Assembly: GCF_023897065.1 (NCBI RefSeq)
Contig: NZ_JAMHIV010000006.1
Span: forward strand, 62,001-126,000
Direction: 5' to 3'
DNA length: 64,000 nucleotides
DNA from: Crossiella sp. SN42
GTDB lineage: Bacteria > Actinomycetota > Actinomycetes > Mycobacteriales > Pseudonocardiaceae
Both the position numbers and the translations under genes were made by a program. Numbering within the stretch: position 1 is the stretch's first letter; the number at the start of each line of letters is the position of its first letter. The notes under the pieces were generated by a model. The model did not search any database, was not told the origin of the DNA, and saw nothing but the letters and a program-made list of their open reading frames with translations. Shown one piece after another: positions 1 to 64,000 of this stretch.

Positions 1-110
1 ACGTCAGTGGCGAGAGGAACCTGGGCCTTTGTAGTAGCGAGTCAGGTAAAGGGGACGCGGCGCGCACTCAGGGGAGAGCTGTGTGCGGCCGGAGCAGGGG
101 AGAAAGAGCA

Positions 111-428
111 ATGATGACAGAAATTGACTGGACGGCGGTTCAACGCGTGGCGCATGTAGTTCGAGGGGAATGGACGCTTGCGATCGTGCGGGCGCTCATG
201 AACGGGCCGCTGCTGTACTCGAGGCTGAAATCAGAAATCGAGAACGGTCCCCTGATGTCGGGATGCATGCTGCACCACAGCACCCTTTCTCGAAACCTGG
301 CGAATCTTGTCCAGTGCGACGTGCTAGAGCGGCGTCAGCTGTCCGGAGGATATCAGCCAAGTGTGGAGTACCGGCTAACCGATTTCGGGAAGCGTGTTGT
401 TCGAGTCCTGCGTGAGGCTGGTCAATGA
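111..428 (+). CDS. HxlR-family winged-helix regulator
   Basis: A 105-residue cytoplasmic DNA-binding protein of the HxlR type. The N-terminal part carries the typical signature in which a tryptophan-containing 'GEWTLAIVRAL' helix precedes a 'HSTLSRNLANL' recognition region and a wing ending in 'YRLTDFGKRV', the normal pattern of this family. The length is normal. ATG at 111 is preferred over GTG at 81 because a purine-rich AGGGGAGA lies about 7 bases upstream. It is the only transcription factor of this kind near the five ACTTGC-N6-GCAAGT dyads at 1116-2583, so it is a candidate to bind them, but this is inference. The ligand or redox signal cannot be told from the sequence. Confidence 0.8.
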   Translation: MMTEIDWTAVQRVAHVVRGEWTLAIVRALMNGPLLYSRLKSEIENGPLMSGCMLHHSTLSRNLANLVQCDVLERRQLSGGYQPSVEYRLTDFGKRVVRVLREAGQ

Positions 429-471
429 TCCGTCATCTGAAAGTGTGCAAGGATGTTGAGCTGTACATTTC

Positions 472-1065
472 TCAGCACGCTGTGACTTCACGCAGCGAGA
501 ACGATATCACCTTCCACTTGCCGTCGTTGTTGCGCGCAGTCGCTTCCGCAATCCGATGAGTGGCCGTCGGGTCGGCGAGACCGCCACGCGCTTTGTGCTT
601 ACGCCAGCGACTGACATCGACGCAATCAATGATGTCCACCTCTATCGGAACCTCCGGAATGCGAACTTCTTTGACTCGTGGCGCGAGGACCGGTAGTCCA
701 AGGGTGATATTGCCAGCAATGGAATCGGTGTACAGCAGGCCGCGAATATCTGTCAGAGCCTGGCCTGAAGTGTGTACGGAGAGTCCAGTCGAGTGGTGGT
801 TCGCGCTGGCGGCGGCCGCAGTCAGTTCGTGCCACATACCCCTGTAGGCGTCCAAAGCTCGACGCGCCGCTTCGCTGCTGCTGCCGCCATTCGGCGAGGT
901 GGTGACTGGTGCCCTGGAAGCTCGAACCGTGAGGTCTGACTCTTCGGCGGATGTGGACGTGGGCGCAGGGGGAGGGGGCTGATGTTGCTCGCGTGATCCG
1001 CAGCCCGCGAGCAGCACCGCAGGGCACAACAGAAGTGTCAGTCTCTGCTGGCGTCGAATCAACAT
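472..1065 (-). CDS. Secreted lipoprotein, paralog of the 2645 gene
   Basis: A 197-residue predicted lipoprotein. The N-terminus has positive charges, a leucine-rich core and a lipobox LLAGC, followed by a proline/serine-rich linker. The mature part (from about residue 70, 'LDAYRGMWHEL') shares its plan with the lipoprotein at 2645-3214: an AY-GMW helix, a short region ending in 'RGL', a central segment with cysteine/aspartate, and a C-terminal 'KWKVISFSL' strand matching 'RWLVTDFAM' plus a terminal cysteine. ATG at 1065 has GGGAGAA just upstream. The gene is divergent from the secreted protein at 1314, and two dyads lie directly upstream of its start. The function is unknown; the layout resembles small extracellular NTF2-like lipoproteins, but this is only an impression. 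Confidence 0.7.
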   Translation of the reverse strand: MLIRRQQRLTLLLCPAVLLAGCGSREQHQPPPPAPTSTSAEESDLTVRASRAPVTTSPNGGSSSEAARRALDAYRGMWHELTAAAASANHHSTGLSVHTSGQALTDIRGLLYTDSIAGNITLGLPVLAPRVKEVRIPEVPIEVDIIDCVDVSRWRKHKARGGLADPTATHRIAEATARNNDGKWKVISFSLREVTAC

Positions 1066-1115
1066 GGGATTCTCCCAAGGTAGGTTCCTTCTTCAGGTAT
1101 AGCTGGCGTCTTCAT

Positions 1116-1154
1116 GCTTGCGGGATCGCAAGTCTGACTAGCGTTGTTGCAAGT
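1116..1154. promoter_or_regulatory. Tandem operator pair A
   Basis: Two 18-bp dyads, GCTTGC-N6-GCAAGT at 1116-1133 and ACTAGC-N6-GCAAGT at 1137-1154, start 21 bp apart, two helical turns. They lie about 50-90 bp upstream of the lipoprotein start at 1065 (minus strand). The same motif recurs at 1205-1244 and 2566-2583. The arrangement is typical of cooperative binding by dimers. The regulator is not known; the HxlR protein at 111 is the nearest candidate. Confidence 0.6.
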
Positions 1155-1204
1155 ATGGGCTGATTCATTCTTTCGGAGGTTCACGAACGAGGGAAACTCA
1201 TCAT

Positions 1205-1244
1205 GCTTGCACAAACGCGAGTCCATACTTGCGTTGCGGCAAGT
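1205..1244. promoter_or_regulatory. Tandem operator pair B
   Basis: Dyads GCTTGC-N6-GCGAGT (1205-1222) and ACTTGC-N6-GCAAGT (1227-1244, perfect), starting 22 bp apart, lie about 70-110 bp upstream of the secreted-protein start at 1314. With pair A this gives each of the two divergent genes its own operator pair. The perfect copy shares about 20 bp, including the flanking TCCATAC, with the single strong copy ahead of the Tad operon. Confidence 0.6.
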
Positions 1245-1313
1245 AGAGGTGCATGTCGTAAACAGGGGATGACGGAACGTCGGTCGGGTTCCCAAATCCA
1301 TCTGGAGTGAACT

Positions 1314-1652
1314 ATGCACGCAGTCGCAAAGCGCATGGCCGTAGTCGTGGTAGTGAGCGTTCTCGGCGGAGCAGTCAGCAACCCTGGTGTCCGCGGAGAG
1401 GTTGTAGCCGTTCGGCAAGTTGTCACCTGTGAGTACCGGACCATTAACACAACGGAGGTCTATCGAGCCCCGGGAGACATCTACTCCACGCGTCCCTACA
1501 AGATCCTTTCGCGAGGCACCGTCGTGTGGGCCGAACAGGCCACCCAGCCGCATCCAAGAGAACCAGTCATTCATGTGCGTCAGCTTGTGAGTGGCGGTTG
1601 GGTGATCGCTGGTTTCCTGGCGCGCACCGGGAGACATTGCGACACGTTTTAG
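1314..1652 (+). CDS. Small secreted protein, unknown
   Basis: A 112-residue protein with a signal peptide (KR followed by a run of valines and 'VLGGAVS'), predicted to be exported. The mature part contains 'VVTCEYRTINTTEVYR' and ends 'GRHCDTF'; the two cysteines could form a disulfide. The spacing of YR, V-W and a final G-W-V-I segment recalls bacterial SH3-like wall-binding domains, but the match is weak and I do not name it. ATG at 1314 has GGAG 7 bases upstream. It is divergent from the 472-1065 lipoprotein and shares the operator region with it. A strong hairpin follows at 1684. Confidence 0.6.
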   Translation: MHAVAKRMAVVVVVSVLGGAVSNPGVRGEVVAVRQVVTCEYRTINTTEVYRAPGDIYSTRPYKILSRGTVVWAEQATQPHPREPVIHVRQLVSGGWVIAGFLARTGRHCDTF

Positions 1653-1683
1653 CTTTCCTCATCGCACGAGCGGAGCTCGTGCA

Positions 1684-1722
1684 GCGGGCCGACCACCTCA
1701 ACCCCCTTGGTGGTCGGCCCGC
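1684..1722. terminator. Bidirectional hairpin terminator
   Basis: Perfect 14-bp stem (GCGGGCCGACCACC and its complement) with an 11-base loop between the convergent genes 1314-1652 and 1762-2379. The position and the CCTTTC tail suit termination in both directions. Confidence 0.8.
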
Positions 1723-1761
1723 CCTTTCATGTGCAACGCATCGGATCGGCAGGTCACATGG

Positions 1762-2379
1762 TCAGGCACTGCCAGTCAGCACGATGGCCAGAGTCGAGCA
1801 GATCAGGAACGGTCCGAGAGGAAGATCACCGCGTCGGTGACGTCCACGGCGGCAGGCGAGGGCGTTCAGCACGAGCAGCGCCGCCGCGGCCGAGACGTAG
1901 CTGAGCAGCAGTGCCGTGCCGGCCGCCGCCCAGCTCACCCAGCCCACCGTGAGCCCGCACAACCCCGCCAACTTGACATCGCCACCGCCGAGTTGGCCTG
2001 GAAGGCCGAGGTAGAGCACCAGGTGCAGTCCGACCGCGGCCACGCTGACCAGCACCGCGCGCAGCAGCGACTGGTAGTCCCGCATCGACGCCGCAGCCAG
2101 TCCCAGCGCGATCACCAACGCCGGGTAGCTGGGCAGGATCAGGCAGTTCGGCAGGCGCCGCTGCGTGAGGTCCGTCGCGGCCAACACGACGCCCACCGCG
2201 GTGAAGCAGCTGAACGCGACCAGCACGGGATGCGCGTCGAAGCGCCAGGCCAGGGCCGCGAACACTAGCGTGGAACACATCCCGACCGCTGCCCTGACCG
2301 GCCAGGACAGGCCAGCAGCCAGTGCGGCACCCGCCGCACCGCCCAGCCCGGCCCAGGCCGCGATGAGGAATCCGGTCAT
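1762..2379 (-). CDS. Type IV prepilin peptidase (TadV/CpaA-like)
   Basis: A 205-residue integral membrane aspartyl protease of the A24 family, expected to cleave the leader of Flp-type prepilins. It is almost wholly hydrophobic, with about six or seven membrane segments. The two catalytic aspartates are visible in 'ATDLTQRRLPN' and 'GGGDVKLA', the family signature. The N-terminal methylase domain of long PilD enzymes is absent, as is normal for Tad-type peptidases. ATG at 2379 is chosen because GGGAGGA lies just upstream; a GTG four codons earlier has no ribosome site. It is encoded opposite to the Tad operon starting at 2645 and is the likely processing enzyme for the pilin at 9627 and the pseudopilins after it. 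Confidence 0.85.
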   Translation of the reverse strand: MTGFLIAAWAGLGGAAGAALAAGLSWPVRAAVGMCSTLVFAALAWRFDAHPVLVAFSCFTAVGVVLAATDLTQRRLPNCLILPSYPALVIALGLAAASMRDYQSLLRAVLVSVAAVGLHLVLYLGLPGQLGGGDVKLAGLCGLTVGWVSWAAAGTALLLSYVSAAAALLVLNALACRRGRHRRGDLPLGPFLICSTLAIVLTGSA

Positions 2380-2565
2380 GGCTCCTCCCACTGTATGAAA
2401 GATCGATTACCGCTGAGTCGGTGGTTGATCTTCTAGAGGTGAACGCCACCGCCGTGCCCTGGCGGATTGTGTGTATGTGACCACGTTACTGGCGTGAATG
2501 ATCCAGTTCTTTTTCGCAGGCGTGCGGGGTAGCTCAATGGTGTGAATGCTGTCTCGGAACTCCAT

Positions 2566-2583
2566 ACGTGCGTTTGCGCAAGT
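2566..2583. promoter_or_regulatory. Operator upstream of the Tad operon
   Basis: ACGTGC-N6-GCAAGT, matching the dyads at 1116-1244, with the same TCCATAC flank as the perfect copy at 1227. It lies about 60 bp before the first gene of the Tad operon. A degenerate copy (GAATGC-N6-GGAACT, 2544-2561) sits 22 bp upstream, in the same register as the other pairs. This links the regulator of the lipoproteins to the pilus operon. Confidence 0.5.
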
Positions 2584-2644
2584 GTGGTCCCACGGTTGTA
2601 GAACCGACTCGACATGATTTCCGGAGTTCGTCGTGGAGGTTCTC

Positions 2645-3214
2645 ATGCGTATCCAGCACCGCTACTCGCCCACGAGGTACGCGGTAGCCCTGCTCGCCAC
2701 CGCGGTGAGCGTCGGCACCGTCGCCGGGTGCGACCAACAGGTCACGAGCCGGAGCGCGCCCCGCAGCACCTCGACGGCCGAGGTGACCCGCCCGATGCCG
2801 TCCGGATCCTCGGCGCAGCAACAGGTTCTGGCCGCCTACAACGGCATGTGGTCAGCGATGAGCGCGGCCGCGGAGAGCTCGGACCCCACCGCTCCGGCGC
2901 TGTCCCGGCACGCCACGGACTTCGCCCTGGACAAGATCACCCGCGGCCTGCGGATCGACAACGACAACGGCGTGGTCACCCGTGGTGCGGTGAAAACCGC
3001 GCCCACGATCACCGAACTCACTCCGCCGCAGGATCCTCGAGAGGCCCGGGTCGCCGACTGCGGGGACGACGGGGAGACCGCGAAGTACACCCGAGCTGGT
3101 GCGCGAGTGCCGGACTCCAACGGCGGGCGACGCAAGATCCAGGCCCGGCTCAAGCTCGTCGGCGACCGGTGGCTGGTCACCGACTTCGCGATGTTGGCGG
3201 TCGGATCATGCTGA
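2645..3214 (+). CDS. Secreted lipoprotein heading the Tad operon
   Basis: A 189-residue predicted lipoprotein: basic start, hydrophobic core 'AVALLATAVSVGTV', then AGC lipobox. The mature domain begins with 'AAYNGMWSAMSAAAESS' and ends with 'RWLVTDFAMLAVGSC'; it is a diverged paralog of the 472-1065 protein. ATG at 2645 follows GGAGG by 5 bases and is preferred over the GTG at 2633. Its last codons overlap the next gene (3208) by 7 bases, so it is probably co-transcribed with the whole Tad locus. The role is unknown; presence of one copy in the operon and one outside suggests a surface function linked to pilus assembly or sensing. Confidence 0.7.
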   Translation: MRIQHRYSPTRYAVALLATAVSVGTVAGCDQQVTSRSAPRSTSTAEVTRPMPSGSSAQQQVLAAYNGMWSAMSAAAESSDPTAPALSRHATDFALDKITRGLRIDNDNGVVTRGAVKTAPTITELTPPQDPREARVADCGDDGETAKYTRAGARVPDSNGGRRKIQARLKLVGDRWLVTDFAMLAVGSC

Positions 3215-4071
3215 CCTCGAGGCTCGTCTCCGCGACCGCGACCACGGCCATCGTGGCGGTGCTGCTGCCCGTCACCGCGCAGGCGGCTCCGGCCCCAGGC
3301 GGTGTGTGGTCTCACGTCGGCTGCGGCCAGGGGAATAGCCCCGAATGCGAAGTGCTCGCCGGACAGAACTCGCAGAACTCGGCCACTGGCGCCGGATCTC
3401 GCCCGGCCGCCCCAGCGGGCGATGGGAAGCCGATCTGCTCCTACACGCCGGTGGAGGATCCGGCAACGCTGAACTCGTTGGCCTTCCGCCCCAACGAGCC
3501 GGCCGGCAGCCCCTTGGCACCCGGGTCCCGCTACTACCTCAAGCAGTGCGAGGGCCAGGCCCCAGGCTGGGTGCTGCTGGCCCCCGGAGTCCTCCCGCCT
3601 CCGCCGTCGCCTCGTGAGCTGGCGGTCCAGGCGCGGTCGCGGTTACGGCCGCCGCGTCCGGTGATCTCCTCCAGCCCCAGCGCAACCCAGCTGGTCAACC
3701 TGCCGACCTGGCTCTGGACCGAGCGGGCGAACTGGCACCCGGTCTCGGCGACCGCGGGTGTGCCGGCCCTGTCGGTGACCGCGATCGCCATGCCGAACGC
3801 GCTGTCCTTCTCCACCGGTGACGGAACCACCATCGGCTGCGCCGGACCGGGAACCCCGTTCTCCGGTAAGGACAAACCGGCCGCCGCGTCACCGGACTGC
3901 GGCCACACCTACCGCGCGGCCTCTCGTGGCCGCGGGTATCCGGTGAGCGCGACCATCCGGTGGCGAATCACCTGGTCCGGCGGAGGGGAAAGCGGCAGCC
4001 TGCCCGATCTGACAACCGCCGCCTCGGTGACGGTGCCGGTGGAGGAGGCCCATTCCCTGTCCGTTCGCTGA
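3208..4071 (+). CDS. Secreted protein of Tad-type loci
   Basis: A 287-residue exported protein with a signal peptide ending in 'TAQAAPAPG'. A central 'LVNLPTWLWTERANWHPVSAT' region and a C-terminal 'CGHTYRAAS' followed by 'WRITWSGGGESG' are the hallmarks of a family of secreted actinobacterial proteins often labelled 'ATP/GTP-binding' without any visible nucleotide-binding motif. A 'DGTT...CGHTY' arrangement suggests a PKD-like beta-sandwich. Conserved cysteines are likely to form disulfides. It overlaps the lipoprotein upstream and is followed by the CpaB-like gene. This family commonly accompanies Tad loci, so a role in pilus surface assembly or anchoring is likely but unproved. Confidence 0.7.
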   Translation: MLTSRLVSATATTAIVAVLLPVTAQAAPAPGGVWSHVGCGQGNSPECEVLAGQNSQNSATGAGSRPAAPAGDGKPICSYTPVEDPATLNSLAFRPNEPAGSPLAPGSRYYLKQCEGQAPGWVLLAPGVLPPPPSPRELAVQARSRLRPPRPVISSSPSATQLVNLPTWLWTERANWHPVSATAGVPALSVTAIAMPNALSFSTGDGTTIGCAGPGTPFSGKDKPAAASPDCGHTYRAASRGRGYPVSATIRWRITWSGGGESGSLPDLTTAASVTVPVEEAHSLSVR

Positions 4072-4122
4072 CCCCGCCCGCCCCAGCGCCAGCAGGGGTC
4101 CACAGCCACCAAGGAGCGCCGC

Positions 4123-4815
4123 GTGAACAGGCCCACTCCCCATCCCCAGCCTCCCCGCGGCACCGCAGCGGCCCTCGGCGATCAACCGACCGGCGCCCCG
4201 GTGTCCCGCCTGCGGGGCAAGACACGCCGACACCGCCTTCCGCACCTGGTGCTGGGCATCCTGCTCGTCGTGGCCTGCACGGCCGGAGGCGTCGTCGCCG
4301 CAACACGGCTCGGTGCCCGGGAAACGGTCCTGGCGCTGGCCCGGCCGGTGCAGGTGGGCCACGTTCTCACCGAGCACGACCTACAGCAGGTCGACGTCGG
4401 AGCAGAGCCCGGGCATCCACTGCTGGCCGCCTCCGACACCTCCACCGTCCTCGGGCAGCCCGTCGCGTTCACCCTGCCCGCCGGGACCTGGTTGACCCGC
4501 GCCCTGCTGGGCACGCCACGGGTCCCGCCGCACGGCACGGCGATCGCCGCCATCGCGTTGAAGCCGGGCCAGTTCCCACCGGAACTCACCACCGGCGCCA
4601 CGGTCCTCGTCCTGGCCACCGCCCCCCAAGGACAGGGAGCAACCGCCACCGCGCCGAGTGCGTCGTGGAGCGCGGTGGTGGGCGGGGTCGCGGTCCGGGA
4701 AAGCGAGCAGACCACGGTGGTCTCCCTGCACCTGGCCGAAGCCGACGCCCGTGCCGTCGCCGCCGTTCCGGCCGGCCAACTGGCCGTGGTCGCTGTCGCC
4801 GGAGGTGGTCGCTGA
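4123..4815 (+). CDS. CpaB/RcpC-like Flp pilus assembly protein (SAF domain)
   Basis: A 230-residue membrane-anchored protein. After a basic cytoplasmic segment there is one membrane helix (about residues 42-62), then a SAF domain with 'ALARPVQVGHVLTEHDLQQVDV' and 'AGTWLTRALLG', the pattern of CpaB/RcpC periplasmic or extracytoplasmic components of Flp pili, and a C-terminal beta-rich part. GTG at 4123 follows AAGGAG by about 7 bases. The stop overlaps the start of the next gene (TGATG), giving translational coupling to TadZ. In other systems CpaB supports secretin assembly; in a Gram-positive cell it more likely helps organise the pilus at the membrane. Confidence 0.75.
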   Translation: MNRPTPHPQPPRGTAAALGDQPTGAPVSRLRGKTRRHRLPHLVLGILLVVACTAGGVVAATRLGARETVLALARPVQVGHVLTEHDLQQVDVGAEPGHPLLAASDTSTVLGQPVAFTLPAGTWLTRALLGTPRVPPHGTAIAAIALKPGQFPPELTTGATVLVLATAPQGQGATATAPSASWSAVVGGVAVRESEQTTVVSLHLAEADARAVAAVPAGQLAVVAVAGGGR

Positions 4816-5642
4816 TGCTGATCGCGGTCTGCTCGTTGAAGGCATCACCCGGGGTCACCACACTGGCGTTGGCGCTGGGCGCGTTGTGGCCCGCAGGCGC
4901 CGAACCGATCGTCGTGGAAGCCGACCCAGCTGGCGGGGACCTGGCAGCGCGGTTCCAGCTCGCCACGACCCCGGGGCTGGTCGGCGTGGCCGCCGCCCTG
5001 CGCCGCACTGACGATCCCGCCCTGCTGCACCGGCACGCCCACCGGTTTCCCGGTGGCCTGCCGGTCGTGCTCGCCCCGCCCACGGCTGAACAGGCCAGCG
5101 CCGCACTGCACGTGGTGGCCGACCGCGGTGCGATCCTGTTGCGCCGTGCAGCGGCCCAACCGGCAGCCGTGGTGATCGTCGACTGCGGGCGGGTCGAGCC
5201 AGGCTCGGTGACCCTGCCGATCCTGCGCGCCGCCGACGTGATGGTGCTGCTGGCCCGGCCCAGCAGTGCTGAGCTGGCGCGCCTGGCGCTGATGTTGCCG
5301 GTGGTCTCCCGCTGGTCCCCGCGACCGCGGCTGATCCTGCTCGGGCCGGGCTACCGACCCGAGCACGTGCGCGCGACGCTCGGGATTCCGGTTCTGGCCA
5401 CCGTCCCGCACGACGACAAGGGCGCCTCCGTCCTCAATGGAGCGATCGAGGCTGGGGCCTGCCCCGCACGGTCGCTGTTGGGGCAGGCGGCCTCTCGGAT
5501 CGCGATGCTGGTGACCACCGAGGTCCGCGACCGGGCGCCGGTTGGTGCCGCGCCCCAGTCGTTGCCGCCGCGACCGCGCTCCACCGCCACGATCGGCGTC
5601 CCGGCACATCCGGCTCGTCACCACCCGGGAGCGGCGCCATGA
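4815..5642 (+). CDS. tadZ: TadZ/CpaE-like MinD-family protein
   Basis: A 275-residue cytoplasmic protein of the MinD/ParA type. The N-terminal 'SLKASPGVTTLALALGA' is a degenerate Walker A in which the second lysine is replaced, as commonly seen in actinobacterial TadZ proteins; 'VVEADPAGGDLAARF' and 'VIVDCGRV' are the switch strands. TadZ marks the site of pilus assembly at the cell pole or membrane and recruits TadA. The last part is proline-rich. The gene overlaps its neighbours on both sides (1 and 4 bases), which places it firmly in the pilus operon. Weak ATP hydrolysis is expected from the altered P-loop. Confidence 0.8.
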   Translation: MLIAVCSLKASPGVTTLALALGALWPAGAEPIVVEADPAGGDLAARFQLATTPGLVGVAAALRRTDDPALLHRHAHRFPGGLPVVLAPPTAEQASAALHVVADRGAILLRRAAAQPAAVVIVDCGRVEPGSVTLPILRAADVMVLLARPSSAELARLALMLPVVSRWSPRPRLILLGPGYRPEHVRATLGIPVLATVPHDDKGASVLNGAIEAGACPARSLLGQAASRIAMLVTTEVRDRAPVGAAPQSLPPRPRSTATIGVPAHPARHHPGAAP

Positions 5643-7072
5643 ACGTCGAGCATTCCCGCAACGGCAGCGTCCCGGTCACCACCGCGACGGCCGCGCCGCG
5701 AAGCGAACCGCCGGGGCCGAGCGAGGTGCCCTTCCGCCCGCCGGGTGAGTCCGCGGCGAAGGCGCGCCTGCGCGATCAGCTCTGCACCGACCTCGCCGCG
5801 CGGCTGCCGGACCAGGTCTTGGCCCAGGACGCGGACCGACACTCGATGTCCGGGGCCAGGCGGCGGCAGCTGGCCCAGCAGATCCTGCAAGAAGCCGCCG
5901 AGGCCCACGCCCGAACCGAACTGGCCACCCCCGGCGGACTCTTGCTGGCCCCGGAGGTCGAGCAGCGCGTCATCGCCTCGGTGCTGGATGAGTACCTAGG
6001 CCTGGCCGGCCTGGAACCGCTGCTGGCCGATCCGGACATCGAGACCATCAACATCAACGGCGCCGACGCCGTCTTCGTCCACTACGCCGACGGCCGCCGC
6101 GCCCGGATGCCCCCGGTGGCCGCCACCGACGCCGACCTCATCGACCTGGTGCGCGAGCTGGCTGCCCGCTCTGGACTGGAGGAGCGGCGCTTCGACCGCG
6201 CCAAGCCCATCACCAACTTCCAGCTGCCTAGCGGGGAACGGGTCTCGGCGGTCATGGCCGTAACTGCCCGGCCGACCGTGTCGATCCGGCGTCACCGCCA
6301 CCGCAGGGTCACCCTGGCCGAACTCCGGGCTCTGGGCACCCTCGACCGCGGCCTGGAGTCGCTGCTCGCGGCGATGGTGCGCGCCCGCTTCAACCTGCTC
6401 ATCACCGGCGCCACCGCGATCGGCAAGACCACCCTCCTGCGCGCCCTGGCCTCGGTGATCCCGCCGTGGGAACGGCTGATCACCATCGAAGACGTCTTGG
6501 AACTGGGCCTCGGCCACGACCCGCAGGCGCATCCGGACGTGGTCGCGATGCAGGCCCGCGAGGCCAACATCGAAGGCCAGGGCAGGCTCACCCTCTCCGA
6601 GCTGGTGTGGGAGGCGCTGCGGTTGTCCCCGGACCGGATCATCGTCGGCGAGGTCCGCGGACCGGAGGTCATCCCGCTCACCAACGCCATGTCCACCGGC
6701 AACAACGGCTCCATGGGCACCCTGCACGCCGCCAGCAGCCACGGTGCCTTCACCAAGCTGGCCGCCTATGCCGTCCAGGGTGAGGAGCGGCTGCCGATCG
6801 AGGCCACTAACCTCCTCGTGGCCTCCGCGGTCAACTTCGTGGTGCACCTGGATCACCCCCGCGGCAGGCCCGGCGGGCGGGTCGTGACCTCCGTACGCGA
6901 GGTCGTTGGCGCCGACGGCCGGCAGATGATCTCCAACGAGATCTACCGCCCCGGCCCCGACACTCGCGCAGTGCCGGGCGCGCCGCTGCGCGCCGACACG
7001 CTGGAACGTCTTGCCGCCCACGGGTTCGACCCCGCGCTGAGCGAACGGCCCGAGGGGTGGTGGCAGGCGTGA
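5639..7072 (+). CDS. tadA: TadA/CpaF secretion ATPase
   Basis: A 477-residue hexameric motor ATPase of the type II/IV secretion superfamily that powers Flp pilus extension. It has an N-terminal domain of about 120 residues, a central 'ADPDIETININGAD' segment, Walker A 'GATAIGKTT' near residue 257, the Asp box 'LITIEDVLEL', Walker B 'DRIIVGEVRG' and the His box 'TGNNGSMGTLHA'. The middle of the Walker A loop differs from the common GTGSGKTT, but all key residues are kept. It overlaps TadZ by 4 bases and the next gene by 4 bases. The match to CpaF/TadA is clear throughout; no relation to conjugative VirB11 needs to be assumed, although that family is close. Confidence 0.92.
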   Translation: MNVEHSRNGSVPVTTATAAPRSEPPGPSEVPFRPPGESAAKARLRDQLCTDLAARLPDQVLAQDADRHSMSGARRRQLAQQILQEAAEAHARTELATPGGLLLAPEVEQRVIASVLDEYLGLAGLEPLLADPDIETININGADAVFVHYADGRRARMPPVAATDADLIDLVRELAARSGLEERRFDRAKPITNFQLPSGERVSAVMAVTARPTVSIRRHRHRRVTLAELRALGTLDRGLESLLAAMVRARFNLLITGATAIGKTTLLRALASVIPPWERLITIEDVLELGLGHDPQAHPDVVAMQAREANIEGQGRLTLSELVWEALRLSPDRIIVGEVRGPEVIPLTNAMSTGNNGSMGTLHAASSHGAFTKLAAYAVQGEERLPIEATNLLVASAVNFVVHLDHPRGRPGGRVVTSVREVVGADGRQMISNEIYRPGPDTRAVPGAPLRADTLERLAAHGFDPALSERPEGWWQA

Positions 7073-7953
7073 ACACCCTGGTACTGGCCACGCTCGGCGC
7101 CGGGTTCGCCGCCGGACTGCTGCTGCTCGCACACCGCTGGCGCACCGCAGAGCCCCAGCCTCCGCGCACGTCCCCCCGCAGGCGCACCGTGACGTGGTCC
7201 CGCGCCGACACCGTCCGCTGGGCCGCCGCGACCGCCTCGGGCGTGCTGGTCGGGGTGGCCACCGGCTGGCCGGTCGGCGCCGTCCTGGCCACGCTCGCCC
7301 TCGCGCTGCTGCCCCGCCACTTCGCCCCGCCCCGCGCGCAGCGTCGCCGTGTGGCCCGGATCGAGGCCATCGCGTCCTGGACGGAGATGCTGCGCGACAC
7401 CCTCAGCGCCGCGGCCGGACTGGAGCAGGCGATCCTGGCCGCCGCGCCGATCGCACCCCGCCCGATCCGCCCCGAGATCACCGCCCTGGCCACCGCGCTC
7501 CGGCGGGGGCAGCGGCTTCCCGTCGCGCTGGCCGCTCTCGCCGACGGCTTGGCCGATCCCACCGCCGACCTCGTCGTAGCCGCGCTCCACCTCGCCTCAG
7601 ACCACCCCGCCCGCGACCTGGCCGACCTGCTCGGCGAACTTGCCACCGAGGCCCGCGCCCAGGCCGCGCTGCGGCTGCGGGTGGAAGCCGGACGGGCCCG
7701 TACCCGGACCAGCGTGCGGGTCATCCTGGCCACCACGCTGGCCTTCACCACCGGTCTGGTGGTGTTCAACCGCGAGTTCCTCACCCCGTTTGACACCACC
7801 GCCGGCCAGGGCGTGCTCGCCGCCATCGGCGCCCTGCTCGCACTCGCGGTGACCTGGCTCGGACGCATCGCCCGCGACCGGGAACCCGACAGGTTCCTCC
7901 TGCAGCCGGCCAGACCCATGGTGCGTGCGGAGTTGGGGGAGGTGCGGTCATGA
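7069..7953 (+). CDS. tadB: TadB-like pilus platform protein
   Basis: A 294-residue inner-membrane platform protein of the type II secretion F family. There is an N-terminal membrane helix, a second hydrophobic stretch, the T2SF cytoplasmic domain beginning 'IEAIASWTEMLRDTLSAAAGLEQA', and two C-terminal membrane helices around 'ILATTLAFTTGLVVF' and 'AAIGALLALAVTW'. TadB and TadC together form the platform on which TadA acts. GTG at 7069 overlaps the TadA stop (GTGA) and follows GAGGGGTGG; other GTG codons lie 3 and 4 codons upstream. The C-terminus overlaps TadC by 4 bases. Confidence 0.85.
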   Translation: MNTLVLATLGAGFAAGLLLLAHRWRTAEPQPPRTSPRRRTVTWSRADTVRWAAATASGVLVGVATGWPVGAVLATLALALLPRHFAPPRAQRRRVARIEAIASWTEMLRDTLSAAAGLEQAILAAAPIAPRPIRPEITALATALRRGQRLPVALAALADGLADPTADLVVAALHLASDHPARDLADLLGELATEARAQAALRLRVEAGRARTRTSVRVILATTLAFTTGLVVFNREFLTPFDTTAGQGVLAAIGALLALAVTWLGRIARDREPDRFLLQPARPMVRAELGEVRS

Positions 7954-8837
7954 CGCTGCTGGTGACCGCCGGTGCCGGCGTCGGGCTCGGGCTGTGGATG
8001 CTCGTCGTCGGCCTGTTCCCGCCGCGCCCGCCACTGTCGAGGGTGCTGGAGGAGCTCACCACCGTCCCCGACACCCCACGCACCGACACGCGAGGCGGAC
8101 TCGGCGCCGCGGTGGTGCGCGCCGCCCGGCGCGGCCTGCCTGCCCTGGGCTGGCCCACACTCCGCACGCGCCGATACCTGGAGGTCATCGGCACCAGCGT
8201 CGAGGTCCACGTGGTCACCACCGCGCTGATGGCCCTGACCGGCCTGCTCGCCCCCGTCCTGGTCTACGCGGCCCTGGCAGCGGTAGGGCTGGAGCTTGAG
8301 TGGGAGATTCCCGCCGTCACCGGTCTTGTGCTGGCCGCCGGTGCCGTCGCACTCGCCGAGCACAACGTCCACCACACGGCAAGCCTGCGCCGGGACTCCT
8401 TCCGGCACGCGCTGGCCGCCTACCTGAACCTGCTGCGCATCCTGCTCGCCGGAGGCGCTGGGATCGACAGCGCGCTGACCGACGCAGTCGACATCGGCCA
8501 AGGCTGGCCGTTCCACCGGATCCGCCACGCCCTGGACACCGCCCGGCTGACCCGCACCACCCCGTGGCGCGCCCTCGGCAAACTCGGCGCCGAACTCGAC
8601 ATCGACGAGCTCGTCGAACTGGGCGCGGTGCTCACCCTGGCCGGCGCCGAAGGAGCCCGGGTCCGCGCCAGCCTGACGGCCAAGGCCGCCGCGGTCCACA
8701 CCCGCGAACTCGCCGACGCCGAAGGCCGCGCGCTGGCGGCCACCGAACGCATGACGCTGCCGGTGGTGCTGCTCTTCGCCGCCTTCCTCGCCCTCATCGG
8801 CTACCCGGCCCTGGCACAGATCCTGGGAGGTCTGTGA
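7950..8837 (+). CDS. tadC: TadC-like pilus platform protein
   Basis: A 295-residue membrane protein, second member of the T2SF pair. It has membrane helices near the N-terminus, a pair around residues 90-130, a cytoplasmic T2SF core 'RHALAAYLNLLRILLAGGAGIDSAL' and 'LGAVLTLAGAEGARVRASL', and a final helix 'LLFAAFLALIGYPAL'. It starts within the TadB stop (ATGA). It closes the first block of the pilus operon; a short minus-strand insertion (8899-9450) separates it from the pilin genes. Partnering with TadB and TadA is inferred from gene order, which matches known Tad loci. Confidence 0.85.
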   Translation: MTLLVTAGAGVGLGLWMLVVGLFPPRPPLSRVLEELTTVPDTPRTDTRGGLGAAVVRAARRGLPALGWPTLRTRRYLEVIGTSVEVHVVTTALMALTGLLAPVLVYAALAAVGLELEWEIPAVTGLVLAAGAVALAEHNVHHTASLRRDSFRHALAAYLNLLRILLAGGAGIDSALTDAVDIGQGWPFHRIRHALDTARLTRTTPWRALGKLGAELDIDELVELGAVLTLAGAEGARVRASLTAKAAAVHTRELADAEGRALAATERMTLPVVLLFAAFLALIGYPALAQILGGL

Positions 8838-8898
8838 AAAATCCGCCAGTTCACGAATTCCGAAGGGTCGATTGACCGGAACTGAAGGGAGGTGTTCC

Positions 8899-9225
8899 TC
8901 AATGAGGCGATTCTGGTGCTTCGGTTGCCGAACTGGAGTCGGCGGGGCCGAGTACCTGGTCAAGCTGGGTTGCCCAGTCGGTGTTGGCGAGGCCGGCGGC
9001 GATCAGCACGTCCCGCCAGTCGGTCCTGCTCAAGGTGACCGCTTGTCGGAATCGCGCGAGGTCCCCTGCGGCGAGCAAGACGATCGCCGCTTGAACGCGC
9101 TCGCTGCCGAGCATGTCGTCGCTGTCGTGTCGAAGCTCGGCGAGCTGACGGTGGATCTCTTCCGCCGAGCCGGCGGCCGGGAAGTCGCGGCGAATTCGCC
9201 GAAGCAGGCGGGTTTCGTTGGTCAC
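8899..9225 (-). CDS. Hypothetical protein inside the Tad locus
   Basis: A 108-residue soluble, charged, mostly helical protein with no recognised domain. It contains 'LRRIRRDFPAAGSAEEIHRQLAEL' and 'RVQAAIVLLAAGDLARFRQAV', a regular amphipathic pattern with good GC-rich codon positions, which supports real coding. The start is a GTG with no clear ribosome site. It is on the strand opposite to the surrounding Tad genes and 12 bases downstream of another small frame (9238-9450), so the two form a minus-strand pair that may have been inserted between tadC and the pilin gene. Confidence 0.55.
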   Translation of the reverse strand: MTNETRLLRRIRRDFPAAGSAEEIHRQLAELRHDSDDMLGSERVQAAIVLLAAGDLARFRQAVTLSRTDWRDVLIAAGLANTDWATQLDQVLGPADSSSATEAPESPH

Positions 9226-9237
9226 GGGTTGATCGTG

Positions 9238-9450
9238 TCAGGTGTCGCGTCGAGGGTGTGGCTGGTTGGTGAGGTCGGGGTGTTCGACGGTGGCGGTGTA
9301 GCGGAGGGCGCCGCCAACGGTGAGACCGAACAGGTCACCCAGCCGGCGTGCGTCGCCCTTGTCGCGATCGCTTCGTGCAGGATTCGGTCCTCCCGAATGG
9401 AGCTGGCGGGCAAGCGACACCAGGAGCTCCACATCGTCGAGAACGACCAA
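9238..9450 (-). pseudogene. Possible 3' remnant of a minus-strand gene
   Basis: A 70-codon frame starting at TTG. The reading frame stays open upstream for a further 30 or so codons without any start codon before reaching a stop near 9540, and the encoded 'VVLDDVELLVSLARQLHSGG' and 'GLTVGGALRYTATVEHPDL' look protein-like. The absence of a usable start suggests the 5' part has been lost or frameshifted. It runs directly into the 8899-9225 gene. Function unknown; the assignment as a remnant is inference. Confidence 0.35.
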
Positions 9451-9626
9451 CGATCGAAATCTCGCGGATGGCTTCAGGAATCGTGACCAGAGGTCAAGAA
9501 CTTCACGCCATCGAGCGAACCCACGCTGACCTGCACCTCAAGGCCAGCCACCAAACCGACGCCCTACGGAACTCGCGGGAGTACCAACACACCACCCCAT
9601 CCACACCTCATCAAGGGAGAAACGAC

Positions 9627-9812
9627 ATGTTCATCGAGATCACACTCCTCCTGGCCTACGTCCGCGCCCGGTTGCACGACCTCCGCGCCGATGAGCGGGG
9701 CTACTCCACCGAAGCCGTGCTCGTCACAGCGGTCATGGTCGCCGCGGCGATCGTGGTGCTGGCGATCATCGTGCGCAAGGTCATGGCCAAGGCCAACGGA
9801 ATCACGTTGTAG
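9627..9812 (+). CDS. Flp-type pilin-like protein
   Basis: A 61-residue protein with a short basic N-terminus, a 'DERGYSTEAVL' processing region and a single hydrophobic helix 'VTAVMVAAAIVVLAIIV', ending in a short polar tail. Cleavage after glycine would leave a mature pilin beginning with tyrosine and a glutamate at position +4, one residue earlier than the E5 of typical Flp pilins. ATG at 9627 follows AAGGGAGAA. The size, the leader and the position between TadC and TadE-like genes make it the likely major pilin subunit; the prepilin peptidase at 1762 would process it. Confidence 0.75.
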   Translation: MFIEITLLLAYVRARLHDLRADERGYSTEAVLVTAVMVAAAIVVLAIIVRKVMAKANGITL

Positions 9813-9818
9813 GACAAC

Positions 9819-10274
9819 ATGATTCTCCCGACCACAACCGACCGCGCGACACCGCAGACCGACCGTCCCCGTCAGACCAAGAAGGCCTTGTGGCGGCTGC
9901 GCCGGGATCAGTCCGGCGCAGCCAGCGCCGAGATTGTGGTGGCCATCCCCTTGCTGCTCGTGCTGATCATGCTGATCGCCCAGTTCACCTTGTGGGCGCA
10001 CGCAACCCACATCGCGCAAGCGGCAGCTGCCCAAGCCCTGGCCGCCACCCGCGTTCTCCACGGCAGTGCGAGCGCGGGAACCGCACGCGCGCACCAGGTT
10101 CTGCAGGCCATCGGCACCGGCCCCTTACGCAGCCACCGCATCAGCGCGCACCGCGGAACCGGGCAGGCCACGGTGAGCATCTCCGGGATCGCGACCCCGG
10201 TCGTGCCCTTCCTGCGGCTCCCGGTCCACGCCGAAGCCGCCGGACCGGTCGAACGCATCACCACCGGCACCTGA
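9819..10274 (+). CDS. TadE-like pseudopilin
   Basis: A 151-residue protein with a basic N-terminus, 'RRDQSGAASAEIVVAIPLLLVLIML' (glycine, a conserved glutamate 5 residues on, then a long hydrophobic helix) and an extracytoplasmic domain of about 100 residues. This is the TadE plan, a minor pilin that affects pilus assembly. It starts 6 bases after the pilin gene and is surely co-transcribed with it. The ribosome site is weak, which fits translational coupling. The cysteine pair seen in some TadE proteins is absent. Confidence 0.75.
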   Translation: MILPTTTDRATPQTDRPRQTKKALWRLRRDQSGAASAEIVVAIPLLLVLIMLIAQFTLWAHATHIAQAAAAQALAATRVLHGSASAGTARAHQVLQAIGTGPLRSHRISAHRGTGQATVSISGIATPVVPFLRLPVHAEAAGPVERITTGT

Positions 10275-10307
10275 CCAACGACGAGATGTCCTTGCCCCAG
10301 CAGGAGA

Positions 10308-11177
10308 ATGCGAGTCAACGCGATGAGCAATCGGGTGGTCAGCACTTGCCAGGATGGTGATGGTCTTCGCCTGTGGAATCCACACGTGGACCGCGCCCGA
10401 CTCCGTCGGCGCAGCCGCCATGGCCACCGCGAGCCGTTTCCCGGCGAGGCGCTGGCGGGCTGCGCAGCGGTGACGGTCGTCGGACTGCTTCTGGCACCCG
10501 GGTTCTTCCTGCTCTGCCTCGCACTCGGCCTGCTCGCCCACGTGATCGTCTGGTGGGCAAGCAACCGGCCCACCAGTTCGGAACTGTTGATCGAGATCGA
10601 TCACGGGAACTGTCAGGAGCAGGACATCGGTGAGCTGTGGTACTGCACCTGCTCGCTGACCACCCTGCCGCCCTCGATCGCCGCGCTGACCAAGGGAATC
10701 ATCACCGCGGTCGGGCAGTTGCACCGCAACGCTCCGACAGAGGTGCTCGACGCCGACCAACGACGGCGGGTTCACACACTGGCATGGGACACGGTGCGCT
10801 GCCTGTACCAGAGCCGAAACGTGCGGAAGGTCCTGCAAGCCGCAAGCCGGGAACCTGAGCGGGACGAGCACCTGCGCGCCGTACGGCAGGCCGTGGCCAC
10901 GATCGACCGCCGAGCCGACCGAGTCCTCGACGAACTTCGCCACACGGTCAACTTGGCCACTCGATGGCGCGAGACCCGCCACCGGATCGACACGCTGGCC
11001 CACGACCACGCGGTCATCGCCGGGTCCCACCTGCCCTCGATGACCGCCACCACGGCCGAAGCCACCGAAATGCGCGAAAGCGTCGAGGCCTACGTCAGCG
11101 CCGCCCGCGACCTCCTGCACGCCGACCCGCTGACCCACCTGCTCACCACCTGCCCGCGCGCCACCGGGCACCGCTAA
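10308..11177 (+). CDS. Membrane protein of the Tad locus, unknown
   Basis: A 289-residue protein with one or two membrane helices near the N-terminus ('AAVTVVGLLLAPGFFLLCLALGLLAHVIVWW'), then a long soluble helical domain with 'LWYCTCSLTTLPPSIAAL' and several arginine-rich segments, including 'RRADRVLDELRHTVN'. I do not recognise the family. AGGAG lies very close to the ATG at 10308; an ATG five codons on is an alternative. It sits between two TadE-like genes on the same strand with short spacers, so it is likely part of pilus assembly. Confidence 0.6.
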   Translation: MRVNAMSNRVVSTCQDGDGLRLWNPHVDRARLRRRSRHGHREPFPGEALAGCAAVTVVGLLLAPGFFLLCLALGLLAHVIVWWASNRPTSSELLIEIDHGNCQEQDIGELWYCTCSLTTLPPSIAALTKGIITAVGQLHRNAPTEVLDADQRRRVHTLAWDTVRCLYQSRNVRKVLQAASREPERDEHLRAVRQAVATIDRRADRVLDELRHTVNLATRWRETRHRIDTLAHDHAVIAGSHLPSMTATTAEATEMRESVEAYVSAARDLLHADPLTHLLTTCPRATGHR

Positions 11178-11191
11178 CCACCGGAGCCAGG

Positions 11192-11743
11192 ATGCGCCCT
11201 CCACCACGCCACACACACCACCCGGCCGCAGCCAACCGCGCCCCCATCGGCACCCCGGAGATCGCAAGCGTTCCCAGCGACGCGCAGAGTTTCTTGCATT
11301 GGCAACGTTTGTGCGCCCTAACGACGAGCGAGCGCGGCTCGGCTGCCGCCGAGCTGGTCCTGCTCACGCCGTTGTTGATCCTCGTGCTGCTGTTCGTGGT
11401 CTTCTGCGGCAAGCTGGCCCACATCTCGTTGCGCCTCAACGACGCCGCCCACCAGGCCGCCCGCGCCGCCACCCTGACCCGCGAGCCAAGCCAGGCCACC
11501 GCGAGCGCCCGGGGCACCGCCGAAGCGGCACTCGCCTCCGCTGGCATCAACTGCCGTTCGCTGGCCGTGACCGCCGGCACCGGGCAGTTCCGGCCGGGCG
11601 GGGCGGTGAACGTCACGCTCACCTGCCGAGTGGATGTGTCCCAGCTGACGATGCTCGGCGTCCCCGGCACCCACGTGGTCACCGCGAGTTCCTCCTCGCC
11701 CCTGGACACCCACCGCGGCATCACCACAGGAGGCACGCCGTGA
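11192..11743 (+). CDS. Second TadE-like pseudopilin
   Basis: A 183-residue protein. After a histidine/proline-rich start comes 'TSERGSAAAELVLLTPLLILVLLFVVF', with the glycine, following glutamate and hydrophobic helix expected of a TadE-type prepilin, then 'HISLRLNDAAHQAARAATL', a helix typical of TadE/TadG proteins, and a beta-rich C-terminal domain with two cysteines. ATG at 11192 has GGAG about 6 bases upstream. The stop overlaps the next start (GTGA). It would be processed by the prepilin peptidase and incorporated as a minor subunit or initiator. Confidence 0.7.
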   Translation: MRPPPRHTHHPAAANRAPIGTPEIASVPSDAQSFLHWQRLCALTTSERGSAAAELVLLTPLLILVLLFVVFCGKLAHISLRLNDAAHQAARAATLTREPSQATASARGTAEAALASAGINCRSLAVTAGTGQFRPGGAVNVTLTCRVDVSQLTMLGVPGTHVVTASSSSPLDTHRGITTGGTP

Positions 11744-12189
11744 CCACCTCGGCCACCCACCAACCCACCAGCAACCGCCTCGGCAGCAACGACACCGGCA
11801 GCGTCACCGCCTTCCTGGTCGTGCTGGTCACCGCGGTCCTGCTCTTCGCCGGACTGGTTCTCGACGGCGGCCTCGCCCTGGCCGCCAAGATCCGAGCACT
11901 CGGCCACGCCCAGGAAGCAGCCCGCGCCGGCGCCCAGCAAATCGACCTGGCCGCCTACCGCGCCGACGGCACCCTGCGCCTGGTAGCACCCCAAGCCCGC
12001 ACCGCCGCCCGCGCCTACCTCACCGCCGCCGGTGCCACCGCGGACAGGATCGTCGTGGACGGCACCACCGTCACCGTCACGGTAACCGCCCGCCAGCGCA
12101 CCCAGCTGCTGCACCTGATCGGCATCACCAGCCTCACCCTCACCGCCACCGGACAAGCCGAACCTCAGCGCACCGAGGGCGATCCCTGA
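11740..12189 (+). CDS. TadG-like minor pilin
   Basis: A 149-residue protein with 'NDTGSVTAFLVVLVTAVLLFAGLVLDGG', the usual start of actinobacterial TadG-related proteins, followed by 'ALGHAQEAARAGAQQIDLAAYR' and a threonine/valine-rich C-terminal beta domain. It starts at a GTG overlapping the TadE-like stop. TadG homologs are pilus-tip or surface components. The Gram-negative von Willebrand domain is absent, so this is the short actinobacterial form. Confidence 0.65.
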   Translation: MTTSATHQPTSNRLGSNDTGSVTAFLVVLVTAVLLFAGLVLDGGLALAAKIRALGHAQEAARAGAQQIDLAAYRADGTLRLVAPQARTAARAYLTAAGATADRIVVDGTTVTVTVTARQRTQLLHLIGITSLTLTATGQAEPQRTEGDP

Positions 12190-12237
12190 CCACTCCACAC
12201 CCGGATTAGAACCGCCCGTCCACAACAGGAGACCGAG

Positions 12238-12599
12238 ATGACCACGCCTGAGGAGATCGAACGACGCATCGCGCACAACGACGCCGAGCGGACACGGCCA
12301 AACAGGCCGGCGAGCTGGCGCGGCGGCACCACGCTGTCAGCCAGCAACGCGTCGATCTCGAACGAGAACTCGGCGAGGTCCTCGCCGCTGCCCAGGACGT
12401 CATCGGCGTCGACGAGCTGGCGAAGTTCACCGACGTGCCGGCAGCCGAGCTCCGCCGATGGCTCGACGGTCGGAAACCGAGCCGCACCAAGCGTCAACGT
12501 GCTGTCGTCACTGCCGCTGCGCCGCAGCCGTCCGGGTCCGCAGCGACCGACCTCGACTCTGACCGCGGGCTGGCGCCGGTCAGTGCAACGCTGAGATGA
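12238..12599 (+). pseudogene. Small helical DNA-binding-like protein, frameshifted
   Basis: ATG at 12238 opens a frame reading 'MTTPEEIERRIAHNDAER', but the good coding frame then continues one base out of phase as 'KQAGELARRHHAVSQQ', '...GVDELAKFTDVPAAELRRW' and 'GRKPSRTKRQ', ending at TGA 12597-12599, which overlaps the next ATG. Restoring one G in the run at 12290-12291 gives a single frame of about 121 residues with natural sequence throughout. The C-terminal part looks like a helix-turn-helix of the kind that recognises DNA. The precise ATGA overlap supports the restored reading. It may be a real mutation or a sequencing error; the out-of-phase frame ending at 12594 is not a natural protein. 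Confidence 0.6.
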
Positions 12600-15346
12600 A
12601 CAGCGGACACCGAGCCCGAGGTCCCCTCCCTGGCCTCCGCCTTACCTGCCGGATCCTGCGCAGCGTATTAGCCACCGCGGCATTGCTCGCTCTCATCGTC
12701 GGGTTGCCCTGGGCGCTGGTGCGCTACGTCGGCTGGCCACTGCCTGATCAGCTGCCCACCCGCGTCGAGCTCATCATGCTGATCAACAACCCCCTCACGG
12801 CCAGCAGGATTCTGGACGTGCTGGCCTGCGCCACGTGGCTCGCCTGGGGGCTCTTTCTCCTCGAGCTCGGGCGCTCCGCCCTCACCATGCTGCGCCTCGG
12901 CAGTGGCCGCGCCAGAGGCCCGCTGGCCAGGGTGGCCGCCGGAGTGGTGGGAAGCCTGATCATGACCTACCTGACCCACCGCGCGACCCAGGCAGCCGGA
13001 GCTGTCCCGATCATGGTCGTTGGTGGGAAGACGGCATCCTCGACCGCCCACGAGCTGAAACGCGCCGCCGCCAGCCTCGTCGGAGCACAGCCTGGGGCGC
13101 ATTCGCCGCTGGACACACGGCTTGTGCCCCCACCGCGGGGAATGGAGGTGGTCACCGAGACGGTGCGGATACCCGAACATGGCATCTACGACAGCCTGTG
13201 GCGGGTCGCCGAGCGAGTCTGGGGCCGCGGCCAAGGCCACCGCTGGCCCGAGCTGTTCGCGCTCAACCAGGGCATCCTGCAAGCCGACGGCCGGGCCCTG
13301 CAGCACCCGAACCAGATCCGGCCCGGCTGGCACCTCATCGCCCACCGGCCCGCCCCCAGCACGAGACCCGCGGCGCCACCGGCAGCCGAGCCCCCTCCCG
13401 ACCGTCCCGCCCCGGCCACACCACAACACACCAGCCCACCTCAACCGACCCTTCGTGCGCCGCCCGCGCCTGGCGAGCACACCGACCAGCGCCACGAGGC
13501 CAGCTCCGGATTCGACCTGCCCGGCGGAGCCTTCCTCGGCCTCGGGCTGGCCACCGCGATCACCACCACCCTGGCCACCCTCGCCTTGCGCCGTCGGCGC
13601 CGCTACCGCATCGGCAGCGCCGACCGCTCCGACCTGCGCCCCCCGGCCCCCATCGTCCGAGCCCTGCACCATGCCCAAGACCACCGGTCCCCACACACTT
13701 CACCGCTCGAACCGCGCACCGACGAGGCGCCCTCCAGCGAACTGGAGGTCGGCGTGCGCGACGGGCGGCCACGTCTGCTCGATCTGGCCGCGACCCACGG
13801 CCTTGGCCTCATCGGCCCCGGCGCCGCCGGTGCCGCCCGAGCCCTCCTGCTCGCCCTGATCACCCGCACCCCCGTGGCGCAGCGACCCGGCATCCACCTC
13901 ATCGCACCCGAGGAGGATCTGGCCAGGATCCTGGAGAGCACCGCACTAAGTGGCCTGCCCGCCGCGGTGACCCTCGTCCCCGATCTGGACATCGCGCTCA
14001 ACGCCATCGAAGCCGAACTCCTCACCCGCGCCCACCATCACCTCGACCACCCCAATGACAGGCCCACTCCGACCACCATGGTGCTGCTGGCCGCACCTGT
14101 CCCGGGCCGTGAGCAACGGCTCCAAGCCGTCCTGGACAACGGGAAGTCCTTGGGAATCACCGGCCTGTTGCTCGGCCAGTGGCCAGCCGGCACCACCATC
14201 CGCATCCGCGCCGACGGCACGATCGGCGCGGCCAGCCCCGGCCTGGGAACCAACCTCCTGGACACCAGGCTGTTCACCCTGCCCGCCACCGACACCACCG
14301 ATCTGCTCGACCTGCTGACCATGGCCACCCCACCGTCGCCGACCGCCCCACCACCGGCGGTCGCCGTCGAAACCGGCCGAGGTCTCCACCGCCCCGCCGG
14401 TGGCAGGGGCGCCGCCTGTGTGGATCGCCCGGATGAGCCACTGCCGCCACGGCCGCGAGCCGAGACAGCCCAGTCCGCAGACCACGCCCTCACCGGCCAT
14501 GGCCCCGAACCGTCCCCGCGGTCCACGCCTCTGGCGCTAGGCGTACTGGGACCCGTGCGCCTCACCCTGACCCGTGAGAGCACCGTCAGCGACCTGACAC
14601 GCAGCCTCACCAGAAAGCACCACGAGTTCCTGCTCTACCTCGCCTTGCACCCCGACGGTGCCCGGCGCGAGGCCATCAATGAAGCCCTCTGGCCAGACTC
14701 GCGGCCACCCCGGCCTTTCAACTCCTTTCACACCACGGTCTCCCGCCTCCGCCGCGTGCTGACCTCCGCTACTGAACTCGCCGACGAAGTCATTGAGCAC
14801 GCCACCGGCCGCTACCGCCTCAACCACGAACTCATCACCGTCGATCACCACGAACTCCACGCCGCCTTGCTTCACGCACGCACTGCCGCCGACCCCGCCA
14901 CCGCCGTGCGCCGTGCCGTGTCGCTCTATACAGGCCCGTTGGCCGAGGACCTCACCGCTTTGTGGATTGCGCCCCACCGGGAACGGATACGCCGCGACCT
15001 CCTCGACGCCCTCGGAGCGTTTGTGCACGACTGCAATCCGCTCCACCCTCGCGAAGTTCTGGCGATGCTGGAAAAGATGCGAGAAATCGATGTGTATAAC
15101 GAGAGCATCTACCGGGACATCATGCGATCCCAGGCCGAACTAGGGCAAAGAGAGGCTGTTGCCCGTACACTGGACCTGCTGGACCGAACGCTGCGTCAGA
15201 TTGATGAGAAGCCACAAACCGAGACGCTCGCTCTCGCTGAAACCCTCCTCGTCGAACCGGGCCGATCAGGCCCGACGAGGATTCCCTGGAAAGCCGCTTC
15301 GGCTGCGGCAGGGGAGCGTCATACAAGAATTTCTGACAAGCCATGA
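12596..15346 (+). CDS. Membrane LysM-BTAD regulator-like protein
   Basis: A 916-residue protein. In order: two or three N-terminal membrane helices (residues about 20-125), a LysM-like domain (about 183-250, with 'YDSLWRVAERVWGRG' and 'NQIRPGWHLIAHR'), a proline-rich linker, a further membrane helix (about 313-332), a cytoplasmic alpha/beta domain with 'GLGLIGPGAAGAARAL' that resembles a nucleotide-binding fold without an intact P-loop, and a C-terminal winged-helix plus bacterial transcriptional activator (BTAD) domain with 'LGVLGPVRLTL' and 'HHEFLLYLALHPDG'. Such proteins regularly close Tad loci in actinobacteria. It may sense the wall through LysM and regulate inside; this is inference. 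ATG overlaps the preceding stop. Confidence 0.75.
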   Translation: MNSGHRARGPLPGLRLTCRILRSVLATAALLALIVGLPWALVRYVGWPLPDQLPTRVELIMLINNPLTASRILDVLACATWLAWGLFLLELGRSALTMLRLGSGRARGPLARVAAGVVGSLIMTYLTHRATQAAGAVPIMVVGGKTASSTAHELKRAAASLVGAQPGAHSPLDTRLVPPPRGMEVVTETVRIPEHGIYDSLWRVAERVWGRGQGHRWPELFALNQGILQADGRALQHPNQIRPGWHLIAHRPAPSTRPAAPPAAEPPPDRPAPATPQHTSPPQPTLRAPPAPGEHTDQRHEASSGFDLPGGAFLGLGLATAITTTLATLALRRRRRYRIGSADRSDLRPPAPIVRALHHAQDHRSPHTSPLEPRTDEAPSSELEVGVRDGRPRLLDLAATHGLGLIGPGAAGAARALLLALITRTPVAQRPGIHLIAPEEDLARILESTALSGLPAAVTLVPDLDIALNAIEAELLTRAHHHLDHPNDRPTPTTMVLLAAPVPGREQRLQAVLDNGKSLGITGLLLGQWPAGTTIRIRADGTIGAASPGLGTNLLDTRLFTLPATDTTDLLDLLTMATPPSPTAPPPAVAVETGRGLHRPAGGRGAACVDRPDEPLPPRPRAETAQSADHALTGHGPEPSPRSTPLALGVLGPVRLTLTRESTVSDLTRSLTRKHHEFLLYLALHPDGARREAINEALWPDSRPPRPFNSFHTTVSRLRRVLTSATELADEVIEHATGRYRLNHELITVDHHELHAALLHARTAADPATAVRRAVSLYTGPLAEDLTALWIAPHRERIRRDLLDALGAFVHDCNPLHPREVLAMLEKMREIDVYNESIYRDIMRSQAELGQREAVARTLDLLDRTLRQIDEKPQTETLALAETLLVEPGRSGPTRIPWKAASAAAGERHTRISDKP

Positions 15347-15854
15347 CTGGGTCGACGAAGTGGCGGGTCCGGCCGCGGCCGCCGCCACGACAGAGAAGAG
15401 GCAATCGCGACGCGCCGATTCCTCTACCGATCACTCTTCCACTCCGTGCGCCTGCGGCTCTACCTACTAGACGGGTAGACCCCATGTGAAGCGAAGGGCC
15501 AGTTCGCCGGGACCGTCGGGGCTGCCCGCGGTGGGGCCAACTGGCCTGGAAAGAGGCAGCTGAACAGTGTGCGGGGAGGCGTGCTGTGGTCAGGCGACCG
15601 AGGCTCAGGGGCCTCCTGGGCTCGGCCCTAGGCCATTTAGTAAAGCCCAAATATTGTGCATCAACCATTCTTTGCTTTTACCTGCTCCTGTGGCCGGCGC
15701 TTCCTTTGTGAATGTGGGTATTGAATGCGCATTGAGCTGGGTATTGTCGACCTATTTATGTTCGAAAAGAATCTTGAGATCGTTGCGTGAATTCATTGAT
15801 GATTGCCGCCGAATAGCGTATTCTGGACGTACAGGGAAGAAGGGGAGGTCAGTG
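15347..15854. other. Intergenic region after the Tad locus
   Basis: About 500 bases without a convincing gene. The left part is GC-rich. The right part (about 15,620-15,830) is clearly richer in A+T than anything around it, with several short A/T runs, and carries the likely promoter of the 15,855 gene. The change of composition marks the beginning of the unrecognised-gene island. Confidence 0.6.
15796..15824 (+). promoter_or_regulatory. Predicted sigma-70-type promoter
   Basis: TTGATG (15796-15801) and TATTCT (15819-15824) are separated by 17 bases. The expected transcription start (about 15831) lies 24 bases before the ATG of the 15,855 gene, leaving room for the GGAGG at 15844. Confidence 0.5.
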
Positions 15855-16613
15855 ATGGACTGGTTTGTCTTGAATATGCGTATCGGTAACCCTGAGAGCT
15901 CGGTTCCCGCCCTTGTCGACCTCAGTTCCGGATACCTCAACCCGGCGTTCGACCGGTACGCCGCTGAAAAGCTCGTCAACTGGTGCAACGGGCTGTACGA
16001 AGAGTTCGGCGGAGGATCGGCGTACGGCCGTTGGGAGGGCGACATCCTTTGCATGTCCGACATGGAAAGCGGGCAGAAGGCAGGCGAGGAGATCGAGATC
16101 GAGCCTGACGAGAATGGGTTGTACCGGATTGCGTGGTACCGCACCTGGGAGTGGGAGCCCGCCGATGACTACTCCAGCGAGGTCATCTGGCGATACCGAC
16201 AGGGGTCGCCGCCTGAACGCGCAACGAAGGAAGACGACGAGGAGGAGCCAGCGATGGACTGGTTCGCCTTGAAGATGACCGTCGGTGACCCCAAGAACTC
16301 GTTCCCCGCGCTGGTGGACCTCAGTTCCGGATTCCTCAACCCGGCGTTCGACCGGTACGGCGCTGAAAAGCTCATCGACTGGTGCAACCGACTCTACGAA
16401 GAGTGCGGAGAAGGCTGCTCGACCGGTCAGTGGGACGGCAGCACGCTCTACATGAACTACGACGACGGCTCAGACCAAGAGATCGAGCCCGACGCCAACG
16501 GCCTGTACCGGATCGCATGGTGCCACCTCTGGGAGTGGGAGCCCGCCGACGAGTACTCCACCGAGGTCATCCGGCGGTACCGACAGGCCCGAGCATCCGG
16601 CCAACCCGCGTGA
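15855..16613 (+). CDS. Unknown protein made of two tandem repeats
   Basis: A 252-residue protein composed of two copies of a domain of about 120 residues. Each begins 'MDWF', continues with 'PALVDLSSG' and 'LNPAFDRY', then 'WCN-LYEE', an acidic region and 'LYRIAW', 'WEWEPAD' and a final 'RYRQ'. Copy two starts with its own ATG at 16254 preceded by GAGGAG, so it could also be made alone. The acidic, tryptophan-rich sequence resembles small immunity-type proteins in style, but I do not recognise a family. The main ATG at 15855 has GGAGG 7 bases upstream. It heads the island of unknown genes. Confidence 0.7.
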   Translation: MDWFVLNMRIGNPESSVPALVDLSSGYLNPAFDRYAAEKLVNWCNGLYEEFGGGSAYGRWEGDILCMSDMESGQKAGEEIEIEPDENGLYRIAWYRTWEWEPADDYSSEVIWRYRQGSPPERATKEDDEEEPAMDWFALKMTVGDPKNSFPALVDLSSGFLNPAFDRYGAEKLIDWCNRLYEECGEGCSTGQWDGSTLYMNYDDGSDQEIEPDANGLYRIAWCHLWEWEPADEYSTEVIRRYRQARASGQPA

Positions 16614-16688
16614 GCAAGCGAGAACCCGCGACACGCTCTCCTGATCATCACCACGAACGTCGAACCCCAACGAATGGAGGTGGCCGCC

Positions 16689-17435
16689 ATGGGACACCCA
16701 GCAACCCTCCTTGCCGCCCGCCGCAGGCAAGACGATCAAGACCCGGGCCACGTCGATGCCGAGGCCCAGACCGAGCTGATCGAACTGTTCACCAGACTGG
16801 CCCACGCTGGCTGTCGACCGTTGCAGACCAACCCCTACCTGATCCATGAACCGCCCAACCACGGCGACATACTCCAGGACTCCGAGGTCTCGGCCGCCAT
16901 AGCCGGAGCGCCCTCGGCGATCGAGCTGGTCGAGCTGCCCGTGTCCTACTCCGACTACGGCGGAAGCGACCTGGATGTGGCCAACCAGCGCTCCCTGATC
17001 GAGACCTTCGGCGAGGGCACCTTCGTCCGCCTCGTGGATGGTCACGGCTCCGCAGGCCTCGCTCTTCCCTACCAGCGGCCACTGCCCGATGACGATGATC
17101 ACGATCTTCTCCGCCAACTGGTCGAACAGATCGAAACGCTGCGCGAGAGCCCGCTGCTCAACGACGAAACCCACAGCGCCTACGTCACCGAACTGGCCGA
17201 TGCCGCCTGGGAGCAGTGGCTGCGGTACGACGTCGCCAGCGATCTCCGTGACCGCGCACCGGACGATCAGGCCGAGGCCCACCTTGACAGCTGCTCCGAG
17301 GAAACCGTGCGCGAGGCCTACTACGCGTTCGAGAACGAGTGGGTGTGCCAGACCGCGACGTCGGTCACCAACCTTCGTCACGCCGAGGCCATCACCCACA
17401 TCGCCGAGACCGTCCTCGGCTGGCCGTCCCGCTGA
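16689..17435 (+). CDS. Unknown acidic soluble protein
   Basis: A 248-residue, strongly acidic cytoplasmic protein without signal or membrane segments. Notable stretches are 'ELIELFTRLAHAGCRPLQTNPYL', 'YSDYGGSDLDVANQRSLIE', 'GEGTFVRLVDGHGSAGL' and a helical C-terminal half with 'EETVREAYYAFENEW'. I do not recognise the family. ATG at 16689 is preferred over 16674 because GGAGG lies 7 bases before it. It follows the duplicated-domain protein on the same strand and precedes the four-paralog array. Confidence 0.6.
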   Translation: MGHPATLLAARRRQDDQDPGHVDAEAQTELIELFTRLAHAGCRPLQTNPYLIHEPPNHGDILQDSEVSAAIAGAPSAIELVELPVSYSDYGGSDLDVANQRSLIETFGEGTFVRLVDGHGSAGLALPYQRPLPDDDDHDLLRQLVEQIETLRESPLLNDETHSAYVTELADAAWEQWLRYDVASDLRDRAPDDQAEAHLDSCSEETVREAYYAFENEWVCQTATSVTNLRHAEAITHIAETVLGWPSR

Positions 17436-17535
17436 CCGCACGGGCACCCGCCGGTCACCGAAGGTGGCAAGGGTGAAGCACCACTCACCGTGGCGATCCC
17501 GCGCAGCGTCAGCGTGCCCGATCAGCGGGACTCTC

Positions 17536-17563
17536 TAGCCCGAGAAGGAAATCCTCTCGGCTA
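17536..17563 (+). terminator. Hairpin, possible terminator
   Basis: TAGCCCGAGA and TCTCGGCTA flank a 9-base loop, with one bulged C. It lies 100 bases after the 16,689 gene and 175 bases before the first paralog. No T-run follows, so termination is only possible. The rest of the 302-base gap (17,436-17,737) shows no gene. Confidence 0.35.
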
Positions 17564-17737
17564 AGACACCCGCCAACCCCCAGCTGGACTGCGGGGAAAC
17601 ACCGGCTTCATGCCATCGGCCGGCGTGCGTCCACGTCACCGGGGTGAGAACTCCGGGCACGTCACCGAGTTCGCCGAGCCGTGTGCCGGTCTAAGTCGAT
17701 GAAGCCGTTGTGGCGTAACACCAAATGGAGATGGATC

Positions 17738-18700
17738 ATGCGTGCGCTCATCAACCACCGCAACGAACTGTACCGCTCGCCAAGCCAACACCCCGATCAC
17801 AGCCTTGACGGCTCCGACAGCGCGGTCTTTTTCCTGGGCAGGGGACGCACGGCCACGGCGTTGAGCAGGCGGCAGGGCGCCATCACCCCAGCCGAGCTGG
17901 TGACCCAGCCCTACGGTCGCGAACTGCTCGCATCGACCACCGACGCCGCTTACCGCAGCCTGGTCAAGAAGCTACGGACCCCAGTCACCGAGCCGATCCA
18001 GCCCTTGGGTGCGGACGGGGACCCGTTGCGATGTCCGCCCGGTGGGCACAGAGCCGTGAAATGGCGTCACTACACCGATTTTCCGGTTCCCACTTGCCTC
18101 TACGCCTTCGAGTACGGACAGGTCTTCCTGTGGCTGGTCTCGCCAACCCACGATCCCGACGACGATGAGATACAGCTCGAACCGCACGGGCAGTGGGCAT
18201 CGTTGTTACTGCCCCAGAAGGGATCCGCCGATCCCGTCTGGCTGATCCCGGAAGCGCGGGACTACGGCGAGAAGATCCAGTCCACTGTGGACCTGGACAT
18301 GAAGGGCGTCGCCAGCCTGATCATGGCCGACTTCCGGCGGGAACGGGAGAAGAACGCGGCGTTGTCGTTGTGCCAAGACCTCTGGATCGACCTCGCCGAG
18401 GATCTCAGCGTCACCCTGTACGTCTTCGGGCTGGCCGACGCTGACCTCAACCTGCCGCCCTACCGCAAAGGTGGGCCGTTCGGTTCCCGGGAGAACTGGG
18501 CCAGCCCAGGGCACAACGAACTCCAAGACGACATCGAAGAAGCTCTGACCAACCTCACGCGCCCCTACGACTGGACCAACCCGATCGACCCGGACAACGA
18601 CACCCGGCTGGGGCTGAGCATCAGGATCCTCACCGAGGACGGACAACGCCGCCACACCACCCGACGCGGAACCGTCACCGGCCCCGCGCGCCACCGGTGA
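17738..18700 (+). CDS. Four-paralog family, member 1
   Basis: A 320-residue soluble protein. Family landmarks: 'SAVFFLGRGR' near residue 30, 'TPAELVTQPYGRELL', a middle region with 'CPPGGHRAVKW', 'DPVWLIPEARDYG', 'LSLCQDLWID', 'VYVFGLADADL'-type strand (here 'LYVFGLADADL'), 'RPYDWTNPID' and 'TTRRGTVTG' at the C-terminus. No known catalytic motif, signal peptide or membrane helix is visible. ATG at 17738 follows a GGAG by about 8 bases. Members 2-4 follow on the same strand within 3.3 kb. The sequences share only these motifs, so the duplications are old or rapidly diverging. Function unknown. Confidence 0.7.
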   Translation: MRALINHRNELYRSPSQHPDHSLDGSDSAVFFLGRGRTATALSRRQGAITPAELVTQPYGRELLASTTDAAYRSLVKKLRTPVTEPIQPLGADGDPLRCPPGGHRAVKWRHYTDFPVPTCLYAFEYGQVFLWLVSPTHDPDDDEIQLEPHGQWASLLLPQKGSADPVWLIPEARDYGEKIQSTVDLDMKGVASLIMADFRREREKNAALSLCQDLWIDLAEDLSVTLYVFGLADADLNLPPYRKGGPFGSRENWASPGHNELQDDIEEALTNLTRPYDWTNPIDPDNDTRLGLSIRILTEDGQRRHTTRRGTVTGPARHR

Positions 18701-18769
18701 CCGACGCCGCCACGCCCCGCTCAAGCCAACTGACAACCCTAGGCACGCAACAGCAAAGGAGCCAGGACC

Positions 18770-19792
18770 ATGATCGGCCTACGTCTGCTCTGGAACGACT
18801 ACCACCTCTCACCGCAGGACGGGCCCCGCCTGCACGACAACGGCAAGCCCTACTTCGGTGACCGCGCCGCGTTCTTCCTCGGCCGGGGCCGAGGATCGCG
18901 CCTGCTGGGCAAACGCCGCGCCCGCTCTACCCCGGGGCAACTGCTGAGGCTGCCTGTCGGCCACGATCTGCTCAGCGCCACCACCGAACACGACTACCTG
19001 CGCCACGTCGAAACCCTGCTGTCCTGGAACGACAGCGACACCGATGACCACGACGCCGTACCGCAGCAGCTTCGCTGCCCAGCAGGCGGTGTGAAGGCCT
19101 CGAAGTGGATGAACTACGAACCCTACGAGGTCGGAGTCAACATCTACGCCTTCGACAACGGCGCGGTCCACCTGTGGAACCGGGAAGACCACGAGCACTA
19201 CACCGGACAGTGGTTCAGCCTCGACCTCCCCGCCCCCGGCTCGCCCGATCCAGTCTGGCTGATCCCCGAAGCGCGCGACTACGGCAACCGCGTCCCCGAA
19301 ACCGCCCACCTGGAACTACCCGAGATCGCCCACCAGATCCTGACCGACTTCCACCGCAGACGCACCGAGGACCCCGTGCTGTCACTGTGCCAAGACCTGT
19401 GGATCGACGTGCGGCTCCGCGGCCACACCACCGTGTACGTCTTCGGACTCCCCGAGGACGAACTCAACCCGCCGTGGCCGTGCCCCATCGAGCACATCCC
19501 CAACTCCTGCCTGCTGCGCGCCGAACCGCTCTACAACGAGTTCCAGGACGACATCACCGACGCGATCATCCGGCTGACCCGGCCCTACGACTGGCACAAC
19601 CCCTTCCAGGACGACGACACCCGCCTAGGCCTGACGGTGCACCTGCTCAACGCAACCGGGAACACCCGCCTCGCCAACTACCGGGGCACCGTCACGATCG
19701 TCGACGAACACCACCGCCGCGCCGTGCCACCACCGGCGAAACAGCAACCGCCGAACCACAATCGGTCCACTCCCGCACACCCCGCGCGGTGA
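18770..19792 (+). CDS. Four-paralog family, member 2
   Basis: A 340-residue protein with the same plan as its neighbours: 'RAAFFLGRGRG', 'STPGQLLRLPVGHDLL', 'CPAGGVKASKW', 'YAFDNGAVHLW', 'GQWFSLDLP', 'DPVWLIPEARDYG', 'LSLCQDLWID', 'VYVFGLPEDEL', 'RPYDWHNPFQDDDTRLGL' and 'YRGTVTI'. It has an N-terminal 'FGD' insertion relative to member 1 and a proline-rich C-terminal tail. AAAGGAG lies about 8 bases before the ATG. The repeated DTRLGL element suggests that members 1 and 2 are closest in their C-terminal thirds. Confidence 0.7.
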   Translation: MIGLRLLWNDYHLSPQDGPRLHDNGKPYFGDRAAFFLGRGRGSRLLGKRRARSTPGQLLRLPVGHDLLSATTEHDYLRHVETLLSWNDSDTDDHDAVPQQLRCPAGGVKASKWMNYEPYEVGVNIYAFDNGAVHLWNREDHEHYTGQWFSLDLPAPGSPDPVWLIPEARDYGNRVPETAHLELPEIAHQILTDFHRRRTEDPVLSLCQDLWIDVRLRGHTTVYVFGLPEDELNPPWPCPIEHIPNSCLLRAEPLYNEFQDDITDAIIRLTRPYDWHNPFQDDDTRLGLTVHLLNATGNTRLANYRGTVTIVDEHHRRAVPPPAKQQPPNHNRSTPAHPAR

Positions 19793-19849
19793 TCTCGCGG
19801 TACCGGACTGGACGAACAACGGTGACACACAAGAGGAATCGAGCTGACC

Positions 19850-20821
19850 ATGTACGGGCTCCGCAACACCTTCGACACCTACTACACCTCCCCGGCCGTG
19901 CCCCACCTCGACACCACCGGCGCACCCGTCTACGGCGACTCCGCCGCGTTCTTCCTCGGCCGGGGCCCGGCGGCCCGATGGCTGGGCGAACTCCCCGACC
20001 GAGCCACACCCGGACAGTTGGTGCACCGACCCGGCGGGCGCGCCGTGCTCACATCACCCACCGGACACGACTACCACCGCGCGCTCGGCCAACTCCTGGC
20101 CACCAGGGCCAGCACCGAGGACCACCGGACCGACCGCACCCGGTACCCGCTCTGCCCGCCACCAGGCCGCGCAGCGCTGGGATGGAAGCAATACCCACCC
20201 CGGTCAACCAGAGCGACCCATCTCTACGCCTACGACCACGGCGCGATCCACCTCTGGGTACGCGACATCGCCGAGTTCCACACCCCCGGACAATGGCACA
20301 CACTGCTGCTGCCCGAGCACACCGGCGACCCGGTCTGGCTGATCCCCGAAGCCCGCACCTACGGTACCCAAGCGATCGAGACCGCCGAACTCGAACTCGC
20401 CGAGATCGCCCCGCTCCTGTTCGCCGACGCGACCAGCCGCCACGGCGAGACCAAGCACCTGCCCGCACCGCAGGACCTGTGGCTGCACGTCACCGACGAC
20501 CACCACCTCGCCATGCGGGTATTCGGCCTCCCCGACCACCTGCTCGGCACCCTCTGCGCCGCCGACCACCTCGGCGACGAGGAACCCTCCAGCAAACTCA
20601 CCAGCGCGAACTTCGACGGCGACCCGACTCTCCACCGCATCGCCACCGCCATCTGGGCACTCGCCGAACCCTACGACTGGACCAACCCGGTGGACAGTCA
20701 CGACGTCCGCTTCCGGTTCGCGGTGCGGTTCCTCAGCCACGCCGGACAGCAGCGTTTCGCCCACCGTCGCGGCACGATCACCCTCGGCCCGGACCACCGC
20801 CCACCAGCACCCGCTGGATAG
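19850..20821 (+). CDS. Four-paralog family, member 3
   Basis: A 323-residue paralog: 'SAAFFLGRGPAARWLGEL', 'TPGQLVHRPGGRAVL', 'CPPPGRAALGWKQY', 'YAYDHGAIHLW', 'GQWHTLLLP', 'DPVWLIPEARTYG', 'PQDLWLHV', 'MRVFGLPDHLL', 'EPYDWTNPVDSHDVRF' and 'HRRGTITL'. The cysteine of the LCQDLW motif is changed (APQDLW). Its C-terminal third resembles member 4 ('FLSHAGQQRF' against 'FLSQAGQRRF'). AGAGGAA precedes the ATG. After it lie 232 bases with no gene, ending in a leader shared with member 1. Confidence 0.7.
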   Translation: MYGLRNTFDTYYTSPAVPHLDTTGAPVYGDSAAFFLGRGPAARWLGELPDRATPGQLVHRPGGRAVLTSPTGHDYHRALGQLLATRASTEDHRTDRTRYPLCPPPGRAALGWKQYPPRSTRATHLYAYDHGAIHLWVRDIAEFHTPGQWHTLLLPEHTGDPVWLIPEARTYGTQAIETAELELAEIAPLLFADATSRHGETKHLPAPQDLWLHVTDDHHLAMRVFGLPDHLLGTLCAADHLGDEEPSSKLTSANFDGDPTLHRIATAIWALAEPYDWTNPVDSHDVRFRFAVRFLSHAGQQRFAHRRGTITLGPDHRPPAPAG

Positions 20822-21053
20822 TCGGCCAGGACCCCGCACCCCGCCCGGTGACACACCGCGGCCACGGCGCGGTTGTCCGGTCTCGCAGGGCCGCTCGGCT
20901 TGGCTTGCTGGACGCCGCACCGACTGGATGACTCCACCAGCAGCGCGCTCGCGGCACCGCGGCCTGCGCTGACCCGGCCCTGAACGCATCCGCCCTGCAC
21001 AGGCACCGATGACGCGATCAACGTTGTGCCACAACGAAAATGGAGCGAGTTAA

Positions 21054-22033
21054 ATGCGTGGACTCAGAAGTGCCCGGCTGCCCAGCTATCGATCACCCCA
21101 GCAGGACCCCTGGAGGCAAGGCCCGCCGAGACGACCTCCGGGACACGCGGCCTTCTTCCTTGGCCGCGGCCCCCAGGCGCGGCTGTTGGGAGTACGCCGG
21201 GAACGCACCACCCCGGCCGATCTTCTGGCACTGCCCCACGGCAGAGCCGTGCTGACCGCCACAACCGTCCAGGACTATCTGCACTCGACGCGAAAGCTGT
21301 TGGCATCCAACGACATCACCGAGATGGCAGCCGCCGATGGAGATGAGATCCTCTGCCCGCCTACCTGGCCCGCCGCCCAGGAGTGGCTGGACCACGTGCC
21401 ACCCGACAGCATCACCCACCTCTACACCTTCGACGGCGGCACAATCCACCTCTGGGCCTGCGACGCTCCACGGATTTCCCCTATAGGCCAATGGTTTCTC
21501 CCGGTGCTCCCCGAACCGGACAGCGGCGACCCGGTCTGGCTGCTCCCGGAAGCCGATGCTACGGACCCCAAGCCGTCCCCACCGGCGACCTCGAACTCCC
21601 CGAGCTCGCCCCCCGGATCCTCGACGACTTCTGCGCCGAACACGCCACCACCCCGTTGATGTCTCGGCGAAACGACCTGTGGGCCTATGTCGGCGGTGAA
21701 GATGTCCTGTTGATCATGGTCTTCGGCTTGAAAGACGATCAACTGGGCGAGTTCGCGAACCACCTCATCCACGGTGAGCCCCGCTCCCAGGGACTGGTCA
21801 GCTGGAACGCGCCCACGCAACGGCGTCTCGCGATCGTGTGGAGGAAGATCGCACCGATCGTGGACCGCTACGACTGGACCAACCCACTGGACCAACACGA
21901 CATCCGCATCTGGCTCAACATCGGATTCCTCAGCCAAGCAGGCCAGAGACGGTTCCACAACCGACGCGGCACGGTCACCATCGCCCCAGCCACCGCGCGG
22001 ATGCCGCGGCCACTCCACACCTTTCCGGAATAG
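21054..22033 (+). pseudogene. Four-paralog family, member 4, frameshifted
   Basis: The first 500 bases encode 'HAAFFLGRGPQARLLG', 'TPADLLALPHGRAVL', 'YTFDGGTIHLW' and 'DPVWLLPEA'; then the frame goes astray. The family sequence resumes one base out of phase with 'YGPQAVPTGDLELPELAPRI', 'RNDLWAYVGG', 'IMVFGLKDDQLGEF', 'DRYDWTNPLDQHDIR' and 'NRRGTVTIAP' up to 22033. Adding one C at the CC of 21553-21554 restores 'PEARCYG', matching EARDYG and EARTYG of the paralogs. The gene is therefore intact apart from one base. A sequencing error in a C-run is as likely as a true mutation. The restored length is about 327 residues. Confidence 0.7.
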
Positions 22034-22048
22034 GGCAGACCGGCACGT

Positions 22049-23206
22049 TCAGTCAGTCCTATTTGCAGAATCGACAAATGTGGATCCGTCAAATCGAGCA
22101 CCCTGGTCGAAGCGAGCTCCCTGGAAAGAGGTATATGCCGGAAAGCTTGCTCCAGGAAAATGTATGTCCGCGTGAAACCAGGGCTCGCCAGCGAAGGTGG
22201 TGAAGCTAAAGTAGGCGGCACAGTTGAACTTGGCACCCCGAAAGTCGGCGGTGAAAGTGCCGCGCGCCTCATCATAAACGAACCTTGCGGCCTGAATAAA
22301 CGCCCAGTCTAGATCAATTTCCTTGAATAGAGTTTCTCCGGCCAGGATGGCATGGTTGCAATTGAGGCTACTTACTTTACAGTGGCTCAGGTTCAAATTG
22401 ATTAGATATGCACCGTCAAGGTTGAGGGAAATATCTGACCAGAACTTGTCGCTAGTGGGGTTTCTGTGTTTGTCAAGGTTTGGTTGGAGGTGGACGGTCA
22501 GAACTTCTTGTGCGGTTAGCCGTACCTGTCGCTCCTGTTTGTGGCGTTCAATCTCCGCTGGGTCGACATTTTCTGACCTCGACTTGCCAGACTTATGGTG
22601 GCGGATTGACCCTTTCTTGCCCCGTGTTCTCCTCTGTTGTTTAGGCGGCGGGAAATATGCGAGTCGCAGATATGCGCAAATCATGTCAACCACGGTTTGG
22701 CGCAGCGGCGGGGTGGCCTGGGCGAGGCGTTCCAGGGCGTAGATTCCGCCGAGGCGAACCGGTACCTTGTCGGAACCAAGCTGGTCGACCGCCTTTGCGA
22801 ACAGCTCGGTAATTCGTTTCTCGGCCGCATCGTGCTCGGCGGCTGCGGCAACGCGGTCCTGGTGAGCCTGGTTGGCCACAGCCACGGCCTCGGTGTGAGC
22901 CTGGGCGCGATCACGCAGAAGTAAGTCTTGTTCGGCGGTGCGCTGTCGGCGGGCAGTCAGATAGACGGCGAACAAGCCGATACCTCCACCAACTACGGTG
23001 AGCACGAAGGTGGTGAGGCTTAGGCGTGCGGTGGCGAGGTCCTTGCCGTCAGACAACCCCGCACTGACCCAAGGCCATACCAATAGGCCAGCGCCAGCGC
23101 CGAGGGTGAGCACGAAGACGGCGACGACCGGGAACAGCCACCGCGGCAATTCGCGTGACGGGGGCGGAGTGGGTGTCGAGCTAGAGGTCAAAACGGCTCT
23201 GGGCAT
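22049..23206 (-). CDS. Pentapeptide-repeat membrane protein
   Basis: A protein of about 385 residues. Two membrane helices lie near the N-terminus ('WLFPVVAVFVLTLGAGAGLL' and 'FVLTVVGGGIGLFAVYL'), then a coiled-coil stretch rich in alanine, glutamine and glutamate, the conserved block 'VDQLGSDKVPVRLGGIYAL' found in many actinobacterial proteins of this type, a basic loop, and a C-terminal run of pentapeptide-like repeats ('FRGAKF', 'FTTFAG', 'FPGASF', 'FQGARF', 'FDGSTF') forming a right-handed beta helix. ATG at 23206 or GTG at 23218 may be used; neither has a good ribosome site. It is divergent from the ClpC/KAP gene and could be its membrane partner, which is inference. It converges with member 4 at a gap of 15 bases. 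Confidence 0.8.
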   Translation of the reverse strand: MPRAVLTSSSTPTPPPSRELPRWLFPVVAVFVLTLGAGAGLLVWPWVSAGLSDGKDLATARLSLTTFVLTVVGGGIGLFAVYLTARRQRTAEQDLLLRDRAQAHTEAVAVANQAHQDRVAAAAEHDAAEKRITELFAKAVDQLGSDKVPVRLGGIYALERLAQATPPLRQTVVDMICAYLRLAYFPPPKQQRRTRGKKGSIRHHKSGKSRSENVDPAEIERHKQERQVRLTAQEVLTVHLQPNLDKHRNPTSDKFWSDISLNLDGAYLINLNLSHCKVSSLNCNHAILAGETLFKEIDLDWAFIQAARFVYDEARGTFTADFRGAKFNCAAYFSFTTFAGEPWFHADIHFPGASFPAYTSFQGARFDQGARFDGSTFVDSANRTD

Positions 23207-23745
23207 GGGATCCGGCACGCCCCATGGTTGCGCACGGCACTACCTGACCGCACTCGCTGCTGCCCGCGCCGGCCTCGTCGACGGGTACCAGGCGCATGTA
23301 GCAGGACGTCATCGCACCGCTGTTGAGGCGTGCGACGGGCCTCGGTGCGACAGCCTGGAGTACGCGAGAGAGTCTTCGGCATGCGCCACGCCACCGCGCT
23401 CCGCTACACCACCATCGTCCGTGGGTAGCACCTTGGGGCGGACGCCGTTGCCGTGGCGGTCGTGGCATAGCTCGAGACGGTAGCTGCCCACACGACAGAC
23501 TGACGCGGGGAGCGGTTGCCGGACGCACCAACCGCCCCCGGAGCCCACTGGCAGCGAGGATGATGGCGCTTCGGGCGGAGCGTGCTGGTTCCTGACCAAA
23601 CTCGCCCCCCGAACAGGTCTAGCGCCACCTTAGTAACAGACCTTGGCGGACCGGCGACGTCAACCACAGACGTTGGCGTCGCAGCCCGTGCCCTGCTCAC
23701 CGGCCACCCGAACGGCACATCAGGCTCCTGGGAATCGAGTAGCGG
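23207..23745. other. Divergent intergenic region
   Basis: About 540 bases between the pentapeptide-repeat gene (minus) and the ClpC/KAP gene (plus). Several short frames cross it but none has family features or consistent codon use. It must hold both promoters. No clear repeat or operator was seen. Confidence 0.5.
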
Positions 23746-26644
23746 ATGTTGGAAAAGTTCAATGACGGCGCGAGGCAGGTGAGTGTCCTGGCCGAGGGCG
23801 AGGCATGGATGCTGAACCACAACTACTTCGGCACTGAGCACATGCTACTGGGCTTGATCCGCGAAGGTGACGGTCTCGCGGCGCTGGTGCCCGAATTGCT
23901 GGGGATCGCGCTGGAGCGCGTGCGTCAGCAAATCGAGGAGATTGGCGGCCAGGGCCAGCAGGCACCGCCGAGTGGGCACATCCCTTTCACACCCCGGGCC
24001 AAGAAAGCGCTTGAGCTATCGCTGCGTGAGGCGCTGCTGCTCGGCCACGACTACGTTGGCACGGAGCACATCCTGCTCGCCCTGATGTGTGAGGGCGAGG
24101 GGGGGCGCCACCCAAGTGCTCGCGAGGCTCGGGACCGAGCCCGACCGCCAACGCGAGCGGGTCTTTCAGCTGCTGAGGCACTCAATGCCTGAGGAGAGCA
24201 ACGAGGAACCCGCACAGCCACTCGCGTTCGATCGGTTAGGTCGCAACCTCACCATACTCGCGGAGCAGCGCAGGCTCGACCCCGTCATTGGGCGGGACGA
24301 GGAAATCGTGCGGGTCATGCAGGTGCTGTCCCGCCGCACCAAGAACAACGCCGTGCTCGTCAGCGAGCCCGGCATCAGCGCCACCAACGTGGTGGAAGGT
24401 CTCGCGTGGTGCATTGTCCGGGGGACGGTGCCGGACACGCTGAGGGGCAAGCAGCTGTGCACCCTCGACCTCAGTGCACTGGCCGCAGGGCAGGTCGAGG
24501 ACATCAGAGAAGCCTTTAATGAGATCCACACCCGTGGTGATGTCATCCTGTTCGTCGACGAGATCCACACCCTTGTCGGCACGGACGCCGACATCCTGCT
24601 ATCGCATGCGCGGTCGATAGTTAAGCCGATGCTGATCCGCGGCGAACTGCAGGTCATCGGTGCGGCCACAGCCGACGAGTACCACCGGTACGTCGAGAAG
24701 GATCCCACGCTGGAACACAGCTTCCAGCCGATCCTAGTCGGCGAGCCGACGCTCGAGCACGCCATCGAGATCCTGAAGGGTGTGCGCGACCAGTACGAGG
24801 CACACCACCGCGTCTTGATGACCGACCAAGCCCTCGTCGCGACGGTTACCCTGGCCAGCCGGTACTTCTCGGACCGGCCACTGCCGGAAAGCGCGCTTGA
24901 TCTTCTCGATAAGGTCGGTGCCCGCTCGCGCACCCGCCGCATGCTCGCACCGCCGGCCATGCGCGAGTTCGATGAGAAGATCGCCGACTTGCGCCGCCGG
25001 ACAGAAGTTTTGATGGGCGTGCAGGACTTCGCGGGCGCCGCGCGGCTGCGGGACGACGAAAGGCAGTTGTCAGACCAGAAAGCGAAACGCGAGAATCAAT
25101 GGAAGGAAAGCGCTCTCGGCGTCGCGGAGGTCGACGAGGACGAGATTATCCAGATCGTAGCGGAGGAAACAGGGATTCCCGCCGATACGATTCGTGACAC
25201 CTGGTCGCCGGAGGCGGAGACCTACCAGGAAGCCCCCTCTGGCGAGAACGGGTACAACCTACTCAACGATCAGCCTGTTACCGACGCCGTCGGCGATCTC
25301 CTTGGCACGACCGAGACCGCTAAGGGTATCGCGGCGATCCTAACCCGTACCTCGTCGCCGTTCGTCATGGCAGTCGACGGCGGGTGGGGTACGGGCAAAA
25401 GCAGCCTGCTGCGCCAGATCGAGGCCGCGTTGCCAGAAAACCCCGACATGGTGAAGGTGTCGTTCAACGCGTGGACGGTACAGGGTGAGAACGCGCTCGA
25501 CTCGCTTATCAAGTCCGTAATCGCGAAGCTGGACGCGCGGTTGCTGCGGAGATGGATCCGTAAACTCTCAAAGAGTCGCCACACCCTCAACTTCCTCCGC
25601 TTCGGGTTCTCGGTTGCGGCTGGGTTCTTCGGTATCTCCCGGCTCGCGGACGAGTTGTGGACAACGCTTGAGGTGAACGCTAAATCACGCAACGAACTGC
25701 GGAACTGGGTTCAGGAGATCCTCGAGGACTGGACCAAGGAGTCCGAACTACGAGCCGGCCGCAACCTGGTGGTATTCATCGACGACCTCGACCGCTGCTC
25801 CGACACCGTCGTGGTCCAGATTTGCGAGGCCGTGAAACTCTACCTCGCGACGACTGGCGTGATCTTCGTCATCGGTTGCGACCTATCCGTGCTGGCTCGC
25901 GGCGTCTCGACCTCTGCCCGCGGTGGCGAAGGCGAAGGCCGAACCTACCTTGAGAAGATCGTGCAGGTCGTCTACCGGATCGCAGTCCCGGACCGGGCGA
26001 GCACGGTGCACTTGGTGCACAGCTATGCCAAGCAGGCGGGAGTCGACGGGTTCGTGGACAAGACCGTCACCAAGATCCTCGTGGAGCGCACGGAGGGCAA
26101 CCCAAGAAGGATTAAGCGGATCATCAACAGTTTCGTGTTGCAACAGAAACTGAGTCCCGCCTGGCGAAAACCGCCGCTGGGTAGCAGCAGGCTCATCGTT
26201 GTTATTATCATCCAACACCTCTATCCGGCCGTCTACGACTCGCTGGTCAGCGCCCAGACAGGAGCTGACCCAATCGGGGAATTCCTTGACTACGCGGAGA
26301 TTCGCGCCCGCGTAACCGATCCGCCGGGTGGCAGCGACACGTGGTGGTCCACCGCCAGCCGGGTTTTTCGGCGTCACGGCATGATGCTCCCAGGTCGTGC
26401 TCCCGGACTGCGCGGCGAGCTCATCACAAAGCTGGAGCGCCTAGAGCGGGGACTTCCCGCCCACTTCGTCGAGTTCGCCGCCAACGAAGCCCTGACCACG
26501 CTGCTGCGCGAACTGGGCGACCTCGAGACCCGCCTCGCGGTACGCGCACAACTGATCAGCCGCCCGCTGAGCACCGGCTCGTTCCCCGGGATATCGCGCG
26601 AGGTAACGCAGACAACCACGACCCAGACCGCGGTTGACACGTGA
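23746..26644 (+). CDS. ClpC/KAP chimeric NTPase, interrupted at a G7 tract
   Basis: With one G removed from the run at 24099-24105 the two frames join into a 965-residue protein. Residues 1-145: Clp N-terminal double repeat ('HNYFGTEHMLLGLI', 'GHDYVGTEHILLAL'). Residues about 160-390: ClpC first AAA+ domain, but the P-loop reads 'SEPGISATNVV' instead of GEPGVGKTAV, the pore-loop segment YRGDFE is deleted, and the arginine finger ERRFQ is EHSFQ; Walker B 'LFVDEIHTL' remains. Residues about 395-480: UVR/M-like coiled coil. Residues about 500-770: KAP NTPase with an intact Walker A 'GGWGTGKSS', a hydrophobic helix in the KAP insertion, and Walker B 'VVFIDDLDRC'. The second Clp ring and ClpP loop are absent. 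The upstream part alone stops at 24192. A regulatory or defence ATPase is likely (inference). No family name is known to me for this fusion. Confidence 0.8.
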
Positions 26645-26905
26645 CGCCGCTCGCCTCAAATCGTTGGTGGGCAAGAAAGAGTTCCGTTGTATCGCCATGG
26701 CGGACGCGCAGAGGTTTGAACGAACGTGCTGTCATGCCGCCGAGCGGGACTTCGGACCCAGCGCACGCTTCGCAAGCGGTTCGAGCTGACGCTCGGCAAC
26801 CACCCTACTCAATTCTCGCCGCAGTGAGTCGATTTCGCCAAATTTCCGTAGAAAAAAATCGGGCAAAACCCAATGGGAAGATGAAGTCAATAATGGAAAC
26901 CTGCA
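26645..26905. other. Intergenic region between convergent genes
   Basis: About 260 bases, partly A/T-rich (26,840-26,900, with an A6 run), between the ClpC/KAP gene and the NlpC/P60 gene. No gene, repeat or convincing hairpin was seen. Confidence 0.5.
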
Positions 26906-27862
26906 TTATGGCGAGTCAGGTGTGGCACCTACCGGCCTGGACGCGCCGGTGTAATTGCCGACGGGATCGATGCGGACCACGGCGCCGGCGTGCGGCGCAT
27001 TGATCATCTTTCCGCCGCCCAAGTACAGACCGACATGGTTGATCTTGGTCTGCGGGTTGCCGTAGAAGATGAGGTCCCCCGGCAAGAGCGACTGGCTGGC
27101 GGCTACACGTGGTCCGGCGTGGAACTGTGTGTGGGCGGTGCGCGGCAGGGAGATCCCGGCGGATGCGTAGGCCGCTCTGGTCAGGCCCGAGCAGTCGAAC
27201 CCGCCCTCGGAGGGCCCGTCCCCGCCCCAGACGTAGGGCTGGCCGAGTTGGCGGCAGGCGAAGCGGATCGCGGCCTCGGCCGAGGGGCTTGGTGCCTGGA
27301 TCTCGGTGCAGCTCGCGGTTCCGGCCGTGTCGGCTTTGGCGTAGCGGTCGGCTTGGGCGAGGACCTTGCGGACGTACCAGTCGGCGCGGTTGTAGGTGAA
27401 GATCGCGCGGTAGAGGTCTTTGCCGTGGCGGGCGCCGGAGTCGCACAGGTAGTGCGCGGCGGCGTGGATGGCATCGTGCGGGTTGTAGCGCGAGGGCGGG
27501 TTCGCACCGCCGGATGGGAGCCGGTGGCGGCGCAGGACTTCGTCGAAGGTGGGCTGGAGGAACTGCATCGGCCCGCCCGCCCCAGCGGAGTTGTGTCCAC
27601 TGTGGACTCCGGGGAGTGGTGAGCGGCCGTGGTCGGTCTCGATTTTGCCGATGGCGGCCAGGATGCTCCAGTCCAGACCCGGGCACTGGGTGGCCGCGGT
27701 GCGGTAGAGGGCGAGGTAGTCGGCGGGGATGTCGGCGAGGGCAGCGTCGCCGGGTGTGCCGCCGGTGGAGCCGGTCAGCGCGGTGAGCATTCCCGGGATC
27801 GCCGCGGCCACGAGCGTGATGACCGCGGCCAGGCTGGTGCCGATGGCCAGCAGCAGCTTCAT
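26906..27862 (-). CDS. Lytic transglycosylase + NlpC/P60 peptidase of the conjugation system
   Basis: A 318-residue exported wall hydrolase. An N-terminal membrane anchor ('LLLAIGTSLAAVITLVAAAI') is followed by a transglycosylase domain with the catalytic glutamate in 'AAIGKIETDHGRS' and 'GGPMQFLQPTFDEV', then a C-terminal NlpC/P60 domain with the catalytic cysteine in 'GGFDCSGLTRAAY' and the histidine in 'NHVGLYLGGGKMI'. The pair cuts both glycan and peptide and opens the wall for the transfer channel, like VirB1-type proteins. ATG at 27862 overlaps the stop of the upstream gene (ATGA), which fixes the start. No extra residues are needed from the longer frame. Confidence 0.9.
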   Translation of the reverse strand: MKLLLAIGTSLAAVITLVAAAIPGMLTALTGSTGGTPGDAALADIPADYLALYRTAATQCPGLDWSILAAIGKIETDHGRSPLPGVHSGHNSAGAGGPMQFLQPTFDEVLRRHRLPSGGANPPSRYNPHDAIHAAAHYLCDSGARHGKDLYRAIFTYNRADWYVRKVLAQADRYAKADTAGTASCTEIQAPSPSAEAAIRFACRQLGQPYVWGGDGPSEGGFDCSGLTRAAYASAGISLPRTAHTQFHAGPRVAASQSLLPGDLIFYGNPQTKINHVGLYLGGGKMINAPHAGAVVRIDPVGNYTGASRPVGATPDSP

Positions 27863-28905
27863 CGTGGCCGCCGGCTGTGCCAGGCCACGCCTTCCCACGG
27901 CGGATGCGGATCCGGAGCGCCCACCACCGCGACCCCGCCCGGATCACACCCAGCGGCTCCAGACGGCGGCCGGAGTGGCCAGCACGTGGGCAGGGCGGCC
28001 AGTTCCATGCGCTCACCGGGTCGGCTGGTATTGGGGGCGGTGGCGGTCGGGATGGGCAGCCAGCAGGCGCCGCCGACGTGGCTCTCCAGCGTGGGCACCA
28101 CCTCGTGGGTGCTGGTGGCCACCGGCACGAGGTCCGGGCGTTCCAGCTCGGCCAGAGTCGCGGTCAGGGCGCGGCGGGCGCTGGCTTCCCGGGCAAGGGT
28201 GGGCAGCCAGAACAGCACCGGGGTGGCGATCCCGGTGGCCATGGCCAGCTTCTCGTAGGTCAGCAGCTTGGCCGCGAGGGTGCGCAGCGGCTCGGTGCCG
28301 CAGTCGAACTCCAGGAAGAACTCGACCTCGTCTGCGCCGTGGCGCCAGCGGGCGTAGGCGTCGGGGCGCGCGATGTCGCCCCAGACTTTCGCGCAGCGGG
28401 TCTCTGACCACCAGGTCACCAACCGGCTGCTCGCCCCGGTGGCGCGGCTGGCGGCGATGAGCCCGGTGAACAGGCCGTTGACGCCCAGCAGGTGGGTCAG
28501 GGTCAGGGAGGAGGAGATCCCGAGGACTTGGCGGCGCTGGTAGCCCAGCGTCTTGGGGTCGAGGCCGTGTTGATGGGCCACGACAGTGGCCCCGGCGGGG
28601 CCCAGGACGTAGTGGTGGGGCGCGGAGCCGGAGGTGACGAAGGGCTGGAACCGGTCGAGCACACTCCAGGCGTGCAGGCGCTGCAGGCGGTGGTTGGCCG
28701 CGCGGAGGGTGGGCCAGGCCAGTTCGGTGATCTGGTGGCTGGTCAGCACCCGGTGCTCCCAGAGCATCCAGGCCAGCCACCGGTCGCGTGGGGTCAACCG
28801 GGTGGCCAGGCGGGCTTGGTGTTCGGCCGAGCAGGCCGCGCGCGGGGAGGGCCGGCGGGGCATGTGCCCGCGGAGTTGACGTTGCCGGGTGCTGTTGGTG
28901 ATCAC
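27859..28905 (-). CDS. Replication-relaxation family protein
   Basis: A 348-residue cytoplasmic protein. The sequence 'LTPRDRWLAWMLWEHRVLTSHQITEL' is a winged helix-turn-helix, followed by 'RLHAWSVLDRFQPF', 'HYVLGPAGATVVA' and the acidic 'VEFFLEFDCGTEPL' with 'LAAKLLTYEKLA', features of the replication-relaxation family (Replic_Relax) common on actinobacterial plasmids and integrative elements. It may take part in initiation of element replication or nicking. GTG at 28905 follows GGAG by 7 bases. It is translationally coupled to the wall hydrolase. The C-terminal 60 residues are proline-rich and poorly conserved in appearance. Confidence 0.8.
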   Translation of the reverse strand: MITNSTRQRQLRGHMPRRPSPRAACSAEHQARLATRLTPRDRWLAWMLWEHRVLTSHQITELAWPTLRAANHRLQRLHAWSVLDRFQPFVTSGSAPHHYVLGPAGATVVAHQHGLDPKTLGYQRRQVLGISSSLTLTHLLGVNGLFTGLIAASRATGASSRLVTWWSETRCAKVWGDIARPDAYARWRHGADEVEFFLEFDCGTEPLRTLAAKLLTYEKLAMATGIATPVLFWLPTLAREASARRALTATLAELERPDLVPVATSTHEVVPTLESHVGGACWLPIPTATAPNTSRPGERMELAALPTCWPLRPPSGAAGCDPGGVAVVGAPDPHPPWEGVAWHSRRPR

Positions 28906-29111
28906 CGAGACGCTCCTTTTCAGCTAGACGAGTGGATTCGCATTCGATGCGACATCGGACTGCCTGAAGAAACTGCCGTACATACTGGCCAGGCAGACCG
29001 AGTGGGTGCCTTCGCTGGACGCCGGAATAGTGGTGCCATTCGCCGAATTGCGCGTCTTCATCAGTCGTTATTCGGTGGTGTCGGGATGAAGATCAGGGCA
29101 TACTGTTGTGC

Positions 29112-29750
29112 ATGGGAGGACAGCAGCCGGCGCCGCCGGAATGGGACGATCTGCGTGACGACTCACCGCCTGTCGGCCGGTGGGACCTCCAGAAGCCTCA
29201 GTTCGGTGAGCGGGTATGTGAGTGGTCGTCCATCCTCAACGACCTCTACTGGCGACGTGACGAGGACGGACGCGGCGAGCCTCGTGGCTATGACACGTCC
29301 GCCATGCAACGGCTTCGCGGTCTCATCATGGTTCAAGCGGCTGAAACCGAGGCCGTGCTCGGCCGTATACTCTGCAAGCTGAATCCACAGGCGACGCCTG
29401 AAAAAATGATGGCCGGCACGTTGATGAGAAAAATCTGGAACGAGCTTTCTGACAGTGACAAAGTTGCTTGGCAATCACACATGCGCCAGATGCTCAAAGC
29501 TCAGAACAGGCGGAATCATTCCGTCCACAACCGTGTAGATACTGGCTACACCTGGGCTGAGTATGCCACCGGCGGTGGCGAATGGATGCCGGTCATCACC
29601 ACCATGGGCGGCGAAGTCTATGACGAGCGCACGTTGGCTCATGATCTGGCGCTTCAGCAGTCATCCACGGTGCTTGCGATCGAGATGCTTCATGGGTTGT
29701 CGTGTTCCGATCACGATTTAGCTGATGAGTGCCCTGGTTGGTGGGAGTAA
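29112..29750 (+). CDS. Unknown cytoplasmic protein
   Basis: A 212-residue soluble protein with 'AMQRLRGLIMVQAAETEAVLGRIL' and 'HMRQMLKAQNRRNHSVHNRVDTG', the latter a histidine/arginine-rich helix of the kind found in HEPN-like or RNA-binding proteins (R-x4-6-H-like spacing). I do not assign a family. A CATACT box lies 7 bases before the ATG, which would fit a leaderless transcript since no ribosome site is visible. The gene is divergent from the replication-relaxation gene and has codon positions less GC-rich than its neighbours, a sign of separate origin. Confidence 0.6.
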   Translation: MGGQQPAPPEWDDLRDDSPPVGRWDLQKPQFGERVCEWSSILNDLYWRRDEDGRGEPRGYDTSAMQRLRGLIMVQAAETEAVLGRILCKLNPQATPEKMMAGTLMRKIWNELSDSDKVAWQSHMRQMLKAQNRRNHSVHNRVDTGYTWAEYATGGGEWMPVITTMGGEVYDERTLAHDLALQQSSTVLAIEMLHGLSCSDHDLADECPGWWE

Positions 29751-30054
29751 CGGATATCGGCAGGGTCTGACCGGGACGGTCACCCGGTTCGGCACGGGCC
29801 GGGGCTGCGAGGCCGCAGCCCGGCGCGGTTGCTCGGTTCGCTGGCCGCGATCCAGTAGTGGGCTGTGGTGAAGCCGCGAGGGCGAGTTGCCGCTGGCGGT
29901 CAGGGTGACAGCACGAGGCCGGTGCGCGCTTCCTGAAGGCGTGGACGATGACGCCGAGGCTGTCATGGTCGGCTTGGCGTCGCGATCATGCCGAGCGCCG
30001 GCGAGGTTAGAGAACAGTCCACTGTTCGAATACGGTCCCGTCTCCAGTCGAAGT
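29751..30054. other. Intergenic region with hairpin
   Basis: A 304-base gap between convergent genes. A hairpin (GGGCTGC, loop GAGGCC, GCAGCCC) at 29802-29821 may terminate transcription in one or both directions. No convincing gene is present. Confidence 0.5.
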
Positions 30055-32568
30055 TCAGGCGGCTTGGCGGGGGTCGTTGGGGATGGCGCGGCGTCGAGGA
30101 GGGGTCTGCTCGTCGCGGGTTGGAGGGCGGGTGGTGCGCTCGGCGTTGCGGCGTGCCGCGGCGCGCAGGGTCTTGGCGCGTCCGGGGATCGGGGGAGGGA
30201 GTTTGCGGGTGCGGGTGGTGAAGGGCGGGGTTTCCCCGCCGTGCACGATCAGGCGGGCCGCGATCTGGAAGGCGCCGAGGTTGCTCAGGTCGTGCTCACC
30301 CAGCCGGGGTGCGGTGTGGCGGGCCAGGTGGCGGGCGTCTTCGGGTGAGGCGGCGAAGTAGATCTTGTTGCGGGCGTTGGCCGAGACGCCTTCGGCGAGC
30401 TCGCGGGGCAGCTGGGCCAGGTACTGGTGGGCCAGGCGCATCCCGAGGCGGTAGCCGCGGGCTTCGGCGAGCATGTCCCCGGGCGGGTAGGGCAGGTTGA
30501 GGAAGTTGTGGAACTCATCCACCGTCAAGGAGGCGTCCCGGCGCTGGTGCTGGGGTTGGCGGGCGCGGCGCTGGGCGGCTTGCCAGGTGTGGGCGATGAC
30601 CAGGGAGCCGACCAGGCGGGCGGTGTCCACGCCGAGGGAGTCCTTGGCCAAGCGCACCAACAGGATCCCCCCGTCGAGCACCGCGTCGGGGTCTACTGTG
30701 GACTCGCCTCCGGCGAGGGCGTCGCGGACGTAGCGGCGCAGCAGGAACCCGCGGAGCTTGTTCAGCAGTGGCGCGCACATCTGCGCGCGGGCCGGTGGCG
30801 AGAGCTCCTCAAACCAGGCCCAGAACCCTCGCAGCACCTCGTCGTGGACGTGGGCCAGGGCGCGGTGCCGGAAGGCGGGCACCGAGAGCAGCTTGGGCAG
30901 CTGGGTCAGGGTCGGGGTGCCGGGTTGGGCGGTGAGGGTGAGCAGGCTGGCGCGTAGGATGTCCTCGGTGCGCGGCCCCCAGGAGGAGGCGTAGACGCGG
31001 GAGAAGATCGACACCAGGTTGTCCACCACCCGGGTGGGGTCTTCGCCCTGCAACGGGTTGAGCACCGGCGGGCGTCCCGGGGCGTCGGGATCGAAGAGGA
31101 TCAGCTTGTCGCCGCAGTCGGCGGGCAGCCGGGCCAGGAGGTCGCCGACGAGGTCGCCCTTGCCGTCGATGACCACCGCCCCGCGCCCGGCCTGGACATC
31201 GGCCAGCACCAGCGCGGCCAGGAGTTCGGACTTGCCGGAGCCGGTGGCGCCGAGGATGTGCAGGTGCTGGCGGGCATCGGCGGCCAGCAACCCGACCGGC
31301 CGCTCATGGCCCGCGTCGCTGGTGCCCAGGGGCAAGACCTCGGCTCCGGTGGTCGGGATCCCGGGCGGGGGCGGGACGGCGCGGGCGCCGGCGCGGTGAA
31401 TGCCGGGCACGTCCTCATCCACCGGCAGGTGGGCCAGCGCGGCGAGTTCGGGGACTGAGAGCAGGTCGCCGCGGTCCAGACGGCGGTGCGCCAGGGTGCG
31501 GGCGGGGTGGCGCAGGCGGTGACGGCGGTAGTGGTTGTGTGCGCCGTAGACGGCGAACGCGCTGGCCACCGCGTGGGCCCTGCCTCGGGTGAGCGCCTGC
31601 GCCGCCGCGGTCAGCTCGGCGGTGGCGCCGGGCGGGAGGGTGGTGGTGACGGCGTAGCGCAAGCAGGTCTCGTATTGCCCGCCCTGCTGTTTGCTCACCA
31701 CGGCGCGGTCCTGGGCGGAGAAGGCCAGCCTGGTTTGGTGATCCACCCCCGAGCGGCCCGTCAGGTCGCCGCGGGTGCGGTGGGCGGTGGGGGTGAGCGC
31801 GGCCAGCAGCCGGGCGAGGGGATAGGCGGCGCCGTGGCGGGTGTGCAGGCGTCGGGCGGCGCGGCGGGTTCGGGCCAGGCGCAGGCCGGTGGCCGGACGG
31901 GCCAGCAGTTGCACGCAGGCCTGCTCATGCGGGCCCAGGCCGACCACCGCGCCCAGCAAGGCCCGGATCGGGTCGGCGGTGAACTCGGTGCGCAGCGGCA
32001 GGCCCTCGGCGCGGTGCAGGCGCAGCTGGCCGCCAGCCTCGGCCACTCCGGCCCCGCTGGGGAGGGGGTGGCGGGCGGGGGTGGTGCGGGTGTGGGCGCC
32101 GGGCCAGGCCGCTTCCACCGCGCGTTCGACCATCCCGGGCGGAATGGTGCCCGGGACCCACAGGCGCAACCGGACACCGTCGGCCTCGGCGCAGTACTCG
32201 AAGGCCAGGTGCGGCTGACCCCGGAATCGGCGCGTCCAGCGGGAGCTGAGCAGGCCGATCAGGTTGGCCCACAACGTGATCCCGCCTGAGGGGTCGACTT
32301 GGGGTGGGGCGAGCACGGTGACCCACCGTGCCTGCGAACTCCAGCGATTGTGGCAGCGTCGCTGCCACACCCACCGCCCACCGCACACCAGGGTGACCGT
32401 GACGCTGGTCAGCAAGCCGGCGAGCAGACCGTGCTGCTCAAGGAAGGTCAGCAGGCTGTTCCACATCACCTGCGGCACCGCAGCAGGGTCCTGGAGGTAC
32501 TCGCTGAGCGGGCTGTTCTCGACGTCTGCCGTGGCCATGGGCAGGGTGTGATTGGGGTTCACGGGCAT
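30055..32568 (-). CDS. VirD4/TraG-like coupling ATPase
   Basis: An 837-residue membrane-anchored ATPase that brings DNA to the type IV secretion channel. It has N-terminal hydrophobic segments (around residues 40-65), a long region with 'PGTIPPGMVERAVEAAWPGA', Walker A 'GATGSGKSE' near residue 440, 'VVIDGKGDLVGDLL', Walker B 'TVDEFHNFL' near 683, and 'SANARNKIYFAASPEDARHLA', typical of the TraM-recognition part of TraG/TrwB/TcpA proteins. ATG at 32568 follows AGGAG by 7 bases. It is convergent with the 29,112 gene and divergent from the nuclease gene. The fit to conjugative coupling proteins is good. Confidence 0.88.
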   Translation of the reverse strand: MPVNPNHTLPMATADVENSPLSEYLQDPAAVPQVMWNSLLTFLEQHGLLAGLLTSVTVTLVCGGRWVWQRRCHNRWSSQARWVTVLAPPQVDPSGGITLWANLIGLLSSRWTRRFRGQPHLAFEYCAEADGVRLRLWVPGTIPPGMVERAVEAAWPGAHTRTTPARHPLPSGAGVAEAGGQLRLHRAEGLPLRTEFTADPIRALLGAVVGLGPHEQACVQLLARPATGLRLARTRRAARRLHTRHGAAYPLARLLAALTPTAHRTRGDLTGRSGVDHQTRLAFSAQDRAVVSKQQGGQYETCLRYAVTTTLPPGATAELTAAAQALTRGRAHAVASAFAVYGAHNHYRRHRLRHPARTLAHRRLDRGDLLSVPELAALAHLPVDEDVPGIHRAGARAVPPPPGIPTTGAEVLPLGTSDAGHERPVGLLAADARQHLHILGATGSGKSELLAALVLADVQAGRGAVVIDGKGDLVGDLLARLPADCGDKLILFDPDAPGRPPVLNPLQGEDPTRVVDNLVSIFSRVYASSWGPRTEDILRASLLTLTAQPGTPTLTQLPKLLSVPAFRHRALAHVHDEVLRGFWAWFEELSPPARAQMCAPLLNKLRGFLLRRYVRDALAGGESTVDPDAVLDGGILLVRLAKDSLGVDTARLVGSLVIAHTWQAAQRRARQPQHQRRDASLTVDEFHNFLNLPYPPGDMLAEARGYRLGMRLAHQYLAQLPRELAEGVSANARNKIYFAASPEDARHLARHTAPRLGEHDLSNLGAFQIAARLIVHGGETPPFTTRTRKLPPPIPGRAKTLRAAARRNAERTTRPPTRDEQTPPRRRAIPNDPRQAA

Positions 32569-33010
32569 GGCGGGCTCCTGAAAAGACGTGATTGGAGATG
32601 TCGGTAGGCGGCTCGCTCAAGGGCCAGCGCCAAGGTCATGGCCGGTTCACCACGAACTGAAAGACCTGCAGGAACGACGGCACGGCAAAGGGCTGACTCG
32701 ACCCAGCCGGCGACGAAGTCGGCGGTAGGGCCATTAGTACCTTTATAACGCGTGCTCGGTCACACAGCGATCAGCGTCACAGCATTGAGTCTTGTGTGTT
32801 CGCTGCGGCCAGGAAGGGGCTTCTGGCTCTGCTGCAAGTGGGTGATTGATGTTGCAGCCGTGGTGTCACCCGATTGTGTTGGATATGGTGGGTTCGTCAC
32901 CTTGGGGGGTGCGGGCACCGCCAACTCTGCTGGCCGATTGTCCGATTTTCTTGCCTCCCTTTTCGTGGCGCAGTGATCACGTTGCAGCTTGAATGGGGAG
33001 GACGAGCTTC
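32569..33010. other. Divergent intergenic region
   Basis: About 440 bases between the coupling ATPase (minus) and the nuclease gene (plus), with a change to lower GC around 32,730. A TATAAC box at about 32,742 could be a promoter element. No convincing gene is present. Confidence 0.5.
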
Positions 33011-34405
33011 ATGCGCGCCTTAAATAGCAGTAGACGGAAACTTTTGGTTCCCGTAATGGCCATGGTCGCTGTTGTTGGAGTTCTTGGAAATTCTCCAGCG
33101 TCGGCTGAGGCGGAAGCGACCATCGAGCTCGGCATGGTGCCGATGAGTCAGGTGTCGACGCTGGCCGATGAAGTCGGACGCAAGGTTTCTCCGGCAGTTC
33201 GTCAGCCGGGGCAGAAACCAACAAGGGTGCCGAAGAGCGCGGAAGAGCTTGACGAGATTCGACGGCCGGGCACACAGTTCGCGCCGGTATCGAGCCGAAT
33301 CGCCAACCGTCCGCCCGTGCCGGGCTCTGCCGCTTTCTCACCCGTTGATGATCCCATTACTCGGGCGGAATGCCAGAAGTTCTACGAGAATACCGAGCCG
33401 CCGCCGGATCAGTGGCACAAGAATCGCTTCAATCTGTGTTACGGCGCGATTCTCCAGGCTCGCAAGATCGACCAGAATGGCGCGGTCTTGGCGGCCATCC
33501 AGGCCAAGGCCGTGTTCATGATCAGCATGAACAAGAACGCCAGAAGCGCGGTCGTGTCGGTCGAATTGTTTGATTGGTTCAATGTCGGCGGCCTGTTCCC
33601 TACCAGTCAGAAAATCACTTTTGGGACTGGCTGCTGGGACCCGGAGGTGGGAGGTCCTGAGTGCACTCCCGACACCGTCAGCTTCGACGACACCATCGCC
33701 AACTGGCAGAACCGTGGAATCCGGCAGAAGGTGGTCGAGTTCTCCGGCACAAGCGCCATGAGGCCAGATGACCCGGCACCGAACGAAAAGCGAAGCTTCT
33801 ATCAGTTCGTGCCCTACTTCTACGTCCAGACGGGTCGCGGCACCGAAACCGACTTCGTGAGATGGCCGGAGCAGAATCTCCGATGCGACGTCGCGCGGAC
33901 GGTGGTGAACGACAAATACGTCCGCGGAAGCGATTGCGTGTTTCATAAGGACGTCGGGATTCTCAAGCTCGATGCGTCGAGGCCCGACATGGCGGAATCC
34001 GTGAACTTCATCAGGGATGCATTCGACAACATCGGCTCCACTAAGCCTGGGACCGCGGGATCGTATGTCCCCGGAAAGTTCGGGACCCCGACCAGTCTCA
34101 GTCGGCTCTATTATGACCAGGCATTGAGGGCTGCGAATCGGGATCATTCCATCGAGACCTGCATCGCGAACTACGGCAGAAACTACACGGTCCGGCCGGA
34201 CGGCAAAACTAACGATTGTGATGAGTACCCGTTTGCGGGTACCCACGAGGGGTCCCATCTTGCGCAGTTCGCGTTTCCTCGAAGCTTCGCGGTGAGACCG
34301 CTGCTGAACCTGCACAACCAGATGGTGGGCAGTGAGTTGAGCACCTATCTCGCCCAGGACCACGTGGTGGAAGGCGACCGCTTCCAGGTGCACGTGTACA
34401 ACTGA
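33011..34405 (+). CDS. Secreted NucA/NucB-type deoxyribonuclease
   Basis: A 464-residue exported protein with a signal peptide ending near 'SPASAEA'. The C-terminal 120 residues carry the NucA/NucB signature: 'NYGRNYTVRPDGKTNDCDEYPFAGTHEGS', where CDEYPFA and the following serine/glutamate region are hallmarks of these DNA-entry nucleases. The upstream 300 residues form an extra domain rich in aromatic and cysteine residues with no recognised family. GGGGAGGA lies before the ATG at 33011, preferred over 32993. A small gene resembling the NucA inhibitor follows 80 bases later. Action outside the cell on DNA is expected, perhaps in uptake, biofilm or competition. Confidence 0.8.
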   Translation: MRALNSSRRKLLVPVMAMVAVVGVLGNSPASAEAEATIELGMVPMSQVSTLADEVGRKVSPAVRQPGQKPTRVPKSAEELDEIRRPGTQFAPVSSRIANRPPVPGSAAFSPVDDPITRAECQKFYENTEPPPDQWHKNRFNLCYGAILQARKIDQNGAVLAAIQAKAVFMISMNKNARSAVVSVELFDWFNVGGLFPTSQKITFGTGCWDPEVGGPECTPDTVSFDDTIANWQNRGIRQKVVEFSGTSAMRPDDPAPNEKRSFYQFVPYFYVQTGRGTETDFVRWPEQNLRCDVARTVVNDKYVRGSDCVFHKDVGILKLDASRPDMAESVNFIRDAFDNIGSTKPGTAGSYVPGKFGTPTSLSRLYYDQALRAANRDHSIETCIANYGRNYTVRPDGKTNDCDEYPFAGTHEGSHLAQFAFPRSFAVRPLLNLHNQMVGSELSTYLAQDHVVEGDRFQVHVYN

Positions 34406-34484
34406 TCGACCTGGCCTCCGGTATAGTCACCCTCCGGTGCAGGAGCGCCGGAGGGTGACATGGTACGTAGGTCGGGAGTAGGCG

Positions 34485-34937
34485 ATGGCCGACGGCGTTT
34501 CAGATATCATTCGAAGCTACGAGACACGGATTCCTGTGGAGTTCTCTCACTTCGCGCTATTCGACTTCTTAGAGCACTCCTCGACCCGGCATCTTCACCA
34601 GCTGAACGAGTCCGACTGGATCGGGCAGAGTGGTGAAGGTGGTGCCATCTTCCACGCGGATGACACCAGTCTCGAAGCTCGGGTTCTCGTTCAGTTGAGG
34701 AGCGGTGAGCCGACCGCCGAAGAGATGGACTCCGAATACTCCTACCGGGGTGAATTCTCCTCCGGCTCCGGAGAACTTCTACTCGCTGCTGCCACTGGAA
34801 GTTCCAGAGATCTCAAGATCCCCCTTATGGGGGCGGGGCAATACAAGATCTTCGCCGCTCGGTCGCCCGGGAGAATCGAAACCTCTCTCGGTGACAGCGG
34901 CCAGTGTGAGCGGTGGGAAATTCTCATCTGGCAATAG
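34485..34937 (+). CDS. Nin/ComJ-like nuclease inhibitor (putative)
   Basis: A 150-residue acidic protein without a signal peptide. Three regions resemble what I recall of the Bacillus NucA inhibitor Nin (ComJ): 'VEFSHFALFDFLE' near the start, 'GEGGAIFHADDTSLEARVLVQL' in the middle, and 'IPLMGAGQYKIFAARSP' in the second half, at the same spacing. The gene lies 80 bases after a NucA/NucB-type nuclease on the same strand, the same order as nucA-nin. The reading as a protector of the producing cell from its own nuclease is inference; no search could be run. A strong hairpin follows 9 bases after the stop. Confidence 0.6.
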   Translation: MADGVSDIIRSYETRIPVEFSHFALFDFLEHSSTRHLHQLNESDWIGQSGEGGAIFHADDTSLEARVLVQLRSGEPTAEEMDSEYSYRGEFSSGSGELLLAAATGSSRDLKIPLMGAGQYKIFAARSPGRIETSLGDSGQCERWEILIWQ

Positions 34938-34945
34938 TGGAGATG

Positions 34946-34997
34946 TGAAGAGCCGACCCGCCTGGTGTACTCGTTCTTGAAGCGGGTCGGCTCTTCA
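34946..34997. terminator. Perfect 16-bp hairpin, bidirectional terminator
   Basis: TGAAGAGCCGACCCGC and its exact complement flank a 20-base loop, between the convergent nuclease-inhibitor-like gene and the lectin gene. It is the longest perfect stem noticed in the window. Confidence 0.8.
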
Positions 34998-35041
34998 TGT
35001 TAAGCGTGGTGTATCTCGATCATGGGAACGGCAAGATCACG

Positions 35042-35620
35042 TCATGGCGCTGTGACTTGCCCCGGGGCATAGCCTCGCCACACCTGGTGTGGAGCGAAGG
35101 CACACGTCTCCTGAATGATCGGCGCACCCGACGACTGACTGGCGTCACGCACGGTGATGCATTTGCGCGTCACGGTATTGGAGAACGCCCATCCGTCTCC
35201 CACCGGAACCCTCTGCCAGTGTTGATCCGGCCACTCTCCCATGCAATCGTGCTGAATGACCGGTACCCCATCGGCCGGGTTCGACTGAGGTATGGCCAGG
35301 CACTTCATGGTCTTCTTGTTGCGAATCATCACAACGCCGGGTTCTGACTGACCTAGTTCCCAGTGGCGATTCTCCTGGTTCTGGCAGTCATCCGTACGCG
35401 CTTGGACGCCGTTGCCCGGGTCGCCATTGGGAATCGCCAAGCAGCGGCCACTGTTGACGTTGACCAAGAAGCCGACAGTTGAAGACGCGAACAGGTCGAC
35501 CGGTGCCGCCGTAGGCTTTTCAGCCGTCTCAGCGTTGGCTGTGGAACCGAGCATCCCGAGAGCCATCAGAACCGCTAACCCGGTAGCGGACAGAACCCGA
35601 AGGCGAGATTTGAGAAACAT
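35042..35620 (-). CDS. Secreted ricin-type beta-trefoil lectin protein
   Basis: A 192-residue exported protein: signal peptide 'LAVLMALGMLGSTANA', then a single carbohydrate-binding beta-trefoil of about 140 residues with three repeats, each with a 'GRCLAIPNG', 'MKCLAIPQS' or 'RKCITVRDA' strand and a Q-x-W-like element ('NRHWEL', 'DQHWQR', 'HQVWRG'). There is no attached enzyme domain. ATG at 35620 has GGAG 6 bases upstream; the longer frame from 35644 has none. It likely binds a wall or environmental polysaccharide. It has no obvious link to conjugation. Confidence 0.85.
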   Translation of the reverse strand: MFLKSRLRVLSATGLAVLMALGMLGSTANAETAEKPTAAPVDLFASSTVGFLVNVNSGRCLAIPNGDPGNGVQARTDDCQNQENRHWELGQSEPGVVMIRNKKTMKCLAIPQSNPADGVPVIQHDCMGEWPDQHWQRVPVGDGWAFSNTVTRKCITVRDASQSSGAPIIQETCAFAPHQVWRGYAPGQVTAP

Positions 35621-35654
35621 TACAACTCCGCTCGAACACGGCAACAGGACAGAA

Positions 35655-36158
35655 TCAAAGGGTGACTATTGACAGCGCCAGCAACGGGATGGAGCTTCTG
35701 GCCATGAGACGCCCCAACTGGCGCTTCAATAGTGGGCAATCCCTGATACGGGCCCGGAAAATGACGCCTGGACCCAGCTTCGCCCGTGCAAGTAGCACCC
35801 CCTGTAAGGCCAGCGTCGCAATACGTCCTCCCCTGATCGCGACGGGCTCCTCATTCTTAATGGTCCACGCGCTCGTTTCGCAACAGAGCCCGGACAGTTC
35901 ACCCATACAGCCGAACCGCTCCATGCGATCCCCAGAAGATGCCACGAAAGCGGGCAACGACAGAACAGTCGGTCGCGGTGGCGGTATGTCCCAAACGACT
36001 GAAGGTCGTCGAAGCCTGCAACGATCAACGATGAAGACTGGCGAAGCCAGCAGCCTGGTCTGGTATCTGAGGGCGCCCCTGAAACGCGGAGGTACGACCC
36101 GCAGGAGCACGGCGTCCTCCACCGCCGAGAACACGGTGCAGGCGTCAGTCGCAATCAC
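35655..36158 (-). CDS. Possible unknown protein
   Basis: An open frame of 167 codons from a GTG at 36158. The first 25 codons have strong GC third positions, the remainder less so, with lower overall GC than the neighbouring transfer genes. 'FSAVEDAVLLRVVPPRFRGALRY' and 'TLALQGVLLARAKLGPGVIFRARI' look natural, but no family is recognised and no homologous feature helps. It lies 28 bases downstream of the GP88-like gene on the same strand. A decayed gene or chance frame is possible. Confidence 0.3.
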   Translation of the reverse strand: MIATDACTVFSAVEDAVLLRVVPPRFRGALRYQTRLLASPVFIVDRCRLRRPSVVWDIPPPRPTVLSLPAFVASSGDRMERFGCMGELSGLCCETSAWTIKNEEPVAIRGGRIATLALQGVLLARAKLGPGVIFRARIRDCPLLKRQLGRLMARSSIPLLALSIVTL

Positions 36159-36186
36159 CGACGGGCTTCCGTGCCGATGCTGGGCG

Positions 36187-37020
36187 TCATGTGGGCCGGG
36201 CCGGCCGCGAACCGCCTGAGTCCAGGCCGCGCGGCGCGCGAGACAAGCGCGCCGCAGTGCCGGGCCAACTGGCCCCCGGCGGACGTCGGCGGTGACTGCG
36301 TTTCGCATCAGCCTCGGCCTGCCAGGTGCGGAAGCTGCGCTGTCCCAGCAGCTTCTGGAAGTGGGGTATGCGGTTGGCGGGCAGGCCGACCCGGCGGGGG
36401 CCGAACACGGCGAGCAGGTCACAGCTTTGCTGGGAGGAGTGGCCGGCCTCCTGGATGGCCTGCGGCGTGGGGAAGACGTCGGCGACCCGGTCCCGCGCGG
36501 GGTCCAGGGCGGCGTCCTGGGTGCCGCCGTAGGAGTAGACCCAGGAGAAGTTCGCTGGCGCAGCGGGCTCGACCAGGCGCCGGAACCGCTCGATTTCCTT
36601 GGTGTAGCAGTAGAAGCGCATCTCGGGGCGAGCGCGCATGACCCGGACCCAGGCCAGGAGGTAGTCATCGGAGAAGAAGTCCCCGGCGTCGTGGATGCGC
36701 ACATGCCGGTGGCGGAACTTCGCCGCGGCCAGCTCGGCGGTCATCGCCTTCTCCCAGCCGGGCAGGTCGTCGAGGACGAAGGCGAGGTTGGCCTGGTGCT
36801 TGGCCAGCACCACCGGCCAGGTGTAGGTGCCGTGGCGGGCGTAGCAGACCTTGCGGCAGATCCCGGCCGAGGGACAGGTGTTGTAGGTGCGGCCATCGGG
36901 TAGCCGGCCGGCCCAGGCGGGCAAGGTCCAGGCGTAGATCCCGAAGGGCTTGAGCCTGCGGTTCTGGGTCAGCAACGGCCGAGGCCGAGCCAGCTGGGGA
37001 GCGGGGCGGGTGGTGGGCAT
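36187..37020 (-). CDS. GP88-family protein
   Basis: A 277-residue protein matching the phage gene product 88 family: 'FGIYAWTLPAWAG', 'YNTCPSAGICRKVCYARHGTY', 'VRIHDAGDFFSDDYLLAW' and 'RFYCYTKEIERFR'. The CPSAGIC-x3-C cluster could bind a metal or iron-sulfur centre. The function is not known, but the family is common on actinophages and integrative elements. ATG at 37020 follows GAGGTGA. It lies 38 bases downstream of the VirB4 gene and is probably the end of the type IV secretion operon. The last 40 residues are basic and probably disordered. Confidence 0.8.
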   Translation of the reverse strand: MPTTRPAPQLARPRPLLTQNRRLKPFGIYAWTLPAWAGRLPDGRTYNTCPSAGICRKVCYARHGTYTWPVVLAKHQANLAFVLDDLPGWEKAMTAELAAAKFRHRHVRIHDAGDFFSDDYLLAWVRVMRARPEMRFYCYTKEIERFRRLVEPAAPANFSWVYSYGGTQDAALDPARDRVADVFPTPQAIQEAGHSSQQSCDLLAVFGPRRVGLPANRIPHFQKLLGQRSFRTWQAEADAKRSHRRRPPGASWPGTAARLSRAPRGLDSGGSRPARPT

Positions 37021-37058
37021 GGCGATCACCTCGCGAACAAGAAAAGGGCGGGGGAGGG

Positions 37059-38903
37059 TCAGGCGGTGTCGAGGTCGAGGAGATCGGCCGGCGCCTCGCC
37101 GCGGTGCGCCTGGTCGGTGGCCGAGGCGGCGAGTTCGGCCGGATCGGTGGTGCACAGCGCGTGCTCGCGGGGGGAGGCCAGGGATTGCAGGGCCAGCCGG
37201 TGGGTTCCGGCCAGCAGCAGGGCTTGGCCGCGGTCGCAGGAGAGCAGGAACTGGCGTTCGCCGTCGGAGAGGGCGAAGGCGGCGGCGATCGTCTCGGCGG
37301 TCTGGGGTGCTTGGCGCAGCAGGATCTGGGTGGAGGCATTGGCCACGATGGCCAAGCCGGCTTGGGAGCCGAGCACGTCGGCGGCGTCCTGGGAGCAGAA
37401 GGTGAACCCGGCGTAGTGCTTGCGCCCGGCTTTGGCCAGGCGCAGGGCGAACTCCGCGCCGGCGGGCTGGCGCATGAGCATCCACGCCTCGTCCACCACC
37501 ACGATGCGGGGACGGCGGGTGGCCGGGTTGGACACCTGCCGCCACACCGCGTCCAAGGCCAGCAGGGTGCCGATGGGGCGGAGCTCGGCGGCCAGCTCCC
37601 GCAGCGAGAACACCACCAGGTGCCCGTCCGCGACGGTGGTGGTCGGCCCGGAAAACAGCTCGCTGAAGGCGCCCTGGGTGAACGGCCGCAACCGCGCGGC
37701 GAGCTCGCCGCCCTGCTCGCCCTGTTCGGCCAGCACGGTGGCCAGATGGTGCAGCAGTGGTGCGGGCCGGGTCCAGGTGCGGGGGTCGGCGGTGATCCCG
37801 GCGCGGTGGTAGGTCGCGGTGATGGCCACGTCGGCCACGGCGCGCTGGGAGGCGGTGAGGTCGGCGCCCAGCAGCACGGCCAGCACGGTGTGCAGGAACA
37901 GGCAGCGGCGCAGCAGGGTGTCGGCTGGGGCGCTACGGCGGCCGTCCAGGCCGGTGTGCACGGGCAGATCGAAGGGGTTGAGCCGGATCCCGGGACGCCC
38001 CAGCGGGATGGTGGTGCCGCCGACGGCCTCGGCCAGGCCGAGGTATTCGGCCTCCGGATCGATGACCACGCCCTGCACACCGCGGTAGAGGTTGCGCAGC
38101 AGGTCGAGCTTGACCAGGTAGGACTTGCCGGAGCCGGAGCGGCCCAGCACGACGGTGTTGTAGCTGTGGCAGGCGAAGCGGTCCCAGTGCACCAGGGACT
38201 GGGAGCCGAGGTTGAAGCCGTAGAGCACCCCGGCCGGTCGGGTCGGATCGGCCGGGTCGGCCGGGGGGAGGTCGGGGGAGGCGAAGGGGAAGGTGGTGGC
38301 CAGCGCGGCGGTGTCGAAGGTCCGCGCCAGGCCGATCTGGTCCAGGGCCAGGGGCAGGGTGCTGACCCAGCCCTGCAACGCCCGGTAGGAGCAGGGCGCG
38401 GCCTCCAGCAGCAGCGAGGCGGTCAGGGCGTGGACGGCGGCGATCTCCTCGATCAGCTCCTCCTCGCTTCCGGCGTGCACGGTGAGGTAGAGCCCGAGGC
38501 GGAACAGCTTGCCCTGCCCGCAGGCGATGCGGTGGGACAACTCCTCGGCGTCCTCGGCCGCTGCTTGGGCCAGGGGGTTGGGGCGCCCGCCGTGCTCCTG
38601 GGTGGCGGTGTTCTCCGCATCCAGGCGGCCGAGTTGGGTGCGCAGGCGGTGCGCGGCGGTGACGGGGTCGATCGGCTCGATATGCAGGGACACATCCAGC
38701 CGCCCGGGGTAGGTCGAGAGCGGTTGCAGCCAGCCGGGGCCGACCTCGCGGGGGTAGCCGGTCACGGCGAAGGAGGCGGCCCAGTCACCGCCGAGGTCCA
38801 TCCGGTGGGCGCCGACCACGACAGTCTCCGGCGCGAACCCGCCAGCAGGGGCGTGCTCGATCGGCCCGCCGATGCGGGGGCCGGTGGCAGAGGGGGCGGT
38901 CAT
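37059..38903 (-). CDS. VirB4/TraE-like conjugation ATPase
   Basis: A 614-residue cytoplasmic ATPase that energises assembly of the type IV secretion channel. The N-terminal third is the VirB4 partner-binding region; Walker A 'GRSGSGKSY' lies near residue 254, 'VVIDPEAEYLGLAEA' follows, Walker B 'VVVDEAWMLM' lies near 470, and 'HYAGFTFCSQDAADVLG' is the conserved helicase-like motif. The stop-start overlap with the PrgI-like gene (ATGA, 4 bases) shows it is within an operon. The length is at the short end for VirB4, as common in Gram-positive elements. The assignment is firm. Confidence 0.92.
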   Translation of the reverse strand: MTAPSATGPRIGGPIEHAPAGGFAPETVVVGAHRMDLGGDWAASFAVTGYPREVGPGWLQPLSTYPGRLDVSLHIEPIDPVTAAHRLRTQLGRLDAENTATQEHGGRPNPLAQAAAEDAEELSHRIACGQGKLFRLGLYLTVHAGSEEELIEEIAAVHALTASLLLEAAPCSYRALQGWVSTLPLALDQIGLARTFDTAALATTFPFASPDLPPADPADPTRPAGVLYGFNLGSQSLVHWDRFACHSYNTVVLGRSGSGKSYLVKLDLLRNLYRGVQGVVIDPEAEYLGLAEAVGGTTIPLGRPGIRLNPFDLPVHTGLDGRRSAPADTLLRRCLFLHTVLAVLLGADLTASQRAVADVAITATYHRAGITADPRTWTRPAPLLHHLATVLAEQGEQGGELAARLRPFTQGAFSELFSGPTTTVADGHLVVFSLRELAAELRPIGTLLALDAVWRQVSNPATRRPRIVVVDEAWMLMRQPAGAEFALRLAKAGRKHYAGFTFCSQDAADVLGSQAGLAIVANASTQILLRQAPQTAETIAAAFALSDGERQFLLSCDRGQALLLAGTHRLALQSLASPREHALCTTDPAELAASATDQAHRGEAPADLLDLDTA

Positions 38904-39928
38904 GGGTGGCTCCCGGTGGTGATGACCTCGGCGGGGTGGGCGCGCTCGGCGGCGGCGGGCAGCCGGGTGCCGGGGTTGCAGGCGCGGGCCAGCACGGCGG
39001 TGGCCTGCCGGGCATCCAAGGGCCGCAACGGGATCCCCGCGGCCGCGAGCAGGGAGCGGGCCTGATCCAGACGGCGGGACAGCCGCACCTCCGCGCCCCG
39101 GCGGGCCACCTCGCCGAGTTCAGCCCGTCGGCGCCGCCGCATCGCCAGCGCCGCCACACCGGCACCCAGGCGCGCGGGCAGCGGCAGTGGTTCGCGCAGC
39201 ACGAGCAGGACCTGGCGGCGCAGCAGGTCGGTGACCTGCCCGAGCTGGGTGAGGTAGTCGGCGTGCTCCAGGGCCGCGGCCTCCAGCGCCGGATGCGGCA
39301 GCGCGGCGGCGTGGGCGCGCAACTCCTCGATCTGGGCGGAGAGGTCCAGGCGCTCGGCGCGGATGAGTACCTGCACCGGGGTGCTCAGCGAGTGCAGGTA
39401 GCGGCCGAAGACCCCGATCAGCCCGGCCTGCTCCTGCGGGGTGCGCAGGGCGAAGTTGACGGTGCCGCAGGCGGCGACCATGGCCAGCCCCTCGCCGCCG
39501 AGGTCGATGATCCCGGTCCGGGAGACCTCCCGCGCCGGTACCTCCAAGGGCCCGACCGCTTGCGGCCGGCGGGGCAGGGGCTGGCCGTGGGGGTCGGTGG
39601 CGTGCTCGGCCAGCCACCGCGGCGGCGCCGGGACCGGGTCGGGGACGGCGCGGCGGATACGGGGGCGCAGGGTGTGCCGCAGCGCGGCCGCGGCCAGCAC
39701 GTACAGCGGCAGCCCGTCACGGCGACCGATGATCACCGTGGCCGCGACCACCCCGATCGGGGCGGCGCCGACCAGGAACACCAGCGGGGCGATCAGCTCG
39801 GCGGTGGCCTGGTAGGCGCTGTAGAGCACGGTCGCGAGCACGGCCAGCAGACCGAGTTGCCGCCAGGTCAGTCCCAGGACGATGCGGTCTTCGCGCTCGA
39901 CGTCGGCGGGGATGCGCACCGTGGTCAT
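38900..39928 (-). CDS. PrgI-like / VirB3-type transfer protein
   Basis: A 342-residue protein. The N-terminal 90 residues match PrgI-family proteins: 'IPADVEREDRIVLGLTWRQLGLLAVLAT', then two membrane helices and 'GRRDGLPLYVLAAAALRH'. A long cytoplasmic domain follows with 'GIIDLGGEGLAMVAACGTVNF' and 'TPVQVLIRAERLDL'. In Gram-positive systems such proteins combine the roles of VirB3 and the N-terminal part of VirB4. It overlaps VirB4 (38,903) and the VirB6-like gene (39,925) by 4 bases on each side. Confidence 0.82.
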   Translation of the reverse strand: MTTVRIPADVEREDRIVLGLTWRQLGLLAVLATVLYSAYQATAELIAPLVFLVGAAPIGVVAATVIIGRRDGLPLYVLAAAALRHTLRPRIRRAVPDPVPAPPRWLAEHATDPHGQPLPRRPQAVGPLEVPAREVSRTGIIDLGGEGLAMVAACGTVNFALRTPQEQAGLIGVFGRYLHSLSTPVQVLIRAERLDLSAQIEELRAHAAALPHPALEAAALEHADYLTQLGQVTDLLRRQVLLVLREPLPLPARLGAGVAALAMRRRRRAELGEVARRGAEVRLSRRLDQARSLLAAAGIPLRPLDARQATAVLARACNPGTRLPAAAERAHPAEVITTGSHP

Positions 39929-41937
39929 GACCGATCACCGGCCTCCGGTGCCTGGAAGCGCGGCACTGTCGGCGCGGGCTTGGCCGCCTGCGCCCGTGCG
40001 CTGGGTGGCCGCTGAGCCTGAGGAGGCAGCCTCGGTGCCGGTGCCGGTGCCGGTGCCGGTGCCGGTGCCGGTGCCGCTGTGGGTGTGGGTGTGGGGTGGG
40101 AGAAGGTCATCGGTCCTGGGGCCTGCGCGAGCCCGCGCCGGGCGAGCCCGGTGGGCGCGGGGGAGTGGAACACCAACTGGGGCGGCGGGCCCTCGGCGCG
40201 CACGGGGATGCTCGGCGCGCCCGGGGTGGCGGGGCGGAAGCGCAGCGGGCTCGGCACCGCGGCCACCGGCAGCGCCGTCGGCGCCCTGTCCGGGATCGCG
40301 CCTGGGGCGGCGCTGAAGGCTGGCGCGGTCACCGCTGTCACCGGGGTGGGTCGGGGCCGGGCGGTGGCCGGGGGGTGTGGAAGGTGGAAGGTGGGCATGG
40401 CGGGACTCCTGGGGGCGGGCCCGGTGGCCCGGTCATGGGTGACGGCTTGCGCTGCGGGCTGCAGGAACCGCGCGCCCGCGACCGTGGAGGCGCGGTGGGG
40501 GCGGGCCAGGTGTTCGGCGTGCTGCCGTTGCAGCCGCTGCTGCAGCGCGTGCTGCGCGCTCTGGGTGCGGTGGTGGAGCGCCTCGGCGGAGAACAGCCCT
40601 CCCAGCCCGCCCCACTGCCGGATCGGCATCGGCCACGGGGCCTCGAACTGGCGGGAGCGGGCGGCGGTGCGGGCCGCTGGGGCCAGGCGCCCTCCGGCGG
40701 CGCGGCCGGGGCTCCGGCCGCCGAGCAGGCCGAGGGTCTTGCCCATGATGTAGGCGCGGGCCATTCCGCCCAGCAGCGAACGTCGGCCTTGGCCGGTCAG
40801 GGAGGATCGCACCCAGAACGGGATGCGGATGAGGATGTAGAGCAGGGCCAGCCAGACGATGAGGTTGATCAGCCCGAGCTGGGTGACCCCCCAGAAGGTG
40901 TGCGAGCCGGGGGTGAAGAACAACTTCATCGCCGCGACCAGGGTCAGGCTTTGCAGGACCTGGATGAGCAGGCAGCCGCCGAAGGCCCGCCACCACCACT
41001 GCGCGATGCCCTCGGTCTGGGGCAGGGCGTGCAGCATCAGCGCCAGCGGCGCCCCGGCCAGCAAAGCCACGGTCACCACGACCCGCACCAGGAAGGTGAC
41101 CACCAGCACGACCACCAGCACCACGGCCACGACCACCAGCAGCGTGGTGAAGATCCCGCCGCTGGTCATCGTGGAGGTCACCAGCTCGATGAAGGTGGTG
41201 GCGATGGCCTGGGCCTCCACGCCGCTGCCCAGGATCGACCAGGACAGGGCGTTGGCGATCTCGATGGCCTTGGTGGCCAGCAGCATCGACAACGTCCCGG
41301 CCAGGAAACCCACCACCAGGCGGGGGATCATCTCCTGCAGCGGGTAGCGGGTGTGCACGCTCTGGTAGCCCATGGCGATCACCCCGGCCAGCAGCACCAG
41401 CAGCCCGTAGCAGGTCAGCATGATCGAGCGGGACTGGCGCCACAGCGCCTTGACCTGTGGCAGGTTGTCCGGGTGCGGGGTGGAGAGCAGGGTGAACCCG
41501 AGGACCTTGATCAACGGGTTGATCGCCTCGCCGATCATGCCGCGGAACAGGGCGCTGAGTCCCTCGACCATGCAGCCGGAGATGTTGGCGAACCCGCAGC
41601 GGGAGCCGGCCGGGTCCGCCGGGTCTGGGGGGTCGTAGGGGATGGGCGTGCTGGGCCGCCGGGTGGGGCTGGCCGGCGCGGGTGTGGTGCTCGGCGGCGG
41701 TGTCGAACTGACGGGAGGACCCGTGGTGGTCGGGGACACCGGCGGTGGGCTCGGCTGGGCCGTGGCGCCCACGGCCACGGCGAGCCCGAGCAGCACGAGC
41801 ACGCTGACCGCCAGCGCCCACCCCGCCCACCGGGACCGGCCCGCCCGCCCCCGCCCCTTCACCGGGCTGGCGGCCAGGGCACTGTCCGAGCCCTCTGCGG
41901 CTCCGGCCCGCGTGCTGGCGGGGGTGGTGGCGGCCAC
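39925..41937 (-). CDS. VirB6/TrbL-like channel protein
   Basis: A 670-residue polytopic membrane protein. After an N-terminal helix and a proline/threonine linker, a set of at least six membrane helices begins at 'SIMLTCYGLLVLLAGVIAM' and includes 'LVVVAVVLVVVLVVTFLVRVVV', the plan of VirB6/TrbL inner-membrane channels. The C-terminal 250 residues are a proline/alanine-rich tail with an (AP)n tract. GTG at 41937 follows the upstream stop by 2 bases; the longer frame from 42018 overlaps the pilin gene. It sits between the pilin-like gene and the PrgI-like gene in the operon. Confidence 0.82.
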   Translation of the reverse strand: MAATTPASTRAGAAEGSDSALAASPVKGRGRAGRSRWAGWALAVSVLVLLGLAVAVGATAQPSPPPVSPTTTGPPVSSTPPPSTTPAPASPTRRPSTPIPYDPPDPADPAGSRCGFANISGCMVEGLSALFRGMIGEAINPLIKVLGFTLLSTPHPDNLPQVKALWRQSRSIMLTCYGLLVLLAGVIAMGYQSVHTRYPLQEMIPRLVVGFLAGTLSMLLATKAIEIANALSWSILGSGVEAQAIATTFIELVTSTMTSGGIFTTLLVVVAVVLVVVLVVTFLVRVVVTVALLAGAPLALMLHALPQTEGIAQWWWRAFGGCLLIQVLQSLTLVAAMKLFFTPGSHTFWGVTQLGLINLIVWLALLYILIRIPFWVRSSLTGQGRRSLLGGMARAYIMGKTLGLLGGRSPGRAAGGRLAPAARTAARSRQFEAPWPMPIRQWGGLGGLFSAEALHHRTQSAQHALQQRLQRQHAEHLARPHRASTVAGARFLQPAAQAVTHDRATGPAPRSPAMPTFHLPHPPATARPRPTPVTAVTAPAFSAAPGAIPDRAPTALPVAAVPSPLRFRPATPGAPSIPVRAEGPPPQLVFHSPAPTGLARRGLAQAPGPMTFSHPTPTPTAAPAPAPAPAPAPAPRLPPQAQRPPSARAQAAKPAPTVPRFQAPEAGDRS
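40034..40075. repeat. Hexanucleotide repeat (GGTGCC)7
   Basis: Seven exact GGTGCC units inside the VirB6-like gene, encoding alternating Ala-Pro on the minus strand. GGGTGT-type repeats follow immediately. Copy number changes would alter the tail by two residues per unit without shifting the frame. Confidence 0.9.
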
Positions 41938-41939
41938 GC

Positions 41940-42452
41940 CTACAGCCCCACGATCCCGCGCAGGATGCGCACGACCACCGGTGCCAACGCGGCCAGCAGA
42001 TAGCCGCCGATCGCGCACTCCAAGGCGGTCCGGGCCTTGGCCAGCCCGGCTGGGTTGGCACCGGAGGAGACATACCGGATGCCGCCGATGGTCAAGGCCA
42101 CCGTGGCCAGACCGGTCAGGATCCCGACCACCCAGTTGCGGATGTTGGCGAACAGCTCATCGACGCTGATCTCCTTGGCTTGGGCCAGCACTGAGAGCGC
42201 GAAGGCCCCGCGTGCGTCGAACACCAGCACCACCGCCGCGATCAGCGCGCCTATCCCGCACAGCAGCCGCATCCACCGCCCCGCGCGCCGCGCCCACTCC
42301 GAGCAAGCAGACCTCCGAGCACTCACCCTTGACGCCCTCCACGCTGGGCAAGGCGCGGGGCGGTAGCGGCCCCGGGAACTCGGGGACAGGGATCGCGTGG
42401 GGGGCGCTCCTACTCGGCGGTGCCGCGGTCGGTCAGGTCGTGTCAGGCACAT
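41940..42452 (-). CDS. VirB2/TrbC-like small transfer protein
   Basis: The C-terminal 95 residues contain a membrane helix 'LLCGIGALIAAVVLVF', a short loop with 'ISVDELFANIRNWVVGILTGLATVALTIGG' forming a second helix, and a third 'AIGGYLLAALAPVVV'. This is the usual plan of actinobacterial pilin-like VirB2/TrbC proteins. ATG at 42452 has a strong GGAGGA 7 bases upstream and overlaps the stop of the sigma-like gene, but it adds 75 residues that look disordered; ATG at 42272 gives the compact 95-residue protein. A frameshift in the N-terminal part cannot be excluded. Confidence 0.65.
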   Translation of the reverse strand: MCLTRPDRPRHRRVGAPPTRSLSPSSRGRYRPAPCPAWRASRVSARRSACSEWARRAGRWMRLLCGIGALIAAVVLVFDARGAFALSVLAQAKEISVDELFANIRNWVVGILTGLATVALTIGGIRYVSSGANPAGLAKARTALECAIGGYLLAALAPVVVRILRGIVGL

Positions 42453-43378
42453 GAGGGCTCCTCCGGAGAGGCCGATGCGGACGGGTTCGCCCCGCACCCC
42501 TGAAAACCGGAAACGCGCCCTGTTTTGGACAGCGAGCGCCGAGAATGTCCCCGTCGGCTCACCCGTGAACCCGCTACCGACGGTGAGGATGTGGAGGTGG
42601 TGTGGCTGGGGGAGAAGGGCAGGGAGTCGATCACCTCAGCGGCCACCGGATCCTCGGCGCCGTCGTCCCGGGCCCGCTCCTGGAGGTAGGCGAGCAGGCG
42701 TTGTTCGGGGCGGCCGCGCAGTTTGTAGACCGCCCACTCACCCAGGTCGTGTGCGCGAGCCCAGTCCGCCGGCGCGATGCCCTCCAGTCGGGTCGCGCCG
42801 ATCACCTCGGCCTCCAGCGGAGTCAGGACCTCCTCGGCGACCGCCCGCGCCAGCACCAGGTCCGGATGGCCCCACGGTGGTCGCGGCGCCACCGACCGAA
42901 ACCCGCCGGAGGCGCTGGGAGTCGGTCCGGACCAGGCCGCCCGCACCGCGGCGAGTCCGGCTCGATGGGCCGCCCACCGCAAGCGCGTCACGATCCCCGG
43001 CGTCCGCACCTCCACCGTGGTCATCGCCTCCAGGAACCCGCGCAGCACCTCGGCGCAGACATCCGCCGGATCCTCAGCCCCGCGACCGGACAAGCGGGCG
43101 GCCACCGCGGTCAGCATCGGCAGGGCCATCCCGACCGCGCCGACCGTCCAGGCCGCGCCCTCGGCGCGAGCCCGGGTGATGAGGTGCGCCCACACCGCAT
43201 CCCGAGTGCGCTGGGAGCAGCCCTTGGTCAATAGCACGTCGCGCGCCTCGTCCAAGGCCACCCGCCGGGCGGGCAATCCGGGGAAGTCCGTTCCGTCGAG
43301 GGCCAGTGGCGACGGCCCGGTCACCAGCAGGCTGAAACTGTCACGAGCGATATCCAACACATTCGATGAAGCAGCCAT
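42443..43378 (-). CDS. Sigma-factor-like protein heading the T4SS operon
   Basis: A 311-residue cytoplasmic protein. The middle part ('RDAVWAHLITRARAEGAAWTVGAVG', 'DVCAEVLRGFLEAM', 'VTRLRWAAHRAGLAAVR') resembles a sigma region 2 arrangement, and 'LTPLEAEVIGATRLEGIAPADWARAHDLGEWAVYKLRGR' resembles region 4 with a helix-turn-helix. It is not a close match to any known sigma group. ATG at 43378 has AGGAG 6 bases upstream, preferred over the start at 43417. It is the first gene of the minus-strand transfer operon and could control it. The last 40 residues overlap the pilin-like gene start and look unstructured. Confidence 0.6.
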   Translation of the reverse strand: MAASSNVLDIARDSFSLLVTGPSPLALDGTDFPGLPARRVALDEARDVLLTKGCSQRTRDAVWAHLITRARAEGAAWTVGAVGMALPMLTAVAARLSGRGAEDPADVCAEVLRGFLEAMTTVEVRTPGIVTRLRWAAHRAGLAAVRAAWSGPTPSASGGFRSVAPRPPWGHPDLVLARAVAEEVLTPLEAEVIGATRLEGIAPADWARAHDLGEWAVYKLRGRPEQRLLAYLQERARDDGAEDPVAAEVIDSLPFSPSHTTSTSSPSVAGSRVSRRGHSRRSLSKTGRVSGFQGCGANPSASASPEEPSCA

Positions 43379-43872
43379 GGCGAACTCCTGAAGCAGCGGC
43401 GTGGTTAACGACGCCACCAGGAAGCCAAACCGTCGACTACACGATTACTACCGCTGAACTGCACGATGACTACATCGAGACAGTGCGCCTACTGCACCGC
43501 TACTACATGCCCACCGGACGCAGCGATCCGCTCAGATTTCCGCGCCCGGCACCAAGAAGATCAACAGGACTCTAGTCTGGAATGTTAGTAGACACGTGGC
43601 CAGCTTGTTGATCATGCTTTGAGGTGCGCTGGGCAGATTTTCATGATTTTTTCGGGTGACCCAATTTCTTTTGTGGAAGCCGACCGCTTTTGAGTCGCTG
43701 CTGTGCTGCTGTGCGGCGGGTCAGGGTGGAGAGCCTGTCGAGGTGACGGTCTTTCCTCGGCTGGCATGGCTGTGGTGTTCGGGATTCGGAACCGGGTGTC
43801 CAAAAATGCCGTGAATTCCGGTTTTCAGGGATGTCAACGCCAGCAGGCACCGGCAGCCGGAGGGACATCCCG
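43379..43872. other. Divergent promoter region between T4SS and modification operons
   Basis: A 490-base region with clear A/T-rich tracts (a T6 run near 43,650 and CAATTTCTTTTG near 43,663) separating the minus-strand transfer operon from the plus-strand DNA-modification operon. Both promoters must lie here, and it is a reasonable place for an origin of transfer, although no diagnostic repeat was seen. The short frame at 43,612-43,803 is not convincing. Confidence 0.5.
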
Positions 43873-44808
43873 ATGACACCGATCAACGGCCCCGCAGGCC
43901 GCGGCCCTGACCCCGACCGCACCCGGCCGCCACGCCACCGGCCCTTCCATCGGCGCCGCTTCCGCCACGGCCGCGCAGGCGGCGGCGTCCCGGAGACCAC
44001 GACGGTCTGGGCCTGCGGGCAAGGAGAACACCACCTCGGATCCGGGCCGCTGGCCGACTGGCTGCACACCGCCATCGCCAAGATCGTGCGCACCTACACC
44101 AGGCCCGGGCACCGAGTCCTGATCCTGACCCCGCCGACGGCGCCCCGGACTGCCCCCGCCGACACCCCGCCCGGCCGGTGGCACTCGCCCCGCACCCTGT
44201 ACGCGGGCCTGACCGAGACCGCCTGGATCATCCAGCGCCTCGGCCGGTCAGTCCGGACCCACACCGCCGGACCCACACCCGAACTGACCCCGGACTCCAC
44301 CACCCAGACCCTCCTCGGCCGACCGGTCCGCCCCGCCGGTCCGGCCCCGGACCGGTCGCCGAGTCCGCCCGAGACCGCACCGGCACGACCGGCGGTCCGA
44401 ACCAGGCTCCACAGTCCGCAGGGACGCTTCGACCTGATCATCACCGCGGCCTGGCCCCGCGACCCGCGATGGCTGGCACACCCCGAATGGACCGAGCTGC
44501 TCACCCCGACCGGCACCCTGACCGTCATCACCCACAGTGATCGAAGAGAGGGTGTGCTGGTCGACCCTACCTCGGCGATCGTGCGCGCCGCCGCCCGCCG
44601 CGGACTGCGCTACCTCGATCACGCCGCGCTGCTGGAAACCCCGATCCAGCAAGAGAAGAGCACCGCCACGCCCGGCGGCCTCGCTTCCCGGCGAGCGGCC
44701 GTGCGGCGCGAGCCCGGCGCGCGGATTCCGGTGGTGAGAGTGCACTCGGACCTGCTGGTCTTCACCGCCTCCACCAACGGCCACGGTCAGGAGACCTCCG
44801 ATGCCTGA
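43873..44808 (+). CDS. Methyltransferase-like protein
   Basis: A 311-residue protein. After a basic arginine-rich start, 'HRVLILTPPTAPRT' and 'RFDLIITAAWPRDPRWLAHPEWTELLTPTGTLTVITH' follow the plan of a SAM-dependent DNA methyltransferase, with the catalytic 'DPPY'-type motif degenerated. The SAM-binding FxGxG is not obvious. It overlaps the next gene, which has the clearer SAM pocket, so the two may work as a pair. ATG at 43873 has GGAGGG about 9 bases upstream. It opens the seven-gene modification operon. Confidence 0.55.
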   Translation: MTPINGPAGRGPDPDRTRPPRHRPFHRRRFRHGRAGGGVPETTTVWACGQGEHHLGSGPLADWLHTAIAKIVRTYTRPGHRVLILTPPTAPRTAPADTPPGRWHSPRTLYAGLTETAWIIQRLGRSVRTHTAGPTPELTPDSTTQTLLGRPVRPAGPAPDRSPSPPETAPARPAVRTRLHSPQGRFDLIITAAWPRDPRWLAHPEWTELLTPTGTLTVITHSDRREGVLVDPTSAIVRAAARRGLRYLDHAALLETPIQQEKSTATPGGLASRRAAVRREPGARIPVVRVHSDLLVFTASTNGHGQETSDA

Positions 44809-45688
44809 CCCGCGCCGCCGCCGAGACCACCGAGCCGAGGACGCCCGCGCCGGCCAGGCCGCGCGGCTGTCGGTCTGGCTGGCCAGCAGGGCCCGCACCA
44901 CCAGCCACAGCTCCCCGGAGCGCGCGATGGCCGCGGCCGCCGCCGTGGCCATCGCCGCCTACACCCGCCCCGGAGACCTCGTCCTGGACCCCGACTGCGG
45001 ATCGGGCACCCTGCTGCTGGAAGCCCTGCGGGCCGGACGCCACGCCGTGGGCCAGACCCGCCACCCCGCGCTGTGGCGGCGCGCCCGCGCCCGCATCAGC
45101 CTCGCCAAACGGCGCGGCGCCTGGCCCGACGGAGCGGTGCTCGACGCCCGCCGAGACGCCCCGGCCACTGGTGTCGCCGGACTGCGCGGCCGGGTCGGGC
45201 TCGTGCTGCTGGCCCTCCCCGCGACACCGGGGGACTGCCCGGACTCGGCCCGGTTGAGCGAGACGTTGCGGCGCTGCCTGCCGCTGCTGCGCCCCGGTGC
45301 CCACGTGATCGTCCTCGCCGCGCCCCGGCGCGAGGCCGAGCAGCTGCTCGACCAACCCGGTCGAGTACTGGCCGCCGGGCGCGCGGCCGGCCTGCTGCCC
45401 GTGCGGCGCTGCGTAGCCCTGACCTCACCACCGCACGGCACCGGCCCGGCCGACGCGCGACGCGCAGGCCGCATGCGCCGGGCAAGCGGGCATCTGGTTC
45501 CGGCCCATCTGGACGTGCTGATCTTCACCGCACCCGAACCCGCGACCGCGGCGATCAGCCTCCCTGCCCGCCTCCCCAGAACCGGGTCGGCCCGCCGAGC
45601 CCGCCTCCGCCACCTCGGCGGGCTGTTGCCGTCGCGGCGGCCGATGGCGCCGGTGCGGCAGGCCGGGAGGTTTCAGCGATGCGCCTGA
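44801..45688 (+). CDS. SAM-dependent methyltransferase-like protein
   Basis: A 295-residue protein with a clear motif I 'DLVLDPDCGSGTLLLEALRAG', as in DNA methyltransferases and THUMP-type RNA methyltransferases, and 'RPGAHVIVLAAPRREAEQL'. The expected catalytic S/D-PPY motif is replaced by 'LLALPATPGD', so activity may have been lost or altered. It overlaps both neighbours (8 and 10 bases). Together with the 43,873 protein it may form a two-subunit modifier or a pseudo-enzyme pair; this is inference. Confidence 0.6.
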   Translation: MPDPRRRRDHRAEDARAGQAARLSVWLASRARTTSHSSPERAMAAAAAVAIAAYTRPGDLVLDPDCGSGTLLLEALRAGRHAVGQTRHPALWRRARARISLAKRRGAWPDGAVLDARRDAPATGVAGLRGRVGLVLLALPATPGDCPDSARLSETLRRCLPLLRPGAHVIVLAAPRREAEQLLDQPGRVLAAGRAAGLLPVRRCVALTSPPHGTGPADARRAGRMRRASGHLVPAHLDVLIFTAPEPATAAISLPARLPRTGSARRARLRHLGGLLPSRRPMAPVRQAGRFQRCA

Positions 45689-47247
45689 ACACCACCAGCC
45701 AAGGCGCCGTCGCGCCGGATCCGGGCGGCGAGGTCGTGATCGGCTCGTTGTGCACCGGCTACGCCGGTCTGGACATGGCCGTCCTGGCCGCCTTCGGCGG
45801 CGGCCGGATCGCCTGGGTCGCCGACCCGGACCCCCACATCCGCCTCCTCCTCGACCGCCGCCTGCCCAGGGTCCCCAACCTGGGCGACATCACCGAGATC
45901 GACTGGAGCGAGGTGGATCCGGTCACGGTGATCACCGCCGGGTTCCCCTGCCAGGACATCAGCGGCGCCGGCAAGGGCGCGGGCATCCGGAAAGGAGCAC
46001 ACAGTGGAGTCTGGACCCACGTCCACCGAGCCGTTCGCCATCTACGACCGGCGCTGCTCGTCGTGGAGAACGTCGCGGCGCTGCGCTGGCGCAACGGCGG
46101 CCTCCACCACGTACTCGGCGACCTGGCCGAGATCGGGTATGACGCGCGATGGCGCTGCCTTCGAGCATCCGAGGTCGGCGCCGCCCACCGCCGCGAACGG
46201 ATCTTCCTGCTCGCCTACCCCCGCGGCGCCCGCTTCCTCTCCTATGTTGCCGACCCCCTTGGCCAGGGACTGGCGCAGCCCGATGCCGCCCCAACGGCCA
46301 CTGGCCGGACGGTTGACCGGGAGCCTGCCGGATGCCGTCGCCCGCCTGCTACCGACCCCGCTGGCTCACGACGGCAGCTCCAACGGCCGCAGCGCCGACA
46401 GCCGCCGAGGCGGGATGTCGCTGACCGACACGGTCCTGGTGCTGCTGCCCACCCCGGCCGGTTCCAACCCCAACGACGGGGAGGACACCGCTCACTGGCT
46501 GACTCGGCGGGCCCGGCACCGGCAACGCCGGATCAACGGCAACGGCATGGGCATGCCGTTGTCCATCGCGGTGCGGTTGCTGCCGACCCCCAGAGCCAGC
46601 GACACCGGAACCGCCGGGCGGCAACCCGGCCAGGGATTCCGGCCACCACTGTCCGCGCGAGTGCTGCCGCTGTTCCCGACCCCTCGCGCCACCGAGGGCA
46701 CCAAGGGCAGTCCGAACCAGCACGGCTCCAAGGGCGACCTGACGCTGTCCTCGGCCGTCGTCCGGCTGCTGCCACCGAACCCGAGACCCACCCGCACCCG
46801 CACGCGTTCCCGCCCGGCGGGGACCATCCGCCCGCCAGCGACACCGCCGACGCGCACGAGCGCCCGCACCGACGTCAGCCGAACCCAGCCCACGGCGAGG
46901 CCACGCACACCACGCCGATGGCAGGCGACCGGATCTCCTGGGGAGAGTACGAGCCGGCCATCCGCCGCTGGCAGACCGTGACCGGACACCCAGTTCCCCA
47001 TCCCACCGAGTCAGGCCGCAACGGCACCCTCCGGCTGGCCCCGACGTTCGTGGAATGGCTCATGGGCCTGGAACCCGGATGGGTCACCGACATCGACATT
47101 CCCCGCGCCGCGCAACTCCGCGCCCTGGGCAACGGAGTGGTGCCCCAGCAAGGACTCGTCGCCATCGCCTCACTGCTGGCCGACCTGCCCACCCCCGCGC
47201 GGAACAACGACAGCGCCGACAGGGCGAAGGAGGCGCAGTCGGCATGA
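45679..47247 (+). CDS. DNA C5-cytosine methyltransferase
   Basis: A 522-codon open frame encoding a Dcm-type enzyme that methylates cytosine at carbon 5. Motif I 'SLCTGYAGLDMAV', motif IV 'GFPCQDISGAG' with the catalytic cysteine, motif VI 'VVENVAAL', motif VIII 'RRERIFLLAY', and the C-terminal 'FVEWLMGLEPGWV' and 'ALGNGVVPQQG' (motif X) are all present. Between about 46,222 and 46,773 the better protein lies one base out of phase, with five repeats of the LLPTP type seen in actinophage enzymes; two compensating indels would restore it. The frame is open either way. ATG at 45679 follows GGAGG by 8 bases. Confidence 0.85.
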   Translation: MRLNTTSQGAVAPDPGGEVVIGSLCTGYAGLDMAVLAAFGGGRIAWVADPDPHIRLLLDRRLPRVPNLGDITEIDWSEVDPVTVITAGFPCQDISGAGKGAGIRKGAHSGVWTHVHRAVRHLRPALLVVENVAALRWRNGGLHHVLGDLAEIGYDARWRCLRASEVGAAHRRERIFLLAYPRGARFLSYVADPLGQGLAQPDAAPTATGRTVDREPAGCRRPPATDPAGSRRQLQRPQRRQPPRRDVADRHGPGAAAHPGRFQPQRRGGHRSLADSAGPAPATPDQRQRHGHAVVHRGAVAADPQSQRHRNRRAATRPGIPATTVRASAAAVPDPSRHRGHQGQSEPARLQGRPDAVLGRRPAAATEPETHPHPHAFPPGGDHPPASDTADAHERPHRRQPNPAHGEATHTTPMAGDRISWGEYEPAIRRWQTVTGHPVPHPTESGRNGTLRLAPTFVEWLMGLEPGWVTDIDIPRAAQLRALGNGVVPQQGLVAIASLLADLPTPARNNDSADRAKEAQSA

Positions 47248-48158
47248 CCAGGCCCATCGAGAGCCCCGAACCTGGCCCGGCGTTGCGGTTGTTGTCCCTG
47301 GGCGCCGGAGTCCAGAGCACCGCGGTCCTGCTGCTGGCCTGCGAGGGCGCCATCCCGCCCTTCGACTACGCGCTCTTCGCCGACACCGGCTGGGAACCAG
47401 CAGCGGTCTATGCCAACCTCCAGCGGCTCCGCGAGCACGCCACCAGGCACGGCATCCCCGTGGTCACGGTCAGTGCCGGGGACATCCGCCTCGACGCGCT
47501 CGACCCGGCACATCGGTTCATCTCCATGCCCCTGCACGTGCTCAACCCCGACGGCACCTGCGGCCTGGCACGCAGACAGTGCACCCGCGAGTACAAGATC
47601 ACCCCACTCAAGCGGGCCGCACGAGCCCTACTGGGCTACCCCCACCCCCGGCGTGTGCCCAGGGGTGTCTACGCCGAGCAGGCCATCGGGATCTCCACCG
47701 ACGAGCTCACCCGCGCCAAGGACTCCGGACTGGCCTACCTGCACAACACCTTCCCGCTGATCGACCTCGGCTGGGACCGGAGCCGCTGCCAGGACTACCT
47801 GGCCGAACGCGGCTTCGCCGAGACGGCCAAGAGCGCCTGCCTGGGCTGTCCCTTCCACGGCAACGCGGGCTGGCGCTGGATCCGCGACCACGACCCGCAG
47901 GGCTGGCGGGAGGCGGTCGCCTTCGACAAGGCCATCCGCCACGGGCACCCCGGCACCCACGCCAGCGGCCGGCCGCAGCGGGGCGAGTACTTCCTGCACC
48001 GCTCCTGCCGACCACTCGACCAGGTTGACCTCGATGCCCCGCACCGCGACAACCACCGACTCAATGTCGGGACCGCGGAAGACCAAGGCGATCCGGACGG
48101 CTGCTCGCCGTGGTCCTGCCGCTCCGGCCAGCGGGCGGATGAGGAGCGTGCGGCATGA
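47244..48158 (+). CDS. PP-loop (PAPS-reductase-like) protein
   Basis: A 304-residue adenine-nucleotide alpha-hydrolase-type protein. The pyrophosphate loop reads 'LSLGAGVQSTAVLLLA', followed by 'DYALFADTGWEPAAVY', 'CGLARRQCTREYKITPLKR' and a cysteine cluster 'SACLGCPFHGNAGWRWIRD', as in phage proteins labelled phosphoadenosine phosphosulfate reductase. The real substrate is unlikely to be PAPS. In this operon it may act on a precursor base, like QueC-type enzymes of 7-deazaguanine synthesis, which share the fold; this is inference. It overlaps the methyltransferase upstream and the transporter downstream (ATGA at both ends). Confidence 0.75.
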   Translation: MTRPIESPEPGPALRLLSLGAGVQSTAVLLLACEGAIPPFDYALFADTGWEPAAVYANLQRLREHATRHGIPVVTVSAGDIRLDALDPAHRFISMPLHVLNPDGTCGLARRQCTREYKITPLKRAARALLGYPHPRRVPRGVYAEQAIGISTDELTRAKDSGLAYLHNTFPLIDLGWDRSRCQDYLAERGFAETAKSACLGCPFHGNAGWRWIRDHDPQGWREAVAFDKAIRHGHPGTHASGRPQRGEYFLHRSCRPLDQVDLDAPHRDNHRLNVGTAEDQGDPDGCSPWSCRSGQRADEERAA

Positions 48159-48736
48159 CCGCGCCCAGGCACAGGGACCCCTCCTCGACAGCCCGCTCTC
48201 ATCCGCTCCGGCTGCTCGCGCAGCCGCCGCGTACCTGGTTCGGATGGGCCGCGGTGGCGAGCTACCTGGCCGTCGTGGTGGCGGCCAACTACACCGCCGC
48301 CCACTGCCCACCGCTGCAACTCGCCGGGCTCGCGGTGCCGCTGGGCGCGGTGGCCACCGGGCTCACCCTCACCCTGCGGGACCTGCTCACCGAGACCGTG
48401 ACCACGGCGACGATGCTGCTGGCCCTCGCAGCGGCGGCCGTGCTCTCGGCCGAGGTGGCCTCCCCTACGGTCGCGGCGGCAAGCGCACTGGCCTTCCTGG
48501 TCTCCGAGGCCATCGACGCCTGGGTCTACGCCCGTCTTCGCCACCGGAGCCGGATCGCCGCCGCCGCGGCCTCCAACGGAATCGGCCTCCTGGTCGACAC
48601 CGCACTGTTCCTGCCACTGGCCTTCGGCAACTGGGCACTGACACCCGGCCACCTGCTCGGCAAGACCCTCTCTGGCGCGCTGTCGGTGGGACTGCTCGCC
48701 TGCCTTCTCCGGGTGTGGTCACGGAGGCGTCGATGA
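48155..48736 (+). CDS. VUT/YhhQ-type transporter (queuosine precursor)
   Basis: A 193-residue polytopic membrane protein of the VUT family with about six helices. 'FGWAAVASYLAVVVAANYTA', 'LTLTLRDLLTET', 'LAFLVSEAIDAWVYARL' and 'RIAAAAASNGIGLLVDTALFLPLAF' are typical family segments, including the conserved acidic residues in the membrane. YhhQ members import preQ0/preQ1. Its place between a PP-loop protein and a DpdA-like transglycosylase supports import of the deazaguanine precursor for DNA modification. It overlaps both neighbours by 4 bases. Confidence 0.8.
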   Translation: MTAPRHRDPSSTARSHPLRLLAQPPRTWFGWAAVASYLAVVVAANYTAAHCPPLQLAGLAVPLGAVATGLTLTLRDLLTETVTTATMLLALAAAAVLSAEVASPTVAAASALAFLVSEAIDAWVYARLRHRSRIAAAAASNGIGLLVDTALFLPLAFGNWALTPGHLLGKTLSGALSVGLLACLLRVWSRRRR

Positions 48737-49770
48737 AGTTCTACCTCGGCACCCACCAACCCTCCTGGCTCGCGTGCGACCTCGGCATCCCGCTGATGGT
48801 CTCCCACCGGCGCCTGGCTGGACGCCGCCGCCTGCCACGGGCGAGTTCGGAATGGGCCCTGGACTCCGGAGGGTTTTCCGAACTGGGCCTGTATGGGACC
48901 TGGGTTACCTCGGCCAAGGACTACGTGGTCGCGGTGCGGCGCTACGCCGAGGAGATCGGCAACCTGACCTGGGCCGCGCCCATGGACTGGATGTGCGAGC
49001 CGGCCATGCTCGCCAAGACCAAGCTGACAGTGCTCGATCACCAGCAGTTGACCGTGGACAACTTCCTCCGCTTGCGCGATCTGGCTCCCGAACTGCCGAT
49101 CGTCCCCGTGGTGCACGGGGACACGGCGCAGAGCTACCTCCGGTGCGTCGATCTCTATGAGGCCAACGGAATCCGTCTGGGCGACTACCCGACGGTGGGG
49201 GTCGGCAGCGTGTGCCGTCGTCAACGAACCCACGAGGTTGAGACGATCATGCGTTCGCTGGCCGACCGGGGACTGCGCCTGCACGGCTTCGGTGTCAAGA
49301 TCACCGGGCTGGGCCGCTGTGCCTCTGCACTGGCGAGCGCCGATTCGATGGGGTGGAGCCTGAGCGGGCGTTACGTCCCTGGCTGTACCCCCAGCCACCG
49401 CACCGAGTCCAACTGCCTGCGCTACGCGCTGAGTTGGCACGCCCGCCTCCACGCCACCCTGCCCACCACGCCAGCCGACCCCGATCCGCCTGCCTGCCCG
49501 CACCAGCCGGCAGGTCCCGAACCCAGGACGCCATCGCCTCGCACCCGCCCGCACCCGCTCTGGCCGCCCCGGGCCGTGGTGAAGCGGTCGCCGTTTCCAG
49601 GGAGCCTGTCAATGGACACCGAGACCTGCCCGCCGGCACAGACCGGCGAGCAACCACCCGAACCCGGCGAGCGTGCTCGGTGCTCGGCCCGCCTGCGCCG
49701 TCAGCGAACCCCTCGGTGCCATCCGGCCGGGCAGAGAGCTTGTCGACCCGGCAAGGCGGTGACCCGATGA
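48733..49770 (+). CDS. DpdA-like deazaguanine DNA transglycosylase
   Basis: A 345-residue protein of the tRNA-guanine-transglycosylase-like fold. 'FYLGTHQPSWL', 'VSHRRLAGRR', 'WALDSGGFSELG' (with the probable active-site aspartate), 'WAAPMDWMCEPAML', 'VGVGSVCRRQRT', 'LHGFGVKITGL' and 'GCTPSHRTESNCLRYALSWH' (probable zinc ligands) are characteristic of DpdA-type proteins, which swap guanine in DNA for a 7-deazaguanine. The last 90 residues are proline-rich. GGAGG lies 7 bases before ATG 48733, which overlaps the transporter stop. The DNA substrate is inferred from the family and from the DNA methyltransferases around it. Confidence 0.75.
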   Translation: MKFYLGTHQPSWLACDLGIPLMVSHRRLAGRRRLPRASSEWALDSGGFSELGLYGTWVTSAKDYVVAVRRYAEEIGNLTWAAPMDWMCEPAMLAKTKLTVLDHQQLTVDNFLRLRDLAPELPIVPVVHGDTAQSYLRCVDLYEANGIRLGDYPTVGVGSVCRRQRTHEVETIMRSLADRGLRLHGFGVKITGLGRCASALASADSMGWSLSGRYVPGCTPSHRTESNCLRYALSWHARLHATLPTTPADPDPPACPHQPAGPEPRTPSPRTRPHPLWPPRAVVKRSPFPGSLSMDTETCPPAQTGEQPPEPGERARCSARLRRQRTPRCHPAGQRACRPGKAVTR

Positions 49771-50966
49771 ACAACCAGCTCCCGCCTCCGCACTACCGCG
49801 ACAACCGCGTCACCCTCTACACCGGCGACGCCACCGAAACCCTGGCCCGACTCCCGGAGCGCTCTGTGCACTGCGTGGTGACCTCCCCGCCCTACTGGGG
49901 CCTGCGCGACTACGGCACCGCCGCCTGGACCGCAGGCATCTCGCCCTGCCCGCACACCACCCCGCAGCCAGACGAGGCCACCACAGCTCACCCGCCCCGG
50001 CCCGCGAACCGGACCTGCTCGCGATGCGGGAGCTGCCGCGAAGACCGCCAGTACGGCCAAGAACCGACGCCGCAGGCCTACATCAACACCCTGCGCGCGG
50101 TCTTCGCCCAGCTGCACCGGGTCCTGGTCGACACCGGCACTGTCTGGTTGAACCTCGGCGACCGGTTCTCCGCCAACAGCGACGGCTACCACCTCACCCG
50201 CCCCGGACACCCCCGGCAGCCACGGTTTCGCACCGTGGCCGACCGCCCCCACAAGAACCTGCTCGGCATGCCCTGGCGGGTCGCTTTCGCCCTGCAGGAC
50301 GACGGCTGGATTCTGCGCAACGCCATCGTCTGGCACAAACCCAACGCCATGCCCGAATCCGTCCGCGACCGCCTGTCCTGCCGCCACGAAATGCTGTTCC
50401 TGCTGGCCAAACAGCCCCGCTACTACTTCAACCTCGACCCCATCCGGCAACCCCTCGCCCGCCCGGAGGCGCTGAACGAGGGCAGTGTCATCGGCGGCCG
50501 CCGCAAAGGGTGCCACGGCGGGGTCGACGCAACCGCGCGCCGCCGGGGACGAAGCGTCTACGGCAAGTACACCGACTTCACACCGTTCCCGCAGCGCCCG
50601 CACGGCTCGGCGCTGCGCCCAACCGGGCGTCGGCACAATGCCAGCCACCCCCGGGGACGAAACCCCGGCGACGTCTGGTCGATCAGCACCCGCCCGCTGC
50701 CGGAGGCGCACTTCGCCGCGTTCCCCATCGACATCCCGCTGCGGTGCATCGCCGCCAGTTGCCCGCCGGGCGGCACCGTCCTCGACCCGTTCAGCGGCGC
50801 CGGCACCACCGGGCTGGCCGCCCGTCGCCTCGACCGCATCTACCTCGGCATCGACCTCAACCCCGCCTACCACGACATCGCCCTCGGACGCATGCACCGC
50901 GACGACCACGTCAACAGCCTGGCCAGAAGCCATAGCGGCGCCGAGCAAGCCGACCGCAATCGGTGA
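49767..50966 (+). CDS. DNA N4-cytosine/N6-adenine methyltransferase
   Basis: A 399-residue beta-class DNA methyltransferase. The catalytic motif IV 'VVTSPPYWGLRDYG' comes first (about residue 35-48); a cysteine-containing insertion ('CSRCGSCRED') follows, then 'TVWLNLGDRFS', 'NLLGMPWRVAFALQDDGWILRN' and motif I 'VLDPFSGAGTTGLAA' near the C-terminus. SPPY favours N4-cytosine but N6-adenine is possible. ATG overlaps the DpdA stop (ATGA), closing the seven-gene modification operon. No partner restriction enzyme is visible, so it is best seen as an orphan, protective methyltransferase. Confidence 0.88.
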   Translation: MNNQLPPPHYRDNRVTLYTGDATETLARLPERSVHCVVTSPPYWGLRDYGTAAWTAGISPCPHTTPQPDEATTAHPPRPANRTCSRCGSCREDRQYGQEPTPQAYINTLRAVFAQLHRVLVDTGTVWLNLGDRFSANSDGYHLTRPGHPRQPRFRTVADRPHKNLLGMPWRVAFALQDDGWILRNAIVWHKPNAMPESVRDRLSCRHEMLFLLAKQPRYYFNLDPIRQPLARPEALNEGSVIGGRRKGCHGGVDATARRRGRSVYGKYTDFTPFPQRPHGSALRPTGRRHNASHPRGRNPGDVWSISTRPLPEAHFAAFPIDIPLRCIAASCPPGGTVLDPFSGAGTTGLAARRLDRIYLGIDLNPAYHDIALGRMHRDDHVNSLARSHSGAEQADRNR

Positions 50967-51133
50967 CGATGCGTGGAAGTCGAGAAAGACAGGCCCACTC
51001 GTTCGGGGCCTCCGTTTTCGCGTCTCCAGCGTTACGCTTTCGGGCCCATACGGATCAGATACCGGGCCTGAACAGCGGTTTCACGTGTTCAGGCAGTCAG
51101 TGCTGCGCTGTGCGGCACGGAGGAACCCACGCC

Positions 51134-51703
51134 ATGCCAACTCTGACAAGCAGGCCTCCGACAGCCAAGGGGGAACGCCGGCCAAACAGGCCGGTCTCTA
51201 CCCATTTCGCATTCTGGGGGTATACCAACAAAAGCGGTGTGGGCTCTGCGGAATCCCCTGTCGAGAGGTCACTTGTCCGTCAACTGATCGCGGCCCAGCG
51301 GTTCCTCGGGGACCGTGGGCGGATCGTCCGTGTCTTCGTCGGGACCGCAATCCCTGCCGCGCCAGACAGCCTTGCCGAACTCGGCGACCGGACCGATGCG
51401 CCGAGCCTCCACGTCGGCGGGTGGCCCGAACTGGCGGGCTGGCTGGCCGCGCCCGACCGGGACTTCGACGCCGTCGTGTGCTCGGACTTCTCTCGGCTGG
51501 GTCGCAGCGATGACCGCATACGGGAGCGCGAGGACGCCGCGGCCATGTACGGCGTCGCGATCCTCTGCGCGGACCAGGCGTGGCCGGGCACGTCTCCGGT
51601 GCAACTTCGTCCTTCGCAACGGCACCTGTTCTTCACGCTTGCCTCGGCAAGATCGCGCACCTGGACCCGTTCAGCTTCACGTCGAGGACGCAGCTATGGC
51701 TGA
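51134..51703 (+). CDS. Resolvase-domain-only protein
   Basis: A 189-residue protein with the fold of a serine-recombinase catalytic domain: 'FAFWGYTNKSGVGSAESP', 'DRGRIVRVFVGTAI' and 'DFDAVVCSDFSRLGRSDDRI', close to the 'FDxVVCEDxSRLGR' element of large integrases. The usual 'RVST' start is changed to 'YTNKSG', leaving a serine at a comparable place, and there is no DNA-binding or recombinase zinc domain. It may be an inactive partner of the integrase at 51,845 or the remains of a second recombinase. GGAGG lies about 10 bases before the ATG. Confidence 0.65.
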   Translation: MPTLTSRPPTAKGERRPNRPVSTHFAFWGYTNKSGVGSAESPVERSLVRQLIAAQRFLGDRGRIVRVFVGTAIPAAPDSLAELGDRTDAPSLHVGGWPELAGWLAAPDRDFDAVVCSDFSRLGRSDDRIREREDAAAMYGVAILCADQAWPGTSPVQLRPSQRHLFFTLASARSRTWTRSASRRGRSYG

Positions 51704-51893
51704 GCCTGGCGAACGGCGTGAGAAGCACCAAGTGCCAATGCCGGAGAGCGACATCCGGGTGATCTTCGAGATCCGCCAGGCGGACGGTCAGCAGGCCCGA
51801 GAGCTTGCGATCACGCAGGCCCATGTCATGCGGGAGGTGTTGGAATGGCTGGCCCGCGGGCGCTACTCGACTGGTCAGGACCACGCCGCGTAG
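51696..51893 (+). CDS. Small helical protein next to the integrase
   Basis: A 65-residue charged protein with 'PESDIRVIFEIRQADGQQAREL' and 'QAHVMREVLEWLARG', overlapping the resolvase-like gene by 8 bases and the integrase start by 49 bases. The first half could form a beta strand and the second an amphipathic helix. A role as excision factor (recombination directionality factor) is possible from size and place only. GAGGA lies 8 bases upstream of the ATG. Confidence 0.55.
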   Translation: MAEPGERREKHQVPMPESDIRVIFEIRQADGQQARELAITQAHVMREVLEWLARGRYSTGQDHAA

Positions 51894-53788
51894 ACCACGG
51901 CCGTCTGCTCAACGGTGCTGCCGGTGGCACCGAGCCCAGCATCATCCGGGTGGCCTGGGCAGGACGGACTTCGACCTACGACCTGCAGGATCCGACGTTG
52001 TCCTTGCCGCGGCAGCTGCGCAACTGCCAGAACGCGCTGCCAGACAACGCCGTGATCGTCGCGCACTTCTACGACATCGAGTCCGGCCGCCTTGATCTGG
52101 AAGCACGGAGCCGGGGCAACGCCCACGGGATGTTCCAGATCGCCATCCCCCGGGACGGCGGCATCCAGGACCTGCTGGAGGAAGCTGAGGGCCCGAACCG
52201 GCGGTTCGACGTGGTGATCTGCGAGGAAATCGGCCGCATCGGCAGGCGCAACCACATCTCCTCCCAGATCGAGCACCGCCTTGAAGAGATGGGTGTCCGG
52301 CTGGTCGCCTCCGACGAGCCGTTCGACCTCGGTGCTTCCGGCCGCCGGGTCAAGACGTCGACCGCGGTGCTGACGCGGCGGGTCAAGCAGGGCGTCGCCG
52401 AGTGGTACGTGCTGGAGATGCTCGAAAAGAGCTGGGACGGCTTCGAGACCCACACCGAGCAGGGCTACAACATCGGCAAGCCGTGTTACGGCTTCCGCGC
52501 TCACCACATCCCGCACCCGGTGCCCGCCAAGCGGGCCAAGGGCCTCAAGAAGACCCGGTTGGTCGCCCACGAGGTCGAAGGGCTGGTGGTGACCAAGGTG
52601 TTCGGCTGGCGGGTCAACGAGGGGCTGGCGTTCGAGGCCATCGCCGACAAACTCAACGAGGACCTCGTGCTGAACCCGCCCCCGACCCCGGTGGATCCGG
52701 CGCGTGCGCTCGGCTACTGGACCTACTCCAGCGTGCGCGAGCTGCTCACCAACCCCAAGTACACCGGGCACATGGTCTGGAACCGGCGCGCCCGGAAGGG
52801 CAAAGGGAAGAACCGGATCAACCCCGTCAGCGAATGGGTCTGGTCGCCGGCACCGGTGCACGATCAACTCGTCGACCTGGAGACCTTCGTGCTCGCCCAG
52901 CAGGTCTCCGCGCGGCGCGAGAAGTCCCGCGGAGCGGCAGGCATGGGGCGCGCGCCGGGAACCATGCGGGTGTACCGCCTCCGCAGCTACCTGCTCTGCG
53001 CCAAGTGCGGTCGTCGCATGTTCGGCAACACCAAGAAGAACGTCTGCTACTACGCCTGCGCGCCCAAGAAGGCGTGGCGGCCGAAAGACCATCCGGTGAT
53101 CTTCCGGGTGCGCGAGGACCAGATCCTGCCCAGGCTGAACAGCTTCCTTGTCCAGTACGTCTTCGGTGAGCATCGCCGTTATCTGCTGGCGGCCAACCTC
53201 CGTGTGCTCGATGACAACTCCAGGAAGGAACGCCTCCGGCGGCTGGCGGCCGTGCGCCGGGAGATCACCGACAACGAGAAGCGGAGCCGGCGCCTCATCC
53301 AGAGCCTGGAGGTCGCCGACGAGCACGAGCCGGATCTGTTCCGGGACATCAAGGAACGTCGCGCGGAGCTGCGTGTCGAGCGGGAGAGGCTGCAACAGCA
53401 GTTGCACGAGCTGGAGGAGCAGGAGCTGGTTGCTCCGAATCCGATCCTGCTGGACGAGTTGCCAGTCGGCCAGCTCGATCTTGAAGATCTCCCCGACCAC
53501 CTGTCCAGGCGCCTGTTCGAGGCACTCCGCCTGGAGATCCACTACGACTTCACGACTCGTGTCGCGATCTGTCGGATCACGCTGACCGGCGAGACCATCC
53601 GAGCCGTGGCCAGCACCGCTGAAGAAGCGGTGGTCATCCCGTTCCCAAGGCGGAACGAGCCCGATGAAGGCGAGGAGATGTCGATGGACGACAAAGATAT
53701 GACCATACAAGGGGATGGTCTGTGTGGTGCCCCCGGCAGGATTCGAACCTGCGCCCCTGCCTCCGGAGGGCAGTGCTCTATCCCCTGA
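51845..53788 (+). CDS. int: Large serine recombinase (integrase)
   Basis: A 647-residue site-specific integrase. The catalytic domain starts 'IIRVAWAGRTSTYD', with the likely nucleophile in RTST, followed by 'FDVVICEEIGRIGRRN', a recombinase domain ('VKQGVAEWYVLEML', 'GKPCYGFRAHHIPHP', 'LTNPKYTGHMVWNRR'), the zinc ribbon 'LCAKCGRRMFGN' with a second 'YYACAPKK' pair, a coiled coil rich in glutamate and arginine, and a final 'GAPGRIRTCAPASGG' segment that is encoded by the tRNA gene read in the other direction. GGAGG lies before ATG 51845. It would integrate the element at this tRNA locus. Confidence 0.9.
   Translation: MAGPRALLDWSGPRRVDHGRLLNGAAGGTEPSIIRVAWAGRTSTYDLQDPTLSLPRQLRNCQNALPDNAVIVAHFYDIESGRLDLEARSRGNAHGMFQIAIPRDGGIQDLLEEAEGPNRRFDVVICEEIGRIGRRNHISSQIEHRLEEMGVRLVASDEPFDLGASGRRVKTSTAVLTRRVKQGVAEWYVLEMLEKSWDGFETHTEQGYNIGKPCYGFRAHHIPHPVPAKRAKGLKKTRLVAHEVEGLVVTKVFGWRVNEGLAFEAIADKLNEDLVLNPPPTPVDPARALGYWTYSSVRELLTNPKYTGHMVWNRRARKGKGKNRINPVSEWVWSPAPVHDQLVDLETFVLAQQVSARREKSRGAAGMGRAPGTMRVYRLRSYLLCAKCGRRMFGNTKKNVCYYACAPKKAWRPKDHPVIFRVREDQILPRLNSFLVQYVFGEHRRYLLAANLRVLDDNSRKERLRRLAAVRREITDNEKRSRRLIQSLEVADEHEPDLFRDIKERRAELRVERERLQQQLHELEEQELVAPNPILLDELPVGQLDLEDLPDHLSRRLFEALRLEIHYDFTTRVAICRITLTGETIRAVASTAEEAVVIPFPRRNEPDEGEEMSMDDKDMTIQGDGLCGAPGRIRTCAPASGGQCSIP
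53725..53788. other. Putative chromosome-element junction (att)
   Basis: The part of the tRNA gene shared with the integrase frame. Insertion must have preserved a complete tRNA on the chromosome side. The core crossover bases cannot be fixed from one end; serine integrases need only two identical bases. No second copy of the tRNA 3' end was seen in the window. Confidence 0.5.
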
Positions 53789-53799
53789 GCTACGGGGGC
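53725..53799 (-). tRNA. tRNA-Arg (anticodon CCG)
   Basis: A full cloverleaf on the minus strand: acceptor stem GCCCCCG/CGGGGGC, D arm GCTC/GAGC, anticodon stem CTGCC/GGCAG with loop CTCCGGA (anticodon CCG), T arm GCAGG-TTCGAAT-CCTGC, and an encoded CCA. It reads CGG codons, frequent in this genome. The 3' end faces the integrative element, and the integrase frame runs through most of the gene on the other strand. Confidence 0.95.
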
Positions 53800-53899
53800 T
53801 AACCCGATCTCCGTACCCCGGTTGAACCCGGTGTCGCGGCGACGAGGAGAAGCTTAGCGCATAGCCGGAGGGGGTCTGCACGCCCTACCGTCTGAAGGC

Positions 53900-55579
53900 A
53901 TGACCGAGGCTGGCTACTGCTCAGTAGATTCTGGTGACCTGCGGCTTGGCGTCTGGGTGGAGGGGGAGCCGGGGGCGCCGGTGATCGTGTTCGTGCATGG
54001 GTTCCCGGATACCGCCGCGTTGTGGGAGCGGGTGGTGGCGGAGCTGGGTGGGCGGTACCGGGTTGTGCGGTATGACGTGCGGGGTTGTGGGCGGTCTGGG
54101 CGGCCTCGGGGGCGGGATGGGTACCGGGTGGAGCGGTTGGCCGCGGATCTGGTGGCGGTGGCTCGGGCTGTTTCGCCGGGGCGTCCGGTGCATGTGGTGG
54201 GGCATGACTGGGGGTCGGTGCAGGCTTGGGAGGCTGTGACCGATCCCACAAATTCTGGGGTGTTCGCCTCGTTCACGTCGGTGTCGGGGCCTTGCCTTGA
54301 TCACCTGGGGTGGTGGGTTCGGGGGGCGTTGCGGCGGCCTTCGTGGGGCGGGGTCCGGGGGTTGGCGACCATCGCGGTGCGGTCGGCCTACACCTGGGTT
54401 TTCCGGTCCTGGGCTGGGGAGTTGGTGGCTCCTTTCCTTGCGCGGCGGTTCGGGGTGCGGAGTGGGGATGTTCGGCGGGGACTTGAGCTCTACCGGGCGA
54501 ACCTGCCTGGACTGGTGCGGTCGGCGAGGGAGCGGTGGGCTTCGTTGCCGGTGCAGTTGGTGGTGCCTGGGCGGGATCCGTTCGTGACGCCGGCGCACGT
54601 GGCGGGGACGGCGCGGTGGGCGGAGCGGTTGTGGCGGCGGGAGTTGCCGGGGGCCGGGCACTGGGTGCCGCGGACGCATCCGGCGGCGCTGGCGCGGATG
54701 GTGGGGGAGTTCGTTGATCACGTGGAGGGGGCGCCGGCCAGCCGGGGGTTGCGGGCGGCGGTGAGCTCGGCGCGGTTTGGCGAGAAGGTTGTGCTGGTCA
54801 CGGGTGGGGCCAGTGGGATTGGGCGAGCTTGTGCGCGGGGCTTCGCTGCCGCGGGGGCCGAGGTTGTGGTGGTTGATGTGGACGGGGCGGGGGCCTCGGC
54901 GGTGGCGGCGGAGGTCGGCGGGACCGCTTATGCCGTGGATGTGGCTGACGGGGCCGCGGTGGCGGCGCTGGCCGAGCGGGTCCGGGCGGAGGTGGGGGTG
55001 CCGGATGTGGTGGTGGCCAACGCCGGGATCGCGGTCAGCGGGGCGTTCCTGGACACCTCGGTGGCGGACTGGGAGCGGGTGGTGGACGTGAACCTGTGGG
55101 GAGTGGTCCACACCTTGCGCGCCTTCGGCCAGCAGCTGGCGGAGCGAGGGGAGGGCGGACAGTTGGTGGTCACCGCATCGATGGCCGCGTACACGCCGAC
55201 GCGGAACCTGCCCGCCTATGCCACCACCAAGGCCGCGGTGCTGATGCTGGCGCAGTGCCTGCGGGCGGAGCTGGCGGGGCGGGGGATCGGGGTGTCGGCG
55301 ATCTGCCCGGGGATCGTGCACACCAACATCACCCGTTCGGCCCGGTTCGCCGGCACGGACCCGGCCACCCAGGAACGACTGCGGGAGATCACCACCCGGC
55401 GCTACCTGCGGCGGGGCTTCGCGCCGGAGCGGGTGGCCTCGGCGGTGCTGGACGCGGTGGAGCGGAATGTGGCGGTGGTGCCGGTGACCGGGGAAGCGCG
55501 GCTGGGACTGCTGGTCTCCCGGCTCTCACCTGCGCTTTTGCGCGCCGCGGCGCGGGTGGACCTGCTGCCCAAGAGGTGA
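53900..55579 (+). CDS. EphD-like epoxide hydrolase-SDR fusion
   Basis: A 559-residue two-domain enzyme. Residues 1-285 are an alpha/beta hydrolase with 'FVHGFPDTAALW' (oxyanion region), 'GHDWGSVQAW' carrying the nucleophilic aspartate, and 'GAGHWVPRTHPAAL' with the catalytic histidine. Residues about 290-559 are a short-chain dehydrogenase with the NAD-binding 'LVTGGASGIGRA', 'VANAGIAVSG' and the 'YATTK' active site. This matches the mycobacterial EphD arrangement. EphD acts on lipid epoxides in mycobacteria; the substrate here is unknown. It is the first chromosomal gene after the tRNA and has very strong GTG/GGG codon use, unlike the element genes. Confidence 0.85.
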   Translation: MTEAGYCSVDSGDLRLGVWVEGEPGAPVIVFVHGFPDTAALWERVVAELGGRYRVVRYDVRGCGRSGRPRGRDGYRVERLAADLVAVARAVSPGRPVHVVGHDWGSVQAWEAVTDPTNSGVFASFTSVSGPCLDHLGWWVRGALRRPSWGGVRGLATIAVRSAYTWVFRSWAGELVAPFLARRFGVRSGDVRRGLELYRANLPGLVRSARERWASLPVQLVVPGRDPFVTPAHVAGTARWAERLWRRELPGAGHWVPRTHPAALARMVGEFVDHVEGAPASRGLRAAVSSARFGEKVVLVTGGASGIGRACARGFAAAGAEVVVVDVDGAGASAVAAEVGGTAYAVDVADGAAVAALAERVRAEVGVPDVVVANAGIAVSGAFLDTSVADWERVVDVNLWGVVHTLRAFGQQLAERGEGGQLVVTASMAAYTPTRNLPAYATTKAAVLMLAQCLRAELAGRGIGVSAICPGIVHTNITRSARFAGTDPATQERLREITTRRYLRRGFAPERVASAVLDAVERNVAVVPVTGEARLGLLVSRLSPALLRAAARVDLLPKR

Positions 55580-55583
55580 CCGC

Positions 55584-55630
55584 GTGACCCGGGTCACCGT
55601 TGTTCATATGCGCATGTCGCTATATGTTGG
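55584..55630 (+). promoter_or_regulatory. Palindromes before the metal transporter
   Basis: A perfect 14-bp palindrome GTGACCCGGGTCAC (55584-55597) is followed by CATATGCGCATG and, 5 bases later, TATATG. ATGCGCAT is palindromic. A/T-rich sites of this style are used by ArsR/SmtB metal sensors, so a metal-responsive promoter for the transporter at 55,651 is possible but unproved. Confidence 0.35.
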
Positions 55631-55650
55631 GTGCCGGAAGGGAGCGTGAG

Positions 55651-56580
55651 ATGGGGCAGGGACACGGGCACGGTCATGGGTTGCCGGTAGCGCAGGCCGC
55701 CAGTGCTTCGTCGAAGTACGTGAGCCGGTTGTGGTGGGCGGTGGGCCTGGGGCTGGTCACGCTGGTCATGCAGGTGACCGTCGGCCTGTTCACCTCCTCG
55801 CTCGCGCTGCTGTCGGACTCCGCGCACGTCTTCACCGACGTCCTCGGCGTGAGCATGGCGCTGGCCGCGATCATCGTGGCGCGCCGGGCCGCGCAGACCG
55901 CGGGCCGCACCTTCGGGCTCTACCGGGCCGAGGTGCTGGCGGCGCTGGCCAACACGCTGCTGCTGTTCGGGGTCGCCATCGGGGTGCTGATCGAGGCGGT
56001 GGACCGCTTCGGCGCGCCGCCGGAGGTGCCGGGGCTGCCGGTGACCCTGGTCGCGGTGGTCGGCCTGGTCAACAACCTGATCGCGTTGCTCCTGCTGCGC
56101 GGCGGGGCGGAGGAGAGCATCAACGTCCGGGGCGCCTACCTGGAGGTGGTGGCCGACGCCATCGGCTCGGTCGGCGTGCTGATCTCCGGACTGGTGACCA
56201 TGATCTTCGGCTGGAAGTACGCGGACCCGATCATCGGCGTGGCCATCGGCCTGTTCGTGCTGCCCCGGGCCTACGTGCTGGGCCGCAAGGCACTGCGCAT
56301 CCTGTTCCAGCACGCGCCGGAACGGCTGAACGTGACCGAGATGTCCCAGGAACTCCAGCAGCTGCCCAACGTGATCGAGGTGCACGACCTGCACGTGTGG
56401 ACGCTGACCTCGGGCATGGAGGTGGCCTCGGCGCACCTGACCGCCAAGCCGGAGGTCGACTTCGCCGATGTGCTGGCCGCGGCGCAGAAGCTGCTCGCCG
56501 AGCGCTACCACATCGAGCACGCCACGTTGCAGGTCGAACCGGCGGGCCACGAGGCCAAGTGCCGGGAGCTGGCCTGGTAG
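55651..56580 (+). CDS. Cation diffusion facilitator (CzcD/ZitB-like)
   Basis: A 309-residue metal-proton antiporter of the CDF family. After a histidine-rich start ('GQGHGHGHG') there are six membrane helices; metal-binding residues appear in 'LLSDSAHVFTD' (HxxxD) and 'VVADAIGSVGV' (DxxxS form), and a cytoplasmic domain includes 'EVHDLHVWTLTSGM'. Zinc, or another divalent ion, is exported. ATG at 55651 has GGAG 6 bases upstream and is preferred over the start at 55600. The A/T-rich palindromic region upstream may hold a metal-sensor site. Confidence 0.9.
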   Translation: MGQGHGHGHGLPVAQAASASSKYVSRLWWAVGLGLVTLVMQVTVGLFTSSLALLSDSAHVFTDVLGVSMALAAIIVARRAAQTAGRTFGLYRAEVLAALANTLLLFGVAIGVLIEAVDRFGAPPEVPGLPVTLVAVVGLVNNLIALLLLRGGAEESINVRGAYLEVVADAIGSVGVLISGLVTMIFGWKYADPIIGVAIGLFVLPRAYVLGRKALRILFQHAPERLNVTEMSQELQQLPNVIEVHDLHVWTLTSGMEVASAHLTAKPEVDFADVLAAAQKLLAERYHIEHATLQVEPAGHEAKCRELAW

Positions 56581-56586
56581 CAGCGC

Positions 56587-57090
56587 TCAGCCGGGTAACC
56601 GCCAGGCGCGGTTGCCCGGCTGCAGCGGGACCGGCGAGGCGGGGGTGGCGGGCAGCGGGGCCGTCACCGAGATGACGAACGCGGCCCTGGCCGGCATTCC
56701 CAGCGCTGACCACAGTCCGCCGACCCCGTGGTCGGCCAGCCGCACCGCCACCGGCTGTCCGGACTCCTGCGTGGTGAGCGCGTCCAGCGCGCCGTCGAGC
56801 AGCTCGTGCTCACCAGCCACGCTGCCCGCCCGCGCGGCGACCAGATAACAGAGTTCGAGATCGCGGGCGGGCCGGTGTGCCCGGCCCGCCCGCATCTCGT
56901 AGAGGAACACGTGCACCGCGGGCGGCGGGTCGGCCTCGTTGATCCAGGTCGGGGTCGGTGGTTCCAGCCTGACCTCGACCCCGTCCGGCAACCTGCTGCC
57001 CAGCAGTCGGCACAGCGCGGTGTCCACCTCGCGGATCACCCCGCCGGTCGGCTCATCATCCGACCGTTCGGGCCGTGACGAGTTCTCCAT
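56587..57090 (-). CDS. Pvc16/DUF4255-like protein
   Basis: A 167-residue soluble protein: 'GVIREVDTALCRLLGSRLPDGV' at the start, 'PTPTWINEADPPPAVHVFLYEMR' and 'DLELCYLVAARAG' in the middle. These are the features of the Pvc16 (DUF4255) family, cap-like proteins of phage-like contractile injection systems. No other injection-system gene is in the window, so it is an orphan copy or one part of a split cluster. It lies 39 bases downstream of a LuxR-type regulator on the same strand. Confidence 0.75.
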   Translation of the reverse strand: MENSSRPERSDDEPTGGVIREVDTALCRLLGSRLPDGVEVRLEPPTPTWINEADPPPAVHVFLYEMRAGRAHRPARDLELCYLVAARAGSVAGEHELLDGALDALTTQESGQPVAVRLADHGVGGLWSALGMPARAAFVISVTAPLPATPASPVPLQPGNRAWRLPG

Positions 57091-57129
57091 GACGCTCCCC
57101 GTCTTCGCACACGGCCCGAACGCCGCGGT

Positions 57130-57762
57130 TCAGATCAGCCCCTCCCGGAGCGCGAACGCCACCGCGTGCGAGCGGTTGCGCAGCTGGAAGCGGTTGGTGA
57201 TGTCGTGCAAGATGCTCTTCACCGTGCGCTGCGAGTAGCACAGCTGCTCGGCGATCTCGCGGGTGTCCAGACCGTCCGCGACCAGCCTGAGCACGTCGGT
57301 CTCCCGTTCCGACATGCCTGCCAGGCTCATCCCGTTCGGCCGCAGGACGTTGCGCTGCAACCGGGAGACCCGGTTCAGCAGCCGTCCCAACAGGTCCGGC
57401 GGCAGTGCGCCCTCGCCGGCGGCCGCGGCCCGCACCAGGCGGACCAGGGTCTCCGGGGTGGCCTCGGAGCGGCGGACCACCGCGCTGACCCCGGTTTCCA
57501 CCGCGGTCAGCAGGTCCGTGTCGTCCATCTCCCCTGCGATGAGCACTACCTTGGTGTTGCCCCGAACCTGAAGTCCCCGAAGCAGTTGCTGGGTCCGGGT
57601 GTCCGTCCGGTCGGTCACCACGAGGACCACCGCGTCCGGGCGGGCCTCCAGTGAGTCGACCAGCAGGACCTCCGGCCGGGAGCGAAGCGCGGCCGCGACG
57701 CCCGCGCGTGAGATCGCATCCGTTGCGTGCAGAACAACCGGAACACGTTCCGTGTTCGTCAT
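57130..57762 (-). CDS. LuxR-type regulator with atypical receiver
   Basis: A 210-residue protein with a receiver-like N-terminal domain ('VVLHATDAISRAGVAAALRSRP') lacking the acidic pair of true receivers, and a C-terminal LuxR helix-turn-helix ('MSERETDVLRLVADGLDTREIAEQL', 'SQRTVKSILHDITNRFQL'). Phosphorylation is therefore doubtful. ATG at 57762 has a GAGGGGG stretch upstream; the longer frame has none. It lies between the two-component pair and the Pvc16-like gene, all on the minus strand, and may regulate the latter. Confidence 0.85.
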   Translation of the reverse strand: MTNTERVPVVLHATDAISRAGVAAALRSRPEVLLVDSLEARPDAVVLVVTDRTDTRTQQLLRGLQVRGNTKVVLIAGEMDDTDLLTAVETGVSAVVRRSEATPETLVRLVRAAAAGEGALPPDLLGRLLNRVSRLQRNVLRPNGMSLAGMSERETDVLRLVADGLDTREIAEQLCYSQRTVKSILHDITNRFQLRNRSHAVAFALREGLI

Positions 57763-57919
57763 GATGTTTGGCCCCCTCAAGCCAAGTGCTGCGCTGACCT
57801 TGAGAGCGTGGCCCACCCGGTGTCCCAGGGACATGGGACTAGCTGTCCCGTTGTGCTTCGATTTCACTAATCGTTATACAAGCCCCGAAAATCTCCAACA
57901 AGCAAGGTACTTATGGTCG

Positions 57920-58567
57920 CTAGTTTTCGCCCAAACCGGCTTCCCTGGCCCGCATGATCGCCTCCGTGCGGTCGGCCACGTGCAGCTTGGAGAAGATGTT
58001 GGACACGTGGTTGCGCACGGTCTTTCCGCTGATCACGAGCTTGCGGGCGATCGCGGCGTTGCCCTCGCCCTGGGCGATGAGCACCAGCACCTCGTGCTCG
58101 CGGGCGGTCAGTTCGGGGAATGCCTCCACCTGGGCACGGGCGTTGTTGCCGAAGAAGCCGAGCAGCCTGGAGGCGATCGCGGGGCCGAAGATGGCCTGTC
58201 CCTCCCCGACCGCCCGGATGGCCCGGACGATCTCCTCCGGGGTCGCGCCCTTGAGCAGATAACCCCTGGCCCCGGCGCGCATCGCGGCGAAGACGGACTC
58301 GTTGTCGTCGAACATGGTCAGTACCAGGACACCGATGTGCGGACTGGTGCGCACGATCCGCCTGGTCGCTTCCACGCCGTTGAAGTCCGGCATGTTCAGG
58401 TCCATCACCACGACGTCGGGCTGCAGCGAGTCGGCCATGGCCACCGCGGCGGTGCCGGTGGCCGCCTCGCCCGCCACCTCGACGTCGGGGACCTGCTGCA
58501 ACGTCTGGCACAGGCCGAAGCGGAACAGCGGGTGGTCGTCCACCACCAGGATCCGGAGCTGGTCCAA
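57920..58567 (-). CDS. NarL-type response regulator
   Basis: A 215-residue response regulator. The receiver has the acidic pair at residues 10-11, phospho-acceptor D56 in 'VVVMDLNMP' and lysine in 'GYLLKGAT'; the C-terminal LuxR-type helix-turn-helix is 'LTAREHEVLVLIAQGEGNAAIARKL' and 'SGKTVRNHVSNIFSKL'. TTG is used as start, with GAGGAAG upstream. It follows the kinase gene by one base and is its obvious partner. Confidence 0.92.
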   Translation of the reverse strand: MDQLRILVVDDHPLFRFGLCQTLQQVPDVEVAGEAATGTAAVAMADSLQPDVVVMDLNMPDFNGVEATRRIVRTSPHIGVLVLTMFDDNESVFAAMRAGARGYLLKGATPEEIVRAIRAVGEGQAIFGPAIASRLLGFFGNNARAQVEAFPELTAREHEVLVLIAQGEGNAAIARKLVISGKTVRNHVSNIFSKLHVADRTEAIMRAREAGLGEN

Positions 58568-58568
58568 C

Positions 58569-60857
58569 TCAGGCTTCCTCCCTCGGCACCGGCAACCGCG
58601 CCGCGACGCGGGTTCCCCTCACCTTGTCACGGGACTCCACCTGGAAGTCACCGCCGAGCTCCCCGGCCCGTTCCCGCATCGAGCGCAGCCCGACCCCGTT
58701 GCGCCTGGTCTCGCCGAGCCCGAGCCCGTCGTCGAGCACCTCCACGTGCAGGTCCCGGTCCAGCCAGATCCGGACCAGGCAGCTTTGCGCGCCGGAGTGC
58801 CTGGCCACGTTGGTCAGCGCCTCGCACACGATCCGGTAGGCGGCCACCTCGACCGCGGCCGGCAGCGGGGGCAGCTGGTCGGAGACGTCCACCGCGATGG
58901 TCAGCGGGGCGTCGCCGTTGCCGCCGATCCGCCCGGCCAGGGTGGCCGCGTGCTCGCGCACCGCGGTGGCCAGGCCCAGCTGGTCCAGCACCGGCGGCCG
59001 CAGCCCGTGCGCGACCCGGCGGATCTCGCCGATCGCGCCCTGCAGCTCGTCCTCCAGCCTGCTCAGCATCTCCTCGGCCGCGCCCTGGTTGGTGTTCATC
59101 ACCTGCCGGACCACCTGCAGGCCCAGCGCGGCCGCGGCCAGCGTGGGCCCGACCCCGTCGTGCAGGTCGTGCAGCAGCCGCCGCCGCTCCTCCTCGCGGG
59201 CGCGCACGAGTCTGCTGCGGCTGCGGGCCAGGTCGGTGGTCAGCCGGGCGGTGTAGGCCACCGCGCCGGCGTGCCGGGCCACGTCGGTGAGCACCCGCAG
59301 GTCCGGGTCGTTGAACTCCTCACCGGCACCGCGGGGGCAGACCACCAGATCGCCGATGCGCTCACCTTGGTAGACCAGCGGCAGCCGGACCGGCTCGCCG
59401 ATCTCCTCGCCGTAGGCGGCGACCACCTCAAGCCCCTTGTCCCGCTCCAGCTCGATCGCGGTGTAGGGCAGCCGCAACGCGTGTCCGATGGTCTCCACCA
59501 GCGCGGGCAGCATGGCCTCCGGCGTCTGGGTCTGCTCCAGCCTGGCGGAGAGCGCGGAAACCACCCGATAGGGGTCGTCCCGGTAGCCGAAGAGGCGTTC
59601 GTTGACCAGTTTCGCCAGCCGGTCGTGCAGTGGCAGCACGATGAGCGCGGCCGCCGCCGCGGCCACCGCCTGCTCGGCCAGGTCGTTGGAGTGCGGCAGC
59701 ACCAGCCAGCGCAGCAGGCCGACCAGCACCAGGTACCCGCAGACGACGAACACCGACAGGATCACGTACGTCGCCGAGCGGCTGAGCACGACCTCGATGT
59801 CCATCACCTGGTAGCGCAGCACCGCCATGGCCACGGTCAGCGGCACCGGCAGGAACACCAGGACGTGGTACTGGTAGGCGAAGATCTCCTCGCCGAACAG
59901 GGCCACCGGCAGGCCCCACAACAGCGCGTAGAGCACCGCGGCCAGGCCGAGCGAGGCGGCCAGCCAGCGCAGCCGCATCCGGGTCAGGTGGCTCGTGCTC
60001 GCGCGGTACTTGTGCACGAGCACGCCGAAGACCAGCAGCGGGTAGACGAAGAGCACGGTGCGGATCGGCGAGGCCCAGACGTTGAGCGCCTCCACCGGGT
60101 TGTCCGTCATGGGCAGCCCGATGGCGAGGGTGGCCCCGTAGAGCAGCAGGCCGCCGCCGTAGCTGAGCGCGAGCAGCAGGCCGTACCTGGCCTTGGTGGT
60201 CACCTCGGGGTAGGCGAGGGCGAAGTGCAGCATGCCGCCCCACAGCAGCACCCAGAAGATCTGGCCGCCGTACCAGCGGTAGAACTGCTCGCCTGAGACC
60301 AGGTCCAGCGCCTCGATGCCGAAGTAGCCCGACCCGGCCAGGGTGATCATGGCGATCGAGGAGGCGACCACCGCGGCCCGTGCGGCTGGGTCCCGTGGAC
60401 GGCGGGCGAACAGGTAGACCGCGGCGCCGAAGAGCAGGAACAGCACCAGCAGGTTGGGCCAGTTGTGGATCAGCTGGCCGAGCACCGGGTACTGGGTCAG
60501 GGTGACCCGGATGATCTTCCGCTCGCTCCCGCGCAGCACCTCGTAGTCGAGGGTCTGGCCCTCCCGGAACGCCGGGCCGCCCGGCCGCCTGGCGCCCTCA
60601 CTGGTGTCCCGGCCGTCGATGGCGATGATCACGTCGCCCGCCTGCAACGGGCCGTCGCGGGTCTCGCCCAGCACCTTCACCACGCCGTCCGGGGTGGCGA
60701 AGTCGTTCCGGTTGACCAGGGTGCCGTCGGAGGGGGCCAGTGCCCTGCTGAGCACGCACACCACCGCGAGCGCGACGGAGAGGACGGCGAAAGCCGCCAC
60801 CAGGATGATCCGCCCCCTCGAACCCGACACGGGGGTAATCGTGCTGCATACCCCCAT
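58569..60857 (-). CDS. ComP-like sensor histidine kinase with PDZ domain
   Basis: A protein of about 762 residues. One membrane helix, then a PDZ-like extracytoplasmic domain ('DGPLQAGDVIIAIDGRD'), seven or eight more helices, a GAF-like domain (about 440-540), a HisKA_3 dimerisation domain with the phosphorylated histidine in 'RRRLLHDLHDGVGP', and a HATPase domain with 'CEALTNVARHSGA' (N box) and 'VEVLDDGLGLG'. The plan resembles Bacillus ComP, which senses a secreted peptide. The ligand here is unknown. ATG at 60857 and TTG at 60869 are possible starts. It is co-transcribed with the response regulator. Confidence 0.88.
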   Translation of the reverse strand: MGVCSTITPVSGSRGRIILVAAFAVLSVALAVVCVLSRALAPSDGTLVNRNDFATPDGVVKVLGETRDGPLQAGDVIIAIDGRDTSEGARRPGGPAFREGQTLDYEVLRGSERKIIRVTLTQYPVLGQLIHNWPNLLVLFLLFGAAVYLFARRPRDPAARAAVVASSIAMITLAGSGYFGIEALDLVSGEQFYRWYGGQIFWVLLWGGMLHFALAYPEVTTKARYGLLLALSYGGGLLLYGATLAIGLPMTDNPVEALNVWASPIRTVLFVYPLLVFGVLVHKYRASTSHLTRMRLRWLAASLGLAAVLYALLWGLPVALFGEEIFAYQYHVLVFLPVPLTVAMAVLRYQVMDIEVVLSRSATYVILSVFVVCGYLVLVGLLRWLVLPHSNDLAEQAVAAAAAALIVLPLHDRLAKLVNERLFGYRDDPYRVVSALSARLEQTQTPEAMLPALVETIGHALRLPYTAIELERDKGLEVVAAYGEEIGEPVRLPLVYQGERIGDLVVCPRGAGEEFNDPDLRVLTDVARHAGAVAYTARLTTDLARSRSRLVRAREEERRRLLHDLHDGVGPTLAAAALGLQVVRQVMNTNQGAAEEMLSRLEDELQGAIGEIRRVAHGLRPPVLDQLGLATAVREHAATLAGRIGGNGDAPLTIAVDVSDQLPPLPAAVEVAAYRIVCEALTNVARHSGAQSCLVRIWLDRDLHVEVLDDGLGLGETRRNGVGLRSMRERAGELGGDFQVESRDKVRGTRVAARLPVPREEA

Positions 60858-60971
60858 TGAGTGCGACAACGTTCTGGCGCCGAATTCTTGAGGTCACTGG
60901 TCAGGCCTTAAACCCGTCCCACACTCGCGGTCCTAGACTTTGACGCACCAGTTGAGGAAAGCGGGTAGCGC

Positions 60972-62180
60972 GTGACGGGCCAGTCGAGCCATCCGGTCGG
61001 AACACCGGCCAGCATGCGGGTGCTCAACCAGCGTGCGGTGCTCGAACTGCTACGCCGATCGGGTCCGGCGACCCGGCCGCAGGTGGCCAAGGGCACCGGC
61101 CTGTCCAAGCCCACGGTCGGCCAGGCGCTGCTCGGGCTGGAGCAGGCGGGCCTGGTGCGCCCGGCCGGTCGCACCTCGGCGGGGCCGGGGCGCTCGGCGG
61201 TGGTCTACGAGGCCAACCCGGCCGCCGGGTACGTGCTCGCGGTGGACATCGGCCGGGAGCGCATCCGGCTGTCCCTGGTCGACCTGGGCGGGACCGAGGC
61301 GGCTCGCTGCGACGAGCGCAACCGGTGCCGTTCGGCCTCCGCGCTGGTGCGGCAGGTCAGGGAGCTGGCCGACCGCATCGTCGACTCGGCCGGGATCCGG
61401 TTCGACCAGGTGGTGGCCAAGGTGGTCGGCAGCCCAGGGGTGGCCGACCGGAACAGCCGGGCGCTGCAGCTGGCGCCGAACCTGCCGGGCTGGGGCCGTA
61501 AGGGCCTGCTGGACGAGCTGGAGTCGGTGCTCGGGCCGGGGCTGGTGGTGGAGAACGACGCGAACCTGGCCGCGCTCGGCGAGCGGGAACGCGGCGCCGC
61601 CCGGGAGGCGCGGGCGTTTGTGCTGGTCACCGTGGGCACCGGGGTCGGCATGGGGATCGTGATGGACGGGCAGCTGGTCCGCGGCGCGCACGGCGCGGCT
61701 GGCGAGATCGGCTACCTGCCGTACGGGCGCTTCGACGAGCAGGCGGTGCTCTCCGGCGAGCTGGCGCCCTCGCCGCGCGGACTGCTGGAACAGGCCGCCG
61801 GGGCCGGCGCGGTGGTCGAGCTGGCCCACGAGCTGGGCCTTGACCAGGCCCGCAGCGCCAAGGACGTGTTCGACGCGGCCCGCGCCCAGGACCCGACCGC
61901 GGTGCGGGTGGTGGAGCTGATCGCGGCCAGGCTGGCCTACGGCATCGCCTCGGTGACCGCGGTGATCGACCCGGAGCTGGTGGTGCTCGGCGGCGGGGTC
62001 GGCCGCAACTACGAGCTGCTGATCGAGCCGATGGAGCGGGCGCTGCGCTACCTCAGCCCGCTGCTGCCCACCGTGGTCGGCGGGGAGCTGGGCGATGACG
62101 CGGTGCTGGCCGGGGCGGTCGCGGTCGGCCTGCGCGCGGCCGAGGAAACCGTGTTCGACCGCCATGTGCACACCGGCTGA
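60972..62180 (+). CDS. ROK-family transcriptional regulator
   Basis: A 402-residue repressor of the ROK type. The N-terminal winged helix has 'RVLNQRAVLELLRRSGPATRPQVAKGTGLSKPTVGQAL'; the sugar-kinase-like domain has 'VLAVDIGRERIRLSL', 'VVENDANLAALGE', 'LVTVGTGVGMGI' and 'ELVVLGGGVGRNY'. The cysteine-rich zinc motif common to ROK proteins is missing; the equivalent region reads 'GEIGYLPYGRFDEQ'. GTG start at 60972. It is divergent from the kinase gene and probably controls sugar uptake genes outside the window. Confidence 0.9.
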   Translation: MTGQSSHPVGTPASMRVLNQRAVLELLRRSGPATRPQVAKGTGLSKPTVGQALLGLEQAGLVRPAGRTSAGPGRSAVVYEANPAAGYVLAVDIGRERIRLSLVDLGGTEAARCDERNRCRSASALVRQVRELADRIVDSAGIRFDQVVAKVVGSPGVADRNSRALQLAPNLPGWGRKGLLDELESVLGPGLVVENDANLAALGERERGAAREARAFVLVTVGTGVGMGIVMDGQLVRGAHGAAGEIGYLPYGRFDEQAVLSGELAPSPRGLLEQAAGAGAVVELAHELGLDQARSAKDVFDAARAQDPTAVRVVELIAARLAYGIASVTAVIDPELVVLGGGVGRNYELLIEPMERALRYLSPLLPTVVGGELGDDAVLAGAVAVGLRAAEETVFDRHVHTG

Positions 62181-62460
62181 ACGCCACGCGTCAGCGAAAC
62201 GTCAGCGTGGCTGCCTACTCTGAAGTATGTCGAAGGCAGGCCCGCTGCGCTGCTGCCGCCTTCGGCCGTAGGCGTCAGGCTGACGGGATGTCCGCATCCC
62301 GACCCACCCGGCCGGCGCTGCGAGCCCTGCCTGGTCCCAGCGCTTCCCCAGGGCACTGGAGCAGGCAGGGCTCCCCCTACTTCCGGGCCGGGAATGCCCA
62401 GCCTTGACACGGTGTTGAGCCGGTGCACGAGCGCCGTTGAGTCCACTGTGGAGGGTCGAG

Positions 62461-62796
62461 ATGCTGGAGAACTACCGCTGGGCGGAGTCGCTGCTGGCCC
62501 AGGGCGACCCGCTGGGCGCGCTGCAGGTGCTGGCGCCGATGCTGGGCGAGGACGCGGAGTTCTCGGTGCGGCTGCTGGCCGCCCGCGCCTACTACCACTC
62601 CGCGCAGCTGGGCCGGGCCGAGCGGCTGCTCACCGAGCTGACCGAGGCCGACCCGACCGACCACTACGTCCGGTTTCTGCTCGGCCGCACCTTGGAGCGC
62701 GCGGGCAGGCGGCCGGAGTCGGTGCCGCACTTCCGGCTGGCCGCGGCGCTCTCGCCGAGCCAGGACTACGCGGAGGCGCTGGCCAGGGTGGCCTGA
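62461..62796 (+). CDS. Small TPR protein
   Basis: A 111-residue protein made of tetratricopeptide-like helix pairs ('RWAESLLAQGDPLGALQVLAPML', 'LLAARAYYHSAQLGRAERLLTELTE', 'HYVRFLLGRTLERAGRRPESVPHF'). It has no signal or membrane segment and probably binds another protein. ATG at 62461 follows GGAGG. It converges with the protease gene and shares a terminator with it. Confidence 0.85.
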   Translation: MLENYRWAESLLAQGDPLGALQVLAPMLGEDAEFSVRLLAARAYYHSAQLGRAERLLTELTEADPTDHYVRFLLGRTLERAGRRPESVPHFRLAAALSPSQDYAEALARVA

Positions 62797-62811
62797 GCAG
62801 GAACAGACGAA

Positions 62812-62844
62812 CGGCCCGGTCGCGGCAGGAACGCGGCCGGGCCG
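62812..62844. terminator. Bidirectional hairpin terminator
   Basis: CGGCCCGGTCGCG and CGCGGCCGGGCCG, a 13-bp stem with one G-T pair and a 7-base loop, between the convergent TPR and snapalysin genes. Confidence 0.8.
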
Positions 62845-62860
62845 CTTCGCTTGTTCGAGA

Positions 62861-63409
62861 TCAGCCCGCGAGGGCCCACTCCCTGCCGTCGGTGCTGAAC
62901 GGCTCCACGCTGCCGAAGCCGTTGGCGAAGTTGCGCTCCACCTGGGCCTTCTCCGCGGCGTTCGGGTTGACGTTCTTGCAGCTGGTGCCCGCGCTGGCGC
63001 CGGACATCAGGTCGACGCACAGGCCGGTGCGCCGGTCCGGCAGGCCGAGGATGTGCCCCAGCTCGTGCGAGGTGATCCGCGGGATGTGGTGCCCGTCGTT
63101 GACCGCGGTGCGGCCCATCCACACGGTGCCGCGGCCGAGGCCGGTCACCTGGGCGCGCGGCCAGCCGTTGTCGGCCAGGATCCGGACCTGGGCCGGCGTG
63201 CCCGGCTCGAACCGGACGTTCTTGACCGAGGCGTTCCAGACCCTGGCGCCCTCGTCCCAGGCCGCCTTGAACTCCTGCGCCTGGCTGGTGTCGTACTTGA
63301 TCACTCGGACCGCGCTGGGCTCCGCGGCCGCGGGTGAGATGACCACGAGCAGCGAGGCCGCCGCGGTGACCACCCCGACCACCAGCTGCCTGATCTTGTT
63401 CTGGAGCAC
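62861..63409 (-). CDS. Snapalysin-type secreted metalloprotease
   Basis: A 182-residue small neutral protease (M7). Signal peptide 'LVVGVVTAAASLLVVISPAAA', then a mature enzyme with the zinc site 'HELGHILGLPD' (HExxHxxGxxD, where the final aspartate is the third ligand) and 'DLMSG', the Met-turn. Two cysteines would form the family disulfide. GTG start at 63409 with AGGAG 7 bases upstream. It is an extracellular housekeeping or nutritional protease of actinobacteria. Confidence 0.92.
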   Translation of the reverse strand: MLQNKIRQLVVGVVTAAASLLVVISPAAAEPSAVRVIKYDTSQAQEFKAAWDEGARVWNASVKNVRFEPGTPAQVRILADNGWPRAQVTGLGRGTVWMGRTAVNDGHHIPRITSHELGHILGLPDRRTGLCVDLMSGASAGTSCKNVNPNAAEKAQVERNFANGFGSVEPFSTDGREWALAG

Positions 63410-63602
63410 GGTTCATCTCCTAGCGATGCAGGGGGAAAAGAGCTGCCCCCAGCTAATCGCGCCGGGCCGCACACATCAACGGCCACGCATATACCAATGC
63501 CCCCCAATCCTGGGGTTATGGCGCAAAGACAGGACCGTCGGCCCGGGTGAGTAGTCGTGGCCGGTGCAGACCAATGGCGGGTTGTGGGTCAGCTGACGGC
63601 AA

Positions 63603-64000
63603 TTAGGCGAGCACGCGGTAGTGGGTTTGGTAGACGGTCCGGAATCCGGCCTTGTCGTAGAGAACCAGTGCGGCCGGGTTGTCGTCCATCACCTGGAGGT
63701 AGAGCTTTCTCGCGCCGTCGGCCCGGCCCCAGTGGGCGAGCGCGTGCAGGATCGCGCGGGCCGCGCCCCTACGCTGCGCCGAGGGCAGGGTGGCCTGGCA
63801 GTAGATGCCCAGCCAGTCCTGCTCGCGCACGCCCAAGGCGATCGCGACCGGCTCGCCGTCCAGGCGAACCGAGGCGTAGGCGGTGGGCTGTGCGATGCGG
63901 CGCAGGATCCTGGCGCGAATGTCGGCGCTCTCCGGAGTGAGCCGGTCCTCGGACTCCTCGGCGTCCGCGCTTATTCGCGGCGACTCGGATCTGCAGTAGG
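63603..64000 (-). CDS. GNAT acetyltransferase, 5' end outside window
   Basis: The frame is open from the stop at 63603 to the window edge (over 130 codons), so the start is not included. 'VAIALGVREQDWLGIYCQATLPSAQRRGAARAIL' contains the acetyl-CoA-binding Q/R-x-x-G-x-A loop of GNAT enzymes, and 'LYLQVMDDNPAALVLYDKAGFRTVYQTHYR' is the usual C-terminal motif B. The substrate is unknown. Confidence 0.85.
   Translation of the reverse strand, partial: YCRSESPRISADAEESEDRLTPESADIRARILRRIAQPTAYASVRLDGEPVAIALGVREQDWLGIYCQATLPSAQRRGAARAILHALAHWGRADGARKLYLQVMDDNPAALVLYDKAGFRTVYQTHYRVLA

What the first reader, a model, noticed from the sequence alone, without database searches (positions are those of the whole stretch)
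23746..26644. ClpC N-terminal half fused to a KAP P-loop NTPase
The protein keeps the Clp adaptor-binding N domain, the first AAA+ domain and the M-like coiled coil of ClpC, but the P-loop lysine is lost (EPGISATN), the pore-loop segment is deleted and the arginine-finger pair is altered (EHSFQ). The second ring is replaced by a KAP NTPase with intact Walker A (GWGTGKSS) and B. It thus looks like a dead unfoldase ring used as a sensing or adaptor platform driving a different, active NTPase. KAP proteins include PifA, which blocks phage growth, so a defence or entry-exclusion role is plausible. I know of no named system with this layout.
Basis: partly seen in the sequence, partly recalled or inferred. 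Interest (0 to 1): 0.85.

Follow-up and report, generated by a model that had tools for sequence, protein, structure and literature searches.

The report
KAP ATPase wearing half a ClpC
A bacterial ATPase of a family linked to phage defence carries, as its front half, a disabled copy of the cell's own protein-unfolding machine ClpC, possibly as bait that senses attacks on ClpC; this is a reading from sequence only and no function has been tested.

Summary
Window 23746-26644 encodes ClpC's N-domain, first AAA+ domain (D1) and M-domain fused to a KAP NTPase, with a frame break in a G7 run (24099-24105). It is no assembly artefact: three other sources carry the fusion in one frame of 910, 963 and 993 aa.

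The "dead ring" is only partly general: the Walker A lysine and arginine fingers are lost in 3 of 4 fusions but intact in the Streptomyces plasmid copy; pore loop 1 is lost in 4 of 4. The lysine stands in 47 of 47 non-fusion Clp rows printed. The N-domain changed less than D1 in the 3 copies where it could be counted; the M-domain did not. KAP parts form one clade; the Clp halves look separately taken from each host's ClpC, though one clade is not rejected (p-AU 0.07). Between the four loci only this gene aligns.

Best reading: a one-gene KAP sensor or effector with a ClpC "integrated decoy". Evidence is sequence-only; structure models failed. Rivals: docking regulator, scaffold, antibiotic sponge, decaying passenger.

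The parts
23746..24192 (+). First frame: ClpC-type N-domain (Clp_N), ending at the TGA of 24190-24192 after the frame change
   Evidence: ORF list, Pfam Clp_N E 1.9e-20; alignment to ClpC
24099..24105 (+). G7 run where the reading frame changes; only G/C run of 7 or more in the window
   Evidence: sequence
24089..26644 (+). Second frame: 851-aa ORF with D1, M-domain, linker and KAP NTPase
24185..24192 (+). ATG of the second frame overlapping the stop region of the first frame (ATGCCTGA): possible coupled restart, inferred
   Evidence: sequence
24362..24388 (+). Degenerate D1 Walker A SEPGISATN (ClpC: GEPGVGKTA)
24479..24508 (+). Site of the pore-loop-1 deletion (ClpC SRYRGDFEERL absent)
24542..24562 (+). 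D1 Walker B VILFVDE, kept
24713..24721 (+). Arginine-finger position, EHS instead of ERR
24752..25054 (+). D1 lid and M-domain (AAA_lid_9); tip residues QDF..AA..RD kept at 25022-25054
   Evidence: Pfam E 3.1e-24; alignment; F436/R443/D444 contacts from passages of PMC5699869; the residue correspondence is by eye
25250..26641 (+). KAP P-loop NTPase and C-terminal part
   Evidence: Pfam KAP_NTPase E 1.1e-33; QatA, PifA, PDC-S20 profile matches
25382..25405 (+). KAP Walker A GWGTGKSS, intact
25781..25798 (+). KAP Walker B DDLDRC, intact
26906..32568 (-). Context: NlpC/P60-SLT (26906-27898), replication-relaxation protein (27859-28905), T4SS coupling protein (30055-32568) of a conjugative element
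   Evidence: Pfam; related elements

Best explanation
It is a self-contained KAP NTPase sensor/effector with an integrated ClpC decoy. The front half imitates the host's ClpC, an unfoldase that a phage protein and several actinomycete peptides are known to seize through its N-domain. Loss of the threading loop (all four members), and in the three copies of the window's family also of the residues for ATP binding and cleavage, would make the half harmless as an unfoldase while leaving its docking surface. Binding of a ClpC-directed phage protein or toxin would change its state and switch the intact KAP NTPase, which by analogy with QatA and RdrA would form a ring and start a protective response. 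Shown: the layout, the losses, the less-changed N-domain, the intact KAP motifs, similarity confined to this one gene. Inferred: bait function, oligomerisation, switching, defence output.
For: Fusion intact in three other sources. Pore loop lost in 4 of 4, lysine and arginine fingers in 3 of 4; lysine present in 47 of 47 non-fusion Clp rows printed. At ClpC-invariant sites the N-domain changed less than D1 in all 3 copies where it could be counted: G291 7/91 against 41/135, Streptomyces 11/91 against 33/141, A. vancoresmycina 6/52 against 40/135 (Fisher p below 0.0001, 0.039, 0.013; counts, tests). F2, F80 and E89, ClpC1 residues critical for cyclomarin A, kept in 3 of 3 intact-frame copies (passages of PMC10030653). 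Phage SPO1 Gp53 binds ClpC mostly through the N-domain, the linker region restoring full binding (passages of PMC6873191). Partial ClpC homolog ClpC2 senses and sponges cyclomarin A (abstract and passages). bNACHT25 needs the chaperone DnaJ to sense phage (abstract). KAP matches QatA, PifA, PDC-S20 and, weakly, RADAR RdrA 8fnu (E 5e-4). KAP parts of the four fusions are one clade (SH-aLRT 100, quick tree), while the Streptomyces Clp half groups with other hosts' ClpC (95/77) and shares only 3-4 identical new residues with the other three (1.8-2.6 expected if independent), against 33-40 among those three. D1 of the lysine-less type was found only in fusions: 2 of 278 family genomes at a cut-off set to exclude ClpC.
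Against: No ligand, trigger or phenotype is known. A. vancoresmycina lacks much of the second Clp_N repeat and the window copy is frame-broken there. Over recent evolution the N-domain is not slower than D1 (G291 against A. vancoresmycina, omega 0.39 against 0.43), and the Clp part has omega 0.26-0.50 among the three family copies, against 0.13-0.16 for KAP and 0-0.09 for the same domains of host ClpC, which also fits relaxed decay. The M-domain as a whole is not significantly less changed than D1 in any copy (p 0.14-0.83). One origin of the Clp halves is not rejected (p-AU 0.071 and 0.086), and the shared junction favours it. In the qatABCD system QatB and QatC suffice against some phages without the KAP protein (passages of PMC13279940), so KAP need not be an effector. 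Four of ten KAP-receiver sister loci read share an ordinary chromosomal setting.
Confidence: 0.38

Rival explanations
1. Docking regulator: the M-domain and D1 lid let the fusion join or cap the host's own ClpC resting assemblies, so that KAP is tethered to ClpC and its activity, or ClpC's, is tuned. The lost motor residues make it a subunit poison or a passive anchor.
For: M-domain tip residues QDF and RD kept in 4 of 4; the S. aureus counterparts hold ClpC head-to-head assemblies (passages of PMC5699869); the Clp halves resemble the host family's ClpC.
Against: Apart from the tip the M-domain is no less changed than D1 (p 0.14-0.83); lid and M have omega 0.33-0.50 among the family copies and 0.60 between Streptomyces and G291, the highest segment. 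No structure model was usable.
Confidence: 0.17
2. Assembly platform: the Clp half is an oligomerising and regulatory scaffold for KAP, with no ClpC-related ligand (closest to the first reader's view).
For: The Streptomyces copy keeps Walker A, Walker B and both arginine fingers, so its ring could still bind ATP and assemble; only the threading loop is lost in all.
Against: In three members nucleotide-binding and finger residues are lost, which should weaken ring assembly; sister KAP proteins manage without a Clp half.
Confidence: 0.14
3. Sponge for ClpC-directed natural peptides: a ClpC2-like tolerance factor whose KAP part is secondary.
For: Cyclomarin-contact residues F2, F80 and E89 kept in 3 of 3 intact-frame copies; N-domain less changed than D1; ClpC2 precedent.
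Against: The window copy has L at position 2; A. vancoresmycina lacks much of the second repeat; a sponge needs no NTPase, yet KAP is the most constrained part among the family copies.
Confidence: 0.12
4. Decaying passenger: a chance fusion whose Clp half is slowly degenerating while KAP works alone.
For: Omega of the Clp part two to four times that of KAP among the family copies; part of the N-domain gone in one copy, frame broken in another.
Against: Omega stays below 1 in every Clp segment compared (highest 0.60); three copies keep 451, 506 and 538 aa of Clp part in one frame; the pore loop is lost in two different ways.
Confidence: 0.19

Closest known systems
QatA (qatABCD anti-phage system)
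   Same: KAP NTPase; profile match E 5.8e-37 to the window protein; reported to bind DNA and to form 7- or 8-mers (passages of PMC13279940)
   Different: 127.7 bits against a cut-off of 600; no QueC or TatD family among the neighbours scanned; a Clp half in QatA is not known to me (recalled)
PifA and PDC-S20 (PADLOC)
   Same: KAP domain matches, E 1.3e-26 and 5.6e-25 for the window protein
   Different: The matched stretches lie in the KAP part only; function cannot be transferred
RADAR RdrA (8fnu)
   Same: Only solved-structure match at E 0.01 or better, E 5.3e-4 over profile positions 42-206; heptameric ATPase of a defence system (passages of PMC9994260)
   Different: Weak match; RdrB was not sought
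ClpC/ClpC1
   Same: N-domain, D1 and M-domain; over D1 and M 61-76% identical to the ClpC of its own or a like host group
   Different: No second ring; pore loop lost in 4 of 4; P-loop lysine and fingers lost in 3 of 4
Mycobacterial ClpC2
   Same: Partial ClpC homolog on a gene of its own, a sensor and sponge of a ClpC-binding peptide (abstract and passages)
   Different: ClpC2 is an N-domain homolog with its own dimer part and binds its own promoter; no AAA part and no KAP
KAP-receiver proteins of the window's family and of genus g93
   Same: Sister KAP cores, 33-45% identical in most matches, start motif of the LNDEP type
   Different: No Clp half; instead a C-terminal receiver-like domain (Pfam Response_reg E 8e-5 and 4e-5 in the two proteins scanned, below cut-off; others by eye)
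Plant NLRs with integrated decoys
   Same: An NTPase immune switch with a fused imitation of a host target (search listing only, PMC4246468)
   Different: Sensing not shown here; unrelated NTPase family (recalled)

Membership tests
KAP P-loop NTPases | KAP_NTPase domain above the curated score with intact Walker A and B | tested here: met
   117.3 bits against 20; GWGTGKSS and DDLDRC
KAP P-loop NTPases | Membrane segments inserted between Walker A and B (typical of many members, recalled) | tested here: inconclusive
   Best 19-residue hydropathy shown for that stretch 1.20-1.47 in three copies, no such peak among the five shown for G291; a usual threshold of 1.6 is recalled
QatA | NCBIfam QatA equivalog score of 600 | tested here: not met
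   127.7, 119.2 and 110.2 bits for window, A. vancoresmycina and Streptomyces proteins
QatA | qatB, qatC, qatD in the operon | tested here: not met
   No QueC or TatD family among 13 window, 6 G291, 3 plasmid and 2 A. vancoresmycina neighbours scanned; not every flanking gene was scanned
ClpC unfoldase | Second AAA+ ring with ClpP-docking part | tested here: not met
   KAP follows the M-domain after a short linker in 4 of 4
ClpC unfoldase | Pore loop 1 | tested here: not met
   Absent in 4 of 4; printed in 35 of 47 non-fusion Clp rows, the other 12 not matched by the search pattern
ClpC unfoldase | Walker A lysine of D1 | tested here: not met
   Lost in 3 of 4 fusions, window included; kept in the Streptomyces copy
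ClpC2-type sponge | N-domain with conserved ligand residues F2, F80, E89 | tested here: inconclusive
   Kept in 3 of 3 intact-frame copies; position 2 is L in the window copy
Integrated-decoy immune receptor | Domain derived from a host target and impaired in its own function | tested here: inconclusive
   ClpC-derived half with lost motor residues; nearness to the own host group's ClpC suggestive, one origin not rejected; that ClpC is an attacker's target in these hosts was not tested
Integrated-decoy immune receptor | Binding of a pathogen factor triggers the receptor | not testable with these tools
   Needs binding and infection assays
RADAR RdrA | Adenosine deaminase RdrB partner | not tested
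   No search for RdrB was made

The most novel reading that the evidence does not exclude
A bacterial counterpart of plant integrated-decoy receptors: one KAP NTPase lineage has at least twice taken up (or refreshed) the front half of its host's own ClpC at the same junction, each time losing the threading loop in a different way, to bait phage proteins or toxins that seize ClpC.
Probability: 0.28. Interest if true: 0.87.

Novelty: new variant of a known kind. Interest (0 to 1): 0.6.

Why it matters
If true, it would show that bacteria, like plants, build immune NTPases around imitations of host proteins that attackers target, and that the Clp unfoldase is such a target. It would also point to a search for ClpC-directed factors in actinophages and competing actinomycetes. 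Even if the decoy reading fails, a ClpC half stripped of threading and joined to a defence-type NTPase is an unusual use of the machine.

Tried and rejected
Assembly artefact: rejected, since the fusion is in one frame in three other sources. Family-wide dead P-loop: rejected by the Streptomyces copy. QatABCD operon: no QueC or TatD family among the neighbours scanned. Phage-borne gene: the KAP part gave 3 weak matches in 50,697 phage records and 1 weak locus (24% identity) in viral contigs. Conserved partner gene: none seen; in all six pairs of the four loci only the fusion gene aligned. Other proteins with the lysine-less D1: in 278 family genomes only two fusions passed a cut-off set above ClpC, which would not see a Streptomyces-type D1. 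The same question in plasmids gave 2,196 records, of which 25 were listed; apart from the known Streptomyces copy their identities (50-66%) are those of ordinary Clp proteins, and their motifs were not read (one, H26, lies beside lysS and lsr2). KAP-receiver neighbours: ten loci read, four share ordinary chromosomal genes, no shared defence context seen. Structure prediction gave no usable model (mean pLDDT 45.3 and 37.9), so no fold search was run. Alignment A2 with Clp-type proteins was dropped because their second ring would misalign with KAP. M-domain conservation as a general feature: dropped after each region was tested apart; only the tip motif is kept in all.

Full report
Observation. 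The window gene lies at 23746-26644 on the + strand in two frames. The first (23746-24192, 148 aa) holds Clp_N; the second (24089-26644, 851 aa) holds AAA, AAA_lid_9 and KAP_NTPase. The frame changes in a run of seven G at 24099-24105, the only G or C run of seven or more in 64 kb. The second frame has its own ATG at 24185, just before the stop of the first frame at 24190-24192, so a coupled restart giving a protein without the N-domain is possible; this is inference. The two frames were not joined.

Homologs. A pattern scan of the species genome collection returned seven loci related to the second frame; one is a full fusion, Amycolatopsis vancoresmycina L004, 910 aa in one frame, and the other six are Clp-type ATPases of 822-869 aa (stop to stop) matched in the Clp part. 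That scan finds close relatives only. The KAP part searched in 390 genomes of the window's family found 32 with a match at E 1e-30 or better; loci were given for 30 of the 32. Of these 30, 3 are Clp fusions (own, G291, and G251, whose contig has the length of the A. vancoresmycina contig and is the same locus) and 27 show no Clp half in ORFs of 150 aa or more within 1.5 kb. In 394 genomes of the class 4 matched: own, and three without Clp. In 396 genomes of the phylum 2 matched. These sets overlap, and in the large searches only the best 3 or 4 first-look candidates per genome were scored, so misses are possible. Among 72,556 plasmid records 154 matched KAP and one covered at least 80% of it: the linear plasmid of Streptomyces sp. 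NBC_00829, whose 993-aa ORF is a fusion. So four distinct fusions are known here. G291 is listed with 6% contamination. The window's family is inferred to be Pseudonocardiaceae because G251 is the A. vancoresmycina genome.

What was lost and kept. ClpC Walker A GEPGVGKTA reads SEPGISATN (window), GEPGVGATN (A. vancoresmycina), SEPGVGATK (G291) and GEPGVGKTA (Streptomyces). The arginine-finger motif ERRFQ reads EHSFQ, DRSCQ, DRSCQ and ERRFQ. The pore-loop stretch is deleted in the first three and replaced by a different sequence in the fourth. Of 52 rows printed, five are fusions (A. vancoresmycina twice); the other 47 are ClpC/ClpB rows, some proteins standing there twice; two fetched relatives (L087, L092) gave no row. 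The Walker A lysine is present in 47 of 47; arginine fingers are printed in 46 of 47 (one not matched by the pattern); the pore loop is printed in 35 of 47, the other 12 being not matched by the pattern (two of these, L083 and L084, show it).

Against 25 ClpC rows (15 of the family, 7 of the order, 3 others; near-duplicates, some further ClpC rows and all ClpB-type rows left out) 340 columns are invariant. Counted by region and tested apart, the N-domain is less changed than D1 in the three copies where it could be counted: G291 7/91 against 41/135 (p below 0.0001), Streptomyces 11/91 against 33/141 (0.039), A. vancoresmycina 6/52 against 40/135 (0.013; it lacks 39 of the 91 sites). The window's N-domain frame was not in this count. 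The M-domain is not: 7/31, 3/31, 8/31 and 8/31 (p 0.51, 0.14, 0.83, 0.40), nor is the lid (p 0.05-0.37); the stretch after M is more changed (p 0.002-0.15). The regions were chosen after looking at the alignment. An earlier pooled test of N plus M against D1 (2e-4 and 0.015) rests on the N-domain. The M-domain tip QDF..AA..RD is kept in all four; the S. aureus residues F436, R443 and D444 make ClpC's head-to-head contacts (passages of PMC5699869; correspondence by eye).

Selection. Pairwise omega (NG86) among the three family copies is 0.33-0.50 in the D1 and lid+M segments, 0.26-0.39 in the N-domain (the window's first frame included), and 0.13-0.16 in KAP. Between Streptomyces and G291 it is 0.22 (N-domain), 0.30 (D1), 0.60 (lid+M) and 0.18 (KAP, synonymous sites saturated). 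The same domains of host ClpC give 0-0.09 in two pairs. The Clp half is therefore constrained but much less than ClpC, which fits both an arms race and slow decay.

Origin. KAP parts of the four fusions form one clade among 32 KAP rows (SH-aLRT 100, quick tree without bootstrap; five short or broken rows left out). In the Clp tree the Streptomyces half sits with ClpC of g93 and f31 (95/77, just under the tool's starred level), away from the other three; none of 200 bootstrap trees joins the four, but a single clade is not rejected (p-AU 0.071; an earlier tree without g93 ClpC gave 0.086). At invariant sites changed in both, the Streptomyces half shares 4 of 21, 3 of 26 and 4 of 30 identical new residues with the others, against 1.8, 2.4 and 2.6 expected if independent under a simple BLOSUM62 model (simulated p 0.09, 0.43, 0.26); within the trio it is 36 of 49, 40 of 56 and 33 of 50. 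At nine sites that separate the two ClpC groups the Streptomyces half is 6 S-type to 1 P-type and G291 1 to 4 (Fisher 0.07). I read this as probable separate capture, or later replacement of the Clp half by recombination with the resident ClpC; the same junction in all favours the second. Clp parts evolve fast, so long-branch effects are possible.

Context. In all six pairs of the four loci the similarity lies within the gene or within some 25 bases of it. The window copy sits beside conjugation genes (NlpC/P60-SLT, replication-relaxation protein, coupling protein, further T4SS genes). Related elements in G100, G001, G002, G003 and G291 show other genes in that place, so it looks like cargo; none of the four congeners has this KAP. 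Near the other copies I saw a CHAT-domain gene 0.8 kb downstream on the same strand (G291), a LmuA-like and a NACHT-type gene 5.7 and 7.7 kb downstream (A. vancoresmycina) and a Hypoth_Ymh gene 2.4 kb downstream (Streptomyces plasmid). No background control was made, so this is weak.

Mechanism. KAP's relatives include QatA, PifA and PDC-S20 and, weakly, RADAR RdrA. Mass photometry suggested QatA 7- or 8-mers, though QatB and QatC alone protect against some phages (passages of PMC13279940); RdrA is a heptamer (passages of PMC9994260). ClpC is a real target: SPO1 Gp53 binds it mostly by the N-domain, with the linker restoring full binding (passages of PMC6873191); antibacterial peptides trigger it through the N-domain (abstract of PMC12583610); the partial homolog ClpC2 senses and sponges one of them (abstract and passages of PMC10030653). 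A bacterial NLR-like protein needs the host chaperone DnaJ to sense phage (abstract of PMC12169576). From these I infer the integrated-decoy model; every step after domain identity is inference.

Known or new. Four searches of the held papers gave no Clp-KAP layout in what they listed: 13 of 13, 15 of 47, 12 of 221 and 2 of 2 papers, seen as titles and starts of abstracts. Kaur et al. 2020 mentions ClpN repeats fused to vWA proteins of conflict systems (passages of PMC7159879). The library is not complete. I class the find as a new variant of a known kind.

Noticed in passing
window 17681-18700, 18770-19792, 19850-20821, 21054-22033 (+): Tandem array of apparent paralogs sharing an FFLGRG motif (seen by eye), the last one in two frames; the first three match no Pfam family and the first two no PADLOC family.
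   Followed up: partly
window 29106-29750 (+): 214-aa gene lying against the strand between relaxation and coupling genes; a 73% identical gene stands in the same place in the G291 element (L137:12838-13476), not matched among the ORFs called in the other four elements read.
   Followed up: partly
window 32993-34405 (+): Apparently secreted protein with a NucA/NucB DNase domain inside the conjugative region.
   Followed up: no
window 51845-53788 (+) and 53725-53799 (-): Large serine recombinase whose end overlaps a tRNA-Arg on the other strand: perhaps an end of the element.
   Followed up: no
L012-L013, L021-L040 and L096-L122: KAP NTPases without a Clp part, many with a C-terminal receiver-like domain (SDI-type motif by eye; Pfam in two); four of ten loci read share one chromosomal setting.
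   Followed up: partly
L046:16083-17786 and 18110-19000: LmuA-like gene (PADLOC E 5e-11) followed by a NACHT-type gene downstream of the A. vancoresmycina fusion.
   Followed up: no
G291 C5 and C4; G422 C1:4981252-4983615: G291 (6% contamination listed) carries two ClpC genes that are identical over D1 and M; G422 has an extra ClpC-like gene with an internal TGA.
   Followed up: no
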